Below the pieces are notes generated by a model. It ran no database searches. It was not told the origin of the DNA and was given only the letters and a program-made list of their open reading frames with translations. From contig JASANH010001440.1 of the NCBI GenBank assembly GCA_030248295.1, positions 434,001 through 498,000 on the forward strand: a stretch of 64,000 nt of DNA. Direction: 5' to 3'. The position numbers and the translations under genes were made by a program. The DNA is from Mesodorylaimus sp. YZB2_4. Its lineage: Eukaryota; Nematoda; Enoplea; Dorylaimida; Dorylaimidae. Positions within the stretch are counted from its first letter, which is position 1. Each line of letters starts with the position of its first letter. Positions 1-64,000 of this stretch are shown here, one piece after another.

Positions 1-44
1 TATTAAAAAGTCGTCAAAGAAAACAAAAGACATCATCGATAAAC

Positions 45-1505
45 TTATGAAATTATGAACTTCGACAAAGCTTTTTGAAACATTAGTCTACCTGTAATCG
101 AGGCAACTTCATATGGCAACGACTTACATGCATTCATAGAGCTGTACAAAAAACTTTGCTTAAAACGTTCATAGTTTGGGATTGGAACAATCAAATGACG
201 AGGTTCAGTCAAGCGGGCGCTAAAACGTAAACCTGAATCCGTTTTGTGAATAAAAAGAGAATTCGGAAGATCGTGTGTACCATTGTAATATTTGTGGAAC
301 TGGCATAGTTTAAGACATTTTCTACGATCATGAAGTGAAGACCAACCCATCAGACTAAGTCCAGTCTCATACGACAAGTTCCAATCTTTCAAAATCATAC
401 GCAGCGCAAAAAATTGAGATCGTTCAAGCTCCTGAATATCTTTTTTCAAAACGGGGTCCCAAGATACAGATGCGTATTCAAGAACTGAGCTTACACACGC
501 ATTATAAACAGCAATTAAAATTTGGGAAGAAACCGAACGACCAAACTTGCGATTAATGGCACCAATCATAGAATTTGCCCGTCTGGTAACTTCAGAAATA
601 TGATCAGAAAACTTCAGATCGTGATCAAAAAGAACTCCTAGGTATCTGACAGAATTCAAAACATGCAAAGATGCATTATTCAGGAAAAGGGAGCTCCTTC
701 TAAAGTCGGGGCTAGGACCATAACAAAAAATCAAGACTTGCGTTTTAGTCGGGTTGAGATTCAGTCCGGCCAGCGAAATCCATTTTACAATAAAGTCCAA
801 GGCAGGTTGTGCCGATCGATTAACATCGTCGAGAGATTTTGAAGGAACCATTAGGAGAAGGTCGACCGCATAAGCTTGCAACCGAACTTCCGGAAATCGA
901 CTTTCAAAATCACGTAGCAATTCATCGAAGTACGCAATAAAGAGTGTTGGTCCTAGAATACTGCCCTGTGGGACGCCGCTAGGAATGGATACTGAGTTGG
1001 AAGCACAACCATTGATCGAGACATATTGTGAACGACCATTCAAATACGATGCAATCCATCGAATAATCTTAGGTTGTAATAGATGCTTTTCGGACAGCGA
1101 ATGTGGCACCTTATCGAAGGCTATCTGGACGTCGAGAAAGATTCCAGCTACGTATCGAGATTTCTTGGAATGGATCGATGAGCGGACGAATTCCGTTGCA
1201 CCAATTAAAGCGCTGTTGGTACCACGTCGTCCGCAGAAACCGTGCTGATGGGCTGAGAATCTTATTTTTGATCTTATCAAGGAATCGAAATGCTTTTCCA
1301 AAATTTTCGATGATAGCGATAGCAGCGGAATCGGTCGATAATTTCCACAATCGGAGCGATCGCCAGACTTCGGGATAGCAATAACTTTTGCATTTTTCCA
1401 CAATCGGGGAAAGGTTTTCTCGGCTATCGATCGATTAAAAATGATCGTGATGGATGGCAAGATAGAATCAACGATATTCAATCGGGACGGTGAGACCATC
1501 TTCAC
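45..1505 (-). pseudogene. LINE reverse transcriptase, catalytic YADD changed to YAVD
   Basis: An open frame of 486 codons covers most of a non-LTR reverse transcriptase. Recognisable blocks in order are the WKNAKVIAIPKSGD and NYRPIPLLS fingers, FLDVQIAFDKVPH with the first catalytic aspartate, SGVPQGSILGP, the palm motif, and the thumb with LNLNPTKTQ and YLGVLFDHDLKFSDHI. The palm motif reads AYAVDL where active enzymes have YADD, so one of the two metal-binding aspartates is lost. The reading frame starts inside the protein with no start of its own, because the upstream linker has been displaced by the insertion beginning near 1520. It is a relic rather than a working enzyme, although the frame is otherwise well preserved. 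Confidence 0.9.
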
Positions 1506-3234
1506 CAGCTGATATGTTTCACAACTCCGACGCGCCGCGCGCTCGCACCTGTCTTAAGGCTCCTACATACTTCGTCTGGCTCGAGCCGTCCGGCATGCAC
1601 GCACTGCTTGGAATGGTTCATGATGCTCAGGCAGGCTGTTTACTGTAATTGGTTCAGGCTCGAGCCGGGAGCTGGATGCCGGATGGCAGTATAAAGGCAA
1701 CAAAAACGCGAAAACGGCGCTTGCTGGTGGAGGCTTCCGGCTCTTTCTGTTCCGGCATTTCTGCACAAGTTCGCACTTTTAGTGCAGAAATGCCGGACGC
1801 CAAGAATCGAGTTCGGAAAAATCGAGGATGACTGATAAAATTTCTCACTGGATGTTATCACATGCAGTTTTTATCGTAGATTCTAAATTTCTTATCGAAA
1901 ATCCTGTTTCATCAGATGGATTTTGAGTTTTTAGCCAATTTTCGGACCCCACTTTCGCATGCGGCCTTCCGGCTCGGCACCCCTGCCCCTAGTCGAAGTG
2001 ACGAGTAGTACGAGGCAGTTTTTGTGCTTTTTAGGAAACTAGATCAAAACACAGCCGGAACTTTTCGATGAATCTTTTCCGTTTCTGTCTTGGTATGTCA
2101 GCTTGGTAAGTAATGCATTTAAAAAATTTTCAAGTACATACATTAAGTATGGAGAGGGCTACTACAGTATGCTATTCTGTCGGAGTCTGATAGTTTATTA
2201 TCAGAGACGTTCCTACGCACCACAAGACGAATTACGGTGCCAGTCAAGTACTTTGGCCTTCCATTCAAAAGTCGAAGATAAATTCTTACATCCCTTATTC
2301 AAGTCTTGTGATTATTTGTTATTTCCCTATGCTCAGAGTACTAACCTGTGAAATGATTGCGATGCCATTGTTTGCACTTTGCCGTGTCTGCGCGTGCTTA
2401 TCTAAGTATATATTGATTTCTTGTATAAAATAAACCTTCAAGTTGCTGAAAAGTCGACTCCGTTGTGAAATTTTTATAAATTGACGTTCAGAACAAGGTC
2501 GCACTGTAGCTTCCCGCAACCTAGCAGACAACGCTAGGCATGCTGCTTGCCGGATGCCTTTTCGCGAAAAGCCGGCCGGCTCGCGCCTGGACACACATGC
2601 CGGATGGAGTATGAAGGGTGCGCTTCCAGCGCAAACTGGACGGACCAAACCGGAAGGCTTGAGCCGGATGGAGTATAAAGGAGCCTTTACGTCAGAGGTA
2701 AGGAAACTTTCACTTTCGCACCTGAAAATCGTTGTGCGTCTGTTGGCTACTGTTTGCGCACCTGGCGTGACCGCCGCGAGATTCAAAAAAGCCACATCAC
2801 CAATGTCGAAACTTGACCATGACTTATTGTTGAGGATGAAAGAGGTTGCGAAATCGAGGTTGCCTTTGATTCTACGTGCTTGTGAAATAAAATTTTTATA
2901 TTAACCTTTTTTTCGAATTTGATGTTGTCTTTAGCGAACGAGCCCTGGCTGCTCTTATTCCTATGAGTGATTTAGTGGCTAGCGAAGGCTGGGAACAGCT
3001 GTTTACAAATCGAGCCGCTTATGAGCCAGCTGCGCCACGGCCCACTTTACGGCGGCTGGTGTCGAGAGAGTGGGCTGGTAGGATCACTAGCGAAACCGCT
3101 AGTGAGAACGTATATCGCCTAATGCAGGAACATAAAAGCTAGGCAGGCACGATTCATAATTCATGTGCATCGCCGTATTTCATGTGATGCAATCAAAAAA
3201 CGAAAGAAATCATATCTTGAGTAACGGCGACTTA
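1506..3234. other. Foreign insert inside LINE copy 1; no gene seen
   Basis: This stretch is absent from LINE copy 2, where sequence runs almost directly from the reverse transcriptase to the endonuclease. It holds a perfect hairpin (1751-1797) and three occurrences of a CCGGATGG-N-AGTATAAAGG-like motif (1679-1697, 2600-2618, 2664-2681). Several short open frames overlap in different frames, and none has domain or splice support. Confidence 0.5.
1751..1797. repeat. Perfect 16-bp inverted repeat (hairpin)
   Basis: TCCGGCATTTCTGCAC at 1751-1766 is the exact reverse complement of 1782-1797, with a 15-nt loop. There is no T-run or other terminator context. It may be a relic terminal repeat or a foldback element. 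Confidence 0.85.
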
Positions 3235-3762
3235 TCAAAATTCCTTGCTGTGCACTGTTTTTTGTCTCATGCGTCCACTTGCTAGCTGTTGTTCCTTGAT
3301 CATGTACCGCATTACCCGATTAATGCTCCGCAAGCAGGCATATCGGCGAGCGACTTGATTCAAATTTGCGTGCGGGCTTTCTAGTCCATGCTCCGAGATA
3401 AGACTAACTGTATTGAAGCGTCTTAGAAACTGTGGCACATGTTCGACGAGAATGTGCAGCTTCGGTGTGATTGTTATATCGGGCATTGCCAGCTTCAGCA
3501 TCACCCAGGTGTGCGCGCCCCCCCTGGGGGGCAGGGAGGGGAACGCTGAGATGAGATAAGGATCGTAGGAGTTGTGGTTTCTTCGTAGTCGTTGGATTTC
3601 CTGTTTAACAAACGACTCGGTGACGAAATAATTGGAATAGTCGGCTGCCGAATAGTCGTCAGGGTCGATTTCGGGCAATACGAAATGACAATATTCATTG
3701 TGGTTAAAATTTGAGGCGAATTTACTATTTAACGGCGCTTTTGCCGTTCGGTCCCCAGACAA
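3235..3762 (-). pseudogene. C-terminal fragment of an unclassified transposon protein
   Basis: A 175-codon open frame contains the segment KLHILVEHVPQFLRRF followed by SEHGLESPHANLNQVARRYA. I associate this type of block (KxHxLxxHVxxFL, then SExGxExxHxxxN) with repetitive-element proteins in invertebrates, from memory rather than from a search. The N-terminal part (EIDPDDYSAADYSNYF) is acidic. The frame has no upstream partner and ends next to a minisatellite, so it is most likely the tail of a truncated element inserted in LINE copy 1. The family assignment is weak; that it is repeat-derived is more secure because of its position. Confidence 0.45.
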
Positions 3763-3768
3763 AGTCTA

Positions 3769-3920
3769 GTATAAGGCTGGCTGAAGCCTGATATTAGCCT
3801 TAGCTTAAGTTTTATACCAGACTGAGCCTAAGCCTAAGCCTAGGCCTAGTATCAGTCTAAGCCTAAGTCATATGCCAGCCTAAGCCTAAGCTTAAGCCTG
3901 ATACCAGCCTAAGCTAACCC
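3769..3920. repeat. Degenerate TAAGCC-rich minisatellite
   Basis: Many imperfect GCCTAA hexamers (complement TTAGGC, the nematode telomere unit) occur within a larger degenerate unit of roughly TATRCCAGCCTAAGCCTAAG. The larger period argues for a minisatellite, though an interstitial telomeric origin is possible. Confidence 0.7.
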
Positions 3921-3959
3921 ATGTTGGGGACCAAACAGCAAAAGTGCCGTCTTCAGGAG

Positions 3960-5060
3960 TCAGACGCCGAAATGATGACCAAAATTCGGAAGAGCTACAG
4001 TATTGGCATTAGAGAAATTAGCCGAGATGAAGTCCGATTTTGCTTTACGAATCATTTTCCGGCACTGACGTCGAAGCGAAGTGAATATTCGTTCGTCGAC
4101 GATAGATCCATTTCGTTTCCAATTTACAAAGGCCTCGTTTTTGCGTCGAATCATTGCCAACAATTCACTGGTCATCCAATTATTTCGCTTGTCTGATCGG
4201 ATCGATTTTCTTGGAATCAGTTCGTCTAGTAGCTCCATTAACGATTTCATAAATGATTCGGCGGCAACCTCGACATCTGGCGAAGATAAAATAATTCGAG
4301 GAAAATCAGCAATAGCAATCCTTTGATTTATTTCTTTCCAATCTGCTCGCTTTATTAGCCAGATAGTTCGATTATCTTTAGGTTGCTCTGTTGGAAAACC
4401 AGATAAGTTCACTCGAATTGAATTATGATGGGAAGTATGAATAGCTGGTAATATTTCAGTCGACAAATGACATTTCGGATCGCCAATTATCGCCAAGTCC
4501 AAAATCGTTCGATCGTTTCGAGTCGGGGCCGACACGAATTGATTACCACCAATAGCAGACATCATGGCCATAAGACGTCGACGAGCCTGAGTATCAGTAC
4601 CGTAATCCACGTTAAAATCTCCCAAAATTATTAATCGATGTAGTCGATTTCGAAATGCTCGGATTAGATAATCGTGCAAGGAGTCGATCGTTGCAGCATT
4701 TGTTCGAGGAATATAGACGAGAATAAGGATAATTTCAGTGGGACCGCGACCCAGTCGAAGTGAAACTGTTTCGAGATCTTGATGAGAAATTCCATATTCT
4801 GTCGGAGGTTTTAATCTAATCACAGAAATACCATGACGTACATACGCGACCAATCCTCCACCGCCTTTTATTCGATCATTTTTGAATATATGATAGCCAG
4901 GAATAGCAATCTCTGAATCCAAAATCGTCGAATCTAATTTACTTTCGATTATTCCATAAAAATCATAAGAGTCTGCCAAAACTTCTGCTTTTACATAATC
5001 TTTTTTTCCGTGATGTTCCAGGAATACATTCTGTTTTACTTCCGTTACGTCTAATATAGG
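3960..5060 (-). pseudogene. LINE endonuclease (EEP family), copy 1, inactivated
   Basis: This apurinic-type endonuclease domain of the LINE would nick target DNA to prime reverse transcription. Visible motifs are GYHIFKNDR, GGGGLVAYVRHGI, LILVYIPR, ILGDFNVDYG and the C-terminal catalytic block, here HTSHHNSIRVNL. The copy at 16,704-17,449 has TSDHNS at that place, so the catalytic aspartate of the SDH motif is mutated here. An extra T in the T-run at about 5001-5007 (seven here, six in copy 2) also shifts the frame near the N-terminus. The frame then continues about 120 residues past the nuclease domain before meeting the foreign insert. Confidence 0.88.
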
Positions 5061-5159
5061 CTACACATACCATATTTCCATGTTTCATGAAGTATACCGT
5101 ACAGGTATACTATACCCACTCAGTTTTTTAAATAAAAGATTTCCTAAATGTTTTTTACT

Positions 5160-6240
5160 CTTCAAACTAGCCCCTTTAAGAGTGACTTCGCCAAATTTTG
5201 ACAGTTTCTGACAGTTTTTTTGTCGATTCGCGAAAACAAAAACCATAGGGTTGAGTTAAGTTGAGAGTAGAGAGTTGAGAAACGTGCTTTCAGTTCGCCA
5301 ACTAATCCTTCAGGTGCTGCACTTGTGCATTCAGACCTCAACTGCTCACGAGGGAACCTTGCCAACCTGTGAAGTCAAACTTGAGATAAGCCATGATTGT
5401 AATTTGTTTATGCGAAAAAGTAAGCTCCACGCAAGATACAGTATTGAGGACGTTCGGCCAACTGGTCAACAGTGGTCAGCACCTAAAGTCCGTCGAGTTT
5501 TTTTTAAAAATCCCTGCCTTGTTGGATCTTCTGTGAAGAAAACCCAAATCCAAATGTTGGAACACGGAGCTCAAAGCCCCAAACCCAAAAAACGAGTTTA
5601 GAAAAACCTGCTTGTTTTTAATACTCTGTCTTCTTGTCCCACAGAAATTCAAAAACTTGCAGGACATTAGTCGCTGATCACTGGTGACCAGCTGGCCAGA
5701 CAGAACCAATATTTTGCAAATAGTTTTTTTCTATTCCAAGGAAAAAATGCAAAGCAAGGCCGGGTCAAGGAGATGCAACTTTAGCAAGTTTTCCAATAAA
5801 ATACTTGAAATTATAGAAATTTTTTTTACACAGTATTTGAGCTGATAAACCGCTGCAATATTGCAAAAATGCGGCAATTATCTACGTTAACTGCATTGAA
5901 ATGATTCAGTTACTGATAGAATCAGTTTCAGTTTCAGTTGATTGTATCAACGCTCCTTGATTGCACCAACTGTTTCAAAGGTCACTCCAATTTTTTCTTG
6001 GAAACACTTTGCTCATGGTCGATGAAAGAAGCATCACCTGCAAAACAGGATAAATTACGTCTCCGTGCAGAAATCGAGGGGTTCCCTCCTCACCACGTCC
6101 ATCTCGGATATTTCTGACCCAATCTAAATTTTTCTTCCCATTTTGCCTTGACGCGTTTTGCTGTCGAGAAAGCTGCCGAGTTGCACGGGTATTGAACGTT
6201 TGGCCATCAGAACTCAAAAAAGATGGTAGTAGCTGCTGCC
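5160..6240. repeat. Segmental-duplication block, unit 1 (LINE 5' flank)
   Basis: This sequence is repeated, interrupted, at 17,520-17,606, 19,912-19,956 and 20,868-21,790 with about one mismatch every 15-25 bases. Similarity stops near 6235/21,790. No conserved open frame is maintained between the two copies, so it is treated as non-coding, possibly LINE 5' UTR plus flank. Confidence 0.85.
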
Positions 6241-6562
6241 AAACGTTTAACCAGATGTTCAGCTTCATTCAACATTTTGATTGATATTGATATTGATATT
6301 GATTGAATACAGTCAGAGTTGAGTTGGCGTGCAATTCCACTGTAAATTATGAGTCGATGAAAAAAATTGCTCTCTTCTGCCATAGCCGATGCTCGTGAAA
6401 AATGATCTGAAAAATAGAGTACGCTGAAAACTTTTTGATAATTTTCTGTCAAGCAACTGCAATTGCCCTTTTAAATATACTTTTCGCAAGTCACACTTTA
6501 CTGTTCCACCAAGAATTTAGATCGGAACTCTCAAGTCACTACCACCACTAGAAAGTCAATTA
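6241..6562. repeat. Short TGATAT array and intergenic DNA
   Basis: A small tandem run of TGATAT-type units lies at about 6280-6305. Nothing else recognisable is present before the pogo-like element. Confidence 0.5.
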
Positions 6563-7188
6563 CAGTCGAGTCCACTTATAGTCACACAGGATGATATCAC
6601 AATTTCTGGTTATTATCACAGGTTTTCAAGGTCCCGAATTTTTTCTCTATACTTTGTGTGCGCTTCGAGTTCGCTTATTATCACGCTAAATTTGGCTTAC
6701 GATTAGTCCGCTCATTGTCACATAAATTTCTCGGCTGAGCGGAATAACTATGAGAAAAGTGTCTCGTACACTCTTGTCAGTCTGAAACAAGTGCAAAATC
6801 GTTAACAACTAGGATTTCCCGCAAGGAAACATTTTCCAGATGCCATTATAGAAATATAGACAGCCTAAAGCTTCCCAACAAGTACCGCTAACTTTGTTTA
6901 TTTCACTACTTCTTCTCCCGTATTCATGAAGGCGCATGGCACCTTTATGCTTCAGCTTTAATCTGACTGATTCTGCAATTTGGATTTCTTTGGTTACAAA
7001 AATTTTTGAAAATTATTTCGTCTTTTAGAACGCTAGGAGCATATGAAAATGATACAAAATGGCGATAAAACGCAGAAAAGTACATAAAGTAGTGACCATT
7101 TTAGAGTGTACTTCGGTTTTAGTCACAGTCCGGATATTGTCGCATTTTCTTCCCGTCCGGAGCTGGTAATATTAATCGGACTCGACTG
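6563..7188. mobile_element. TA-flanked pogo/mariner-like miniature element
   Basis: The terminal inverted repeats begin CAGTCGAGTCC at both ends (6563 and 7188 reversed) and become imperfect inward. A TA dinucleotide flanks each side, as expected for the Tc1/mariner/pogo group. Subterminal motifs of the type TTAT-TATCACA recur near 6575, 6607, 6674, 6710, 7117 and 7134, resembling transposase-binding repeats. Residues 6827-6928 are almost identical to 7728-7829 inside the neighbouring element. No transposase frame remains. Confidence 0.8.
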
Positions 7189-7617
7189 TATACTGTCAAT
7201 AAGCCTTCACTGTTGGTTAGAGTTTAAGCAAGAGGAAAAAACCTCTCTGCAAGAGTACTTGTTTAAAGATGAGGCTTAAATTTTGAATAGCCGCAGTTTC
7301 TCAACACTGGTAGTGGGGGGGGGGGGGTGTCGCATGTCTCAGAGAGTCTATTCCCCCCCCCCCCCCCCCCCCCCCGAAGAAGGGGTGGGGGGTTACGATC
7401 GACTCTGCGGGGGAATCGACCAAGAAGGAAAAACGTCTTACAATCAGCGAAAGCTATTGGGTCTAATATGGAGACCAACCTCCGTCGCCAGGCATCGAAC
7501 CTGGAAAGAGCCCAATCATTAGCACATGGTCAACTGTAAATGAAACAGCGCACCAGCGCCCCTCCATTTCTGCTCTAATTAAATGATCACATACGCACTC
7601 CCCAAAAGCCCAATATA
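7189..7617. repeat. Homopolymer G/C tracts
   Basis: G13 lies at 7315-7327 and C23 at 7353-7375, with another G14 at 7643-7656 inside the next element. Tract lengths of this kind are unreliable in assemblies. Reading frames running through them are ignored. Confidence 0.9.
7488..7560 (-). other. tRNA-derived fragment (SINE-like), T-arm intact
   Basis: On the minus strand CCAGG-TTCGATG-CCTGG forms a perfect 5-bp T-arm with a 7-nt loop and a good B-box (GGTTCGATGCC). Upstream sequence has a weak A-box near TGGTGCGCTGT, but no acceptor stem closes. It is probably a tRNA relic or SINE head rather than a functional tRNA. Confidence 0.4.
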
Positions 7618-8082
7618 CCGTATTTCCTCGAAATTCTCCCCTGGGGGGGGGGGGGGAAATTTTTTCCAATGGGTCCCAGACGGGAGGGAATAACCAGAGG
7701 GATTTCCAATGGGGGAGAATTAAACTTAAACATTTTCCAGATGCCATTATAGAAATATAGACAGCCTAAAGCTTCCCAACAAGTACTGCTAACTTTGTTT
7801 ATTTCACTACTTCTTCTCCCGTATTCATGCTGCTCATAACCGAATTCAATCAATATGCACGATATCTTCGTCTTCAACCTCCTCTTCATCATATGACTCT
7901 TCAAGGAAAACATTTTCCATCACGCTAACACTCATGTCCTTCACATTTTTCACACCTGATGGTAATGTGCGGTAATTCAAAATCGTCCCCGGGGAAGGAT
8001 TTCCAGAGGGGGGGAGAAGAAAGTTCAATCAGGGTCTAGAGGGGAAGATTTCGATGAGGGGGAGAATTTCGAGGAGATACGG
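7618..8082. mobile_element. TA-flanked miniature inverted-repeat element
   Basis: The two ends are 24-bp inverted repeats with one mismatch (7618-7641 starting CCGTATTTCCTCG; 8059-8082). Both are flanked by TA (7616-7617, 8083-8084). Inner G-rich stretches are also partly complementary. The interior contains 102 bp shared with the preceding pogo-like element and a minus-strand segment encoding an acidic tail (SYDEEEVEDEDIVHID), which would fit the C-terminus of a DDE transposase. The element is non-autonomous. Confidence 0.85.
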
Positions 8083-8084
8083 TA

Positions 8085-8684
8085 GACTGTCGCAAAAATT
8101 ATGGATACAAATTATGGATGATGGATTATTATGGATTATAAAAATTGTGGTATGTCTTTATTACGTGTGCCACCCCGCCCCAACGAAATTTTGTTTCGTG
8201 GTTCAACTGCTGAGATAAAACGTTTTGGCTCGCTGATTTTATTTCTCTCTGAGACGCAAACGAACCTGGAATAAAATATGACGTCAGCACACGTAGAAGA
8301 TGTAAAAGTGTCAAAATAAATTATGGGATGATTTATTATGCCGCATCAGCCTCACCCGTCCACAAAGTAGTACTCATTGTAGCTCGAAATTTTCTTTGTT
8401 TCACGAGCTCGAACCACCTAGGTCATTAAAAACTTTTGAAACATCAATCACTGTCGCCCCACACTCGACAAAATTCGCTAGGTATGCACGGTTCTGCTCA
8501 CACCAACTCGTTCAAAAGGGCGATGCACTGAAACCTGTTGCCTAAATACGGGTTGTTTTCTAACAGTTTTCGACTGTCTTTGGTCCGAGTTTCGATTTCA
8601 ATCAAAGGACATTGGGAAGAAAACGCTCATAAATGCCTCAGAACTCAAAAGGCAGAGTATTGTATTTACCAGCATTTTTCTCAA
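8085..8684. other. Intergenic, nothing recognised
   Basis: A short direct repeat around ATTATGGAT lies at 8100-8140. No TATA box is clear before the gene at 8685. Confidence 0.5.
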
Positions 8685-9046
8685 ATGCCCGTCATAACGT
8701 TGCGTACGTTGCTCGCAATTGTTCTGGTGTCGGGCGTTGCTGCTTGCCCTTCGTCGGACATGGATCAACGCATTTCCTGTCGACCTGGCCAGACTTTAGA
8801 CAATTTGGAATGGGATGAGACGACGACTGCATGCAAGCGTTACAAAATTTTCTGCAAGAACTTCACAAGCAGCTGCAAAGAAGTGAGTGCCAGGCGTGGG
8901 AGCTAGTAGGTTTCAGTATACCTCTCTGACAACCGTCGCAGAGATGCCAATACCGAACTCATTGCCTCGCCAACGATAAGGACTACAAAGACTACGTTCG
9001 TGGTATTCGCGTGTTATTTGACCACTTTCGGAATAAGCAGCAGTAA
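8685..9046 (+). CDS. Secreted cysteine-rich protein, two exons, 100 aa
   Basis: Exon 1 is 8685-8882 and exon 2 is 8942-9046. The 59-nt intron has GTGAGT and a CGCAG end, in phase 0. The first 20 residues (hydrophobic LLAIVLVSGVAA core) form a signal peptide with predicted cleavage just before the first cysteine. The mature part has seven cysteines and a basic C-terminus (FRNKQQ). An alternative acceptor (TTTCAG about 20 nt earlier) would give a 33-nt intron and a frame without cysteines, so the later one is preferred. I do not recognise the family. The gene lies upstream of another secreted cysteine-rich gene in the same orientation, and no second copy was found in duplication unit 2. Confidence 0.65.
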
Positions 9047-11629
9047 GTTGACAGTTGCAGATCATTCAATTGTATAATGATAAAAAAGGTTTGGTGGATT
9101 CCCTTCGCTAAAAATTTCCAAAAATGAGGTAGTCTGCTTGCCCTCCCCCTGAACTGCGTCATACTGTATGCATGCTGTACAGTATGTCAAAGTTTTGTTT
9201 TCTGTGTTCATTAGCTCTCAATGAACTACAGTAGAAACTCTGGATTTAATGACGGTTGGGGTTCGAGCACAAGTTTGAATGAAAACTGTCCACTGAAGAA
9301 TTTGAGGTTCTTAGCTCTTTGAAATTGCTTGCTCGACAGCTATCTTCATGACATCGCAGTAATAGGGGTGCAATGCAAGTGTTGTGACGCCGCTTAGTGA
9401 CCCCTAGGATTCTTAGGGGTGTGGCTTGGGCAGTTGGCTCTGTAAGGAGGAGCCAGAGAAGAACAGGCTGCCGGGAGAGATTAGGGCTGTCCTTGCTTGT
9501 TCGCACTCGATTTGTTTTCATCTGTTGTTCTGAACTTGCGGGGAGCCACCCTTCGTATTTGTCCACTCCATTGGCGGAACTGTGGTGTGCGAACCAGGCG
9601 CCAGCCAGGGACTTCGCTTAGCAAACTCTCAAAGGGCATCTGCGGTCGTTGTTTCCTTTGCTTCGAACTGGATAAAACCAGTAGTTGACTCCAGGGTAGT
9701 AAAATAGTTTGTCTGCGGTAAGATCTACAGTAGAACTGCTGAGACATGGTCGTGCATTGTTGTGCTTCGTAAATGATCCTCTGGTGTTGACTGAGTCTTT
9801 ACTGCGCCATCGACAGTGGAACTGTTCGTCAGCGTAGGCATCTTAGGACTTGGTGCATCCGACCAGCAGCCAGGCTAGAGTATCTGCACAGAGCAGTTGC
9901 GGGCACCCTTGGGAAAACCCTTGCGCGGCAAACACGCCTGAGGGGTTTGTTGAGGAATCGGGGTCCAAGTGATCCATACTCAGCAGGAATAAGCCTTTCT
10001 ACCAGACTTGGGCTATTGAAGACCTTGGACCGCTCGCTCAGAAGATCAGCCCGAACCCGCCGGTACGAGAGCGAGGAAGCATTGTCACGCTTGCTCAAAT
10101 TACAAACCTGCTGTACATACAGTATACCACAAGAATTCGGGTACTGTACAGGGAAATAACCTCCATTGCGGGTACAGGACCTTGATGCGAAATGGCTGAC
10201 AGCTGTGGTTTTATACAGTATTGACGTATTAGGGTCCAACCACATTTACCTGAGCTTACGATTGGTTTTTTTATGACCTAAATTTTCAATAAGTTACTCC
10301 TGAGATAAAGATAATAGTGTTATCGCTTGCGGCGAATCCGTTCGAGGGTCCAAATCGGCTTCTATACTTCTGCTGTCTCGGACCTGAGCTTGATGGGAGA
10401 TGATGGGTGATTATAGTGCTTGGTGTCGTAGCTTAATCGAGATTAGGCTGCTGGTATGATGTCGCCATTAGAATTTAAAAGACTGAAGGTTTTTCACCTC
10501 TGACCTGACCATGACTTTGAAAACGAATTATAAATTTTTCTGACTTGAACTTCGACCTTGATCAGCCAAAGATTTTGCCTGTAATCGGCACCAACAACTG
10601 TCTTGCCGCTCGCTAAGGGATTTTGGCTGAAGCTGACAGTTTCCTGCGACGCATTACGTGAAAGTTCACAAAAAGTTCTGCATGACAAATGGCGGCTTGA
10701 CAAATCCGCACTGCTGATACCGCCTACCTTTTTGAGTTAACCTTTATTGGCTGAATGAGAAAGGGCTTCACGTTTTACAGAGTAACAGAAGTTTGTGTGT
10801 GCACGCTGGAACGGGTTGTCAAAGGAGCCAATGGAGAGGTCGAGGGAGCAGCTGGTAGAGGGACAGGTATAGGGAGATGTCTAGACTTTTGAGCTTATAA
10901 ACAAGTCAAATAGAACATGTGGTTTTAATTTAGTCCGATATTTTGGCTGTTGCAACGGGTAATACTTCGTCCATGGTCATTTCCATGCTTCGATTTGTTC
11001 CTTCCGCAGTGTTTTTATACGAATGAGCCTTTCCTATGACGTGCAAACCGCTAGTACAATAACAAACCGCAATCATCATCACGTCACTGATGAGCCAAAC
11101 AAATACGTGCACTTTACTAATATAGAAACATTGGCCTTAACATCTCATGGCTTATACCAGGTCGCTCGAATCAATCGGATTATTAAGTAATATGTATCAT
11201 ACCTTGACTTTATTGAAAAGCTCAGCCTTCAAAGATATTCCTGAATTCAGAAATACTTACGACATATAGTACCGCCGCAGTCCTATTTTGACCTACGACA
11301 AGCTATGCCTTATCAGCAAGCACCTACGATGAGTGCAGCGAGATTGTGAGGCGCAGACCACTGAGCAGTAGTTTCCGATGCAGCACTTCCGCCCAATGGC
11401 ATTCTGGACCAGCTCCACCCCTCCAATAACAGCAGACAAGAACGAAGCCCCTTCCATGTTGTTTTTGGTTCTGTATGGTGCTGTAACTTAGCAGTCCTGT
11501 AAACGTTAAACGTTTTTGACAGTCCCTCAGACATATCAGCAGCCGACTTGCAAAATCAGCATAGAAGATCTGCTTTTGCTGCTTCCATGCAGTGGATGTT
11601 GCACCAGTGGAACACAGTCTCTGCAGCTA
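9047..11629. other. Gene-poor stretch, no supported gene
   Basis: Short overlapping open frames in several phases (9246-9747, 9829-10,245) lack domains, signal peptides or splice support. A segment near 9380-9690 with a TGTGACGCC-like start and CCxxGG-rich body could be a lone LTR, but I found no second copy in the window. Confidence 0.5.
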
Positions 11630-14600
11630 AAGACGTTTCTTTTAAGTCTCCTGTTTCTTTGCTGCCGCGCCGACATTAAAAAAGATGAAGAGCCTGAATG
11701 TAATCGAGAGTGGAAAATCCTGCGCGGAAATTCGAGTTCGTCTAAATCCTCCAGCGAGATTATTCGACATATTCGGACCGAGCATAATGATGGGTAAGAA
11801 TTGTTTTTTGTGCTTTTTTTGTGCCTCCTTTTGCAGCCCAACGTCACAGAAAACGCTTGCAGTACGAAATGGCATCTATACTTTAGATACGGCGCGATAT
11901 CTGCCGAGATATGTGAGCAGCATGGTAATGTCACAGCGTGTCCGCTGGCCGCAATGAACACCGCGATCGTTCGCCCAGAATTGGCAGGTCTCGCAGGTCT
12001 CGCAGGTCTCGCAGGTCTTGCAGGTCTTGCCTTGATCAAGAAAAAGAATCCCCCTGCCGAGGAACCATGCTGCTGCAAAGGTGAGTGCTCGCAGTTGACC
12101 TTTTACTGTAGCTAACAAGGCAGTTTTTTCCGAGTGCAGTCTGCTCGAGCGCAAAGTCTACAGGTAAAATAACGGACAACAATGGCTTTTTCTGTGTTCG
12201 GTCCCATTGCAATTAGATCCTGGATTGGGTGGGGTGGGTCAGGTCAGCTTAATTTCGGGTCTGCCCGGGTCAAAATGGGTCGGGTCACTTCTCGGGAAGA
12301 TCGGGTCGAACAGGTAAACTGCAGTTTTGCAAGTTATGCTTTTAGAAGTTAAGAAAAGCTTTTCGTAAATGTCCAACTCCAAGATTTGCAGAATTCGCTT
12401 TATGCATGCATATTGCAAATGTTCTGAGTCATTTCTGCGAAAGGGTCCATCGAGCATGGATGGGACCAGACATAGTCTGAATAGGACTTGATAATTTCTA
12501 ACAAGTCGTCTTATTGGGAATACAGTCACATTTGATTCCTGAACATGGAGATGTAAGTTATTGTGTGTAGCTGGCAGTAAAACCCTGGCACGTATATTCT
12601 GAGCACCAATAACTCCCTTGACCTGGTTTGTGTTGTAATCAGTGTCCTGCACGGGTATGAAAATTGTACCCTACCCGTACCCGCTGGACGATCTCTGTAC
12701 CCGTACCCAAACCCGAACCCGGCGACATTGCTGTCCTAATCTGAGAGACCGCCGTGCCTAAGAGTGAAAGTGAATTCGATCCTGCAAAGGGTCAAGGTCG
12801 CTGCATTGGCGCATAGTTATTTGTCATATAAAAGTATCGGACCTTTTTTTCCTCGGCACCCTCTTAGAAGCTCAGAAATTCTCGTTCATCTTTTCTTCTA
12901 CCTTGTTTCAAAGTTTTCTTTTTTTGAAGATGCTCTGCAGTGCAGTTTTAGTTCCCAGGTAACTTTTCTTTTAAATCCAGATTTTATAGCATCGTTTTAT
13001 CCAAGTTTCATAAATTTTTCTTGTCGCCACTTTGATAGGAGCTAAGACAGAGAAACAAGAAGCCAGTCAGTCAGTCGTGTCATGTGACACCCACCACTTG
13101 TCTTGCCGTCTTCCACGGATGGCATCGTGGCGGCTTTGTGACAGAAACCAGGTTCTTTTTTGCAGTAAGCAACCATTTTCGAATCTTAAAAACGCTTATA
13201 TATCCATATCTTTTTATCAGTATATCTTGGTTGTGAAAAGATATAATATATAACCTGTTTTCTTCGAGGATTACACGCCCTTCCCGTGCCGTTTATACAC
13301 CCTAAAAGAAAACAGATTGTAGATATGGTTTTAAAAAAGATATGAATATGATTTCGATGGCGATTAGATGTAGCTGTGGATATGGATATGGATATCAACA
13401 GTAGTCACAACTAGCCTTGAAATAGCGGACATCAGAACAGCTTCGCTGAAATCAGTCTCAAAAGGCGTAAGACTTAAATTTACAGCGCTGTCATAAATAG
13501 GAATTTAAAAAAATTAAACAAGAACGAATACCCTCGAATGCCTCTTACCCAAATCCGTACCCATACCCGCCGAATAAGGGTGGGTACGGGAACCCATGCA
13601 GGACTGTGTTACATTGCAAACCAATTTACCGTGATCAAAAGACATCGGTGCCCTTACATTCCTCTTTTAGTAGCAAAGGTCCTGACGGGGCTAGTCTCTA
13701 GCTAGAGAGTAGATGGATACTCTAGCGTGGGTTAAAAATTATGACTCTTGACTCCAAAAGTTATGAAGGTGCAAGTAGTTGGTCGAGTCTTGTAAAGGTT
13801 AGCGTGAAAAGGTTTTCGCGATTCGGGTCTTAACGCTAAAAGCTAAACACTAAATGCTTAGCTACTTGAAATATTTTCCACATCTACCCCAAAGTCACAA
13901 TATGATGGGAGGAATTTGTAGAATATTTCATCTCAAGGAGCTTCAGCTGCCGCTAACAAATTCAAGTCAACTTGCGACATTTCCAAAGGAAAAAGAAGAC
14001 CAATAAGTTACTCAAATACGACATTATTTATTATGTTCTAATTTTCGACGTTTCGTCTTATCTTAAGACATCATCAGGAACTGATAAAAACACATCGCAA
14101 GGCGAGCAACGCATCAATGAGCTGGAAACCTACTTGAAATCAGCAGAGGGACTTTGAAACACTCACGCTTTTGCCATAGGTTGTCGCTACCTGAGAATCA
14201 ACATTGTGTGCGCTACCATAGGTTTCCAGCTCATTGATGCGTTGCTCGCCTTGCGATGTGTTTTTATCAGTTCCTGATGATGTCTTAAGATAAGACGAAA
14301 CGTCGAAAATTAAAATATAATAAATAATGTCGTATTTGAGTAATTTATTGGTCTTCTTGTTCCTTTGGAAATGTCGCTATAAAGACGTCTCAATTTCTAC
14401 TTCAAGTCAACTTGCCTCGAAATTTCAGGTCAGGGACTCTCAGTTCGGGTCCCCGACCCGTCGTGTTCAAGCCGACCTGATCCGGTGTCTAAATTGCAAT
14501 TGCACGGTAGCTGGAATACCGTATATCAACATCATTTTTAATGTAAATTCACTATTCACCAGGGTTGACGGAAAGTTATCGATAAAACTTTTTTATCTAA

Positions 14601-15044
14601 ATCATTCGAACTGTACGATAGCCTTTTGCGCACTTATCTGTGCAGGCACATCATTTTAATAATTAATGTCAGCTTCCTATGATACCACGAGTATGATATG
14701 CTCCCTGTATAGCTACAGCATGTAATCTACCACCTTGCATTTCCCATAGTCTAGCATTTAGAACTTACTTACTTCTAGCAGGGTTTTGCTACTTACTGCA
14801 TCAAACATGACAACCTATTGCCAACAACCCTCAACATGACCAATGTTTCTTCCCATCTATAATCGAATGTTCACTTATTCTAGATCTTTCCGTGCTAAAC
14901 ATCCCAGGTGCCTGCAAGGCGGGCTGCAAGGGATGCAAAATGAACGATGGCGAAGATTTCTGCCAGCTAGCATTTGCATCACCTTACAACTGTGGAACCG
15001 ACGATGGAATCACCTACCACTGCGGGTGTTACTTCGACCCATAA
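11630..15044 (+). CDS. Secreted cysteine-rich protein, four exons (5' end unresolved)
   Basis: The exons are about 11,630-11,793, 11,837-12,080, 12,140-12,163 and 14,884-15,044. Phases close exactly from exon 2 to the stop. Exon 1 reads as a hydrophobic signal-like stretch (TFLLSLLFLCC) then DIKKDEEPEC, but its donor leaves phase 2 while exon 2 needs phase 0, and no ATG is seen, so the 5' end is not solved. Exon 2 carries NVT glycosylation sites and a LAG tripeptide run, and ends EEPCCCK. The last exon has the pattern CxxxCKGC...C...YNCGxDDGIxYHCGCY. The family is unknown to me. Intron 3 (2.7 kb) is swollen by nested transposons; the related locus at 22,981-24,111 has about 0.4 kb there. A signal-bearing extracellular product is inferred. 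Confidence 0.6.
11984..12028 (+). repeat. Five tandem 9-bp units coding Leu-Ala-Gly repeats
   Basis: GCAGGTCTC/T occurs five times in frame inside exon 2 of the host gene. The decayed copy near 23,335 has only about one and a half units, so the array expanded after duplication or contracted in the copy. Confidence 0.9.
12640..13608. mobile_element. Inverted-repeat element with GGGTACGGG subterminal repeats
   Basis: The left end CAGTGTCCTGCACGGG matches the complement of the right end CACAGTCCTGCATGGG. Runs of CCCGTACCC lie just inside both ends. The structure resembles non-autonomous hAT elements. No clean target duplication was found, so the boundaries are good to a few bases only. Confidence 0.55.
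13976..14400. mobile_element. Foldback retroelement-like insertion with 15-bp target duplication
   Basis: The insertion is flanked by TTCAAGTCAACTTGC at 13,961-13,975 and 14,401-14,415. Arms of about 157 nt (13,976-14,132 and 14,219-14,375) are inverted copies with only a few mismatches. Each arm holds a CTGATGA...GAAAC block resembling a hammerhead ribozyme core (+ strand 14,274-14,301; - strand 14,050-14,077). A long target duplication plus inverted terminal repeats with this core fits a Penelope-like element remnant better than a DNA transposon. Confidence 0.7.
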
Positions 15045-15273
15045 ATGCCTCTGGTTCCTGAGCGAAGTTCCGAGCCCGTAATAATTAGCAGCGATCATTA
15101 TACCATGATCTTGGTTTTAACGATAATCATTTAACCTTTGGACCTATTGGATATGCAATCCATCACGCGATGTTTTTCTATTCATTTCTTGCCGAAACAC
15201 ATTACTGTGCACTCTGAGACAGCAAGCCACATGAGGGATGACGTAAAGCATAAAACAAAATCAAGAGCGAAAC
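15045..15273. other. 3' flank of the cysteine-rich gene; duplication junction
   Basis: The first part resembles the 3' flank of the decayed copy (24,112-24,200). Unit 2 of the duplication, starting with the LINE 3' end, begins near 15,272. Confidence 0.6.
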
Positions 15274-15317
15274 TATTAAAAAGTCGTCAAAGAAAACAAA
15301 AGACATCATCGATAAAC

Positions 15318-16703
15318 TTATGAAATTATGAACTTCGACAAAGCTTTTTGAAACATTAGTCTACCTGTAATCGAGGCAACTTCATATGGCAACGACTTAC
15401 ATGCATTCATAGAGCTGTACAAAAAACTTTGCTTAAAACGTTCATAGTTTGGGATTGGAACAATCAAATGACGAGGTTCAGTCAAGCGGGCGCTAAAACG
15501 TAAACCTGAATCCGTTTTGTGAATAAAAAGAGAATTCGGAAAATCGTGTGTACCATTGTAATATTTGTGGAACTGGCATAGTTTAAGACATTTTCTACGA
15601 TCATGAAGTGAAGACCAACCCATCAGACTAAGTCCAGTCTCATACGACAAGTTCCAATCTTTCAAAATCATACGCAGCGCAAAAAATTGAGATCGTTCAA
15701 GCTCCTGAATATCTTTTTTCAAAACGGGGTCCCAAGATACAGATGCGTATTCAAGAACTGAGCTTACACACGCATTATAAACAGCAATTAAAATTTGGGA
15801 AGAAACCGAACGACCAAACTTGCGATTAATGGCACCAATCATAGAATTTGCCCGTCTGGTAACTTCAGAAATATGATCAGAAAACTTCAGATCGTGATCA
15901 AAAAGAACTCCTAGGTATCTGACAGAATTCAAAACATGCAAAGATGCATTATTCAGGAAAAGGGAGCTCCTTCTAAAGTCGGGGCTAGGACCATAACAAA
16001 AAATCAAGACTTGCGTTTTAGTCGGGTTGAGATTCAGTCCGGCCAGCGAAATCCATTTTACAATAAAGTCCAAGGCAGGTTGTGCCGATCGATTAACATC
16101 GTCGAGAGATTTTGAAGGAACCATTAGGAGAAGGTCGACCGCATAAGCTTGCAACCGAACTTCCGGAAATCGACTTTCAAAATCACGTAGCAATTCATCG
16201 AAGTACGCAATAAAGAGTGTTGGTCCTAGAATACTGCCGTGTGGGACGCCGCTAGGAATGGATACTGAGTTGGAAGCACAACCATTGATCGAGACATATT
16301 GTGAACGACCATTCAAATACGATGCAATCCATCGAATAATCTTAGGTTGTAATAGATGCTTTTCGGACAGCGAATGTTACAAAAGCGAATGTGGCACCTT
16401 ATCGAAGGCTATCTGGACGTCGAGAAAGATTCCAGCTGCGTATCGAGATTTCTTGGAATGGATCGATGAGTGGATGAATTCCGTTGCACTGTTGGTACCA
16501 CGTCGTCCGCAGAAACCGTGCTGATGGGCTGAGAATCTTATTTTTGATCTTATCAAGGAATCGAAATGCTTTTCCAAAATTTTCGATAATAGCGATAGCA
16601 GCGAAATCGGTCGATAATTTCCACAATCGGAGCGATCGCAAGACTTCGGGATAGCAATAACTTTTGCATTTTTCCACAATCGGGGAAAGGTTTCCTCTTC
16701 CAA
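15318..16703 (-). pseudogene. LINE reverse transcriptase, copy 2, frameshifted
   Basis: The main frame (15,318-16,316) matches copy 1 from the ASYLNGRSQYV block onward. The upstream part continues in another frame (16,377-16,703) after an inserted segment and small deletions around 16,375-16,500. It carries SGVPHGSILGP, where copy 1 keeps the usual Q, and the same AYAVDL palm motif. With the first catalytic region out of frame and the palm aspartate lost, the enzyme cannot be active. Confidence 0.88.
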
Positions 16704-17449
16704 TTTGCTCGCTTTATTAGCCAGATAGTTCGATTATCTTTAGGTTGCTTTGTTGGAAGACCAGATAAGTTCACTCGAATTGAATTATGATCGGAAGTAT
16801 GAATAGCTGGTAATATTTCAGTCGACAAATGACATTTCGGATCGCCAATTATCGCCAAGTCCAAAATCGTTCGATCGTTTCGAGTCGGGGCCGACACGAA
16901 TTGATTACCACCAATAGCAGACATCATGGCCATAAGACGTCGACGAGCCTGAGTATCATTACCGTAATCCACGTTCAAATCTCCCAAAATTATTAATCGA
17001 TGTAGTCGATTTCGAAATGCTCGGATTAGATAATCGTGCAAGGAGTCGATCGTTGCAGCATTTGTTCGGGGAATATAGACGAGAATAAGAATAATTTCAG
17101 TGGGACCGTGACTCAGTCGAAGTGAAACTGTTTCGAGATCTTGACGAGAAATTCCATATTCTGTCGGAGGTTTTAATCTAATCACAGAAATACCATGACG
17201 TACATACGCGACCAATCCTCCACCGCCTTTTATTCGATCATTTTTGAATATATGGTAGCCAGGAATAGCAATCTCTGAATCCAAAATCGTCGAATCTAAT
17301 TTACTTTCGATTATTCCATAAAAATCATAAGAGTCTGCCAAAACTTCTGCTTTTACATAATCTTTTTTCCGTGATGTTCCAGGAATGCATTCTGTTTTAC
17401 TTCCGTTACGTCTAATATAGGCTACACATACCATATTTCCATGTTTCAT
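16704..17449 (-). pseudogene. LINE endonuclease, copy 2, catalytic residues kept but truncated
   Basis: An open frame from an ATG at 17,449 encodes an N-terminal extension, GYHIFKNDR, GGGGLVAYVRHGI, ILGDLNVDYG and HTSDHNSIRVNL, so the SDH catalytic triplet is intact, unlike copy 1. The six-T run near 17,366 keeps the frame that copy 1 has lost. The frame is then fused out of phase to reverse-transcriptase sequence at the deletion point near 16,700, giving a chimeric tail of no evident meaning. Confidence 0.85.
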
Positions 17450-17606
17450 GAAATATACTGTACAGGTGTACTATACCCACTCAGTCTTTTAAATAAAAGA
17501 TTTTCTAAATGTTTTTTACTCTTCAAACTAGTCCCTTTAAGAGTGACTTCGCCAAATTTTGACAGTTTCTGACAGATTTCTTGTCGATTCGCGAAAACAA
17601 AAAGTT

Positions 17607-19911
17607 CTGCGAGCGCTTTTTTGAGTAGCCTATTCGAAAGAGCATCCTTTGTTGATCAATCTTTGATTTAGTAGCTTTTGGCTGAATCAGTCGGCACACA
17701 AAACGGCCCTCTGAGTAAAGGATGGTTTAATTTCGTGCAAAAATTCCTGGCGAGGAACTGACTTTTTATCATCCTCACCAGCGGGCCCCTGCAAGACTAT
17801 AACCGTTTGCTCAGAACTTACCAAACCTTGTTTTGGGCGGGGAATCGAATGAGACTACGTAATATGTGTCAATTCCTGTGGTTTATTCAAAAAAACGATA
17901 TGCTACTGTATGCAAGATTCCAGATGTTTAACGATTGCTTGGAGCCTTTCCTTTATTTCAGTGGTCTTTCAAGTTTTTGACAACTCACGCTGTTGGGCGG
18001 CAATGAAACATTTGTTCGAGGGTTGTTGGAGCGACTGAAGCAGTTCTAGCAGTCCTCGAAGGAAAGTCAAGACGCCGAACTCTAATAATAAGATATGAAT
18101 TGCGCACCAATGAAATGGAAAAACTTCCTTCATGTGCAATCGGTCATTATATTTCATCAAGTACTCGTGCACTCGATACAGACCACAGTGAAAAACAGCG
18201 TTCCGACGCATAAATTTGCCATGATATTGGGTACTCAGGCGGAAATGTACAATCAATGGACATGTCCGTATTATTCATGACAACAGCGCTCGCCTTACCT
18301 GGCTCGATCATCACGCGAACACATAGACTGGTCGACACCTAGCATGTTTTGTGAAAATGACATCCTGAGACCAACGCCAAATTATGGGTAGAAAGGTAAG
18401 TCGCTCCTGTGCGCTAATTCCGCGATCTGTCTAATGATTAGCTTTCTTCAGTTGAGTTTTCAAATGAGTTTGGGTCTTTATCAAACGCAAAGTTTGGGTG
18501 CAAGAGCCACAGGTAACAGCAGAGCAACCATATCGCACTATCAATTTGAGCATCTCTGCACTATCAATTGACCCCTCCCCGGTGGGGGGGACAAAGAAAA
18601 ACGATGTCGTCTTACACTAGGTATTCCAACGTTTTTCTCATTTTCGAACTCTTCTACTAGAGCCTAATTATAAGTGTTTCTAAAAAAATCAGACAAAGAA
18701 AAGGTTAGCCTAGCCACCCCACTTGGTTCATTGTGAAGTCATAGGGTCAATTACCAGTGGGATTTTCTTCTGTCTGTTTTTCACCAAAGGCTAGAACATA
18801 AATGAATATCGCATTTTGGACTAAGTTCGGAAGTTTGTACTTTTGAAATACGAATTCCTTCTGTTACCTCGAAATTACTTGGGGAACAGGGAGGACTTGC
18901 TGCAGTAAGGTTGCATCTGCGAATGATCTGGAAACTGACTTCCCTATCCCCCTTCTGTACAATACGGACTTGTCAACCCAGTATCTCTTGACTCGAAACC
19001 AGCAGACATCATATCGCAGTGGCTTTCGCACGCTGTTGCGATCATCCATATGCTCATGCTGACCCCACGTTGGGAAGTGGTTTTTTAGGTTAGGTTCCAA
19101 AAAAGAAGGTTCTAAAAAAAGGTCAAGCTTCAAAATCCAAAACCACCCTGTCTAAAATCCTGACGCAATCCAGCCCGGAAACCCAAAAAATGAGTGGGGT
19201 TTCGGGACCCAATGTCAGGTACAAGTACTAAGAGATACTGCACCAACCACAAAGGGCCATAGATCACAGATATCGAGACCATAGGGTCCGAGTGCTACTG
19301 CTGTGGCAGGTACCGCTTTAGCACAAAGCTGCTCATAACGTGTTCAGTGGTGAGATGGTAAGAAAAAGTACATGTAACGTTAGTTCCTGCCTTTTTTGCG
19401 CGAAGATGGGTGCTACGCCAAGAGAGCAATCGTATTCAGGCGTTGTCGACTATTTGTGTGATACTGGGATGAACCAAGCCGAACAGTACGTTTTCCGCGG
19501 ACTATTCAAGCTGAATCTGCTTACCTTGCGCAAAACGCCGCATAACCTCACGCCATATGTTTTCCGACCAACGGCAACTAACCAGCACATGCTTAAGTGT
19601 GTACGAATCAACGGCAGAGACTCCGGCGCTCCTAAAAAAGGTATGCAAAATTTCTGACATGAATCGTCAGTCGACAGTCGATATTGAGAAAGGTGGTCGG
19701 TCGCTGTGGCCAAAAAGTCTGGCAGGCCAAAGAAAACTGATGGCTATCCGAATCACCAAGTCAGACTCGCAGTTGCTGCTGACCCTGGATTATGGATTGG
19801 GCGGGTCAAATCAACCGTGGGCAACCTAGACATCATTATTGTGATTGTACACCAGAGGCTGAACGATGCTGGGGTGCTTCGACAAAGATCAGCGAGGAAA
19901 CCTTGATTTTA
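17607..19911. other. Unit-2-specific segment interrupting the duplicated flank
   Basis: This segment is absent from unit 1, where 5243 joins directly to sequence matching 19,912. It includes a piece (18,672-18,790) related to the repeat at 35,765-36,010. Open frames at 17,969-18,256 (-) and 19,340-19,657 (+) lack recognisable domains or splice support. Confidence 0.55.
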
Positions 19912-21790
19912 TAGAAGAGTTGAGAAACGTGCTTTCAGTTCGCCAACTAATCCTTTTCCTGGGACCCAACTGAGACGGAAAAAGTTACTTATATCGACGA
20001 ATTTGAATATAGCTTGCTTCAAAGCAATATCGAGTATACTGGTCGTCCTGTGATGGTCAAGTGCAACCCTCACTGCACAGTCCCAGTCGATAATCATGAT
20101 GGTGGCTTGATCACGGTCTTGGGTCATCTTTTTGGGTGCAGGAAGGGCCCATTTGCATGACTGATGGCCACAGGTTAATTTTAGTACCATATCCGACCGA
20201 CCAACTGCTGCAAAATGCTCGTCGTTAGATGCCAAACGTGTAGTTTTTTTAACAGTATAATGCCGAACCTGTTTTGCGATCAGATGAAACATAAAAATTA
20301 ACCGGAAATGATTGACCAGCCCAATCTTATGACTTGAATCGGATGGAGAGCACGAAGGAAGACGTCCAGCATCGCTAAGAACCAAGTTGCGTTCGAATTT
20401 GAATGCCAGTCGGCGAACAAGAAAAACAATGTGTAGCAAAAATACCAGACTTCTTTATTGATCGATTGATCGACTTCATGCGGTCCAGAGGCAAATGCGT
20501 GATCAAAACCAAGGGTCAAGCACAAGAAACTAGTCTCAGTGGTTGCATCGCGTATTAATTTTTGCTCTATCGCTTATTATCGAGCTATACAGTATATAAT
20601 GTTTTTAAAAAAATTTCCTCTACTTTTCTCGCGCCAGAAAATTTTGAATTTTTATTTTGAATCATGCGTGCCTGGAAAATGCGACGTGTAATGTTAAAAA
20701 AGGATGCTGTCGAACCAGGTTTAAGAGCTCCTTTGCTACTAAGTTTCGTAGGTTCTACCGTTACCCTGAAAATCATTAAAGTTTGCAGCTGTCTTCTGAG
20801 TTGCTCTACTTTTGTCCGCTACTGTCAATAAATGCTTGGAGAACAAAAATATCAACTTCCCTTCATTCAGGTGCTGCACTTGTGCATTCAGACCTCAAGT
20901 GCTCACGAGGGAACCTTGCCAACCTGTGAAGTCAAACTTGAGATAAGCCATGATTGTAATTTGTTTAGGCGAAAAAGTGAGCTCCACGCAAGATACAGTA
21001 TTGAGGACGTTTGGCCAACTGGTCAACAGTGGTCAGCACCCAAAGTCCGTCGAGTTTTTTTTAAAAATCCCTGCCTTGTTGGATCTTCCGTGAAGAAAAC
21101 CCAAATCCAAATGTTGGAACACGGAGCTCAAAGCCCCAAACCCGAAAACCGAGTTTAGAAAAACCTGCAAGTCTTTTTTTAATACTCTGTCTTCTTGTCT
21201 CACAGGAATTCAAAAACTTGCAGGACATTAGTCGCTGATCACTGGTGACCAGCTGGCCAGACAGAACCAATATTTTGCAAATAGTTTTTTTCTATTTCAA
21301 GGAAAAAATGCAAGGCAAGGCCGGGTCAAGGAGATGCAACTTTAGCAAGTTTTCCAATAAAATATTTGAAATTATAGAAATTTTTTTCACACAGTATTTG
21401 AGCTGATAAACCACTGCTATATTGCAAAAATGCGGCAATTATCTACGTCAAATGCATTAAAATGATTCAGTTACTGGGAGAATAAGTTTCAGTTTCAGTT
21501 GATTGTATCAACGCTCCTTGATTGCACCAACTGTTTCAAAGGTCACTCCAATTTTTTCTTGGAAACTTTTTGCTCATGGTCGATGAAAGAAGCATCACCT
21601 GCAAAACAGGATAAAATACGTCTCCGTGCAGAAATCGAGGGGTTCCCTTCTCACCACGTCCATCTCGGATATTTCTGACCCAATCTAAATTTTTCTTCCC
21701 ATTTTGCCTTGACGCGTTTTGCTGTCGAGGAAGCTGCCGAGTTGCACGGGTATTGAAAGTTTGGCCCTCAGAACTCGAAAAAGATGGTTC
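19912..21790. repeat. Segmental-duplication block, unit 2
   Basis: 19,912-19,956 and 20,868-21,790 match 5265-5310 and 5310-6235 of unit 1. The intervening 19,957-20,867 is unique to this copy and contains a minus-strand frame of about 170 codons that I do not recognise. It looks like an inserted, unclassified element, but no terminal repeats were found. Confidence 0.75.
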
Positions 21791-21999
21791 TCGCCCTTAG
21801 TTGAAATCCAATATCTCAATAACCATCCAACCAAATCGAAAATCCTTTTTTTCACCTGATTGCCAACTATGGCCGTCAAGTCACTCCCATTTTTTCTACC
21901 CAGGCTCTTTCAGAGCAATGCTACCTAGCTAGATACGCTTTGCAGCTTGCAAAACATTTCTCTCTAAAGCATGGATTGAGCACACTGCGGAATCGAAAC

Positions 22000-22516
22000 T
22001 AGGGATAGGTCGCGATCACCTTTTCTCGGGATCGGGATCATGATGATCCTGATCAGGGATCGGTACTGGGATTGGGACTGGGATTTTTGCATCTTTCTGT
22101 TTTTTGGCTTTGAACCAACTTTCCTCGCCAAACTAGATTTTTACTTTTCGCAATCTAGATCTAGATTGCACTTTCAGCAATCTAGATTTTTACAAAGCAC
22201 TTTCACAGGGCGATTTTTAAATGTTATTTATAAGCTGAAATCAAGCGAAAAATGTGCACTTTCGATACAACTCCAGCATGGTCGGCCTGGCTAGACTTAA
22301 GCAAAATCAGCGTCGCTATCGTTGTCTTCGATTTGAGCTGATGTTTCTGTTGCATCTACATCGCAAATATGATGGACCGGAGAGTACCCAGCGTACTTAT
22401 GCCTATATACTTGTATGCCGGATCCTGCTGCTTCAATGTCAGAATCGGGATCGGGATCGGGATCGGGACAGGTCAAATCCTGACGGGATCGAGATCGGGA
22501 TACCGAACTATCCCTA
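22000..22516. mobile_element. hAT-type miniature element with perfect 8-bp target duplication
   Basis: The termini TAGGGATAGGTCG and the complement of CGAACTATCCCTA are inverted repeats. ATCGAAAC is repeated exactly at 21,992-21,999 and 22,517-22,524. Tandem GGGATC units lie just inside both ends. The 8-bp duplication and TAGGG-type end identify the hAT superfamily. The element has no coding capacity. Confidence 0.88.
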
Positions 22517-22524
22517 ATCGAAAC

Positions 22525-22980
22525 GAAACGGTTCAGATCTGGCGAGTCGCAAAGCCAAACATTCTTTTTCCAACCTTTATGAAATAGCTTTGCACGTGGC
22601 CAATGTCAATTTAGCTGCAAGTGGAAGGAACGCACAGAACATATTCAGTAAGGGCTTTTTTGTGCTGTCCAGTAACACGGCACAGTAATCTAGAAAGCAG
22701 GTATCATTTTATGAGCGAGATGATAAGGCGACAGACTATTATTATTATTATCTTCCCAACAACAGAGCTAGCAGGATGCAGGGCCAGCAACAGAACTACT
22801 GATGTATATTTGAATGAAGACCCAGTCCCAAATCTGAAAATTGTTTCTCCTCCGCCCAAAACAGCATTGACAATGACCCCTCTGCTGCAACACAGTGGCT
22901 TTTGCGGCGTAGTTAAAACAAGGGCCGATCCAAGCAGACTTCAAAATAGTTTCTAGTTTACTCCCTGGCTAACAGCTGCC
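22525..22980. other. Intergenic, nothing recognised
   Basis: A short ATT microsatellite lies at 22,738-22,752. No supported gene. Confidence 0.5.
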
Positions 22981-24111
22981 TAAAGGAAGTTTTCTCGTCA
23001 GCCTCCTGTTTCTTTGCTGCCGCGCGGACATCAAAAGACGAAGAGCCTGAATGTACTCGAGGGTGGAAAATCCTGCACGGAAATTCGAGTTCGTCCAAAT
23101 CCTCCAACGAGCTTATTTGACATATTCGGACCGAGCACAATGATGGGTAAGAATTGGTTTTGTGCTACTTTTGCGTCTGCTTTTGCAGCCCAACGGCACA
23201 GAAAATACTTACAGCTCAAAATGGCATTTACACTTTAGATACAACGCTATATCTGCCGAGATATGTGAGCAGCATGGTAATGTCACATCGTGACCACTGG
23301 CCGCAATGGACACCGTGACCGTTCGCCCAGAATTGGCAGGTCTCTCAGGTCTCGCCCTAATCAAGAAAAAGAATCCCCCTGCCGAAGAACCATGCTGCCG
23401 CGAAGGTGAGCTTTTACAATAGCCTTTTCTTGTGGAAGCCTAGAGAGTATTTTTTCTGAGACAGTTCTGCACAAGCAGTAGTACGCACAGGTAATAAGGG
23501 ACATACAGTATATGGAGGCTTCTGTACAGTATGAGCCCTCATTCTACAGATACAGCTGCCAACTGAAGTCTCGGAAAACATCACTTTTGCTGCATATATG
23601 CTGGCGCCCATAATTTACCAAAAAGATATCGATTCAGCACTTTCTCACTATAAATCTACTGCATAGTACCGTGTAGATTTCTTTAGCAGTTGTTTATAAA
23701 GCACATATTATGACCATCGATTTAAGTTTCGTTTTCTGCCAAGCATATTGGCGCAAACTTTATCGTTGTGCATTTTGTCGCACTACGTTCAAAGTTTTTT
23801 GATCTGTTGGTTTGCGCGTCTATGGTTGAAACAACTTTCAGCGAGCATTTTATTCCAGCATTTTCCAAAAAAGCAATAAGCTTCACGTTTTTCAGATTGT
23901 GTTAGCCTTTCTCGATCCAATTCAATGCGAGCCCAGATGCAAGGGCTGTAAAACAGGCCTTGGAGAAACCAGCTGCCAGAAAAAATATAAGTCACATTAC
24001 AACTGTGGAAGTGATGATGGAATCGACTACCACTGCGGGTGCTACGGCGACCCTGTGTCAGCGAAGTTCCGACTTATCGCCAGTACTGAATTAGCAGTGA
24101 TCATTTCTTAA
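22981..24111 (+). pseudogene. Decayed copy of the cysteine-rich gene at 11.6-15.0 kb
   Basis: Segments align with exons 1-4 of the upstream gene (about 22,981-23,144, 23,190-23,405, a short exon near 23,464 and 23,896-24,050). Read in the upstream gene's frames, exon 1 has CGA changed to TGA at 23,118-23,120 and exon 2 has a TGA at 23,291-23,293, while one cysteine of exon 2 is tyrosine. The short exon is out of phase by one base. The last exon still encodes CxxxCKGC...YNCGSDDGIDYHCGCY but has lost the stop and reads on to 24,111. Because the 5' frame of the parent is itself unresolved, a recoded but live paralog cannot be fully excluded. Confidence 0.65.
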
Positions 24112-24322
24112 TCATGATGACAATCTGACTTAACAATCGTGTAGCAGTTGGACCTACCCAATATGCAATATACCACAACACGTTTTCTGAGTGTATTCGG
24201 TTTCACTCACGTAGCGTCTAATAAGTTGCACATATTTGCATATTTGTTCATGTTTTACCACATCACCAAACGCTTATGCGCACTCGAGACTGAAGGGACA
24301 CATTTTATACGAAATGATTTAC

Positions 24323-24402
24323 TGGCCCGCGAGTCGAACACTCGCCTGTAACTGCGCACCTGGCGTGAGAGGCAGACGCCTAACCCCACAGTCCACGAGG
24401 CC
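24323..24402 (-). pseudogene. tRNA-like sequence, class II (Ser/Leu-type), probably relic
   Basis: On the minus strand a T-arm GCGAG-TGTTCGA-CTCGC pairs perfectly, and upstream TGGACTGTGGGGTTAGGCG resembles the A-box of Ser/Leu tRNAs. The acceptor stem pairs in only about five of seven positions and the anticodon arm does not form a normal stem-loop. It is most likely a pseudogene or the head of a SINE. Confidence 0.5.
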
Positions 24403-25931
24403 GGTGAGTTAGGCGCTGGGTATTTTATGACACTAGTGTAGGTACGCCATGCCTGGTCTGCTTTTCCAGATAAAACTTCTTATAACGTTTTTGGGACTAA
24501 AGTCTTTAGTCTTTTTTACCATTACCCATCGTATCTCTTGGCCGTAACTGATCATTTTCGGTCATTTTGGTCACAACAAAATATTCGCCATTATACTACG
24601 TAGTACGGAGACTTAACCTCAATTTGTCGCGCGGTCTTTTGTTGGCGGTCTTTTGTCGTGCGTCGTCTAGTCTCAATGCAGGTGGACGACAGTCTGGTAT
24701 GGGCGACTCTCTCGGTGCAGTAGCGGTCAGCCATCACGTGATCGTTATCAGTCACCGTGTCGTGCCATTGTGGTGTGATCGTTTGTGACTTGGCGATATT
24801 GGAGTTTCTTCGTTTTTCTTTGCGTCGGGATTCGGAGCACCCAGGTGTGTGCTCATCTGAGGAAAGGGTAATGTAGAGGCATTGACTAACCATGACTGGT
24901 TCTTCACTTGCATTGATGCTAACCTGCTATTTTGTGCCTGTTTGTGTGTGTGTGTGTGTGTGCCTGTGGTGGCCCTCTCATAATCAGTCAGAAGTGCAGG
25001 GCTTTCAGTGAACGGTTACTCAAGTATCGCGTCCCTGGGCCGGCCCTCTATCGCGTGGCAGGGCGACAAGTTCACAGCGCTGCAAAATGCATCAAACGCT
25101 CGCTGTGCCTTCACCTGGCGGATCAGTAGCAGTATTCTCGAAAGCTCGCTGGAATTAGGTGAGCTGAAAGTGAAAATCCGTCCAGGTGACCGTAAATTTC
25201 CGGCGAGGTGACCGTTCTATTTCCAGGCGATATCGCCGAGCAATTCAGTTGAGCTCGCCGGAAACAGGCCTAACTTTTTAGCACCATTTTCGAGAAAAGT
25301 TTAGGTGAACGGAATATCACGGTGAGCGGGCAGCAGTAGGAAGCGCTTGTTTGTACGTAAACCAGGTACACCTCATTGATTAAACTGCCAATCCATTGCC
25401 TGTCAGTTGTAGAACGCTCAAAACATGGTCGTAAATAGCGTGCAGTGCACGGAGTTGTGGTTTTGGTGATGGTGGTTGTGTGTGGTTTTAATTTTGAGGA
25501 TTTACAGTATAACCTGACTCGTTGTTCAAACTCTCAATAATAAAATTTCCCACCAACGGAGAGGGTGTCCGACAAGTACACTGTTTGGTAGAACGCCAAT
25601 TTTTTTGTTCCATGGCGGTTTTGGCGATTTCCAAGAATTCTTCATGGCGACTCACCAGTCACAAATGCTGGGCTTACCAAAAGTATCTCATATATGTAAA
25701 TCTATAATAGACTATATCCGATTTTGTGCTTCCCTGTACACTGAACCAGCGCGTTATTCAATGGCCACCTCAGTGTCGGACTCCCCTCCGACAATACATG
25801 TGTCTCCTCGACGAGGCCCTGCATCAGCGCGGTGAGCGTGATCAATAGTAGTAAATCGTTCATCTAGTCGTTTCGAGGATCAAAATCTAACTCTAGCAGT
25901 CTTCAGGCAAGCTGTGCAAAACTGCACAAGC
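24403..25931. other. Gene-poor stretch with TG microsatellite and degenerate repeats
   Basis: A (TG)10 tract lies at 24,943-24,962. From 25,158 to 25,330 variants of GGTGAGCTSRCYGGAAA occur, a motif that reappears at 27,620-27,840, 28,925-29,060 and 29,375-29,530. No supported gene. Confidence 0.6.
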
Positions 25932-27502
25932 TGTCGGAAAGAGTGCCCATTTCCGATGTTTGTAAAGCGCAGTGGATGTTAGGCGCAACCGCTCGATCTT
26001 ACAGTTTTACTTGGCACTAACGATACGAGTATTACAAGTACGCGCGAGAAGTAAAGGGAAAGGGGTTCAGAGAAAGGCGATGTGAATCATAGTCAGCAGT
26101 GTTGTGTCTCGCGATCGTCGCGACACTCCCCAAGCAACAAAATTAATGGTAACATTAAGCTGAAACGAGTTCATTGCTTTCGTTAAATTGTAATCAAACT
26201 ATGCAGGATTGGTCACAGTTAGTTGTAACATCGGCTTTTCTTGGTTGGCGTTGTTGGCAGCGGCAAAAATGAGTAATATGCCGTGGAGTTTATAGCTCAC
26301 AGTTGAAGTGAATAAACACTGACTACTACTACAAGTTTCTCTTTCGAAGCTGATACTTGAGAAACGTAAATGAAGGCGGTTGACTAACTCAAAAATCTAG
26401 ACGTGACCTTCTAGTTCTAGACATCACAAATTCCATGATTTGATATTTCAGAACCGTGGTGGCACATTAGCTGTGTAACAAAATAATGCAGGAAACGTAG
26501 GAACGTAGGAAGTAACATAATGAAGACTGACCAAAAATCCGTTAAAAAGGAGTAATGGCATCAGCATAATTTTTGGTTGAAGTGAGTCTGGAATGACCTA
26601 ACGTACAGTCTAAAAAGTGGATTGAGACAGTTCTTTCAGGTGAAACTTCAGTTGACTAGATCGAGCAAATGATAGCAATATCTGCAGGCGTTGCTTACGT
26701 ATGGTACATTGACGGCTCGCACTTTTTCTGACCACGAAGTTGATAAATTTCTGATAGCGTCGTCCCAGTCCATGTGATATTCTTTGATATTAGCATCGAT
26801 AGCGGCGCCACCGATGAAATGACTCATAATCGAACCAAAGGTTTTCGGTTTGCCTCCTGGCAGGCTTGAAATCCAGGTTTGATGTCCTTCAACGGACTAG
26901 TTTGATGCCCCCCAGTGGGCTTGAAACTGGGATGTGAAAGACCAAACGGGTCGCGATTTTGTGCCCCTAACGGGCTTTGTAACTGCGTTTAATGTCCCCA
27001 AGCGGACACAAATCAGTTGAGACCTGGAACTCGACGCAACGGTTTTAGTTTGATGGTGTACGAACTTATTGACCCAATCAATGTTAAGATAGATGGCTGG
27101 TATGTCCAAATCTGCCCTTCCAAATTCTTGCCGTCAGAATTTCGATTCCCCAGCCTGCAGTTTGCAATTCATGAGGAGCTGTAGGCTTGGCAGATCGTAA
27201 ATGAAATACTCAGGTGTAAAGTATTCCATCGATCCGATCCGATCCGACCCTCCCCAGTGACAAAATGGGTTATCGTAGAAACCGTTGACCGTTACTGTTC
27301 TGCTACCATGTCGGAAAGAGTGCCCATTTCCGATGTTTGTAAAGCGCAGTGGATGTTAGGCGCAACCGCTCGATCTTACAGTTTTACTTGGCACTAACGA
27401 TACGAGTATTACAAGTACACGCGAGAAGTAAAGGGAAGGGGGTTCAGAGAAAGGCGATGTGAATCATAGTCAGCAGTGTTGTGTCTCGCGATCGTCGCGA
27501 CA
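25932..27502. mobile_element. Compact LTR retrotransposon, non-autonomous
   Basis: Two direct repeats of 194 bp (25,932-26,125 and 27,309-27,502) differ at about two positions. Each starts TGTCG and ends CGACA, and CAAGC is duplicated at 25,927-25,931 and 27,503-27,507. The 1.18-kb interior has no gag or pol frame and no recognisable primer-binding site. High LTR identity implies recent insertion, so an autonomous partner probably exists elsewhere in the genome. Confidence 0.92.
26852..27007. repeat. Six short hairpins with alternating 32/23-nt spacing
   Basis: Mini-palindromes with 4-bp stems at 26,852, 26,884, 26,907, about 26,940, 26,963 and 26,994 read GCCT..AGGC, GTCC..GGAC, GCCC..GGGC, GACC..GGTC, GCCC..GGGC and GTCC..GGAC. 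Stem bases change in pairs between units, within the interior of the LTR element. Confidence 0.6.
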
Positions 27503-27507
27503 CAAGC

Positions 27508-29796
27508 AACGATCCATGACATTCTTCATGGATCAAGGCGTTTACTCGTGCAAGGGGTATGCAAAGGAGCTCTTCCAGCTGGTGATGACGAAGACTGAAA
27601 CGTGGGTGTACTTCTGAGGCCGTATTCTCGACGCGTTTTCCAGCGAGATCTCCCGCTCACCGAGTACTTTTCCATTGAGCTGACTGGGATAGCTATTCTC
27701 GAATGTATTTCTGTCACTGTTTTCCTGTCACCGAGTCTAATTTTACAGTCACTGAGCAAAGCTGGTACGAAATCGTATTCTCAAAAAAAATGTTCGTGGG
27801 AAAAGTTCGTCGAGATAATGGGGGTGACTGGGAAAAAATCGAGGCGGTCTTGGCCGCCTCGAAACCTTTTCCAACGAGGTCTAATGAAATAATTTCAAGT
27901 GAATGATTCACATCCATGATTGTCAACGGCCGTAAACTTCATGACTATCGTTGTCGGATGGCCAGGTTCTACTGACGGAGCATTTATCATGGGCCAAGGT
28001 GATTTGTGGGTAACATGGACGGTGACTATCGACTACGGCATGCTGTGCTACGTCACTTGACCAAAGACTGGAACATGCTAGAATTTCCGAGAGATAATGA
28101 GCCTGGGGAAATTGCGATAGCAGCTGATGATGCATGTCGCAAGCTAATGTCGTGCTACAGCTGCTGATTAGCGGTCCCTTTGGGATCTCAGTTTATCAGG
28201 GCATACAATCTCATTGGTCTCATTCAAGCGAAGCAGATCCGAACTCTTTCTGCATAAAACTTTGCTGAAGAGTTAGGCAAGTAATCTGATGCTTCTATTA
28301 GCTTGTTTTTACACGTAGGCAAGACTATAGTGCTCGAATGACCATAAACAGGCACAACCGGCATCTCCTTATGTGGGCAAACTAAGTATCTGCAAAGACC
28401 ATTTCTCTGGCCCGTATGGTTCCTTTTGAAGAATTAAGATCAACTTGACACTGCCCCGAACTGGGACCGAGCAAGCGTCAAGTCATCATTTTCTGGGCGT
28501 TTAGTCCGCCGCGGGGCAGGGCCCGTTTTCTTGTTTTTTTGTCTTTATTTCGTACAGCCCTCTGCGTCTTGTGGATTCAAGCTCACATTTCTTTCGGTTC
28601 TTTTGGTAAACATTTCTTTTGTTCTGCTGGAATTTGTCGGGGCTTACAATACAATGTAGTTTAATGGTTGGTGTACTGTATATCCACACAAGCACCGATA
28701 GACTTTTGCACCGATAGACTGAACGCTAGTTTAGTTACCCTGCTTCTACGTATATCGCCTGTGCTTTCCCGTAATTATAATACGGCAGCAAACCTATATT
28801 CAACCAGTCACCAGTCGTCCTAGGTTGAGTCGTCTAGGCTTGTAAATAGAAGATGCACTGTGCGCCATTGAAACTGCGCTTTCACTCTGACCCCAACTTC
28901 CCGTCCACCAAGTTTTGTTTCGAGAATAGCACAATTCCGTTAGGCCTTTCTCCAGTCACCTCACTGGAATATTAGGGTGAGCTCGCGCTGAAATATTACA
29001 CTCACCTCATCGGAAATTTAGGGATGACCTCAATGGGTTTTTCCAGTCAGCTCACTGTTTTCCAGCCAACGGCCTCTGATCGTGAGATCCCAAAATAAAG
29101 CAGGGCAGTGGACAGTGAACCGTGGACGCACAGGGAATCTCCTCTGCCAATCGACCTTCACACGCACTGTAGATCAGGCAAGATTCAGGCCCAAGTCGTT
29201 TTAAGGATTTTAGAGCAATCACTGACACTCGTGTGCCTGGTCGAGGTGGCACAAATCATTTGGCTATTTTCAAGGTTGGTCAGCCATATCCATTTTTTGC
29301 GCTTATGTTCTCAATACCAAGGGAAATGTCATATTTTGACATTGACGGAATTAGATTTAAGCTGCTTCGGACCGCCTCAAAGTTTTTCACGGCCACCTAG
29401 GGTATCTCGCTGGACTTTTCCGGCGACAAAAGTTTTGAGAATGGATTTTTACGGTTGCCCTAACAATTTTCGCGCGGTGACCGGGAACAGTTTAAGAATA
29501 GCATTTACGGTCAGCTCAACAGAAACCCCAGGCAAGTAGTACATCTAAAAAGTATAACGCCACAAATCTTTAATTCATAACTACTCTCCACGAAAAATTT
29601 CATGGCGGCCATGGGAAATCGCGTTCTTCTGCATTATCGAAAAATCGTCAAAAACACAGTCAAAATTGAGCGAATACACTCTTGAACTGCTCCATATTTT
29701 TGGCATTGCTTTTTCTGCGCACTCGGATTAGTAAAAACATGTTTCCTTTCGGTCTCCCCTCCTCGTCTCGTAAAAGGGCACAATCAATCAGTTTCA
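27508..29796. other. Gene-poor stretch with dispersed GAGCTCACYGG-type repeats
   Basis: This region contains three of the four clusters of the degenerate GGTGAGCT/CCGGAAA motif family (27,620-27,840, 28,925-29,060, 29,375-29,530). Open frames here are unsupported. Confidence 0.5.
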
Positions 29797-29806
29797 ATGC
29801 GCGCAT
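29797..29806. promoter_or_regulatory. Palindrome ATGCGCGCAT upstream of exchanger gene 1
   Basis: The 10-bp palindrome lies 166 bp before the start codon. The same palindrome, preceded by a similar AATCA-rich block, lies 147 bp before exchanger gene 2 (41,083-41,092). It is conserved between paralogous promoters whose other upstream sequence has diverged. Confidence 0.4.
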
Positions 29807-29971
29807 CCGTATGCAGGTGTGCTGTGTTTTGACACGCTCTGTCCTTGCAAGGTGCACAAATCCATTTATGGCCGTCCCCCTAGCAACCAACAAGGCATCA
29901 ACCGAGCTCTTCAGATTCTGCTGCGAGAGAAAACGATTTTGTAACATATTATAATAAAAAAGACAAAAGTT

Positions 29972-32900
29972 ATGTCGAAATTTCCGTCCACCAACTGGCC
30001 TTACATTATTTTTATTGGTTTTGCATTATTCGCTTATTCCATCTCACAATCAACTTCAGACAACGAATCGAAGAAATTTTTGAGCCTGACGTCCAAACTA
30101 CCAGATAATAATCATAAAAATTCATCATCTGAAGCAGGAAATGCTACAAATTTCAATCAGATTGCGACTGAAAAAGTCAAATCGTCCGTCCATATTGCTC
30201 TCATAAAATTCGCCCTGGTCGAGAAACCATTCACAATTACCATTTTCATTTTGGTTCTGTGCTGTCTTAAATTAAGTAAGTGACCAATCGACCTGCAATC
30301 TATCTTGCTAGTAATTTCGGTTTTAGCCTTTGAATATTTTCGAAAATTAAACGAAACGATTCCCGAATCCTGGTAAGAAAAATAGCTTTCCTCGACAGCT
30401 TGCTGTTCTGACAAATTTTGTTTAGCATGCTCATGCTTTTTGGAATTGCAATTGGCTTCTTATTTTGGATTCCAGAAGCACAAAAAGTATTGGAATTTCT
30501 AGATTTCAAGCCTACAGTTTTTTTTAACTTCTTGTTGCCACCGTAAGTCTTACGTTTTCAAGCAGTTAAAGTACGAGTACTTGCCTTTGCTACTGTACTA
30601 ATTATAAAGTAGGTTTAGAAACGCCTAACCTAAAAAACCTGTCCTCGGCATGCTTTCGACAAGTTTTCCGGTCCTTTCGCTTGCATAAAGACTGGGAGTC
30701 CATAATCTAAAAAAAATCCCTGGTTAAGAACATTTTCTTCTATTTTCAATGACAGTAATTTTTCTTCTTCTACTTCCTGAATTACACTTTACAGTAATTC
30801 AAATGTTTCTAGTTGCTTGGAAATTGACTACAGAAGATTTTTTCGAGTGGTAGACTAAATTCTGAAACAGCTTTTAGAGTACTTAGCATCTCCTGAATAT
30901 CAGCAACTATACCATCCAGCAATCCTATGAGGTTTCAGTTTCGCCTGTCGCCACCATTCTGTCATAGAAAGATGAGCGAAAAAGGCAAATTTTTAAAAGT
31001 AATCTGCTTTTGGCAAGGATTTTTTCTCAGAGAAGCTACAACTCTAAACATTGTGTGATGCTTAAGCTTTGCCCTTTTTTCAGAATTGTCTTGGAGGCTT
31101 CGTATTCATTTAAGCATCGAGCATTTAATGAAAACCTTAGGTCCATTTTATTATATGCCCTTGTGGTACGTGCTGGTTTACCAGGTGTCATGAATACCAG
31201 CTGCAAGACTTTTTCAGGGCACCGTACTGAACGTGTTGATCATAGGCCCATCCTTGTATGGATGTTACTTACTTGGCTTCATGGGCGCGTACTGGAGAAC
31301 CACATTTTTGGAATGTCTTATGTTTAGCACCGTCATCGCAGCTACTGATCCAGTCGCGGTAATTTCAGTTCATTTCACTGAGTTTAATATTTGCATGATC
31401 TGATCAGTGAATATTTCAGGCTCTCGCAATTTTTCAAAGTATGGGTGTTAACAAAATGTTATATTTTTTAGTATTCGGCGAGTCCCTATTCAACGGTAAT
31501 TTTTCTACCCCCTGGAGAAGTCAGAGGTTTTTAATACAATTTTCAGATGGCATCGCAATAGTCTTCTACAACAGTATTGAAAGTTTCATCCACTTGGACA
31601 ATATTGGCGTGAAAGAAATCGGAATTGGCTTCGCTGCTTTTTTGTGCGTTTGCATTGGTGCTGTTTTGATTGGTGTCCTTGTCGGATTATTCAGCGCTTT
31701 TGTAATTAAGTATTCTTCAACGTCAGAAGGTGAGCAGTGATCTGAACTTTCTTCTTCATTAGTGAGCGCACGCACCTTTTCTTTAGGTTTGGAGCCAATA
31801 TTCATATTTGGGTTCGCTTACCTGTCGTATCTGACAGCGCAGCTATTTGATTTCTCAGCAATGATCAGGTTCGTGTTTGTTTGTTTCGCCCAATCAGAAT
31901 AAAAACGCTTTCTTTTTAGTCTTATTTGTTGTGCACTCTGCCAAGTTCATTACGCCTTCGAAAATGTATCACCAAGGAGCCTTATAACCGTTCAACAGTC
32001 AAGTTATCTAATGAGGTAGAGCACAATATTTGAATTAAACGGCTACATTCCGCGTATATTCAAAAAAGCCTAATTAAGTGATAGTCATTATCACATACCG
32101 CAGATATGTAATTAAAAATTACTGAAGACAGAAATCAAAGAATGTCACGCATTTTTTTGCCTTAGATCAGCCAACCAGAACACTATGCTGATAGACGATT
32201 TTCGCCGGCTAATAACTCGAGAACAGGTGGACAAAAATTTTTGATTTTTCCCACACTTTTCAGAATCGGCCGAATGTACAATCGTGCTGATTTTTATCAA
32301 AATCCGTCCAGCCGTCGTCGAGTTCCAGAATAGGCGATTTCTTGTGCAGGGGGAGAAGCGAGGAGGAGGAGGAGGAGACAACATGTGCCTTGATCAACAA
32401 CCAGAGGTCGGCCAGTTGTAAATTTCAGTTTTTCTAAATGCTGAATCTTCCGTACTCTGCTTTGACGGTCATTTTTTTTTTTAAGCTTCAATTTCCGAAA
32501 AGTTAGTCCTGAAAATAGTCACTGTTTCAGATTTTTCTTATCCGTCCATCGTCAGGTACTGGACAGATTTCGATAAAAATTGACACTTTTGTAGATCTGA
32601 CTTATCTTTCAAAGCTTGCGAAGAATCAACTTTCTTACGCTCAGTCATTCTTGAATTATCGACTATGAAGTTTGTTATGTGTTTCTGTTTTTTATTGTTA
32701 GCGAGGTGCTTAGAAACATCAACTGAACGGGTTAAGTCACGCCGCCATTGCTTGCCTAGGCTCACGATCAGCGGGCTCTCACAAAGTTAGGTTTGGTGTA
32801 CCCAAATAATTTTGCCGATAGAATATGTGAACGAATATGAATAGATGCGCACAGAGTTTCCGTAGACAGGACATGTTTTACTAGATATGGAATAACATTG

Positions 32901-35202
32901 CTGAGAAACATTCGCGCAAATAATAACTGGATAAGATTTGAGGATCTTCAGCGTTCCGTTTTAGCTTCGGAGCGAGTGATTTGCGTCTAGTTAACTTCAG
33001 ACCACACTGAACATGAGGCAGTTCTACTTAGGCGCAGTGGCTTTCCGACAACATCTTTGTTGTGCGACATGAGGCTCTCAGTTCGACTCCTTGACGGGTT
33101 AAAATTTTTGGTTTTTGTTTTTCTTCTTTCCACGGGACAGTGGAACGTTGTTGTTAACAAGGAATATGAGGGTAGCCTTAGAATTTCTTGCGCAATCGGA
33201 TAAGGTGTGGGATATAATAGAGATGCAGAAAAGAGGTATACGGTAATTTTGTTGTTTTTCCTGCCGCCTTTGTGTCGAAGTACCTTTTCGAAAAATGTGT
33301 GCAGTTTATATGTAAGTGCTAGGGTTTTAGTTTTATGTTTTTCTGAAGTTTGGAGGAAGGCGTATGGCAGTCACTCGATTCTCTTAGTCGATCTGCAGGA
33401 ACAAGTGTTTTGGGCCAAACTAGTTTGTAGCAAAAAATGAAAAACGGTCTTACTATTTCCAAAAAAAGTCTGTTATGACAGAATGGCTGGTCCACTCGGC
33501 CGCTGCTAAACGCAGCCACGCTTGTGGAAAAATGCCTGAGCAAAAGCTGCTTTTTCTGCATGAATATCAACAGGACGACTTATTGTGGCAACAAGCAGAG
33601 GACCATGCAATCCTATGCTCGCGGTCTACATAGTGGGCTAGGAGTGTCTACTCTCAGGCTATAGTGGGTAATGTTCAAGCCGCGGCTAGGTAAATCATTT
33701 TGTGTCACGTGTCCCTTTGTAATTGGTATGGACTAGGCATGTACTATGACCTCTGGCCTGTTCGTGCACTGGTTCTGGGACTGGTCCGCCTCTCCTAAGT
33801 CAGGGCCAGCACGTTAGCGAGGTCGAGGGCGAGGGACAGTGGAATACTGTGTCTGGCTAGGATGACTCAAGAATCACTCTTCATATCTTTTTCATACCTT
33901 CTTCCAGCAATATTGCCGAGTCGATAACTTTCGTGATGCTGGCAGCAATGGCTATTGGTATCAAGGATGCGTGGGCGAACTTCGATCCAGGTTTCTCAAT
34001 TTCAGCCGTCCTGTTATGTCTGGTCGTTCGATTTCTAGGTGAGCAACCGGGGGTGAGCAGGGTTGGAAGGAAATCTCACAGTCAGCGGGTGTTGAACGTT
34101 GTGTATTTGGCAGGTTTTCTTGAATTTCTAATCCAGACTTGAACATCGCACAGCACAAACTGTAAGATTCTGAACTTTCCTGAAACATTTGGAAATTCCG
34201 CGAGCATACCGCTAATTTCCCAAAGTGGATAAATTTGTGCTTGTGTATGCGTTAGTGTGAAAAAAATATTAAAAACATGCGATTCTGTTTCAAATTTTCG
34301 CTTACATACGAAGTCCAACACTTACTTCATACTGAGCGGCGTGATGTTAAATAAAGTCTTCAAGAAGTTTTCAAAGTACCCACTGAGTACAGCCCTGACA
34401 CCCGCGGTAATATGTCATCAAACCCGTAGCTGTGCTTGTTTGCGGTCAACTTTATTTTGTCCTATAGTCACCTTCGACACCCAAAACTAAGATTAACCCT
34501 CAGCTTTAAAAACTTTAGTAACCTTCATTTTGACCTTCTTCATCAATCGTTCGTTGAGCGGGTTCCGGCAAATCTGCAGGAGAGACCAGTTCGTATTGGT
34601 GAGCGATTCAAATTTGCCATTGATTTGCCATGCCATGTCTTTTCCATTTTAGGCGTATGGCGGATTACGTGGTCCAATTACATTTTCTTTAGCATTTTCT
34701 TTGCAATCCTCGACGTTGCTGGACAAAGAAAAAACACGGCATATATTTTTAACAGCATCATATACTGTCATATTTTTTACAACTTTTCTACAGGTCAAAT
34801 TTTAGGTTTTTCTGAAACTTTATGTTTTCCGGCTTTATTGAAATTTCATTTCAGGGCATGACCATGAAACCACTAGTCAAGCAACTGCAAATAAAGTTGG
34901 ACCACAGTCATTGTCAGAATTTATTCACTGAAGTTCACTATCAGGTGGCTAATAGCAGTCTTGATTTGCAAACTGAGGTTAAAATTAAATTCCAAATCAT
35001 TTCTTTTTGCTGCCCATATTTGCAGGTCGCGCAACATATTGGAGCAGGTATCGAATGTATAGCCAATTCAAAGGGCGAATTTTACTGGTCGGCAGCTTTG
35101 AAAAATTGCAGTCGCAAAGTCTTGCGACCATTACTCAACAAGCAATGCCAGAGAAAATATGGGAATATGGTGGAGGCACATTCTAAATCGAGCTGTGTAT
35201 AA
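29972..35202 (+). CDS. Na+/H+ exchanger (SLC9/NHE family), 14 exons, 581 aa
   Basis: The product is an electroneutral Na+/H+ antiporter of the plasma or organelle membrane. Exons: 29972-30275, 30327-30372, 30426-30542, 31084-31165, 31218-31358, 31420-31495, 31547-31729, 31787-31868, 31920-32015, 33908-34038, 34519-34598, 34653-34793, 34855-34944, 35026-35202. They sum to 1,746 nt with all phases closing. Signatures in order are SVHIALIKFALVEKPF, IPESC, FFNFLLPP-IVLEASYSFKHR (amiloride-sensitive TM4), AATDPVA, FGESLFN-DGIAIV (the ion-binding ND formed across intron 6), SNIAESITFVMLAAMAI, RDQFVL-AYGGLRGPITFSLAFSL and GMTMKPLV. The N-terminus is hydrophobic and NxS/T-rich. The cytoplasmic tail is short (family members are often 650-850 aa), ending soon after the membrane-proximal regulatory segment. 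Most introns are 51-61 nt; intron 9 (1.9 kb) hosts tRNA-like repeats. Confidence 0.95.
33028..33095 (+). other. tRNA-like sequence in exchanger intron 9
   Basis: An A-box-like GGCGCAGTGGC (33,031-33,041), an ACAAC...GTTGT stem and a B-box-like AGTTCGACTCC occur with tRNA spacing. The T-stem does not pair, so this is a SINE head or relic rather than a tRNA. Confidence 0.35.
33453..33664. repeat. Dispersed retroposon copy (related to 40,131-40,407)
   Basis: Most of the sequence, including TATTTCCAAAAAA-GTCTG and the GCATGAATATCAACAGGACG block, matches the copy at 40,131-40,407. This copy lacks about 55 bp containing the B-box-like segment. It lies in intron 9 of exchanger gene 1. Confidence 0.8.
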
Positions 35203-37171
35203 AGCTTGTAATCAGTATTAGCACCTTTTTTTATTATATGACTGACTGGTAAGGATTAAAATGAAAGAGCAGCGCAGCACTGATGATTTGTGTTTTTCGA
35301 GAATGTAAGAGGTATGAACCAACACTCAGGTCTCGGCGACTAATAAGGTTTTATATTTCCCACGGGAGTCGCTGAAGCGCTCTCTGCCACCTTCACCCTT
35401 CCATTCGTCGAACACGAAAACGAACGGACGAAACGTGCTCGCGATAGGCGACAACTTGTCTAAATTTCCCCGCGCAAGAATGGGACAACAGGTTCATCAT
35501 AAAAAAGACTACTGTACTGTAGCGTAGCGCAGTTTTCAAATTCCCGGAAACTGTGGTTGTCTTTTCGTTAGGTACTTCGTGTTGAGAAGTTTGGGAATAT
35601 TTCAGTGGCGCTTGTTCATTGCTCGAAATCCCTGTAAGACGAGCAGCCACCAGTCCTGAAAGAAGTCCACAAACGTAAGAAGACATTGAATGCAAGAAAC
35701 AAGAGCTCAAGCGGAAATCGAGCAAGCAACGCCGAGTGCTACCTGTCTAGGGTGCACCTTTTTATTTCTAAAAAAATCTGTTATCAGACAACAACAAAGT
35801 TAGCCTAGCAACTCTACTTCAACGAAATGAAGGGCGAGACTAGGTTGGCTGGGCTCCCTCGGCGACGCATGCTTGGATGCATTACACTTTTGTCAAAACG
35901 ATTCGTAAGGTCATGGGGTCGATTTCCTGTCGGATTTCTGTTTTACACCAAAGGCGTACCGGGTAATGTTCAAGCCGGCTAGGTAAATTATTTTGTGTCA
36001 TGTGTCCCTTTATCCTCGAGCTTGTCATTAGTGATGTTATAAACCATGAGCATGAACATAAAGCAGGAAGAAGGGAAGGAAAGATTGTTGAAAGTGTGTC
36101 AACGATAAGCTATATCACCTTACTCGCAGCTTTAGCAATACAGTATGCAGGACGCTCGTGTGGAACAGCATAGTTACTTTTGGGGAGCCTGTCTGAACAG
36201 CAGCAGTGAACAGCAGAGAAGCATGTTGGATTTAAAAATTCTGCCATCGGCAAGCATCTGTGTGCGAGTGATTATACACCGTGCAGTGCAGGCCCCTCTC
36301 TTTTCCTTGTGGCCGAGTAGACCAGCCATCCTAAGCCCGCCATCCTAACCAAGTGCGCACAGTAAGTGCGAGCGGCACCGAATAAACGAAGCTAGTGCGA
36401 TGCGACAGGACTCGGAGTTGCACTGGCAGGCTTCCAGCACATCAGGCATGCAGGTATGTACGCACGTGTGCACCGTAGTAGATATACGGAGTATGCGCAA
36501 AGAATACTCTGTTGTTCCTACGTACTTTACCGTGTGCACACGTTTTAATATGATTAGTACCCTGCACCCAAGCCACGAACTGAGCAGCGGTAAGCATAGC
36601 ATACTCGCAGTGTTAAAATTACCTGTCAAATTTTTCTTGAAAATTTTCGTGTATTTTTATGTGCACAGCGAACTGGTGCGCACATAACTGTTGGGAGGCT
36701 CCAGTCTTAATTTGCCACAAGGCGACAAGGTTAGGCGCAAATATTATTACTTTCAAATTTTTCTTTTCATCACCAAATAGATACGCCGCTGTATCTGATC
36801 TTTTCAGGGTAGGATAATTAATTGAATCGTCAATGTCGATTTACAACTTGATCGTGGTGCAGAGCTTTTCTCTGTTTATTTCAGAATCGTATCCAGCAGG
36901 GCATTTTGTGAAAAGGAAGCCCGTCCTGATTTTCATCATAAAGTACAAACTCTTTTCAATGTGCGCACATTCGATAAGTGCATGCGCCTCAAAGGCAGAC
37001 GTTCTAACGGAAAAATTGAATCATCTTGAACAAAAGCATATAGCGTTCCTGCGGCCGAGGTAAGTCGCCTGTTGATCTGGACACGAGCAAGTACGCCAGC
37101 TACTTTGTGAAACAGAGACTACAATAGTTTACAATATAGCATGATTTAGGACACTACTTGAACGCTAACAA
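35203..37171. other. Intergenic with repeats; candidate upstream exon of the channel gene
   Basis: Contains a repeat at 35,765-36,010 related to 18,672-18,790 and, at its end, to 33,667-33,720. A tRNA-like A-box block (TGGCCGAGTAGACCAGCC) lies at 36,312-36,330. A stretch at 36,884-37,062, bounded by TTTCAG and GAG/GTAAGTCG, could be an upstream exon of the DEG/ENaC gene, but its phase does not join cleanly. Confidence 0.45.
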
Positions 37172-39174
37172 TTGGACGGCTACAATGAGTTGGGCAAGGC
37201 CACTAGCCGAAAAGAAAAGTTTCTTTGGATAATTGTCATCCTGTTGGGCTATGTTATCTCACTTTTGTTATCTCTTTTAACTATCCAACGTTACAACATA
37301 GGAAAGGTGATCGTGAGCAGGCAAACGATAGCGCATACAAGACTCGACGACGTTTTTCCAGTGGTAACTCTCACCCACGCTCCAGCCTGGAACAAGACAT
37401 ATATCGAAGCAAACATTCAAATACCCGATTATCTTCTGGAAAAGGCATCCCACTTGAACATGACCAAATCGCAACTATTGCTTGCATTTTCGAGATACAT
37501 TAGCTATTACAATCCAGTTTTCGATGATCCCATCAAATCGAATGTTTGGCGAATTTTAACCGATTTATTAAATCATAATTTTCAAGAAAACATACATTTT
37601 TTTGACTTTTGGTGGAGTCTTTATCCAAGGTGGGACAAATATTCAAAAACTGTTCACTGTCCGGCATGCCACATTCTTGCTGGCCATTGCCAATCGTCTT
37701 GGACTCGCGATCCTGCTACATTATACCAGTAAATCTAGAAGCGGCGCCCTAAGAGTCACATGACCTTTTGCTCAAGTGGACTATCAGCTCTTAAAAATTA
37801 TGATACCCATGTGACAGTTTTGAAAAAAGACGAGCATAATCTGGGCGATGTCTGGTGTCATCCAGGAAAGGGGCAAGGGGTCTCTTTCGATATACATAGG
37901 TCAAAAAACTGGGTCGTCGCGTACACCCAGGGTTGATAATTAAAATTTAACTGGGATCAGAATAATCAAAATATTCTCCAGAATTTGAGCACCATACTCA
38001 AGAAATGTAGTCCTTATGCGGGATTTACTGTGAGCCCCTAAAAAAATAAACAGCGAGCGTAGAAAATTGTATCAGAGTCTGCTTTTTGTCTCGCATTTGC
38101 AGTTAAATAACACTTGATGTCATCAGCCCCAATTCGAACTGTAATCGACGTTGTATTTTCAGAAATTTTTTAAAGATAAATAATCTAGTCAAGATAATTA
38201 CTTTGCTTGGGGCTCTCAGACTACCAGGAACCGTGGATGAGATTTGAAGTCATCGTGCCACTAAATGACACCTTCTATGAAACAAGTATCGCTGACCAGG
38301 CAGATATTGGAGCAAAAATCATTAATGGAGGAGCACCAAGCATGTTTTCGATGCAGCAGTTCATTCCAGTCAAAACCCACGCATTGATCAGTTTTCATCA
38401 AATAACCACCACTCTGATAAACGACTGCCATACATCTGTGACAGCTCCGAAGCTGACCAAGTACGAGTACTACTCAAAGGAAACCTGCCCGCTCGATGAA
38501 ATAGAGGACCTAATGCTAAATATCTGTAATTGTCGCATGGTTGGTGGAGAGCAATACCCAAATAATCACGACTCCTGCACCGCAGACATCGTCAAGAACT
38601 GTGTACAGCCTATTATTGATCAACAGTTTTTACGAGACGTAAAATGTCATTTTGTGGTACTGCGAAATTCTCCCTACAATGTTTTTTTGTATTTCAGGTA
38701 TTTAAATATAAGTGTCCGCCCCGCTGTGAGTACATGGCAATGCCATCCACAGTCACATTCTACGACTTGGAACACAACGACGATTACCTGAGAACCATTA
38801 TCACAATCCGCGCTGATCGAGAGAAGCGATTTGTTTATGACGAAATGAATTTGACGAGTATTTATCAAGCCTTTTATGATGTAGGAGGGCTGGTCGGAGT
38901 CTACACTGGCCTTTCAATCGCCGCTCTAGCTCACGCCCTCGCCTTGCTCACTGGACTGTGGTAAGATGGCTCGAAGCCCTGCTTGGTGGCGTGCTTCTAT
39001 CAACTGACTTCCCATTTTAGCTTGAAGACAACGAGCCATAAGATAGTCAAGCCTGCGATAGCCGCCAAAAGCACGACGATATTACCATTTGCGGCACCGT
39101 CCAGCAGCCGGGATAATCGCCAGATGAGTCAGAAAATATGTTTTGTGAAACGCCAAGTTCGGGTATCCCCTTGA
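37172..39174 (+). CDS. DEG/ENaC-family sodium channel subunit (5' half unresolved)
   Basis: An amiloride-type cation channel subunit with two membrane spans and a large extracellular domain. The first recognisable exon (about 37,172-37,728) has a DGYNELGKATS segment where family members have an HG gating motif, then TM1 (WIIVILLGYVISLLLSLL) and FPVVTLTHAP, the equivalent of FPAVTxCN. Later exons are firm: 38,220-38,638 with CPLDEIEDLMLNICNCR, 38,698-38,960 with CPPRCEYMAMPSTVTF and TM2 (YDVGGLVGVYTGLSIAALA), and 39,021-39,174 with a basic tail. A segment near 37,765-37,936 may be an additional exon, since its donor phase fits 38,220. No ATG or clean acceptor opens the TM1 exon, so either the model is incomplete or the 5' end is damaged. 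A polyadenylation-like AATAAA lies at 39,447. Confidence 0.8.
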
Positions 39175-39770
39175 AAAGAACATTCATTAATGCCGTCTGC
39201 CCTGCCATCACTCTTTCAGTTTCCTATGTCGCCTTGTAGCTGTGGAAGTGACTGCATTGAGTAGCATTGGCGACAAAAGACAAAACAACTTCATCTGCCC
39301 CAAAGCACAGAATCAAGGGCCACCAAAAGATGTCATGACTGACCCCCCTCTCTCCCTTGCCTAGTCTCATCAGTGCGCAACATATCACAAAGAGAGAGCA
39401 CGTTTCAGGCCAGAAAACTATTGGTCACAAAAATCTGCACCTTATCAAATAAACCTGTCTTCTAGATCACAAACGTGAGCAGCGACACAAGTCAGAAATA
39501 GCAAACCTATATAGCACTGCGTTACTGGACTGCGAGTAGTGATGAGGCTGTGTTTTTCTCATTTCTCTCAGCTTGCTTTTGAGTCCAGCGTGCCAGCGTT
39601 ATTGCGAGATGGATTTTAGACCTGCATACTGAAGGCTGATCTGTGGAGTATACATGTGCACGTCGAATTGTTCTGATGATGGCTATACAAGCAGTCGGGT
39701 GTATGCTGTAGTCAAAGTCTGCAACTTTTTCCTTCACTTTTGGTACACGCCCTATCCATTTTCTCTACAG
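39175..39770. other. 3' flank of channel gene
   Basis: AATAAA is at about 39,447. Nothing else recognised before the orphan exon. Confidence 0.5.
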
Positions 39771-39994
39771 TAAACCTTGTGGCGGATAAAGTCTATTCTC
39801 GAAATCTTTTCCGCGAAGTCATCAATCACAAAGAATTTACCAAGGAGACTGCACTTTCAAAGAGCCCTGATAACGATTACTTTGTCAGTGAGATGAAAGC
39901 GGAAAGATTGCGAAGGGAAAATCCAGAAATCAGTGCGGAAAATATAACATCAAGAGCTGTTAGGGAGAGCACAAAAAATTTACAGCGCCTTTGA
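39771..39994 (+). CDS. Orphan terminal exon, charged protein tail
   Basis: A good acceptor (TTCTCTACAG) is followed by about 74 open codons rich in K, R, E and D (EMKAERLRRENPEIS) and a stop. It needs one carried base from an upstream exon. It could be an alternative 3' exon of the DEG/ENaC gene (a weak donor at 39,128 is in matching phase) or the end of an otherwise unseen gene. No homology is recognised. Confidence 0.4.
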
Positions 39995-40130
39995 AAATTT
40001 CCGGGTGTCTTTGCGATGCTTATAATTTTTCCACTTTTCAAACTTGGAAAAATTTGTCATATTTTATAAATTACGTTAGTGCCCAATCATAACATTTGAA
40101 TTTCAAAAGAGTTATTACACTGTTTAATAT

Positions 40131-40407
40131 TATTATTTCCAAAAAAGTCTGTTATGACAGACTCGAAACTTTTAGACCAGCCAATGCACACAGTGGAGCC
40201 AGGGCTTGGGATGGCTGGTCTACTCGGCCACTGCTAAATGCAACCACAGTTTAGGAAAAATGTCTGAGCAGAAGCTGCTTTTTCTGCATGAATATCAACA
40301 GGACGACTGATCCTTGCAGAGGATCATGTAATCCTTTGCTGGTGGTCCACATATTGGGCTAGGGGTGTCTAACTCTCGGGCTATGCGTAGTAGAGCTTGA
40401 TTCGAAA
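40131..40407. mobile_element. Retroposon with 29-bp target-site duplication
   Basis: The 277-bp insertion is flanked by the same 29-bp sequence at 40,102-40,130 and 40,408-40,436, a duplication length typical of target-primed retroposition. On the minus strand it contains an A-box-like TGGCCGAGTAGACC and, downstream, a B-box-like AGTTTCGAGTC, as in a SINE derived from a class II (Ser/Leu) tRNA. A shorter copy lies at 33,453-33,664 and a head-only match at 36,312. Confidence 0.85.
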
Positions 40408-40436
40408 TTCAAAAGAGTTATTACACTGTTTAATAT

Positions 40437-41082
40437 GATAGCAACAAATTTCAGGAAGTTACTTATTTTTGACGAAGCAGCAAGCGGGGTTCTTCTATGA
40501 CAAAAACAACACATCGAGATTTAATACTGTTCATGATATAATAAACGATGTACTAATCCTGAGCTGCAGTATACTTTTCAAATGTAACTGTGTAAAGCCA
40601 TTAACGACTTACGATTATCTGATAACGATTTCATTTTGACACCATATCTTTAACGGAACGATAAACGATTTCTGTCCTTGCTCACGATATTAACGCACTC
40701 GCGCGCACCTGTGTGATCTGCGACATCACGCCATCTTACTCATAGCATTTATGCGGTTTCTTGTGTTGTGTTCCACGAAATCTGGCTGTATGTGCACATG
40801 TTTCATGAAGTAACACACCTTGAATGGGCGGAGTCTTTAGCGCTGTTTGTTACTGACAATGAGAATGAAAGAGTAAACATTTCAGATTCTAGCATCTGGT
40901 TTTCGTTGTACTAACAATGAATATATTGTGAATGGAGTTCCAAGTTGGAAGGTTCCAAAAACTTTGTGAAGTGCTTCTTTGGTTTTAGGCAATGCTCCTT
41001 CAACATAGGCGTGTCAGCAAAAGGTATATTCCTTTTCAGTTGCCGCCCTTCCACTCACGCCAAAAGACATAATCATCAATCA
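40437..41082. other. Intergenic, nothing recognised
   Basis: AT-rich sequence without supported exons, between the retroposon and the promoter of exchanger gene 2. Confidence 0.5.
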
Positions 41083-41092
41083 ATGCGCGCAT
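41083..41092. promoter_or_regulatory. Palindrome ATGCGCGCAT upstream of exchanger gene 2
   Basis: Counterpart of 29,797-29,806. A TATA-like ACATATAAGG follows at about 41,138-41,147. Confidence 0.4.
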
Positions 41093-41238
41093 GTAGTTGT
41101 GATGGTTTTGGCACAGGCCGTGTTATTGTACATCTGTACATATAAGGCAGTTCCTCAAGCAACTTACAAGACATCTAGCCAAGTTCTCTAGATTTTGCTG
41201 CGGATGCAAAATTTTGTTTTTTTAAAAGGACAGAAGTT

Positions 41239-44200
41239 ATGCCGAAACTTTTTTTCACCTACTGGGTTTGTATTATTATTGTTGGTTTCGCATTATTTGC
41301 ATGTACTTTCTCAGCTTCAGACAACGATTCAAGAAATTTTTTGAATCTAACGTCCAAAAAACCAGATAATCATGAAAATTTCTCATCTGAAGCAGGGAAA
41401 AATGTTAATGCAAGTAGAAACAAAAAAGTCAAATCGTCCGTCCATATTGTGCTCATAAGATTCGCCCTAGTCGAGAAACCATTCATAGTAACCATTTTTA
41501 TTCTGGTTCTGTGCTGTCTAAAATTAGGTAAATGCCAAATGGCCTGCGTTTTTCTTTTTCTTTCCAATAGAATTTTGGTTTTAAGCGTTTGAACATTTTC
41601 GGAAATTGAACAAAGAAGTTCCTGAATCTTGGTAAGAAAAAGAGCTTATTTTTGAAGCTTACTGTACTGATCAATTTTGTTTAGCATGCTTATGCTTTTT
41701 GGAATTATAATCGGATTCTTCTTTTGGATTCGAGAAGCACGCGAAGTCCTGAAATTCCTGGATTTTAAGCCCGGCGTATTTTTCAATTTCTTGTTGCCAC
41801 CGTAAGTTTTCTTTTAGTCAAAGCTTTTTACCCAAAGTAAATGTCGAAATTATCAGTGGAAATCATGAATGGCAACTCTTTTTTGTTTGATTTTTGCACA
41901 AAAAGGCCACTTCTGGTAAAGTTAATTTAAACTGTTCCATGAGAACCTGCTAGAGTTTCGCACGTAGAATGCTCATTCAGTACTTGTAGTTTCTAGGGGA
42001 TTTGTCTCGCACAGCTTATTTTTTGTCATAAGCCATTCGGCGGGAAACTGCACTTGTAAAGTGAATCACTTCAGGGCCCCATACTGAATGTGTTGATCAT
42101 AGGTCCATCCTTGTATGGATGGTATTTACTTGGCTTCATGGGCGCGCAACGATGCGAGCAAACATTTGTTCACTAAAGCTGCAGCTCTTCGAAATATTTT
42201 ATCTATATAGCTCTTCTTTTCAGAATCGTTTTGGAGGCCGCATACTCATTCAAACATCGAGCATTTAATGAAAACCTCGGGTCCATTTTATTATATGCCC
42301 TTGTGGTACGCGCTGGTTTACCATGTGTCACAGATACAAGTAGCAAGACTTTTTCAGGGCACTGTACTGAATGTGTTGATCATAGGCCCATCCTTGTATG
42401 GGTGCTACTTACTTGGCTTCATGGGCGCGTCCTGGAGAACCACATTTTTGGAATGTCTGATGTTTAGTACTGTCATCGCCGCTACTGATCCAGTTGCGGT
42501 AATTTCATTCTCTATTTCGTTTCGTCCTGCATAATGTCTTAAGTTATAATTTTAGGCTCTTGCAATTTTTCAAAGTATGGGTGTTAACAAACTGTTATAT
42601 TTTCTAGTATTCGGCGAGTCCCTTCTTAACGGTACATTTTTCTTCGTCCAACAAAAGTTTGAATTGTCGAAATGCCTTTTTCAGATGGCATCGCAATCGT
42701 CCTTCACAACACGATCAAGAGTTTCCTCCTTTTGGACCTAATTGGTGTGAAGGAAATCGGAATTGGATTTGCGGCTTTCTTATGCGTCCTTATTGGTGGT
42801 ATTCTGATTGGTGTTCTTTTTGGAGTGTTTAGTGCTTTTATCACGAAATATTCCTCATCGTCTGAAGGTGAGCAGCGATCTTTTCTCTTGAACTTCCCTT
42901 TTTAAAGGAAACGTATGAAATCTCTTCTTTAGGTTTGCAGCCTTTTTTCATATTTGGATTCGCTTACCTGTCATATCTGACAGCGCAGTTATTCGATTTC
43001 TCGCCATTGATCAGGTCTTCATCACTTTTAACCTGCACCTACAATGTAAAAACGAAAGCTTTCTTTTTAGTCTCATTTGTTGTGCACTCTGCCAAATTCA
43101 TTACGCCTTCGAAAATGTATCACAAAGGAGCCTTATAACCGTTCAACAGTCAAGCTATCTAATGAGGTAAGCACGCCGCATTCAACGTCTTAATCAAATT
43201 ACTTTCACCCAAAAAAACCTCACAATCATAACTTAATTGACTAAACATCCCATTTTTTGCCGCTCCAATTATATTATTCAGCTGATATGTTCCCAGCTGA
43301 TTTGGCCAAGTAGCTGAGAAATTCGTGTTTCAAGTATGTGAGCTAACCAGGTTTTTTCCCCGTCAACCCTGCATCACCTCTAACTCTAACCTTTCATAAT
43401 TCCACCACTAGGTACACTATATGTAGGTTATGCGGTGATCTTTATTACCTGAATGAAACAATGGGAATTTTATGTCTGGTTGGGGAGTGTGGGGAAATGT
43501 GGGAGGACTCTTTTTTAATAATGCTTATATTCATACATTTTCTGTAGCAACATTGCCGAATCGATTACTTTCGCGATGCTGGCAGCAATGGCTGTTGGTA
43601 TGAAGGATACATGGTCATACTTCGATCCCGCATTCGCAATGTCTGCAGTATTATTATGTCTGATTGTTAGATTTGTAGGTAAGCTACGTAGTTGTCCTCG
43701 CTTTACTGTAAGCATTGCATTTGACAAATGTAACTAGTTTGTAATTGCTCTTGGAAAAAAACTTGAAAAACTTTTTAGTGACCTTTACTCTGACTTACTT
43801 CATTAACTGTTCGTTTTGAGCGGATTTCGAAAAATCTGCACGAGGGATCAGTTCATATTAGTAAGCGTTTAAAATTTGTTACTGTCAATCCTTATACTGT
43901 GTGTTTAAGGCGTATGGGGGATTACGTGGTCCGATAACATTTTCACTAGCTTTTTCTTTGCAATCCTCGACATTGCTCGACAAAGAAAAAACACAGCATA
44001 TATTTTTAACGGCTGCATATACTGTCATATTTTTCACAAGTTTCCTTCAGGTGAAATTTCAAATTTTTTCCCTTCAGGAATTCTCGCTTACAATATTGTT
44101 GCAGGGCATGACTATGAAGCCGCTAGTCGAGCACCTGCAAATAAAGTTGGACCACAATTGCTCCGAAAATTTATTCGCGGAGGTCCAGTACCAGGTGGCT

Positions 44201-44450
44201 ACTTTTGTTTTTATTTTGCAGAAAAGTTCTGTCATGTTTTCAAACTACGTTTGCATTCCGCCTATATTTGCAGGTCGTACAACATATTGGAGCTGGTATC
44301 GAATGTATAGCTAATTCAAAGGGTGAGTTTTACTGGTCTGCAGCTTTGAAGAATTGGAGTCGCAAAGTCTTACGACCATTACTCAACAAGCAGTGCCAGA
44401 GGAAATATGGGAATATGGTGGAAGCACATTCTAAATCGAGCTGTGTATAA
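41239..44450 (+). pseudogene. Second Na+/H+ exchanger, 14 exons, frameshift in exon 11
   Basis: A tandem paralog of the gene at 29,972 with identical exon structure. Exons: 41239-41527, 41586-41631, 41685-41801, 42224-42305, 42358-42498, 42556-42631, 42685-42867, 42933-43014, 43071-43166, 43548-43678, 43779-43860, 43910-44050, 44105-44194, 44274-44450. Twelve exons have exactly the same length as in gene 1. Exon 1 is 15 nt shorter in frame. Exon 11 is 82 instead of 80 nt because a T-run is two bases longer (43,814-43,817), giving an immediate TGA after NCSF; the frame after the run is otherwise intact. LLPP-IVLEAAYSFKH, AATDPVA, GESLLN-DGIAIV and YGGLRGPITFS are all kept. Either this is a young pseudogene or the run is an assembly error, in which case the protein would be about 576 aa. 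Confidence 0.9.
42075..42146 (+). pseudogene. Duplicated fragment of exon 5 inside intron 3
   Basis: 72 bp matching the start of exchanger exon 5, including a preceding TTCAG acceptor, lies in intron 3 of gene 2, upstream of exon 4. Similarity ends abruptly at GGCGCG and no donor follows, so it is a dead partial exon copy that could act as a decoy splice acceptor. Confidence 0.85.
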
Positions 44451-45519
44451 ACTAGTAGCAGTAACATAAGATCATTGTTTGTCGAGGCAAAAATGAAAGC
44501 TCATTGTCAGTTTGGCAGTTGCTGTCAGCGATAATGGATGATGTAAGTGCTGGTGTCGTATTCAGAAATACGCACGGAGTCATCAATGCCAACTCATTAG
44601 AGTATTCTTGCATAACTGAAAATCAGAATATCCCAATCGACTTTTGAAAACATAAAAATCTTATTCTTTTGCAGTACATGTGTGCGTGGATCGCTATCTT
44701 TATTCTGTAGATTGCGGAGCACAGCCTCAGATTTACCAAAACTAATGCGCAGCTACTTGAATAAAATGGTGCCAGTGTGCCAGTATCTGTAACCGGTCTC
44801 CACCTCACTCTGCTCTGCTGTATGGCCCAGTATCGATACACCTGACTCATCTGCCAATCGGTTCATTCACTAAGCTTGTCTTATGCTGAAGGCCTGCATG
44901 CGTTGTTGGTGCGTTGTACCTCTCTTGTGAACCGAAATTCGTCTTTTCATCGACGTCGAGTCCTGCCAATCTTCTCGATAGCACGGCATCTCCTGCCTAG
45001 CACATCTTCACAGTGCAGTATGATATCGTGGGGATCCTGGCATTTGGGGACGTCCTGTACACCCCTGTTTTAACAGACCTTCGGCTCAACATACATCTGC
45101 CACTGGTGCAGTGTCTGTTCCCAATGACATTGTTGTACATTGTCGCCCCTTCCCCTGTGTACGCCTCGCGTCTTTTACTACTGCCTTCATGCCTTCACTT
45201 ACAATGTCTTCGATCCGTGCCTTCAACCGCGTTCAAGAAACTTCTTGCCAAACCTTTCTTCTTACTGTTATGGTGGCGAAGGTACGCAGTTGTTCCAGCA
45301 GCCAAGCGTACGTCATGTGCAGCACAAGCATTTTCTCACTGACAGCGCATGCCTACAGTATGTCACTACAGAAAGTTTCCATGGAACCTTGTGACCGCGA
45401 GGGTGCAGTGACTGGTGAAACCATTTCAACAAGAACCAACCATCGAATACATAGCCCGTGTACTTATTTACAATGGACCCACGGCACTTTCACAAAGGGA
45501 TCTGCGAATCCCGATTCAT
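44451..45519. other. Intergenic, no supported gene
   Basis: Three mutually overlapping open frames at 45,013-45,593 lie in different phases without splice or domain support. The right end is the 3' flank of the minus-strand PAN-like gene. Confidence 0.5.
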
Positions 45520-46232
45520 TCATATCCCAGGCCTGCATTCGGCCACGGCTTTATCCACACTGTTCGTCTTGCAGTACACTTGCATCAGTGTGAGGAGTGT
45601 GCAGCGGGGTTGTCTGCACACGCGATACGCGCTTGGACAAGGCTGCGCTGGTGTGCAACGCTCGCCTGGTGGTCCGAAGTGGCCGCTTCTCATGTATCTG
45701 CACACATTGTTATCTGAAGTGGTGAGCAGATAGCATGAATTCGTTGACGTGACCGTTGCAAAATAGCAGTCAGAATCGCGACTGCATTCGCGTATACACT
45801 GATCGATGTTGCGCACCCAGCCTCGATTCTGGTAGTAATTTGGGCGAATAGCACCAGCCGTCCATGTGTGATAGTACCACGGGTCTTGACCAGTGCCACA
45901 ACGGGCGCTCACTACACAACAATCTTAGGATGTAGGGCAACTTGATAAATCGATGTCGAGTTCTTACCTTGACCATTGTCGTAATAGAAAATCCGGTCCG
46001 CCAAATTATCTCCACCTCGACCCCAACCCCGATCGCGATCGCGATATCGATCTCGATCCCAGCCCCGGCCTCCGCCCCAATTATTTCTTCCACGTTCCCA
46101 ATCCTTTCTTCCTCCATCCCAATCATGTCTGTCCCTCTCCCTGCTATTGCTATCCCACCACTGGGCATTGGAGCACCAAAAGAGCACATGGAAAATTACA
46201 AACGCCACTAGAAGATTCATATTCGCCGACAT
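45520..46232 (-). CDS. Secreted PAN-like 12-cysteine protein with W/R/D-rich spacer, 218 aa
   Basis: The exons are 45,968-46,232 and 45,520-45,911 (minus strand), joined in phase 1 by a 56-nt intron. The start is the ATG at 46,232, giving signal peptide LLVAFVIFHVLFWCSNA. About 60 residues of low-complexity W, R, D and G (RDRYRDRDRGWGRGG) follow. Exon 2 encodes RCGTGQDPWYY, then twelve cysteines including ECSRDSDCYFATVTSTNSCY, which resembles the core of PAN/Apple modules that bind protein or carbohydrate. The paralog at 49,912 shares domain order, intron position and all twelve cysteines. A TATATA-like CATATATG lies about 45 nt upstream of the start. The function is inferred only as extracellular binding or matrix. 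Confidence 0.85.
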
Positions 46233-47185
46233 TTTCAATCCAGTTCAAAGACACTGGCATTAGATCAGGCAATCCTTTTACATATATGCCCTTTTGTTAT
46301 AATTCTACGGAGAGCACCTTTCGCACGCAGTGTTTATCCTAAGCGCCAAGAGAAATCCTAAGATCGAAAGGGAAACTGGAAACCCTTGTTGCTGAAGTCA
46401 AGTGCCGCCTTCTGTTTTAGAACTACATTTATGTCAAATTGCTGCTACAACTAGCGTGTTGACAATTTTTACTGTGCAGGTGACTGCGCGAAGCGAAACA
46501 ACAGATTTCTATAAATATCTTGGAGACCAGCCGAGTAGGAGTAAGATCTAAACACAACGTGTGACGCATTGCTGCTGGACACGCACTACAATGACGCCCA
46601 CCTAAACTTATCGTCGTAACCGCTGGTCATTACCTGACCCGAAAAAATATTACCCGAAGTTATTACCCGTCATCACCCGAAAGTGATGCCACATGAGTTG
46701 TCGGATGGCCGTTGGCCAGCAATTTTGCGCTCATCCTTGCGGTTCGTCGCTTCGTAGACTTTTATTCGTAGATTTTCACGATTTCAGAAACTTTTATTTC
46801 AAAATTCGCGATTTCACGATTTCAAAATTCGAATATGTACTTCGTATGTAATGCACGTTCTGTGTCTTTGTTGACAAATATGGTGCTTGTTGGAAAGAAA
46901 TATCAGGTCCAAAATAGTTTGCAACTTCAAAATTTATCTCTGGATACATCGGCATGACCACCGCCCAGTAACATTGGTGTATGTCAATGTAACCGACTGG
47001 CTACTTTGACATAGGCGTTTGCACATGTCAAACTATCCCGGCTACTTTGACATGGCGGTTACTTTGGCATGTGACACTGGCCAGCAGTCATGATATGATG
47101 CGAGGCCGTGAGGTGACCAGATCTAATGGCAGCTTCCCTGTGTGTGTGTGTGTGTGTCTTCACTAGGAGTCTAAGAAGGGGCTCA
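46233..47185. other. Intergenic with TG microsatellite
   Basis: A (TG)9 tract lies at 47,139-47,157. Short repeated ATTTCACGATTTC units lie near 46,780-46,830. No gene is supported. Confidence 0.5.
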
Positions 47186-47458
47186 CTAAACTGCCGTCCT
47201 CAGCTGGAACAAAACTACAGCCTCTCGGTCAGGGTTGCTGACCCAAGCAATGCGGGACCACCGCCTTGGACCATTATGTCTCTCTTGTGGTCGCGGGCCA
47301 TGATCTCCTCTTTCTCGATGCCAGTTGAAGTTACGAGTTTTATTTTGTCCTGTGGGACAATTGTTTCTATGATCGTTATTCCTATGACCAAAAGACGATG
47401 GGCAATCTCGAGCAAAATGCCCATGGCCCGAACAACGGCGGCAAACATTCGCGCTCAC
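47186..47458 (-). pseudogene. Gag-type zinc-knuckle fragment of a retroelement
   Basis: A minus-strand frame opens with CRRCSGHGHFARDCP, a CCHC zinc knuckle (CxxCxxxGHxxxxC), followed by an R/H/N-rich basic stretch. This is the usual C-terminal part of a retrotransposon Gag. No protease, RT or LTR is adjacent, so it is an isolated remnant. A cellular CCHC RNA-binding protein is less likely because no splice structure or start is seen. Confidence 0.65.
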
Positions 47459-49911
47459 AGACCGATCACGTGACGATATGACACTTCTATTAGCCTACTG
47501 GAGCTTGACCTGGATTTTTTATTAGCATTTATTATTATCTGACCCAACCCTCCTTCTGATAACCTGATGGATGACCAGTGGTCGAGTGCTCTAAAACGCA
47601 TGCAAAAAAGAAGAGGGATGTGAAGTCAATTGCGTGTACTCTCGCATGTTATCGGGGGGGGGGGGGGGGGGGGTTCTCATAACGGAATCGGCGTTCGTTC
47701 GTTGAAGTCAAGTCAAGTGTAGGTTTTTTGGTCCAAGTAAGATTTTATTCATCTGCGCCAAGTAGCCCCCCGTCAGTAGATCTAGGCAAGTAACCGGTTT
47801 GGAAAAAAATATAGCTCAGCCGTTTTCAAAGCCAAAAATTTCAGCCATTGTTGGATTCGAATCCTCGGTAGCCGGATCGATGGAGTGTTGCATCGAACGG
47901 CGCTGCACAGCCGAGACCCTAGAAATCGCTGAAAGAACAGTGGTTTCATACTCGCATCAATTGCCTGCTTTTCTCCGCACCTTAGTAGTTGTACACAATC
48001 TGCCGTATGCTAGGAACACTATGTAAATCTTGACCGCGCTGCACCGGCATGCTTCAAATCCAAGTCAGCGCTTGCCCTCCGCGAAGGAAAAACAAATAAA
48101 TACCGGAGCAAAGAGCGCAGAAACTAGAAACCAACTGAGCCACCGCGGCTCCCTGTTTATTCACCATGATTGCTAAGTTGGAAATTTGTGTAAAAGGGGG
48201 TCACCAAAGCAGCTAGGCAGGGATTTTGGCACCCCAAAGGTTATTGCTATGAGCCTTGAAGATACCGTTTCAAAACGGAGACGAATAAGAGATGAAGGCG
48301 AATAAGAGTACTGAGCAACGCTTACAATCCTCACAACTGAACAAAGTTGAAGGCCAGAGTTGGTTCATTTGATGTTAGGGGATGGCTCCTGGGGAGGGAT
48401 GACACGTCTCTTTTTGAGATGTTGAGTTGGTGTTGGGTTGTGTGTTGACGTGTTTTCTTTGTTATTTTGTATTTGTAGCCTGTACATACTCCTTGCAAGT
48501 GGTCAGCATTTGGGGCATAGAAAAAAAGGTGAAGAATTCAAAGATGACGCTGACACACTGCCGCCCCATCTAATTCCCAGCGTGGGCCAGTGGGTATTGC
48601 TTCTTTTTGCAAGAAAAGCACTTATTGAAACACTATGAACGCTCACTACAGTTCTAAGGTGTTTGTGAGATAGGTGCAGCTAGAGCTATCGACTCCTAAA
48701 GTTACACCAAGGAACTAACCCTTGCATGCACAACTTTCTGACAGGAATAGCATCCTTTATGCGCGGCATTCTTACACCATTGAAGCACATATGCAGAACT
48801 CGCTCACACGCGCTGAGGAGAGCGACAGTATCTTTTAAACCATACTTGCCAGTGTGTGCATTGCGCGGCCAAACAGTTTTTGCCTGTACAATAATGACAT
48901 GACTTTTTGAAAAAAAAATGTTTTAATGTATGGGTGTAAGCTGGCTTCAGGAAAAGCGGGCAGGGGACAAAAGTGCAATCTAGCGGACATATCTTTAGGC
49001 CGCAATCAAATTTAGTCGCGCTGTGATTGACTTGAAAAAGTCAAACAGACAGAAACAGTTAGAGACAAACAATATACCAATTCACAGTTTTCGGCAGCTG
49101 ACATTTTTAAATTCCCCGCAGACGTCGTATAGGACACATGCCATGTTATCCCTTTTCCTCATTTCATTGCCCATCAAGACGAGCGCACACACAGGACAAC
49201 GAGATCATATTTATAAACGGTCGCAAAGACGAGTAGGGGCGTGCCTTTTTAAATTCTTCAGAATCTGAAAGTCTGTCGTAAATAAAACTTGGATAAATGA
49301 ATACAACATTTTTTGTACAGCAGAAACAACATTTTGGGAAGATTTAGAACCAGTCAGGCTCTTATTATACAACGCATTTTCTTTTCCCGGACTTTTGGAA
49401 TAACTTGGTAGAATCAACATAGATTCTTGCGAAGATTGCATTCGCCAGAGGCAAAAAGTATGACTTGGTTGTTTGCTACTTTACCACCTCCCCCGGACAC
49501 GAGACCACAGCTGAAGAGGTATGCGCGGGAGAATGGTCGTGCCAGGTTTGCATTCATCTTTCACATTTACCAGACAATTTTCTTCAAGCCCGCCCCGCCT
49601 CAATGTCCCAAGAATAAACAGACCTTTGAAATGTGCTGAAAGACGATTTTTGGCACACTGATCAGCATAACGCATTGTAAAAATTCTAGATCTCGCACCT
49701 TACGTATCGCTAATGCACAAGTATTTCTGCAAAATTCTTTAAAATTCGAACATCCGGCACCGCCTATTATTGCACAATGGCGTCTACCCACTGGTTCCCA
49801 CTGCTCATTGTGCCCACGCCCCCTCAATTTCGAGTGAATAAAGTCGGGTCTCTGACAGTTCTGCCATTCGCACTATCCCACCTCAACGTGCCAACGTTCG
49901 CATATTTTGTC
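47459..49911. other. Intergenic with G20 tract; promoter side of the second PAN-like gene
   Basis: G20 lies at 47,654-47,673. Possible tRNA-like A/B-box pairs near 47,812-47,863 are too weak to call. An open frame at 48,438-48,638 has a hydrophobic start but no ATG. Confidence 0.5.
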
Positions 49912-50885
49912 ATGAAATACCAAATTTTCTTTCTCGCCGTGTTTCTTTGCGTGGCCAGTGGGCAATGGGGGAATAGTTGGGATCGAAACCAAAACAGTAG
50001 AAATGACTGGGATCGAAACAATAATTGGGATAGGAACAACAGAAATAATTGGGATAATAATCGCAACAATAATTGGAACAATGATCGAGACAGAAACAAT
50101 AGGAATCGCAACGACTGGGATCAAAATGGGAAAAGTGGTGGCTCAAGGAGGTGGAAGAACTCATTCGTGAATAAAATTTTTGATGAACGTGGCGATGAAG
50201 GTATCTGTAGGCATGATCGGGATCACCTATCTGACTGCAATTTAGGAGGAGTGTTTTTAATGGAGAAGAGAGTACAGAAAGAAGAACTAGTGCGATAGAG
50301 TGAATTCCATACACTGCAAGGCCGCTTTGTTTAAAGTACTTGGGGACTTTTCCCCTCAAATGGCCTGCTCCCACGAAAAACCTTTCCCGCCCTTTGAAAC
50401 ATCTAAAATAAATTTCACTGGTCTATTCCTTCAGTATTGACCCTTTTACCCATCAGTGAGCTGAAAGCATACAGTATCTTCTCATTTCAGTAACGGCTCG
50501 TTGTGGTACTGGCCAGGAGGACTGGTATTATTACACATGGACGACCGGTGGTATTCGAGATTACTATTACAGTCAAGGATACAAACGGAACTTGGACGAG
50601 TGTGTTCGTGTTTGCGATCGCCTGCCCGAGTGTTATTTCGCGACTCTAGCAACCGAAACAAATACCTGCTATTTGCTGAAAGCCAGCACTGCCACCAGCT
50701 GCAGATATTTGAGAAGCGGTCATTATGGGCCCATGCGCGAAAGGTGCACGCCATCGAGACCATGCCCTAGTGCGTACAGAGAGTGCAAACGCCCGCATTG
50801 TACTCTCATAACAATCATGGAACGGTACTGCAAGACGAATGGAGATGAGGACGCGGCTGTGGAAACCTGCAGACAAAGTGCATAG
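49912..50885 (+). CDS. Secreted PAN-like 12-cysteine protein with N/W/D-rich spacer, 227 aa
   Basis: Exons are 49,912-50,200 and 50,491-50,885, with a 290-nt phase-1 intron at the same position as in the paralog at 45,520. The signal peptide is IFFLAVFLCVASG. The spacer is asparagine-rich (NNRNNWDNNRNN) rather than arginine-rich. The domain opens RCGTGQEDWYYYTWT and keeps all twelve cysteines (ECYFATLATETNTCYL, GERC-type and RPC, REC, HC, YC, TC positions), ending CRQSA. The pair is head-to-head with 3.7 kb between start codons. Rapid spacer change with strict cysteine conservation suggests a structural or adhesive secreted role. Confidence 0.87.
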
Positions 50886-51158
50886 GTCAGAGAATGAGAG
50901 CGGTTTGAATTTAGAGCTCCTGATCCTTTGAATACAGTAAATTGTAATTTTTTATTGATCCTGGCTCATATACTGTAGTTGAGACCTTGTCATTCAGTGT
51001 AATGTCAATAAGAGCTGAACTCTGGGTGGAAGGTATAAAAAGCGTATTTGATTAAGGCTTTTCGTATGTCATAAAAAGGGAATATTGACACTGAATGCTG
51101 GACAGTCGCAAAAGCATAAGGCAGAACCAGTACGCAAATGAAGTCAGTTTTGGCCATT

Positions 51159-52310
51159 TTAGTATCGATAAAGAGAATTTGAAGTGCTGCTACGTCTCAC
51201 TCTTCCCAAACGAAGTTGATTTTCGTCCGCCAATTGGTTACTGCTGGGGGAATGAAAGAATTGGCTCCTCGTAGTATGCTCGGACATAAGAGAAGAGAAT
51301 GTAGGCTGCATGTACGCAGGTCGAGGAATCATACGTGGCTGGCTGCTGGGGCGCGCAGGAGATCGTTTGTCGAAAGAGATCGGAGGAGTTAAACGTCGCG
51401 TAGCCCTGGCAGGAACTTCGTTGTTGCCCGAAATTGCTACTGATAAGGTCAAGCGAACCAGTGTTGGCCGTGTTTCCGACTAAAAATTACAAATATATTG
51501 TCAATTAGGCACAAGTCTAAAGCCTTAATCCAACAAATCCTCATCAAATCTTTTCACGTTGGCAGTCAAGATTGGGAACCAAAAATCAGCTCCAATGAAA
51601 CGACCTTCAAAATGCGCTTCAACTTACCTTCAACGATTTCAAATGCAATCTTCGCGAAAGATGATCGTAGGACGGATGTAAAGTGTGATATGGATACAAT
51701 ACACTGAAAGCATTGTCCTCGTACTCAGCCACAATGTCGTGACACCTGCTCGCGCGGAATGATAAACTCGAATTCTCAGACCACAAACGCACAGAAAAGG
51801 TTTCCCGCTTAAACGAACGTAACAAATCTTCAATTGACCAGTAAGAAGCGAATTCCTGAAATAATGGAATCAACCGTTAAGAATCCTCTAGAAAACAAAA
51901 CCCGTGTGTCTAAGCGACAGAGGCAAGAAACAGAAATGCCGAAAACGAGGGAACTTTCGTCAAAGCGTAAATTTTCTCAGTCAGATCAGCACGTTTCGAA
52001 AAATATGCTAAGCTTTCGCAATAAGAATCTTACTTTGGAAAATGTCAGCTGTTCGCAAGGCAGAACTGGTGAAATGGAAGAAAATATTGCATAACTGCGA
52101 GTGCGTTGGCTTTGTCCGAATAGGCTGATCTCAAGGAGAACGTTCGTAAATGACGACGAAGGCGGAGAAGCTTCATAAAGCATTTTTTTATGACCGGGAA
52201 ATGGAAAGACGATCTAGAGCACCAGAAAATGTTTTCTACTGCCCGAAAAATCCACATCAAAAAAATCTTTTTCTTACCTCGTTCACCAAAACTGAGACTT
52301 TGACCCGCAT
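51159..52310 (-). CDS. SPATA6-family protein, four exons, 253 aa
   Basis: Exons on the minus strand are 52,278-52,310, 52,034-52,213, 51,628-51,855 and 51,159-51,479, all joined in phase 0. The first 150 residues match my recollection of the SPATA6 N-terminal domain: a RVKVSVLV strand, FPFPG, VLLEISLFGQSQRTRS, PCEQLTFSKEF, DLLRSFKRETFSVRLW, VAEYEDNAFSVLYPYHTLHPSYDH and LHLKSL followed by a PTLVRLTLS segment. SPATA6 in vertebrates builds the sperm connecting piece at the head-tail junction. The C-terminal 100 residues are low-complexity S/P/R. At 253 aa it is about half the vertebrate length. It converges on the PAN-like gene with 273 bp between stops. The family call is from memory of the domain; a sperm role is inference. 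Confidence 0.75.
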
Positions 52311-55300
52311 TTCGAAACAGTACGGATCAAGAGGGAACTAAAACGGAAGCGAAAACGGGACGGTACAGACGGCAGAAGCAAAATAATAGAGCAGTAAGAA
52401 ACATAATTACGTAACTCAATCAATCGAAAGCTGTTATGTTTTCCCTCCTCCAGCAGACAATAAAAAATTTTTGTCCGCTCCAGCGCGAAATTCAAATTTG
52501 TGATGTAAGAGCGGCAAATTGTATCAAAAGTCGCGTCAATGCACACACATCTCTATCTTTTTAACAATTGTTAAAATCTGTTGATGAGACCCCTTTGAAT
52601 GGCTTGTTAAGAGGACGATGGGTCGATTTCGATTATCAATGCGTGCCTGCAAAAATAGTGTATAATTCTGACTAGTCGAAATGGCGAGGCAGATGTCATC
52701 AATTGCGAATTGATATAGGGCTGATACATTGGTTACATAAAAATACCCTGAAGGGGCGTCTTGTTAATTGCTTGGCTATTTCCTTAACCTGCTCACCTGC
52801 ATCTAAAGTCCTGGCGCGAACAGTCTGCTTCAAACCCTTGCATTTTAAAGATCATTCGAGATTGCATTTTTGACGGCACCCGTTTTTTATTATTTGCCTA
52901 ACGAGCAAACACACTTACATTTGTTACACGCGAGTTCCAATGATACCTCAACTCCGAAGCCCATACTTTTAGATACTGTAGGTCTTTCAAACCCCCACCA
53001 GCATTAGTTAACAAGAGCCAAACAGATGTAAAAGTGTGAGACGAGCAATCGCAGTCACGCTCTACGCCAAATATTGTATATGTTAAAATCATTTTAAATC
53101 AGGCCCATGAGGACTTATTCATTAAAGAACAGAGTAATCGATCATTCAATTTTTTTGACACTGTTTCTCGAACGTTCCATCTTGGATGCTCTTGAATAAG
53201 TCATTATTGAGAAAATTCCATGGGGCAACATAGCAACATTTGTTGACGAATATCACTGAGTCGTTGCCATAACCTACAGCACAAACTCACTGACAAAGAT
53301 TTTCATGTGGAACTATAAAAAATTCCATACCCATGAAGAGATATTGTCGCCCTTCCACAAAATAAACCCTGTTTATAGCGCAGTTTTCTTCGTCGTGTGG
53401 TGTGCGTAACTCATTGGGAACTGGCTGCTTGAAAACATTCTGTAATGAATATAGTACATTAATTTTTAACTTTCCTCTTCTTTTTGCGCTTTTCCACAAA
53501 ACAATTTTTAATTTTTGTATTATTACACCGCGACACTGTGCGTGCTGCCACCCACTTGAGTCCTCTCTTATATCCCAAAGATAGCACTTACATACGAGTA
53601 TATGAAGCACGAGCATCAAGTGTACGTTCTTTAATCTCGCGATACTTTTTTTATCTATTTTAATCTAGCCTTGGGTACTTTATTCAATTTCTCCGTATTT
53701 TCGCTCATTTTTGGTGCCGATATATTTGCGCGTCAGTTTCCTTTGTCAACGCGACTTACCACTTGTCAAAATCGCCTACGCATCAGTATGGGAGGGGGCC
53801 TTTTTACAGAAGCCTACACGCCAGACTACTGAGACAGCCTAGTGTCCGTTCCTCGCTTATAGCCAAACTATTATCGGTTCCATACTCCACTTACGGAAGC
53901 ACAAGCAGATTGGGTGTTGGCCCTTCCCCATCCCAGGTCAGACCCGTTTGAAATACCAGGGTATAGCGAGTGAGGTTTCAGGTTTGTATGTAGTACTCCG
54001 GTTTGGACATTCGCACCATTGTTTTATAATTTTAGCAGAGCGGTGTTCGAAATGCAGTATGTACTTATGATGTGTGATGAATGTTCGACAAAGTAGCTTT
54101 TATATGATATCGTTCTTACCCTAAACGAAGTTATTGTCTTAAGGTCGTATCGGTTATACCAGTCGGTACGTTTCTTCCGAGAGAGTACCTCGCCGTGGAT
54201 GACTGAAAAAAGCCTTTTATCACTCCTAAGACATGCTTATTTGACATGCCAGTAGGTGTGCAAATTTTTGGCAAGGCGTTTCTTGTCACCTCTTATTCTT
54301 ACAATTTATTTACCTCGGTGGTAACGGCAATATGTTCTGTAGGTATTATCCCAGTCACACATTGTGCAATCTGGCCACTTGGCAGATGCAAAAGTGGCGA
54401 GAAAGGCGAGCCCTATCGCGATCAACATGTTTGATGGGTCCAAGGGTATTTCTTCGGTCAAGTTCGGTAATGATGGTGACCACAGAGGGCAATATTCAGT
54501 TGCTTCTAAATCACCAAGTTACAGAACGTGAGTGATAAATACATGGTACCTGTTTTATTTACACAAGTAAGCGACTACACAGGTGTCCGCTGCACTCGCA
54601 ACTTACTTACAGCCGACGATCTTTGCCAAATCAACTTGGAGCAAAAGCACAGAGCGTAACGTGTTCTGACTGGCCACACTAGCCCTATAAGTATGATGCG
54701 AAGAAGCAATAGTTGGCGGCCACAAATTCCTAAATATCCAGAAAAACCTTGACCGAAAATGTGGATAAAATTTTGATTAACATTCCCCTGAAGACGCTTG
54801 CGCTGGCTTACCGCGCAGACCCCAACAAGTATTTTTACCAGCACAAGGGTTCTGTTACATGCAGCTTCTTGTTAACCGCTATCTAATATTTTCGGCGTCC
54901 AGGACGCTAATTACAGTCTCTAATATATAACCATGTCGACCATGACATGTTTGGTATTAAAACATGATGACAACAATGCTTATGCAAAATGTCTTCGAAA
55001 TGATTTGAGCATATGTTGAAGAAGTTGATGAAATTAGAGGTGTAGGGTGGAGTGATAAACGAGTATATGTCGAATTTGTACATCGTAAACCACCATAGTA
55101 ACCATAGTAAGCATTCCATAATAAGAAAAGTTTATGGCACAGAATGTACAGGATTGTAAATCACAGCAAGCTAATAGCAGGTATAGTTGCGTCAGAATGG
55201 CACTTGTTGCTTTCTAGTGAGCGCGGTACGATTATCCATGCGCGCTACGATTATCCATACGTTTGTGATACGATTATCCATGCGCTGAATTGTTTTCTGG

Positions 55301-56717
55301 TCTCCTGTTCCTGGTGATCTATTGCCTTCGTCGAAGTTCAGCAAATTTTTCCCTTGATGCCGCTGAGTGTGATCTCTAGCTCCTTCCTCAGCAGCCATTC
55401 TTGCTTGGCAACTATTCTTGTCTTGCTAATGGTTGCTAATCTTCTTCTTTCATTTGCATAGATCCCTGCCGAAAATATTATCTGACCAGTTTCCAGCGAT
55501 CTTCATGTAGCACCAGGTCTTAATGAGTCACCAACCGGCCACGTCATACAGTAACACATGACCTGATTTACTTAGAAGATCGATGATGGGAAGGTTGATT
55601 TATGTAGCAAAAGGAAAGGATCGCGGAAAAGGATCAGTTTTGCTAAGGTTCGAAAACCTTAAACTAGTGGGTTCATGACAGTGTCCTCCAACCCTCATAT
55701 GTTGATGACCTGCCAGAGCTACTTTCACAGCAATTGTACATTTTCTTTCATTGGGAGATTCGACATCATGATGTTATGTTCAGCCTTTGAGAATTACTAA
55801 TACGAGAGCAATTTTTTAACATCTTATACGCTGTAACTTTTCCTAGAGTGTTCATCTTAGTTACACAAAGCATACACTTGTATATCAAAATCGTGAAGAA
55901 ATGATTCGTTCGTCCCGAAGCTTCTTTACCATACTACTCGAGCTGAAGAGATCGCCGCCCATGCACTGTAGGCATGAGATTTTAACAACTGTAAAATAAA
56001 TTCATTGCGCATTCCCTCAAAATGGGGCTGGTTGCGTGATTAGTGAGAAATTGTGAAATTCAACGATTCTATCGACACATTTTTTTGGTCACTGCGACAA
56101 TTTGAAAATCAATAATTTTTAAGAGGCGAGACACCGTCCAGAAATCAGCTGTCGTCTTCTGGGCAGTCACAGCTTGGTTTTACGAATACACAGTACTTTT
56201 ACAGCCTTTCGAATGCTTAATCAACCATGACCCTAAAAATTTTAATTTGCTATCTGAGGATCTTATTTTCTTCCCCAGTGGCCTGATACCCTGATAATAA
56301 TAACTTCTTTCCGAAAAATGGGTACCCCGGAAATAGGCTTTTAGATAACTCCGCCTAACCCTGAATTCTTGTCAAGCAATCATGTCCTCTCTTACTAGAA
56401 GACGTCGGAGATGAATCTTTAGCAAGCAAGCCGGCATGAATAGTTCTCTCGCTATGTGCACACCTATGTATGTATTCATATTAGGTCGTCCTTTAAAGCT
56501 CCGTGCCGATTATGGTATACACCCACGATCCGCGTATCGTAGCTATCTAGGTATAATCGTCAATCTGTACCCAAGGAGCGGCATTCCTTTTAACTTTCTT
56601 ATTTAAGTTCATTTGAAAGGGATCCACCTCCATTCATTTTCGTCATATGCTGTGAGCAGTAGACCAGGTGTCTTTACAGTCAGAAAAGTTTGTTTGTCGA
56701 ATCTGATTATAAGCAGT
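52311..56717. other. Gene-poor stretch; possible minus-strand exons unconfirmed
   Basis: Minus-strand open segments bounded by fair splice signals occur at about 52,900-53,060, but they lie 5' of the SPATA6-like start and no coherent protein emerges. Three copies of TACGATTATCCAT lie at 55,227, 55,246 and 55,269. No RNA gene is recognised. Confidence 0.4.
55227..55284. repeat. Three near-tandem TACGATTATCCAT(R)CG units
   Basis: Units start at 55,227, 55,246 and 55,269 (spacing 19 and 23). Purpose unknown; they could be binding-site repeats or a transposon end. Confidence 0.7.
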
Positions 56718-56724
56718 ATATATG
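56718..56724 (+). promoter_or_regulatory. TATA-like box of the PQ-repeat gene
   Basis: TATATAT lies 40 nt before the start codon at 56,764. Transcription would then begin only a few bases before the ATG. Confidence 0.45.
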
Positions 56725-56763
56725 AAGGAGTATTTCCAAAGTGCAACATTACGAGACGCGAAA

Positions 56764-59700
56764 ATGAAGGCTCTCATATTTTTTATTATTACTGTTTCAG
56801 CATCGCACGTGGTTCAGGCTTTATCTGAAAGTAAGTAAGCCTTCATTATTTGGCTGATTAAAATCACATTGCTCCAGCCACTGTAATACGATACACTGTG
56901 TGAATTAAATATGTCTTCTGCCTTCTAGCATGCGAAGATGCCCATCCAATTTGCAAAACTATTTGTGCCATAAACTGTAAGGGTGAATCTGTGGGCTTTG
57001 CACTAACAAAAAGGCAAGTGCAAAGGCCCCGTCAAGCCGCAGTCTTTCCGAACGCCGCGAGGGACAACAATCACTGTCCTGATTTAGCAGAGCCAGCTTA
57101 TACTCTCTTGAGTTCCTTTTGTCCAAAGTCGTGCGGACTATGTGGAAAGCGTAAGGACGACATTTAAAAAAATAGTAAATCCCTACATGATTGCGATAAA
57201 TTTCAGAATACGATCTTGATTTGGCAGCTATCGCTTATGTAAGAGCCAGCTGTCCAGTGCGCGGGAATAAGCCACCGCCGAAGCCAGCAGCCAACAAGCC
57301 GAAACCAAGTCAATCAAATCCCCCACCAATCAAACCACAGGCGAAACCACGACCACCGTCACCCGCTAGAACGACACCTCGCCCTAATGAAACTAAACCG
57401 CGAGCTCCAATGCCTGATCAGCCACCACGGCCTAGTGAAGTAGAGCCATGGCGAGAGCCAGAGCCAGCAATTCCAGGTAATGACCGCCAATAACCCCACG
57501 AAAAACAATTCCAGTCCACATAACCCGCTGCAGAGACAAACCTGTCGCTTCCACCATAGCGAAGAACTCTATACTTTAACCTCCACTTTTAAAAAACTAA
57601 AGCGTCGAGCACCTTTCCAACCAGTTAGATCACAAAAAAATTTCAACACCAAACACTTCTAGATTGAGCTCCATTCTGTCCCCAAAACTCAATTTAGCCC
57701 CCACCAGCCTCATTTCCAACCTCAGCAACCATTCGGGAACTACCAACATCTGTTTTTCCTGTTCAGCCTTAAGATCTGAAAAGCCCAACTCTTGTTGTGC
57801 TACAACCACCCTAACTAAACAGAGCATCTTTTACAACCACATACACTGTTTACAGCTCCGCAACTTCCACCTCAAGTTCCACAGCCTGTTCCATTCCCTC
57901 CTCAACAACCTCAACAGCCCCAGCAACCATTTGAGCCAGTTCCTTTCCCACCACAACAACCTCAGCAACCATTCGAACCAGTTCCATTCCCACCACAACA
58001 GCCTCAGCAACCTCAGCAACCATTCGAACCAGTTCCATTTCCACCACAACAACCTCAACAACCGTTCGAGCCAGTCCCATTCCCACCACAACAACCTCAG
58101 CAACCATTCGAACCACTTCCATTCCCACCACAACAGCCTCAGCAACCTCAGCAACCATTCGAACCAGTTCCATTTCCACCACAACAACCTCAACAACCGT
58201 TCGAACCAGTTCCTTTCTCACCACAACAACCTCAACAACCGTTCGAACCAGTCCCATTCCCACCACAACAGCCTCAGCAACCTCAGCAACCAATTGAACC
58301 AGTTCCATTTCCACAACAACAACCTCAGCAACCATTTGAACCAGTTCCATTCCCACCACAACAACCTCAGCAACCATTTGAACCAGTTCCATTCCCACCA
58401 CAACAACCTCAACAACCTTTCGAACCAGTTCCATTCCCACCACAACAACCTCAACAACCATTCGAACCAGTTCCATTCCCACCACCACAACAACCTCAAC
58501 AACCATTCGAACCAGTTCCATTTCCACCACAGCAGCCTCAACAACCACTCGAACCAGTTCCATTCCCACCACAACAGCCTCAGCAACCTCAGCAACCATT
58601 CGAACCAGTTCCATTTCCACCACAACAACCTCAACAACCGATCGAACCAGTTCCTTTCTCACCACAACAACCTCAACAACCGTTCGAACCAGTTCCTTTC
58701 TCACCACAACAGCCTCAGCAACCTCAGCAACCAATTGAACCAGTTCCATTTCCACAACAACAACCTCAGCAACCATTTGAACCAGTTCCATTCCCACCAC
58801 AACAACCTCAGCAACCATTTGAACCAGTTCCATTCCCACCACAACAACCTCAACAACCTTTCGAACCAGTTCCATTCCCACCACAACAACCTCAACAACC
58901 ATTCGAACCAGTTCCATTCCCACCACCACAACAACCTCAACAACCATTCGAACCAGTTCCATTTCCACCACAGCAGCCTCAACAACCACTCGAACCAGTT
59001 CCATTCCCACCACAACAACCTCAGCAACCATTCGAACCAGTTCCATTCCCACCGCAGCACCCACAGCCACCTCAAGTACCAAATGGACCAACAATTGTCG
59101 TTCTGCCACCACCTCAACAGCCACCCCAACCGTTCGAGCCAGTTCAATTCCTACCACAACAACCTCAACAACCATCTGAACCAGTTCCATTCCCACCACA
59201 ACAACCTCAGCAACCATTCGAACCAATTCCATTCCCACCACAACAACCTCAACAACCGTTCGAACAACTCCCATTCCCACCACAACAGCCTCAGCAACCT
59301 CAGCAACCATTTGAACCAGTTCCATTTCCACCACAACAACCTCATCAACCGTTCGAACCAGTTCCATTCCCACCACAACAGCCTCAGCAGGCTCAACAAC
59401 CATTCGAGCCAGTTCCATTCCCACCACAACAGCCTCAGCAACCTCAGCAACCATTTGAACCAGTTCCATTTCCACCACAACAACCTCAACAACCGTTCGA
59501 ACCAGCTCCATTCCCACCACAACAGCCTCAGCAACCTCAGCAACCATTTGAACCAGTTCCATTTCCACCACAACAACCTCAGCAACCATTCGAACCAGTT
59601 CCATTCCCACCACAACAAACTCAGCAACCATTTGAACCAGTTCCATTCCCACCACAACAACCTCAACAACCTTTCGAACCAGTTCCATTCCCACCACAAC

Positions 59701-60989
59701 AACCTCAACAACCGTTCGAACCAGTTCCATTCCCACCACAACAACCTCAACAACCTTTCGAGCCAATTTCATTCCCACCACAACAACCTCAACAACCGTT
59801 CGAACCAGTTCCATTCCCACCACAACAACCTCAACAACCTTTCGAGCCAATTCCATTCCCACCACAACAACCTCAACAACCGTTCGAACCAGTTCCATTC
59901 CCACCACAACAACCTCAACAACCTTTCGAGCCAGTTCCATTCCCACCACAACAACCTCAACAACCGTTCGAACCAGTTCCATTCCCACCACAACAACCTC
60001 AACAACCATTCGAACCAGTACCATTCCCACCGCAGCACCCACAGCTACCTCAAGTACCAAATGGACCAACAATTGTCGTTCTACCACCACCTCAACAGCC
60101 ACACCAGCCATTCGAGCCAGTTCCATTCCTGCCACAACAGCCCCAACAACCACTAGAACCAGTTCCATTCCCACCACAACAACCTCAACAACCGTTCGAA
60201 CCAGTTCCATTCCCACCACAACAACCTCAACAACCGTTCCTACCAGTTCCATTTCCACCACAACAACCTCAACAACCGTTCGAACCAGTTCCATTCCCAC
60301 CACAACAGCCTCAGCAGCCTCAACACCCGTTCGAACCAGTTCCATTTCCACCACAGCAGCCTCAACAACCGTTCGAACCAGTGCCTGTTCCTGCACCCCA
60401 GCCAGAGCAACAGTTTCCCCAGCCTCCAGTTCAACCTGAACATCCACCTCAACCGCAGCCTCCTATTGCTCCTCAATCGCCTGTTCCTGGACCGAATCCG
60501 CCAATCGCGCCCCAGACTAATCCAAGGCCCCCGCAGGGTAATCTATCTCCTATACATCGCATCGATCGATAAAATGAATAGTGCAGATCATTTGTTTACA
60601 GGCAACTGTGAAGATCAGCATCCGTTATGTCCATCACTTTGCAAATTGCCCTGCGCTGAAAAATCTATTGGACTGGCTGTGAAAAAACGATCATTGTTCG
60701 GCCTGTTCCGAGGAGTCAAGGCTCAACCTGTGAGGAACAGAAAAGTCCAACCGCCTCGTTTGAATCCTAAAGCTCAATGCGCGGATTACGCTAGCGCCGC
60801 TTTTGAATTGGTTCTCTTCGCCTGCCCTAAGTCTTGTGGAGCTTGCGCAGAGGGTGAGTTCTAAGTAATACACAAATCTTCTATGAGCATTCGAATTCCT
60901 GCGTTTCTGTTCTAGTGATCAACCCAACTGATGTCGCTCGTCAATATTCCGCTCAATATTGCAAAGCTAAGCCGAAACTCGTTGGATGA
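56764..60989 (+). CDS. Secreted giant: two ShKT-like domains flanking ~50 Pro/Gln repeats, 1,188 aa
   Basis: Exons: 56764-56830, 56929-57150, 57207-57476, 57856-60537, 60602-60853, 60916-60989. They total 3,567 nt, every junction is phase 1 and they close on the stop. Residues 1-20 are a signal peptide (ALIFFIITVSA core). Residues about 24-97 form a cysteine domain CEDAHPICKTICAINC...CPDLAEP...CPKSCGLC plus a C-terminal Cys; residues about 1080-1188 repeat it as CEDQHPLCPSLCKLPC...CADYAS...CPKSCGAC plus Cys. The CPKSCG.C end resembles ShKT modules. Between them lies a P/K/R-rich linker and about 54 units of PFEPVPFPPQQPQQ (14 aa, some 17 aa), ending in PAPQPEQ and PQPPIAPQ variants. The repeat recalls cereal gliadins by convergence and would be disordered and glutamine-rich. 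A secreted structural or cross-linked matrix protein is inferred. Confidence 0.9.
57930..60400 (+). repeat. 42-bp coding minisatellite with higher-order structure
   Basis: About 54 units of 42 bp (occasionally 51 bp) fill exon 4. A block of seven units near 58,291-58,585 is repeated at 58,732-59,020 (offset 441 bp). A non-canonical spacer block reading PNGPTIVVLPPPQQP occurs near 59,080 and 60,060, 979 bp apart. Near 59,730-60,000 two unit types alternate as an 84-bp dimer. Confidence 0.95.
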
Positions 60990-62997
60990 AGAGAGATCAG
61001 ATGATGAAGTGACTGGTGGAGCCTGAAACAGATTCATCCTCTTCAGTTAAGAAATATGAAACCGCGCGTCTTGCTTCTAATTAACTGAATACAAAACCAT
61101 ATAAGAATTGCAATTATTTGGTAACGCCTGATTTTCTGGTAGTTTGGAAAAAACTAAGGCACTTCGAATAGACCCACATATGTCGCTAAAACATACACGT
61201 AGGTTATGAATTCAAAGTCTCCAGAAGGTTCTATGCAGTTGGAACGAAGATAAAAGAACAAACACCAGCAGGGGAAGGAGTTGGAATTCCTTGTTTGGAC
61301 GCCAATTAAATCTTAACCTTTTCCTTGCATGATTTCTCATGCATAACACTTTTTTAAAATATCATGAGGATATCTTTTTTAACTGATTGTATGTAGAGCT
61401 TGCTAAAAAATAGATTTTGGTGGGTACTGGATGCTCACTCCATAACACCACCTAGAAATGTATCCGTTGCTTCACACCATCAAAATAAGGTGCCGCGGTG
61501 CTTCCACGCTTTGATTGTATCATGTACATAACAGAGATCGAAAGACATTCAATGTCCTTGTATAATCAGTTTGAAGCGCAGGCAATATTACTGTATCTGA
61601 GTTCCGCCTGGCATGACCGTATTAATGGGGCTCTTGTTCTTATCTACCTACATGCCAGGCCTAACACTGCGATCAAATGTGATCAAGGTAGTTAGATGGG
61701 ATATTTCTTAATGCCAGTTTAATTTCATGCAGTTCTCCTGATTGTTAAGCATGAGTATATTTTGGCGCCGCTCACACTTTGTCTTTCTCACTTTTGATCG
61801 CTCCGTTTGAACCCTGCACCCTCAGCATTACACACCTTTTGGTGATCCTGTTTGACGGAAAGACCCGGTATTACCTACATGCAAAGTACAAAATTTGCGA
61901 TACACTTTATTTTTGTTGAGAAGACTTTTCCCCTGGCTGCTAACGCTAACGCCTGTTTTCCGAGTTTCTATTTCCTGCCCACGATATTCCTTGTCGAACT
62001 TTTGTACCTTATGGGTCATTGTGGCTTTTCTTGTATCCAGCCTAGAAAGGACTAATGGAATCCTATCCATACGGCATATTTGCCTTGGCTCTACCAATGT
62101 TTGCCCACTCGGCAGCGCATTATGTTCGCGCGGGCATTCATCTCCTACCTTTAGCTGATTAAACAGAAACTACCATCGCCGGCGCGGGGATCATCATGGA
62201 CAAATTACCGCTTCACGTTTAGTTTGTCCTTGCCTACCATACTCGCATCGAACCAAGCTCAACAGAGCCTGAGTAACTTAATCACCAGGCGGCGAATAGA
62301 GAAAGTTGTACTCGTCGCTAGAGCTAATGCGAATTATCGATTTTTAGCCCCTGACATTTCATTCTTGTATACACAACTAATTTGCGTGCACAATCTTTTC
62401 CTAGTTACAGGCCAAATCCTTTAGAGACACCCTCCAGCCAAACTACCGCTCATAAAGCCCACGCATGCTCTGAAAAAGATCCCAACCGAAAGCAGTACGG
62501 TCAATGTTCATCGGTGGAAGTCGGCCGCAGATTGGCGGCTATCCAGCGCGCAAGCCTTTTTGAATCCTCCACTGCTTGAAAGCCACCCTTTCCCTCCCTC
62601 AAACCGGAGATAAAGGTTTTTCAGTCAGCGGAGACAGTGTAAATGAACAGTTGACGGCTATAGCTTAAGTCGTACATCTTATATGTATCGTTGGCCTCCA
62701 TTGCTTCGTTCTCGCCTCCTAGCCAGTCACCCGTTCAGACGGTGGCAGCTTCCGCTGTTCCAGACTCTTCAATAGTGTATATGCGTCGAGTCGAGTATTT
62801 ATGCAAGCGTCAGCTGCACTCGTGACTAAACTATATTCTTCATTTTTTCGCCTGAATCACTTCAACGACGACTGGGTCCCTAAAGTTCTTTCCAAAAGGA
62901 CCCTTTGCTTACTTTGCACTTGATTCTGCCCGCCAACTAGTCAGTCGTTGGTTATCCTCGGTGGATCCGCGTTACTGGAGGGACCAGTGGTGAAATC
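60990..62997. other. Intergenic, no supported gene
   Basis: The open frames at 61,498-62,579 overlap in several phases without signals or domains. No RNA gene is recognised. Confidence 0.5.
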
Positions 62998-63738
62998 ATG
63001 GCGTTCGCAGCGGCCATTTGGATGGCTCGTAAAGTGAGCATGCAACAAAGAAAGGCGATTCCGGACGAAGCATCACTACAAGCGTTTTGTATTACATTTC
63101 GACCAGAAAATAAAATCCTCCTATTCCCGCCGGCCATCGAAACTATGCGTTGGCTGAGAATGGTGGTTGAACAATTTTGGCAAGTCGATACGGTGGACGC
63201 CAAAGAAGATTGTTACACTTTGCATTTGACTGGTGCGCCATTTTTGAAACATTCGAGTCGAGAAAGCGCTATTTTATTGAAAACTATGTGCTGTCAGATT
63301 TTGGAAACGTTCAAGGCGCAGAACTGGCAATTAGTTCTGTGTACGGATTTGTCGTGTAAAAGTGATCTGACCGCGTGGTATTTCGCTCGATCACCAACAT
63401 CCACGGCATCCTTGGACGTACCAGATTCCCCGCAACAACTGAACCCAGCTTCACCAGCCGCCTTCGTTTGTTTAAGTTTAAGTAAAAATAACCAGTTACA
63501 AATCGTCAATGCATCGACCGAGTTGCAAGATTCCTTGAAATCTTGCGTCGAAGCTAGCTATCCACCCGGAATCGACAAGGATTCCCGAAAAGGTCGTGAT
63601 TACGAAATCAAATTGAAAGGCACACCATGGGATCCGAAAAACCGCTTGGAAAGCGTGGCTGCTTGTTCGCTTATGATAAATATATTTCGGAGATTTCACT
63701 TTAACGGTTTTCAATTGTACGGCATCGTCAATTTGAAG
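62998..63738 (+). CDS. First exon of a protein with two tandem ~100-aa domains (continues off window)
   Basis: The exon runs from ATG at 62,998 to LYGIVNLK at 63,738, followed by GTAAGT in phase 0. Its 247 residues contain an internal duplication. Repeat 1 (about 28-130) has a YTLHLTGAPF block, SAILLKTMCCQILETF and WQLVLCTDLS. Repeat 2 (about 153-247) has PPGIDKDSRKGRDYEIKLKG, TPWD, SVAACSLMINIFRRF and FQLYGIVNLK. The pattern LxGxPW...L...I...F...FQL resembles a widespread uncharacterised eukaryotic family I cannot name with certainty. No signal peptide or membrane span is seen, so a cytosolic or nuclear protein is likely. Further exons lie to the right. Confidence 0.75.
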
Positions 63739-64000
63739 GTAAGTACATCTAGTCATTTTGTGATACCTACATGTTTCTAATTAACTAGCGGACCGCAGTC
63801 AGTTGTCACATGTTACCGAAACTTACATCACAGGGAGTCCCGACCTACAGTAGTAGGGGTTAGGCATGAATCACATTCAAAAACGTTAAAACCACACCGA
63901 TACACATGACTACTACATTTCTAGCTGAAGAAAATTCTTTTGAAACCAATGTCGAAGCCTAACTGTATACTGCAGAGCTGCATAACTCTTGCAAAGTTGT
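63739..64000 (+). other. Start of an intron; no further exon visible
   Basis: Follows the GTAAGTACATC donor. No convincing acceptor plus open continuation was seen before the window ends. Confidence 0.5.

Follow-up and report, generated by a model that had tools for sequence, protein, structure and literature searches.

Our results lead us to favor, with slightly more confidence than doubt, a model in which the protein encoded at positions 56764-60989 of the window (the whole 64,000-nt stretch of DNA analysed here) is secreted, belongs to the extracellular matrix or surface coat and assembles end to end through disulfides. The features that speak for this reading are a conserved reading frame, nine cysteines at each end, a family of genes in which the same end module is combined with differing cores, opposite charges along the chain, and the occurrence of comparable proteins in nematode coats. 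An extracellular structural role had been proposed in the first-pass annotation of this DNA, and it still appears plausible after the searches described below.

The window gene lies on the forward strand, and its six exons join into one 1,188-aa frame of 3,567 nt whose one stop codon is terminal. All five introns are GT-AG and all five are in phase 1, which bears out the exon number, coordinates, phase, protein length and domain boundaries initially predicted, and we infer that the six exons are spliced into one transcript. The signal peptide of that prediction corresponds to a hydrophobic leader of secreted type, judged by eye. The leader is followed in order by an 8-Cys exon, a tail exon with the ninth cysteine and a basic linker, the array, a second 8-Cys exon and a second ninth-Cys tail, so that the 18 cysteines of the protein fall nine to each end and none in the array. 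The features are as follows.

56717..56723, plus strand: TATA-box-like sequence that starts 47 nt before the ATG, a putative promoter element.
56764..56830, plus strand: exon 1, hydrophobic leader MKALIFFIITVSASHVVQALSE, from the joined reading frame.
56929..57150, plus strand: exon 2, N-terminal 8-Cys ShK-like domain (CEDAHPIC...CPKSCGLC), from the reading frame, Pfam and the genome search.
57207..57476, plus strand: exon 3, ninth-Cys tail (AAIAYVRASC) and basic Pro/Lys linker, with 74 aa after the tail and a net charge of +8 in the linker.
57856..60537, plus strand: exon 4, 894-aa Gln/Pro array of 53-54 units of FEPVPFPPQQPQQP and variants, with a net charge of -54 and without Lys, Tyr or Cys.
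58261..58576, plus strand: copy 1 of a 316-nt exact direct repeat (recent internal duplication), from sequence identity.
58702..59017, plus strand: copy 2 of the 316-nt exact direct repeat, from sequence identity.
60602..60853, plus strand: exon 5, C-terminal 8-Cys ShK-like domain (CEDQHPLC...CPKSCGAC), net charge +7, from the reading frame, Pfam and the genome search.
60916..60989, plus strand: exon 6, C-terminal tail with the ninth cysteine and the stop, net charge +3, from the reading frame and the tail-exon search.

A separate observation concerns the region upstream of these genes. Within 150 nt of the start codon, TATAWAW is present in four of the seven family genes whose start was located, compared with 3.7% of 5,000 segments of 150 nt drawn at random from the window, which hints, and does no more than hint, at strong, regulated expression.

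The two cysteine-rich ends are related to each other, as had been noticed from their motifs. Both start with CED.HP.C and finish with CPKSCG.C, and the N end, used as a query against the whole genome, retrieved the C end (E 4.2e-8, 40% identity). Their eight cysteines share the spacing C-x6-C-x3-C-x3-C-loop-C-x14-C-x3-C-x2-C, the loop being 32 residues long at the N end and 41 at the C end, and span 71 and 80 residues, respectively; the ninth cysteine is supplied by the next exon. The ends had originally been described as ShKT-like, and the kinship stands: their first two cysteines, their last four and their CPKSCG.C terminus all fit ShK (PF01549), and ShK was the sole family that Pfam reported for them at E up to 10, a search that found no spidroin N- or C-terminal domain. 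They differ from ShK, however, in being split by two extra cysteines and then the loop, with the ninth cysteine in a separate tail exon, and neither holds six cysteines within the compact ShK stretch of about 37 residues. The ShK model scored 20.5 bits at the N end and 7.9 bits or no match at the C end, against a curated cut-off of 20.9, and neither end was among the at least 73 matches that this model gave in the genome (150 of 167 candidates scored). When the end module was compared by hhalign with 13 ShK domains that come from eight loci in this genome, a probability of 92.7% was reached over the last 14 columns only, the loop being left out in six of ten modules (Fn1_2 control, 0.1%). A comparison of the ends with PDB sequences gave no matches. 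The sub-cut-off Pfam scores, the absence from the ShK matches of the genome and the 14-column profile match lead us to reject ordinary ShKT domains, and we classify the ends as a split, 9-Cys ShK-like relative that lies outside ShK membership.

The stretch between the ends is almost pure P, Q, F, E and V, as first reported: of the 893 whole codons that were read in exon 4, 842 encode one of these residues, and the exon-4 segment is 41% Pro, 29% Gln and 11% Phe, with 10 Ser + Thr among 894 residues. The consensus unit, FEPVPFPPQQPQQP, occurs together with 17-aa and rarer variants and, in two places, with a 34-aa variant that contains VPNGPTIVVLPPP. The early estimate of about 54 repeats agrees with the counts obtained here: a protein pattern picks out 53 units, comparison with the consensus DNA unit 54, and Tandem Repeats Finder 55.8 copies. 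One of the other forward frames has just 1 stop, and a stop-free reading alone is therefore little proof that the array is coding. The distribution of differences among units says more. In the 53 units found by protein pattern, mismatches to the unit consensus number 18, 19 and 131 at codon positions 1, 2 and 3 (131/168 third), and codons with a single difference comprise 117 synonymous and 27 non-synonymous cases, where the possible changes are 28 and 98. Since the protein pattern favors conserved residues, the count by codon position was repeated in two ways: the eight codons that the pattern leaves unnamed gave 5, 14 and 90 (90/109 third), and units picked by DNA alone gave 20, 20 and 138 (138/178 third), with all 54 in one frame. 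When each distinct column variant is counted once the bias is weaker (9, 13 and 19), because synonymous variants spread by duplication contribute part of the excess. The codon-position bias and the conservation of frame lead us to reject an array that is non-coding or read in another frame, the latter an outcome that the first-pass annotation had itself raised, and we conclude that the array is coding and is read in the predicted 1,188-aa frame. The 316-nt exact repeat is a recent internal duplication in which an assembly error is conceivable, and the assembly may have affected the length of the array. All 16 genome matches to the array unit at E up to 0.001 lie inside the window gene and none outside it, making it impossible to trace the unit between loci. 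A 73-aa composite piece of the array matched no Pfam family at E up to 1, prolamin and involucrin included. Wheat gliadins and involucrin have Gln/Pro repeats with Q-x-P sites that resemble the array; the likeness is one of composition and need not reflect homology.

The window gene belongs to a family. The assembly searched (145 Mb in 1,067 contigs) has 133 matches to Col_cuticle_N, the N-terminal domain of nematode cuticle collagens, and on these grounds we take the genome to be that of a nematode or close kin; canonical SL1 is absent within one mismatch, which suggests a source other than the usual rhabditid. Loose genome searches gave 25 matches with the N end (E<=10), 17 with the C end (E<=10), 12 with the N half (E<=1) and 14 with the C half (E<=5), counts that include the window gene itself and the inverted duplicate pairs C86 and C107. 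These searches and a scan for the cysteine pattern place members at C214, C28 (three places), C33 (four), C86, C107 (C half only) and C6; C111:25.9k, whose loop is rich in Trp, Gln and Pro, resembles a distant N half, and C469 gave no pattern match. Phase-1 tail exons with a further cysteine were sought by script, and the correct tail was recovered for 7 of the 13 C halves, while one half gave a spurious hit and five gave none; as the script demanded a cysteine, it proves that such tails exist and says nothing on whether the ninth cysteine is constantly retained. Its five misses include the N end of the window gene, where the tail continues into the linker without a stop.

What lies between the ends differs from member to member. 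On one strand, C214 has in order a leader and Fn1_2 domains (a piece spliced by eye matched with E 4e-19), a P/Q/E/A array and an 8-Cys domain with its tail. The array of this member reads 4,044 aa within 4,170 codons without a stop, while two other frames hold 48 and 249 stops; its codon-position mismatches are mixed, at 122, 9 and 349 with one anchor and 113, 66 and 130 with another, both anchors having been chosen by protein pattern. At C28, Fn1_2 pieces precede two of the members on the strand of the gene (best E 1.4e-9 and 1.8e-7, over the cut-off), and two more pieces fall below it. From order and strand we infer that the exons at C214 and at C28 each make up one gene. The C28 cores are Thr/Pro-rich or Ser/Thr/Pro, that of the 99k paralogue being Thr-rich, and one member has a Gly/Ser/Trp insert in its loop. 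Three short members were inspected, two of them at C33 and the third from the C86 pair, and in these the halves are separated by nothing more than a basic or Pro-rich stretch. The C86 paralogue has an in-frame stop codon between its halves, and the members of the family thus need not all be intact. Judged from these loci, the family keeps its ends and varies its cores. The array accordingly appears to be an exchangeable spacer, set between disulfide ends that are conserved, since paralogues with the same end module carry other low-complexity cores.

The first-pass annotation knew of no described protein with this architecture. In layout there is a precedent, because the mucins of Toxocara canis flank diverse cores with ShKT domains. 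MUC-1 to MUC-5 (TES-120) have a varying low-complexity core with ShKT-type domains on one or both sides of it, and are 176-316 aa long with two or four ShKT domains and a Ser/Thr-rich, O-glycosylated core (PMC3611597). Secreted, and with cysteine-rich ends flanking a variable core, they are the closest in layout to the window gene (PMC3611597, PMC9477421). The window gene and its paralogues share this layout with ends that are ShK-like, not ShKT; the Toxocara core is of Ser/Thr, whereas here it is of Gln/Pro/Phe with one 9-Cys ShK-like module at each end, and a mucin core is rejected for the window gene on its 10 Ser + Thr in 894 residues. Other nematode matrix proteins are less close. Among the low-complexity proteins of the C. 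elegans pharyngeal cuticle (APPG, IDPA-C), those rich in Cys, Pro and Gln peak at cuticle building (PMC9629831), and epicuticlins are tandem-repeat matrix proteins (PMC11529277, PMC9612446) with repeats of 49-71 aa that bear GYR and YGD motifs, the second of these studies reporting that none were detected in clades I and II (PMC9612446). These proteins resemble the window-gene product in being secreted into a matrix and in having disordered sequence that is of low complexity or built of tandem repeats; unlike it, they are described in the cited passages without mention of paired ShK-like ends, and neither GYR nor YGD occurs in the window-gene protein, whose unit is of 14 aa without Tyr. The cysteine-cradle proteins SPIA-1 and DPY-6 (PF23626) of the nematode apical matrix (aECM) join a disordered region to a conserved C-terminal cysteine domain (PMC11925461), but this is a different domain, with four invariant cysteines and at the C-terminus only, and the ends of the window gene matched nothing but ShK in Pfam. 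As read from its sequence, the window gene is set apart by its split 9-Cys module and gluten-like core, and by the range of different cores that a single genome contains.

Several other explanations deserve weight; they overlap with the one we favor and with each other, and the confidence placed in them is not intended to sum to one. A soluble surface-coat or gland product like the Toxocara TES mucins, with ends that bind other proteins and a core that serves as a spacer without any polymer, has the shared layout of cysteine ends around diverse cores in its favor (PMC3611597). We consider it rather unlikely, because the few Ser and Thr of the array make a mucin-type O-glycan brush unexpected and because the ends are single 9-Cys modules instead of tandem six-Cys ShKT domains. 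A soluble secreted or signalling role in general would nonetheless fit the sequence as well as a matrix role does, and MUL-1, a ShKT protein of C. elegans, has a proposed role in redox responses (PMC13273113). The end modules could also be precursors, cut at KR after [VI]G[FL]A[LV]x into released peptides or two-chain modules. The KR follows VGFALT at the N end and IGLAVK at the C end and does not vary among the 4 sequences aligned, and 5 of the 7 correct tails finish, without KR, in an EPVGFAL-like motif that precedes KR in most N halves seen; the dibasic pair may, however, simply belong to a basic loop, RR stands in its place in the C28 103k member and the stretch seen of the C6 member has no such site, and we think processing of this kind improbable. 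Least credible by far is a decaying or chance reading in which a non-coding satellite has been joined to unrelated exons. The young 316-nt repeat does show turnover of the array, but the codon-position bias and conserved frame, the matching phase-1 junctions on both sides of the array and the homologous cysteine ends that flank it leave this reading scarcely any room.

The remaining alternative holds that the protein is a gluten-like transglutaminase substrate, its Q-x-P array joined by the animal's own enzyme to lysines located in end modules and linkers to form a coat like the cornified envelope. Of the 257 Gln in the array, 128 stand in Q-x-P, and a candidate enzyme is encoded in the genome. 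Transglut_N matches the genome at two places, each match containing stop codons, as expected if introns interrupt it, and at one of these (C3, locus L055) an exon reading KYGQCWVF lies about 1 kb further on along the same strand; a 35-aa piece of this exon matches solved transglutaminases with a best E of 6.6e-6. C3 also bears two cuticle-collagen domains and is thus not an obvious contaminant. Against this, the Transglut_core model, run on the genome, recovered neither Transglut_N gene and found just a peptide N-glycanase at C8, rejected as a transglutaminase for its PAW and Rad4 domains, and the longer catalytic exon matched no Pfam family. The array, moreover, has no Lys, which leaves donors at the ends only, and Q-x-P is the preference of mammalian TG2, which this enzyme need not share. 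C. elegans is not known to have such a transglutaminase. This genome carries a transglutaminase-like gene with the GQCWVF active-site motif, and this gene together with the Q-x-P glutamines makes cross-linking of the window-gene protein possible; as the main explanation of the protein we hold it to be doubtful. A still bolder scenario, in which a nematode lineage retained animal transglutaminase and a modular family, its KR-cut, two-chain 9-Cys ends locking proteins end to end and its fast-changing Gln/Pro cores cross-linked by the enzyme, makes a gluten-like polymer and with it a cornified-envelope-like coat independently of vertebrates, strikes us as a long shot.

For the disulfide-assembled matrix or coat protein that we favor, we envision a scenario in which the protein would be secreted by way of its leader-type N-terminus and the eight cysteines of each end would form a core that is ShK-like apart from one additional disulfide. 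The ninth cysteine of each tail would stay free and bond another chain, and it is on this assumption that end-to-end assembly would give a disulfide-linked network; the pairing and the free ninth cysteine are guesses. The Gln/Pro array would act as a long, extended, flexible and sticky spacer, with Phe as its sticky points and with linker and array oppositely charged, and later hardening by transglutaminase is possible. The usual account of nematode coats is one of disulfide and tyrosine links, and if the transglutaminase of this genome acts on the array, glutamine cross-linking would enter that account. A gene family with fixed disulfide ends and a varying middle would, in addition, be a natural series in which to ask what a matrix protein needs its core to do.

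Transglutaminase was considered as an enzyme for possible cross-linking of the window gene's Gln/Pro array, and two candidate genes lie on other contigs (C3 and C4) of the same assembly:

C3:737291-737503 and flanks, animal-type transglutaminase-like gene (locus L055)
C4:310030-310461, animal-type transglutaminase-like gene (locus L054)

The C3 copy carries an active-site exon, KYGQCWVF, and the Transglut_core model search of the genome picked up neither gene. The genome hosting both is nematode-like. Contig C10 adds a further very long array to the others in the genome:

C10:225001-228560, very long EQPTQPEQPAQP array (locus L062)

Two reading frames meet inside this array, which ends in GCCCKDNVALFRQLNTILENHLKIN..., and a Pfam scan of the locus returned zero families above cut-off.

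Among family members sharing the window gene's end module, inverted pairs occur at C86:162.2k and 167.4k and at C107:357.2k and 359.1k, with equal match scores within each pair; these may be either true inverted duplications or assembly artefacts. In the one C86 copy inspected, a stop codon separates the halves.

The window itself holds several other candidate genes and a repeated element:

45-1553, 3960-5060 and 15318-17470 (-), LINE-like element, two almost identical copies, judged by eye
29945-35202 and 41179-44314 (+), putative sodium/hydrogen exchanger gene, two copies, judged by eye
37169-38964 (+), amiloride-sensitive channel (DEG/ENaC) exons, domain scan
45520-46244 (-), secreted-type protein with Trp/Arg/Asp/Asn-rich stretches
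49910-50885 (+), secreted-type protein with Trp/Arg/Asp/Asn-rich stretches

By eye, the LINE-like copies contain endonuclease-like and reverse-transcriptase-like frames. The first scanned piece of the channel exons fell narrowly under the cut-off (E 3.4e-5), and of two pieces scanned from the exchanger-like copy at 41179-44314, one matched weakly (E 0.0055) and the other had no match. The two secreted-type proteins are related to each other, and each has a Cys domain; the scan, of the first protein only, gave this domain a PAN- or MANEC-like score under cut-off.

The family member at C28:92.8k has a cuticle-collagen domain (C28:91811-91936, minus strand) as a neighbour, with ~0.9 kb between this domain and the member's start. 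Canonical SL1, searched across the whole assembly with at most one mismatch allowed, was not found, in contrast to the 133 cuticle-collagen domains that the same genome contains.
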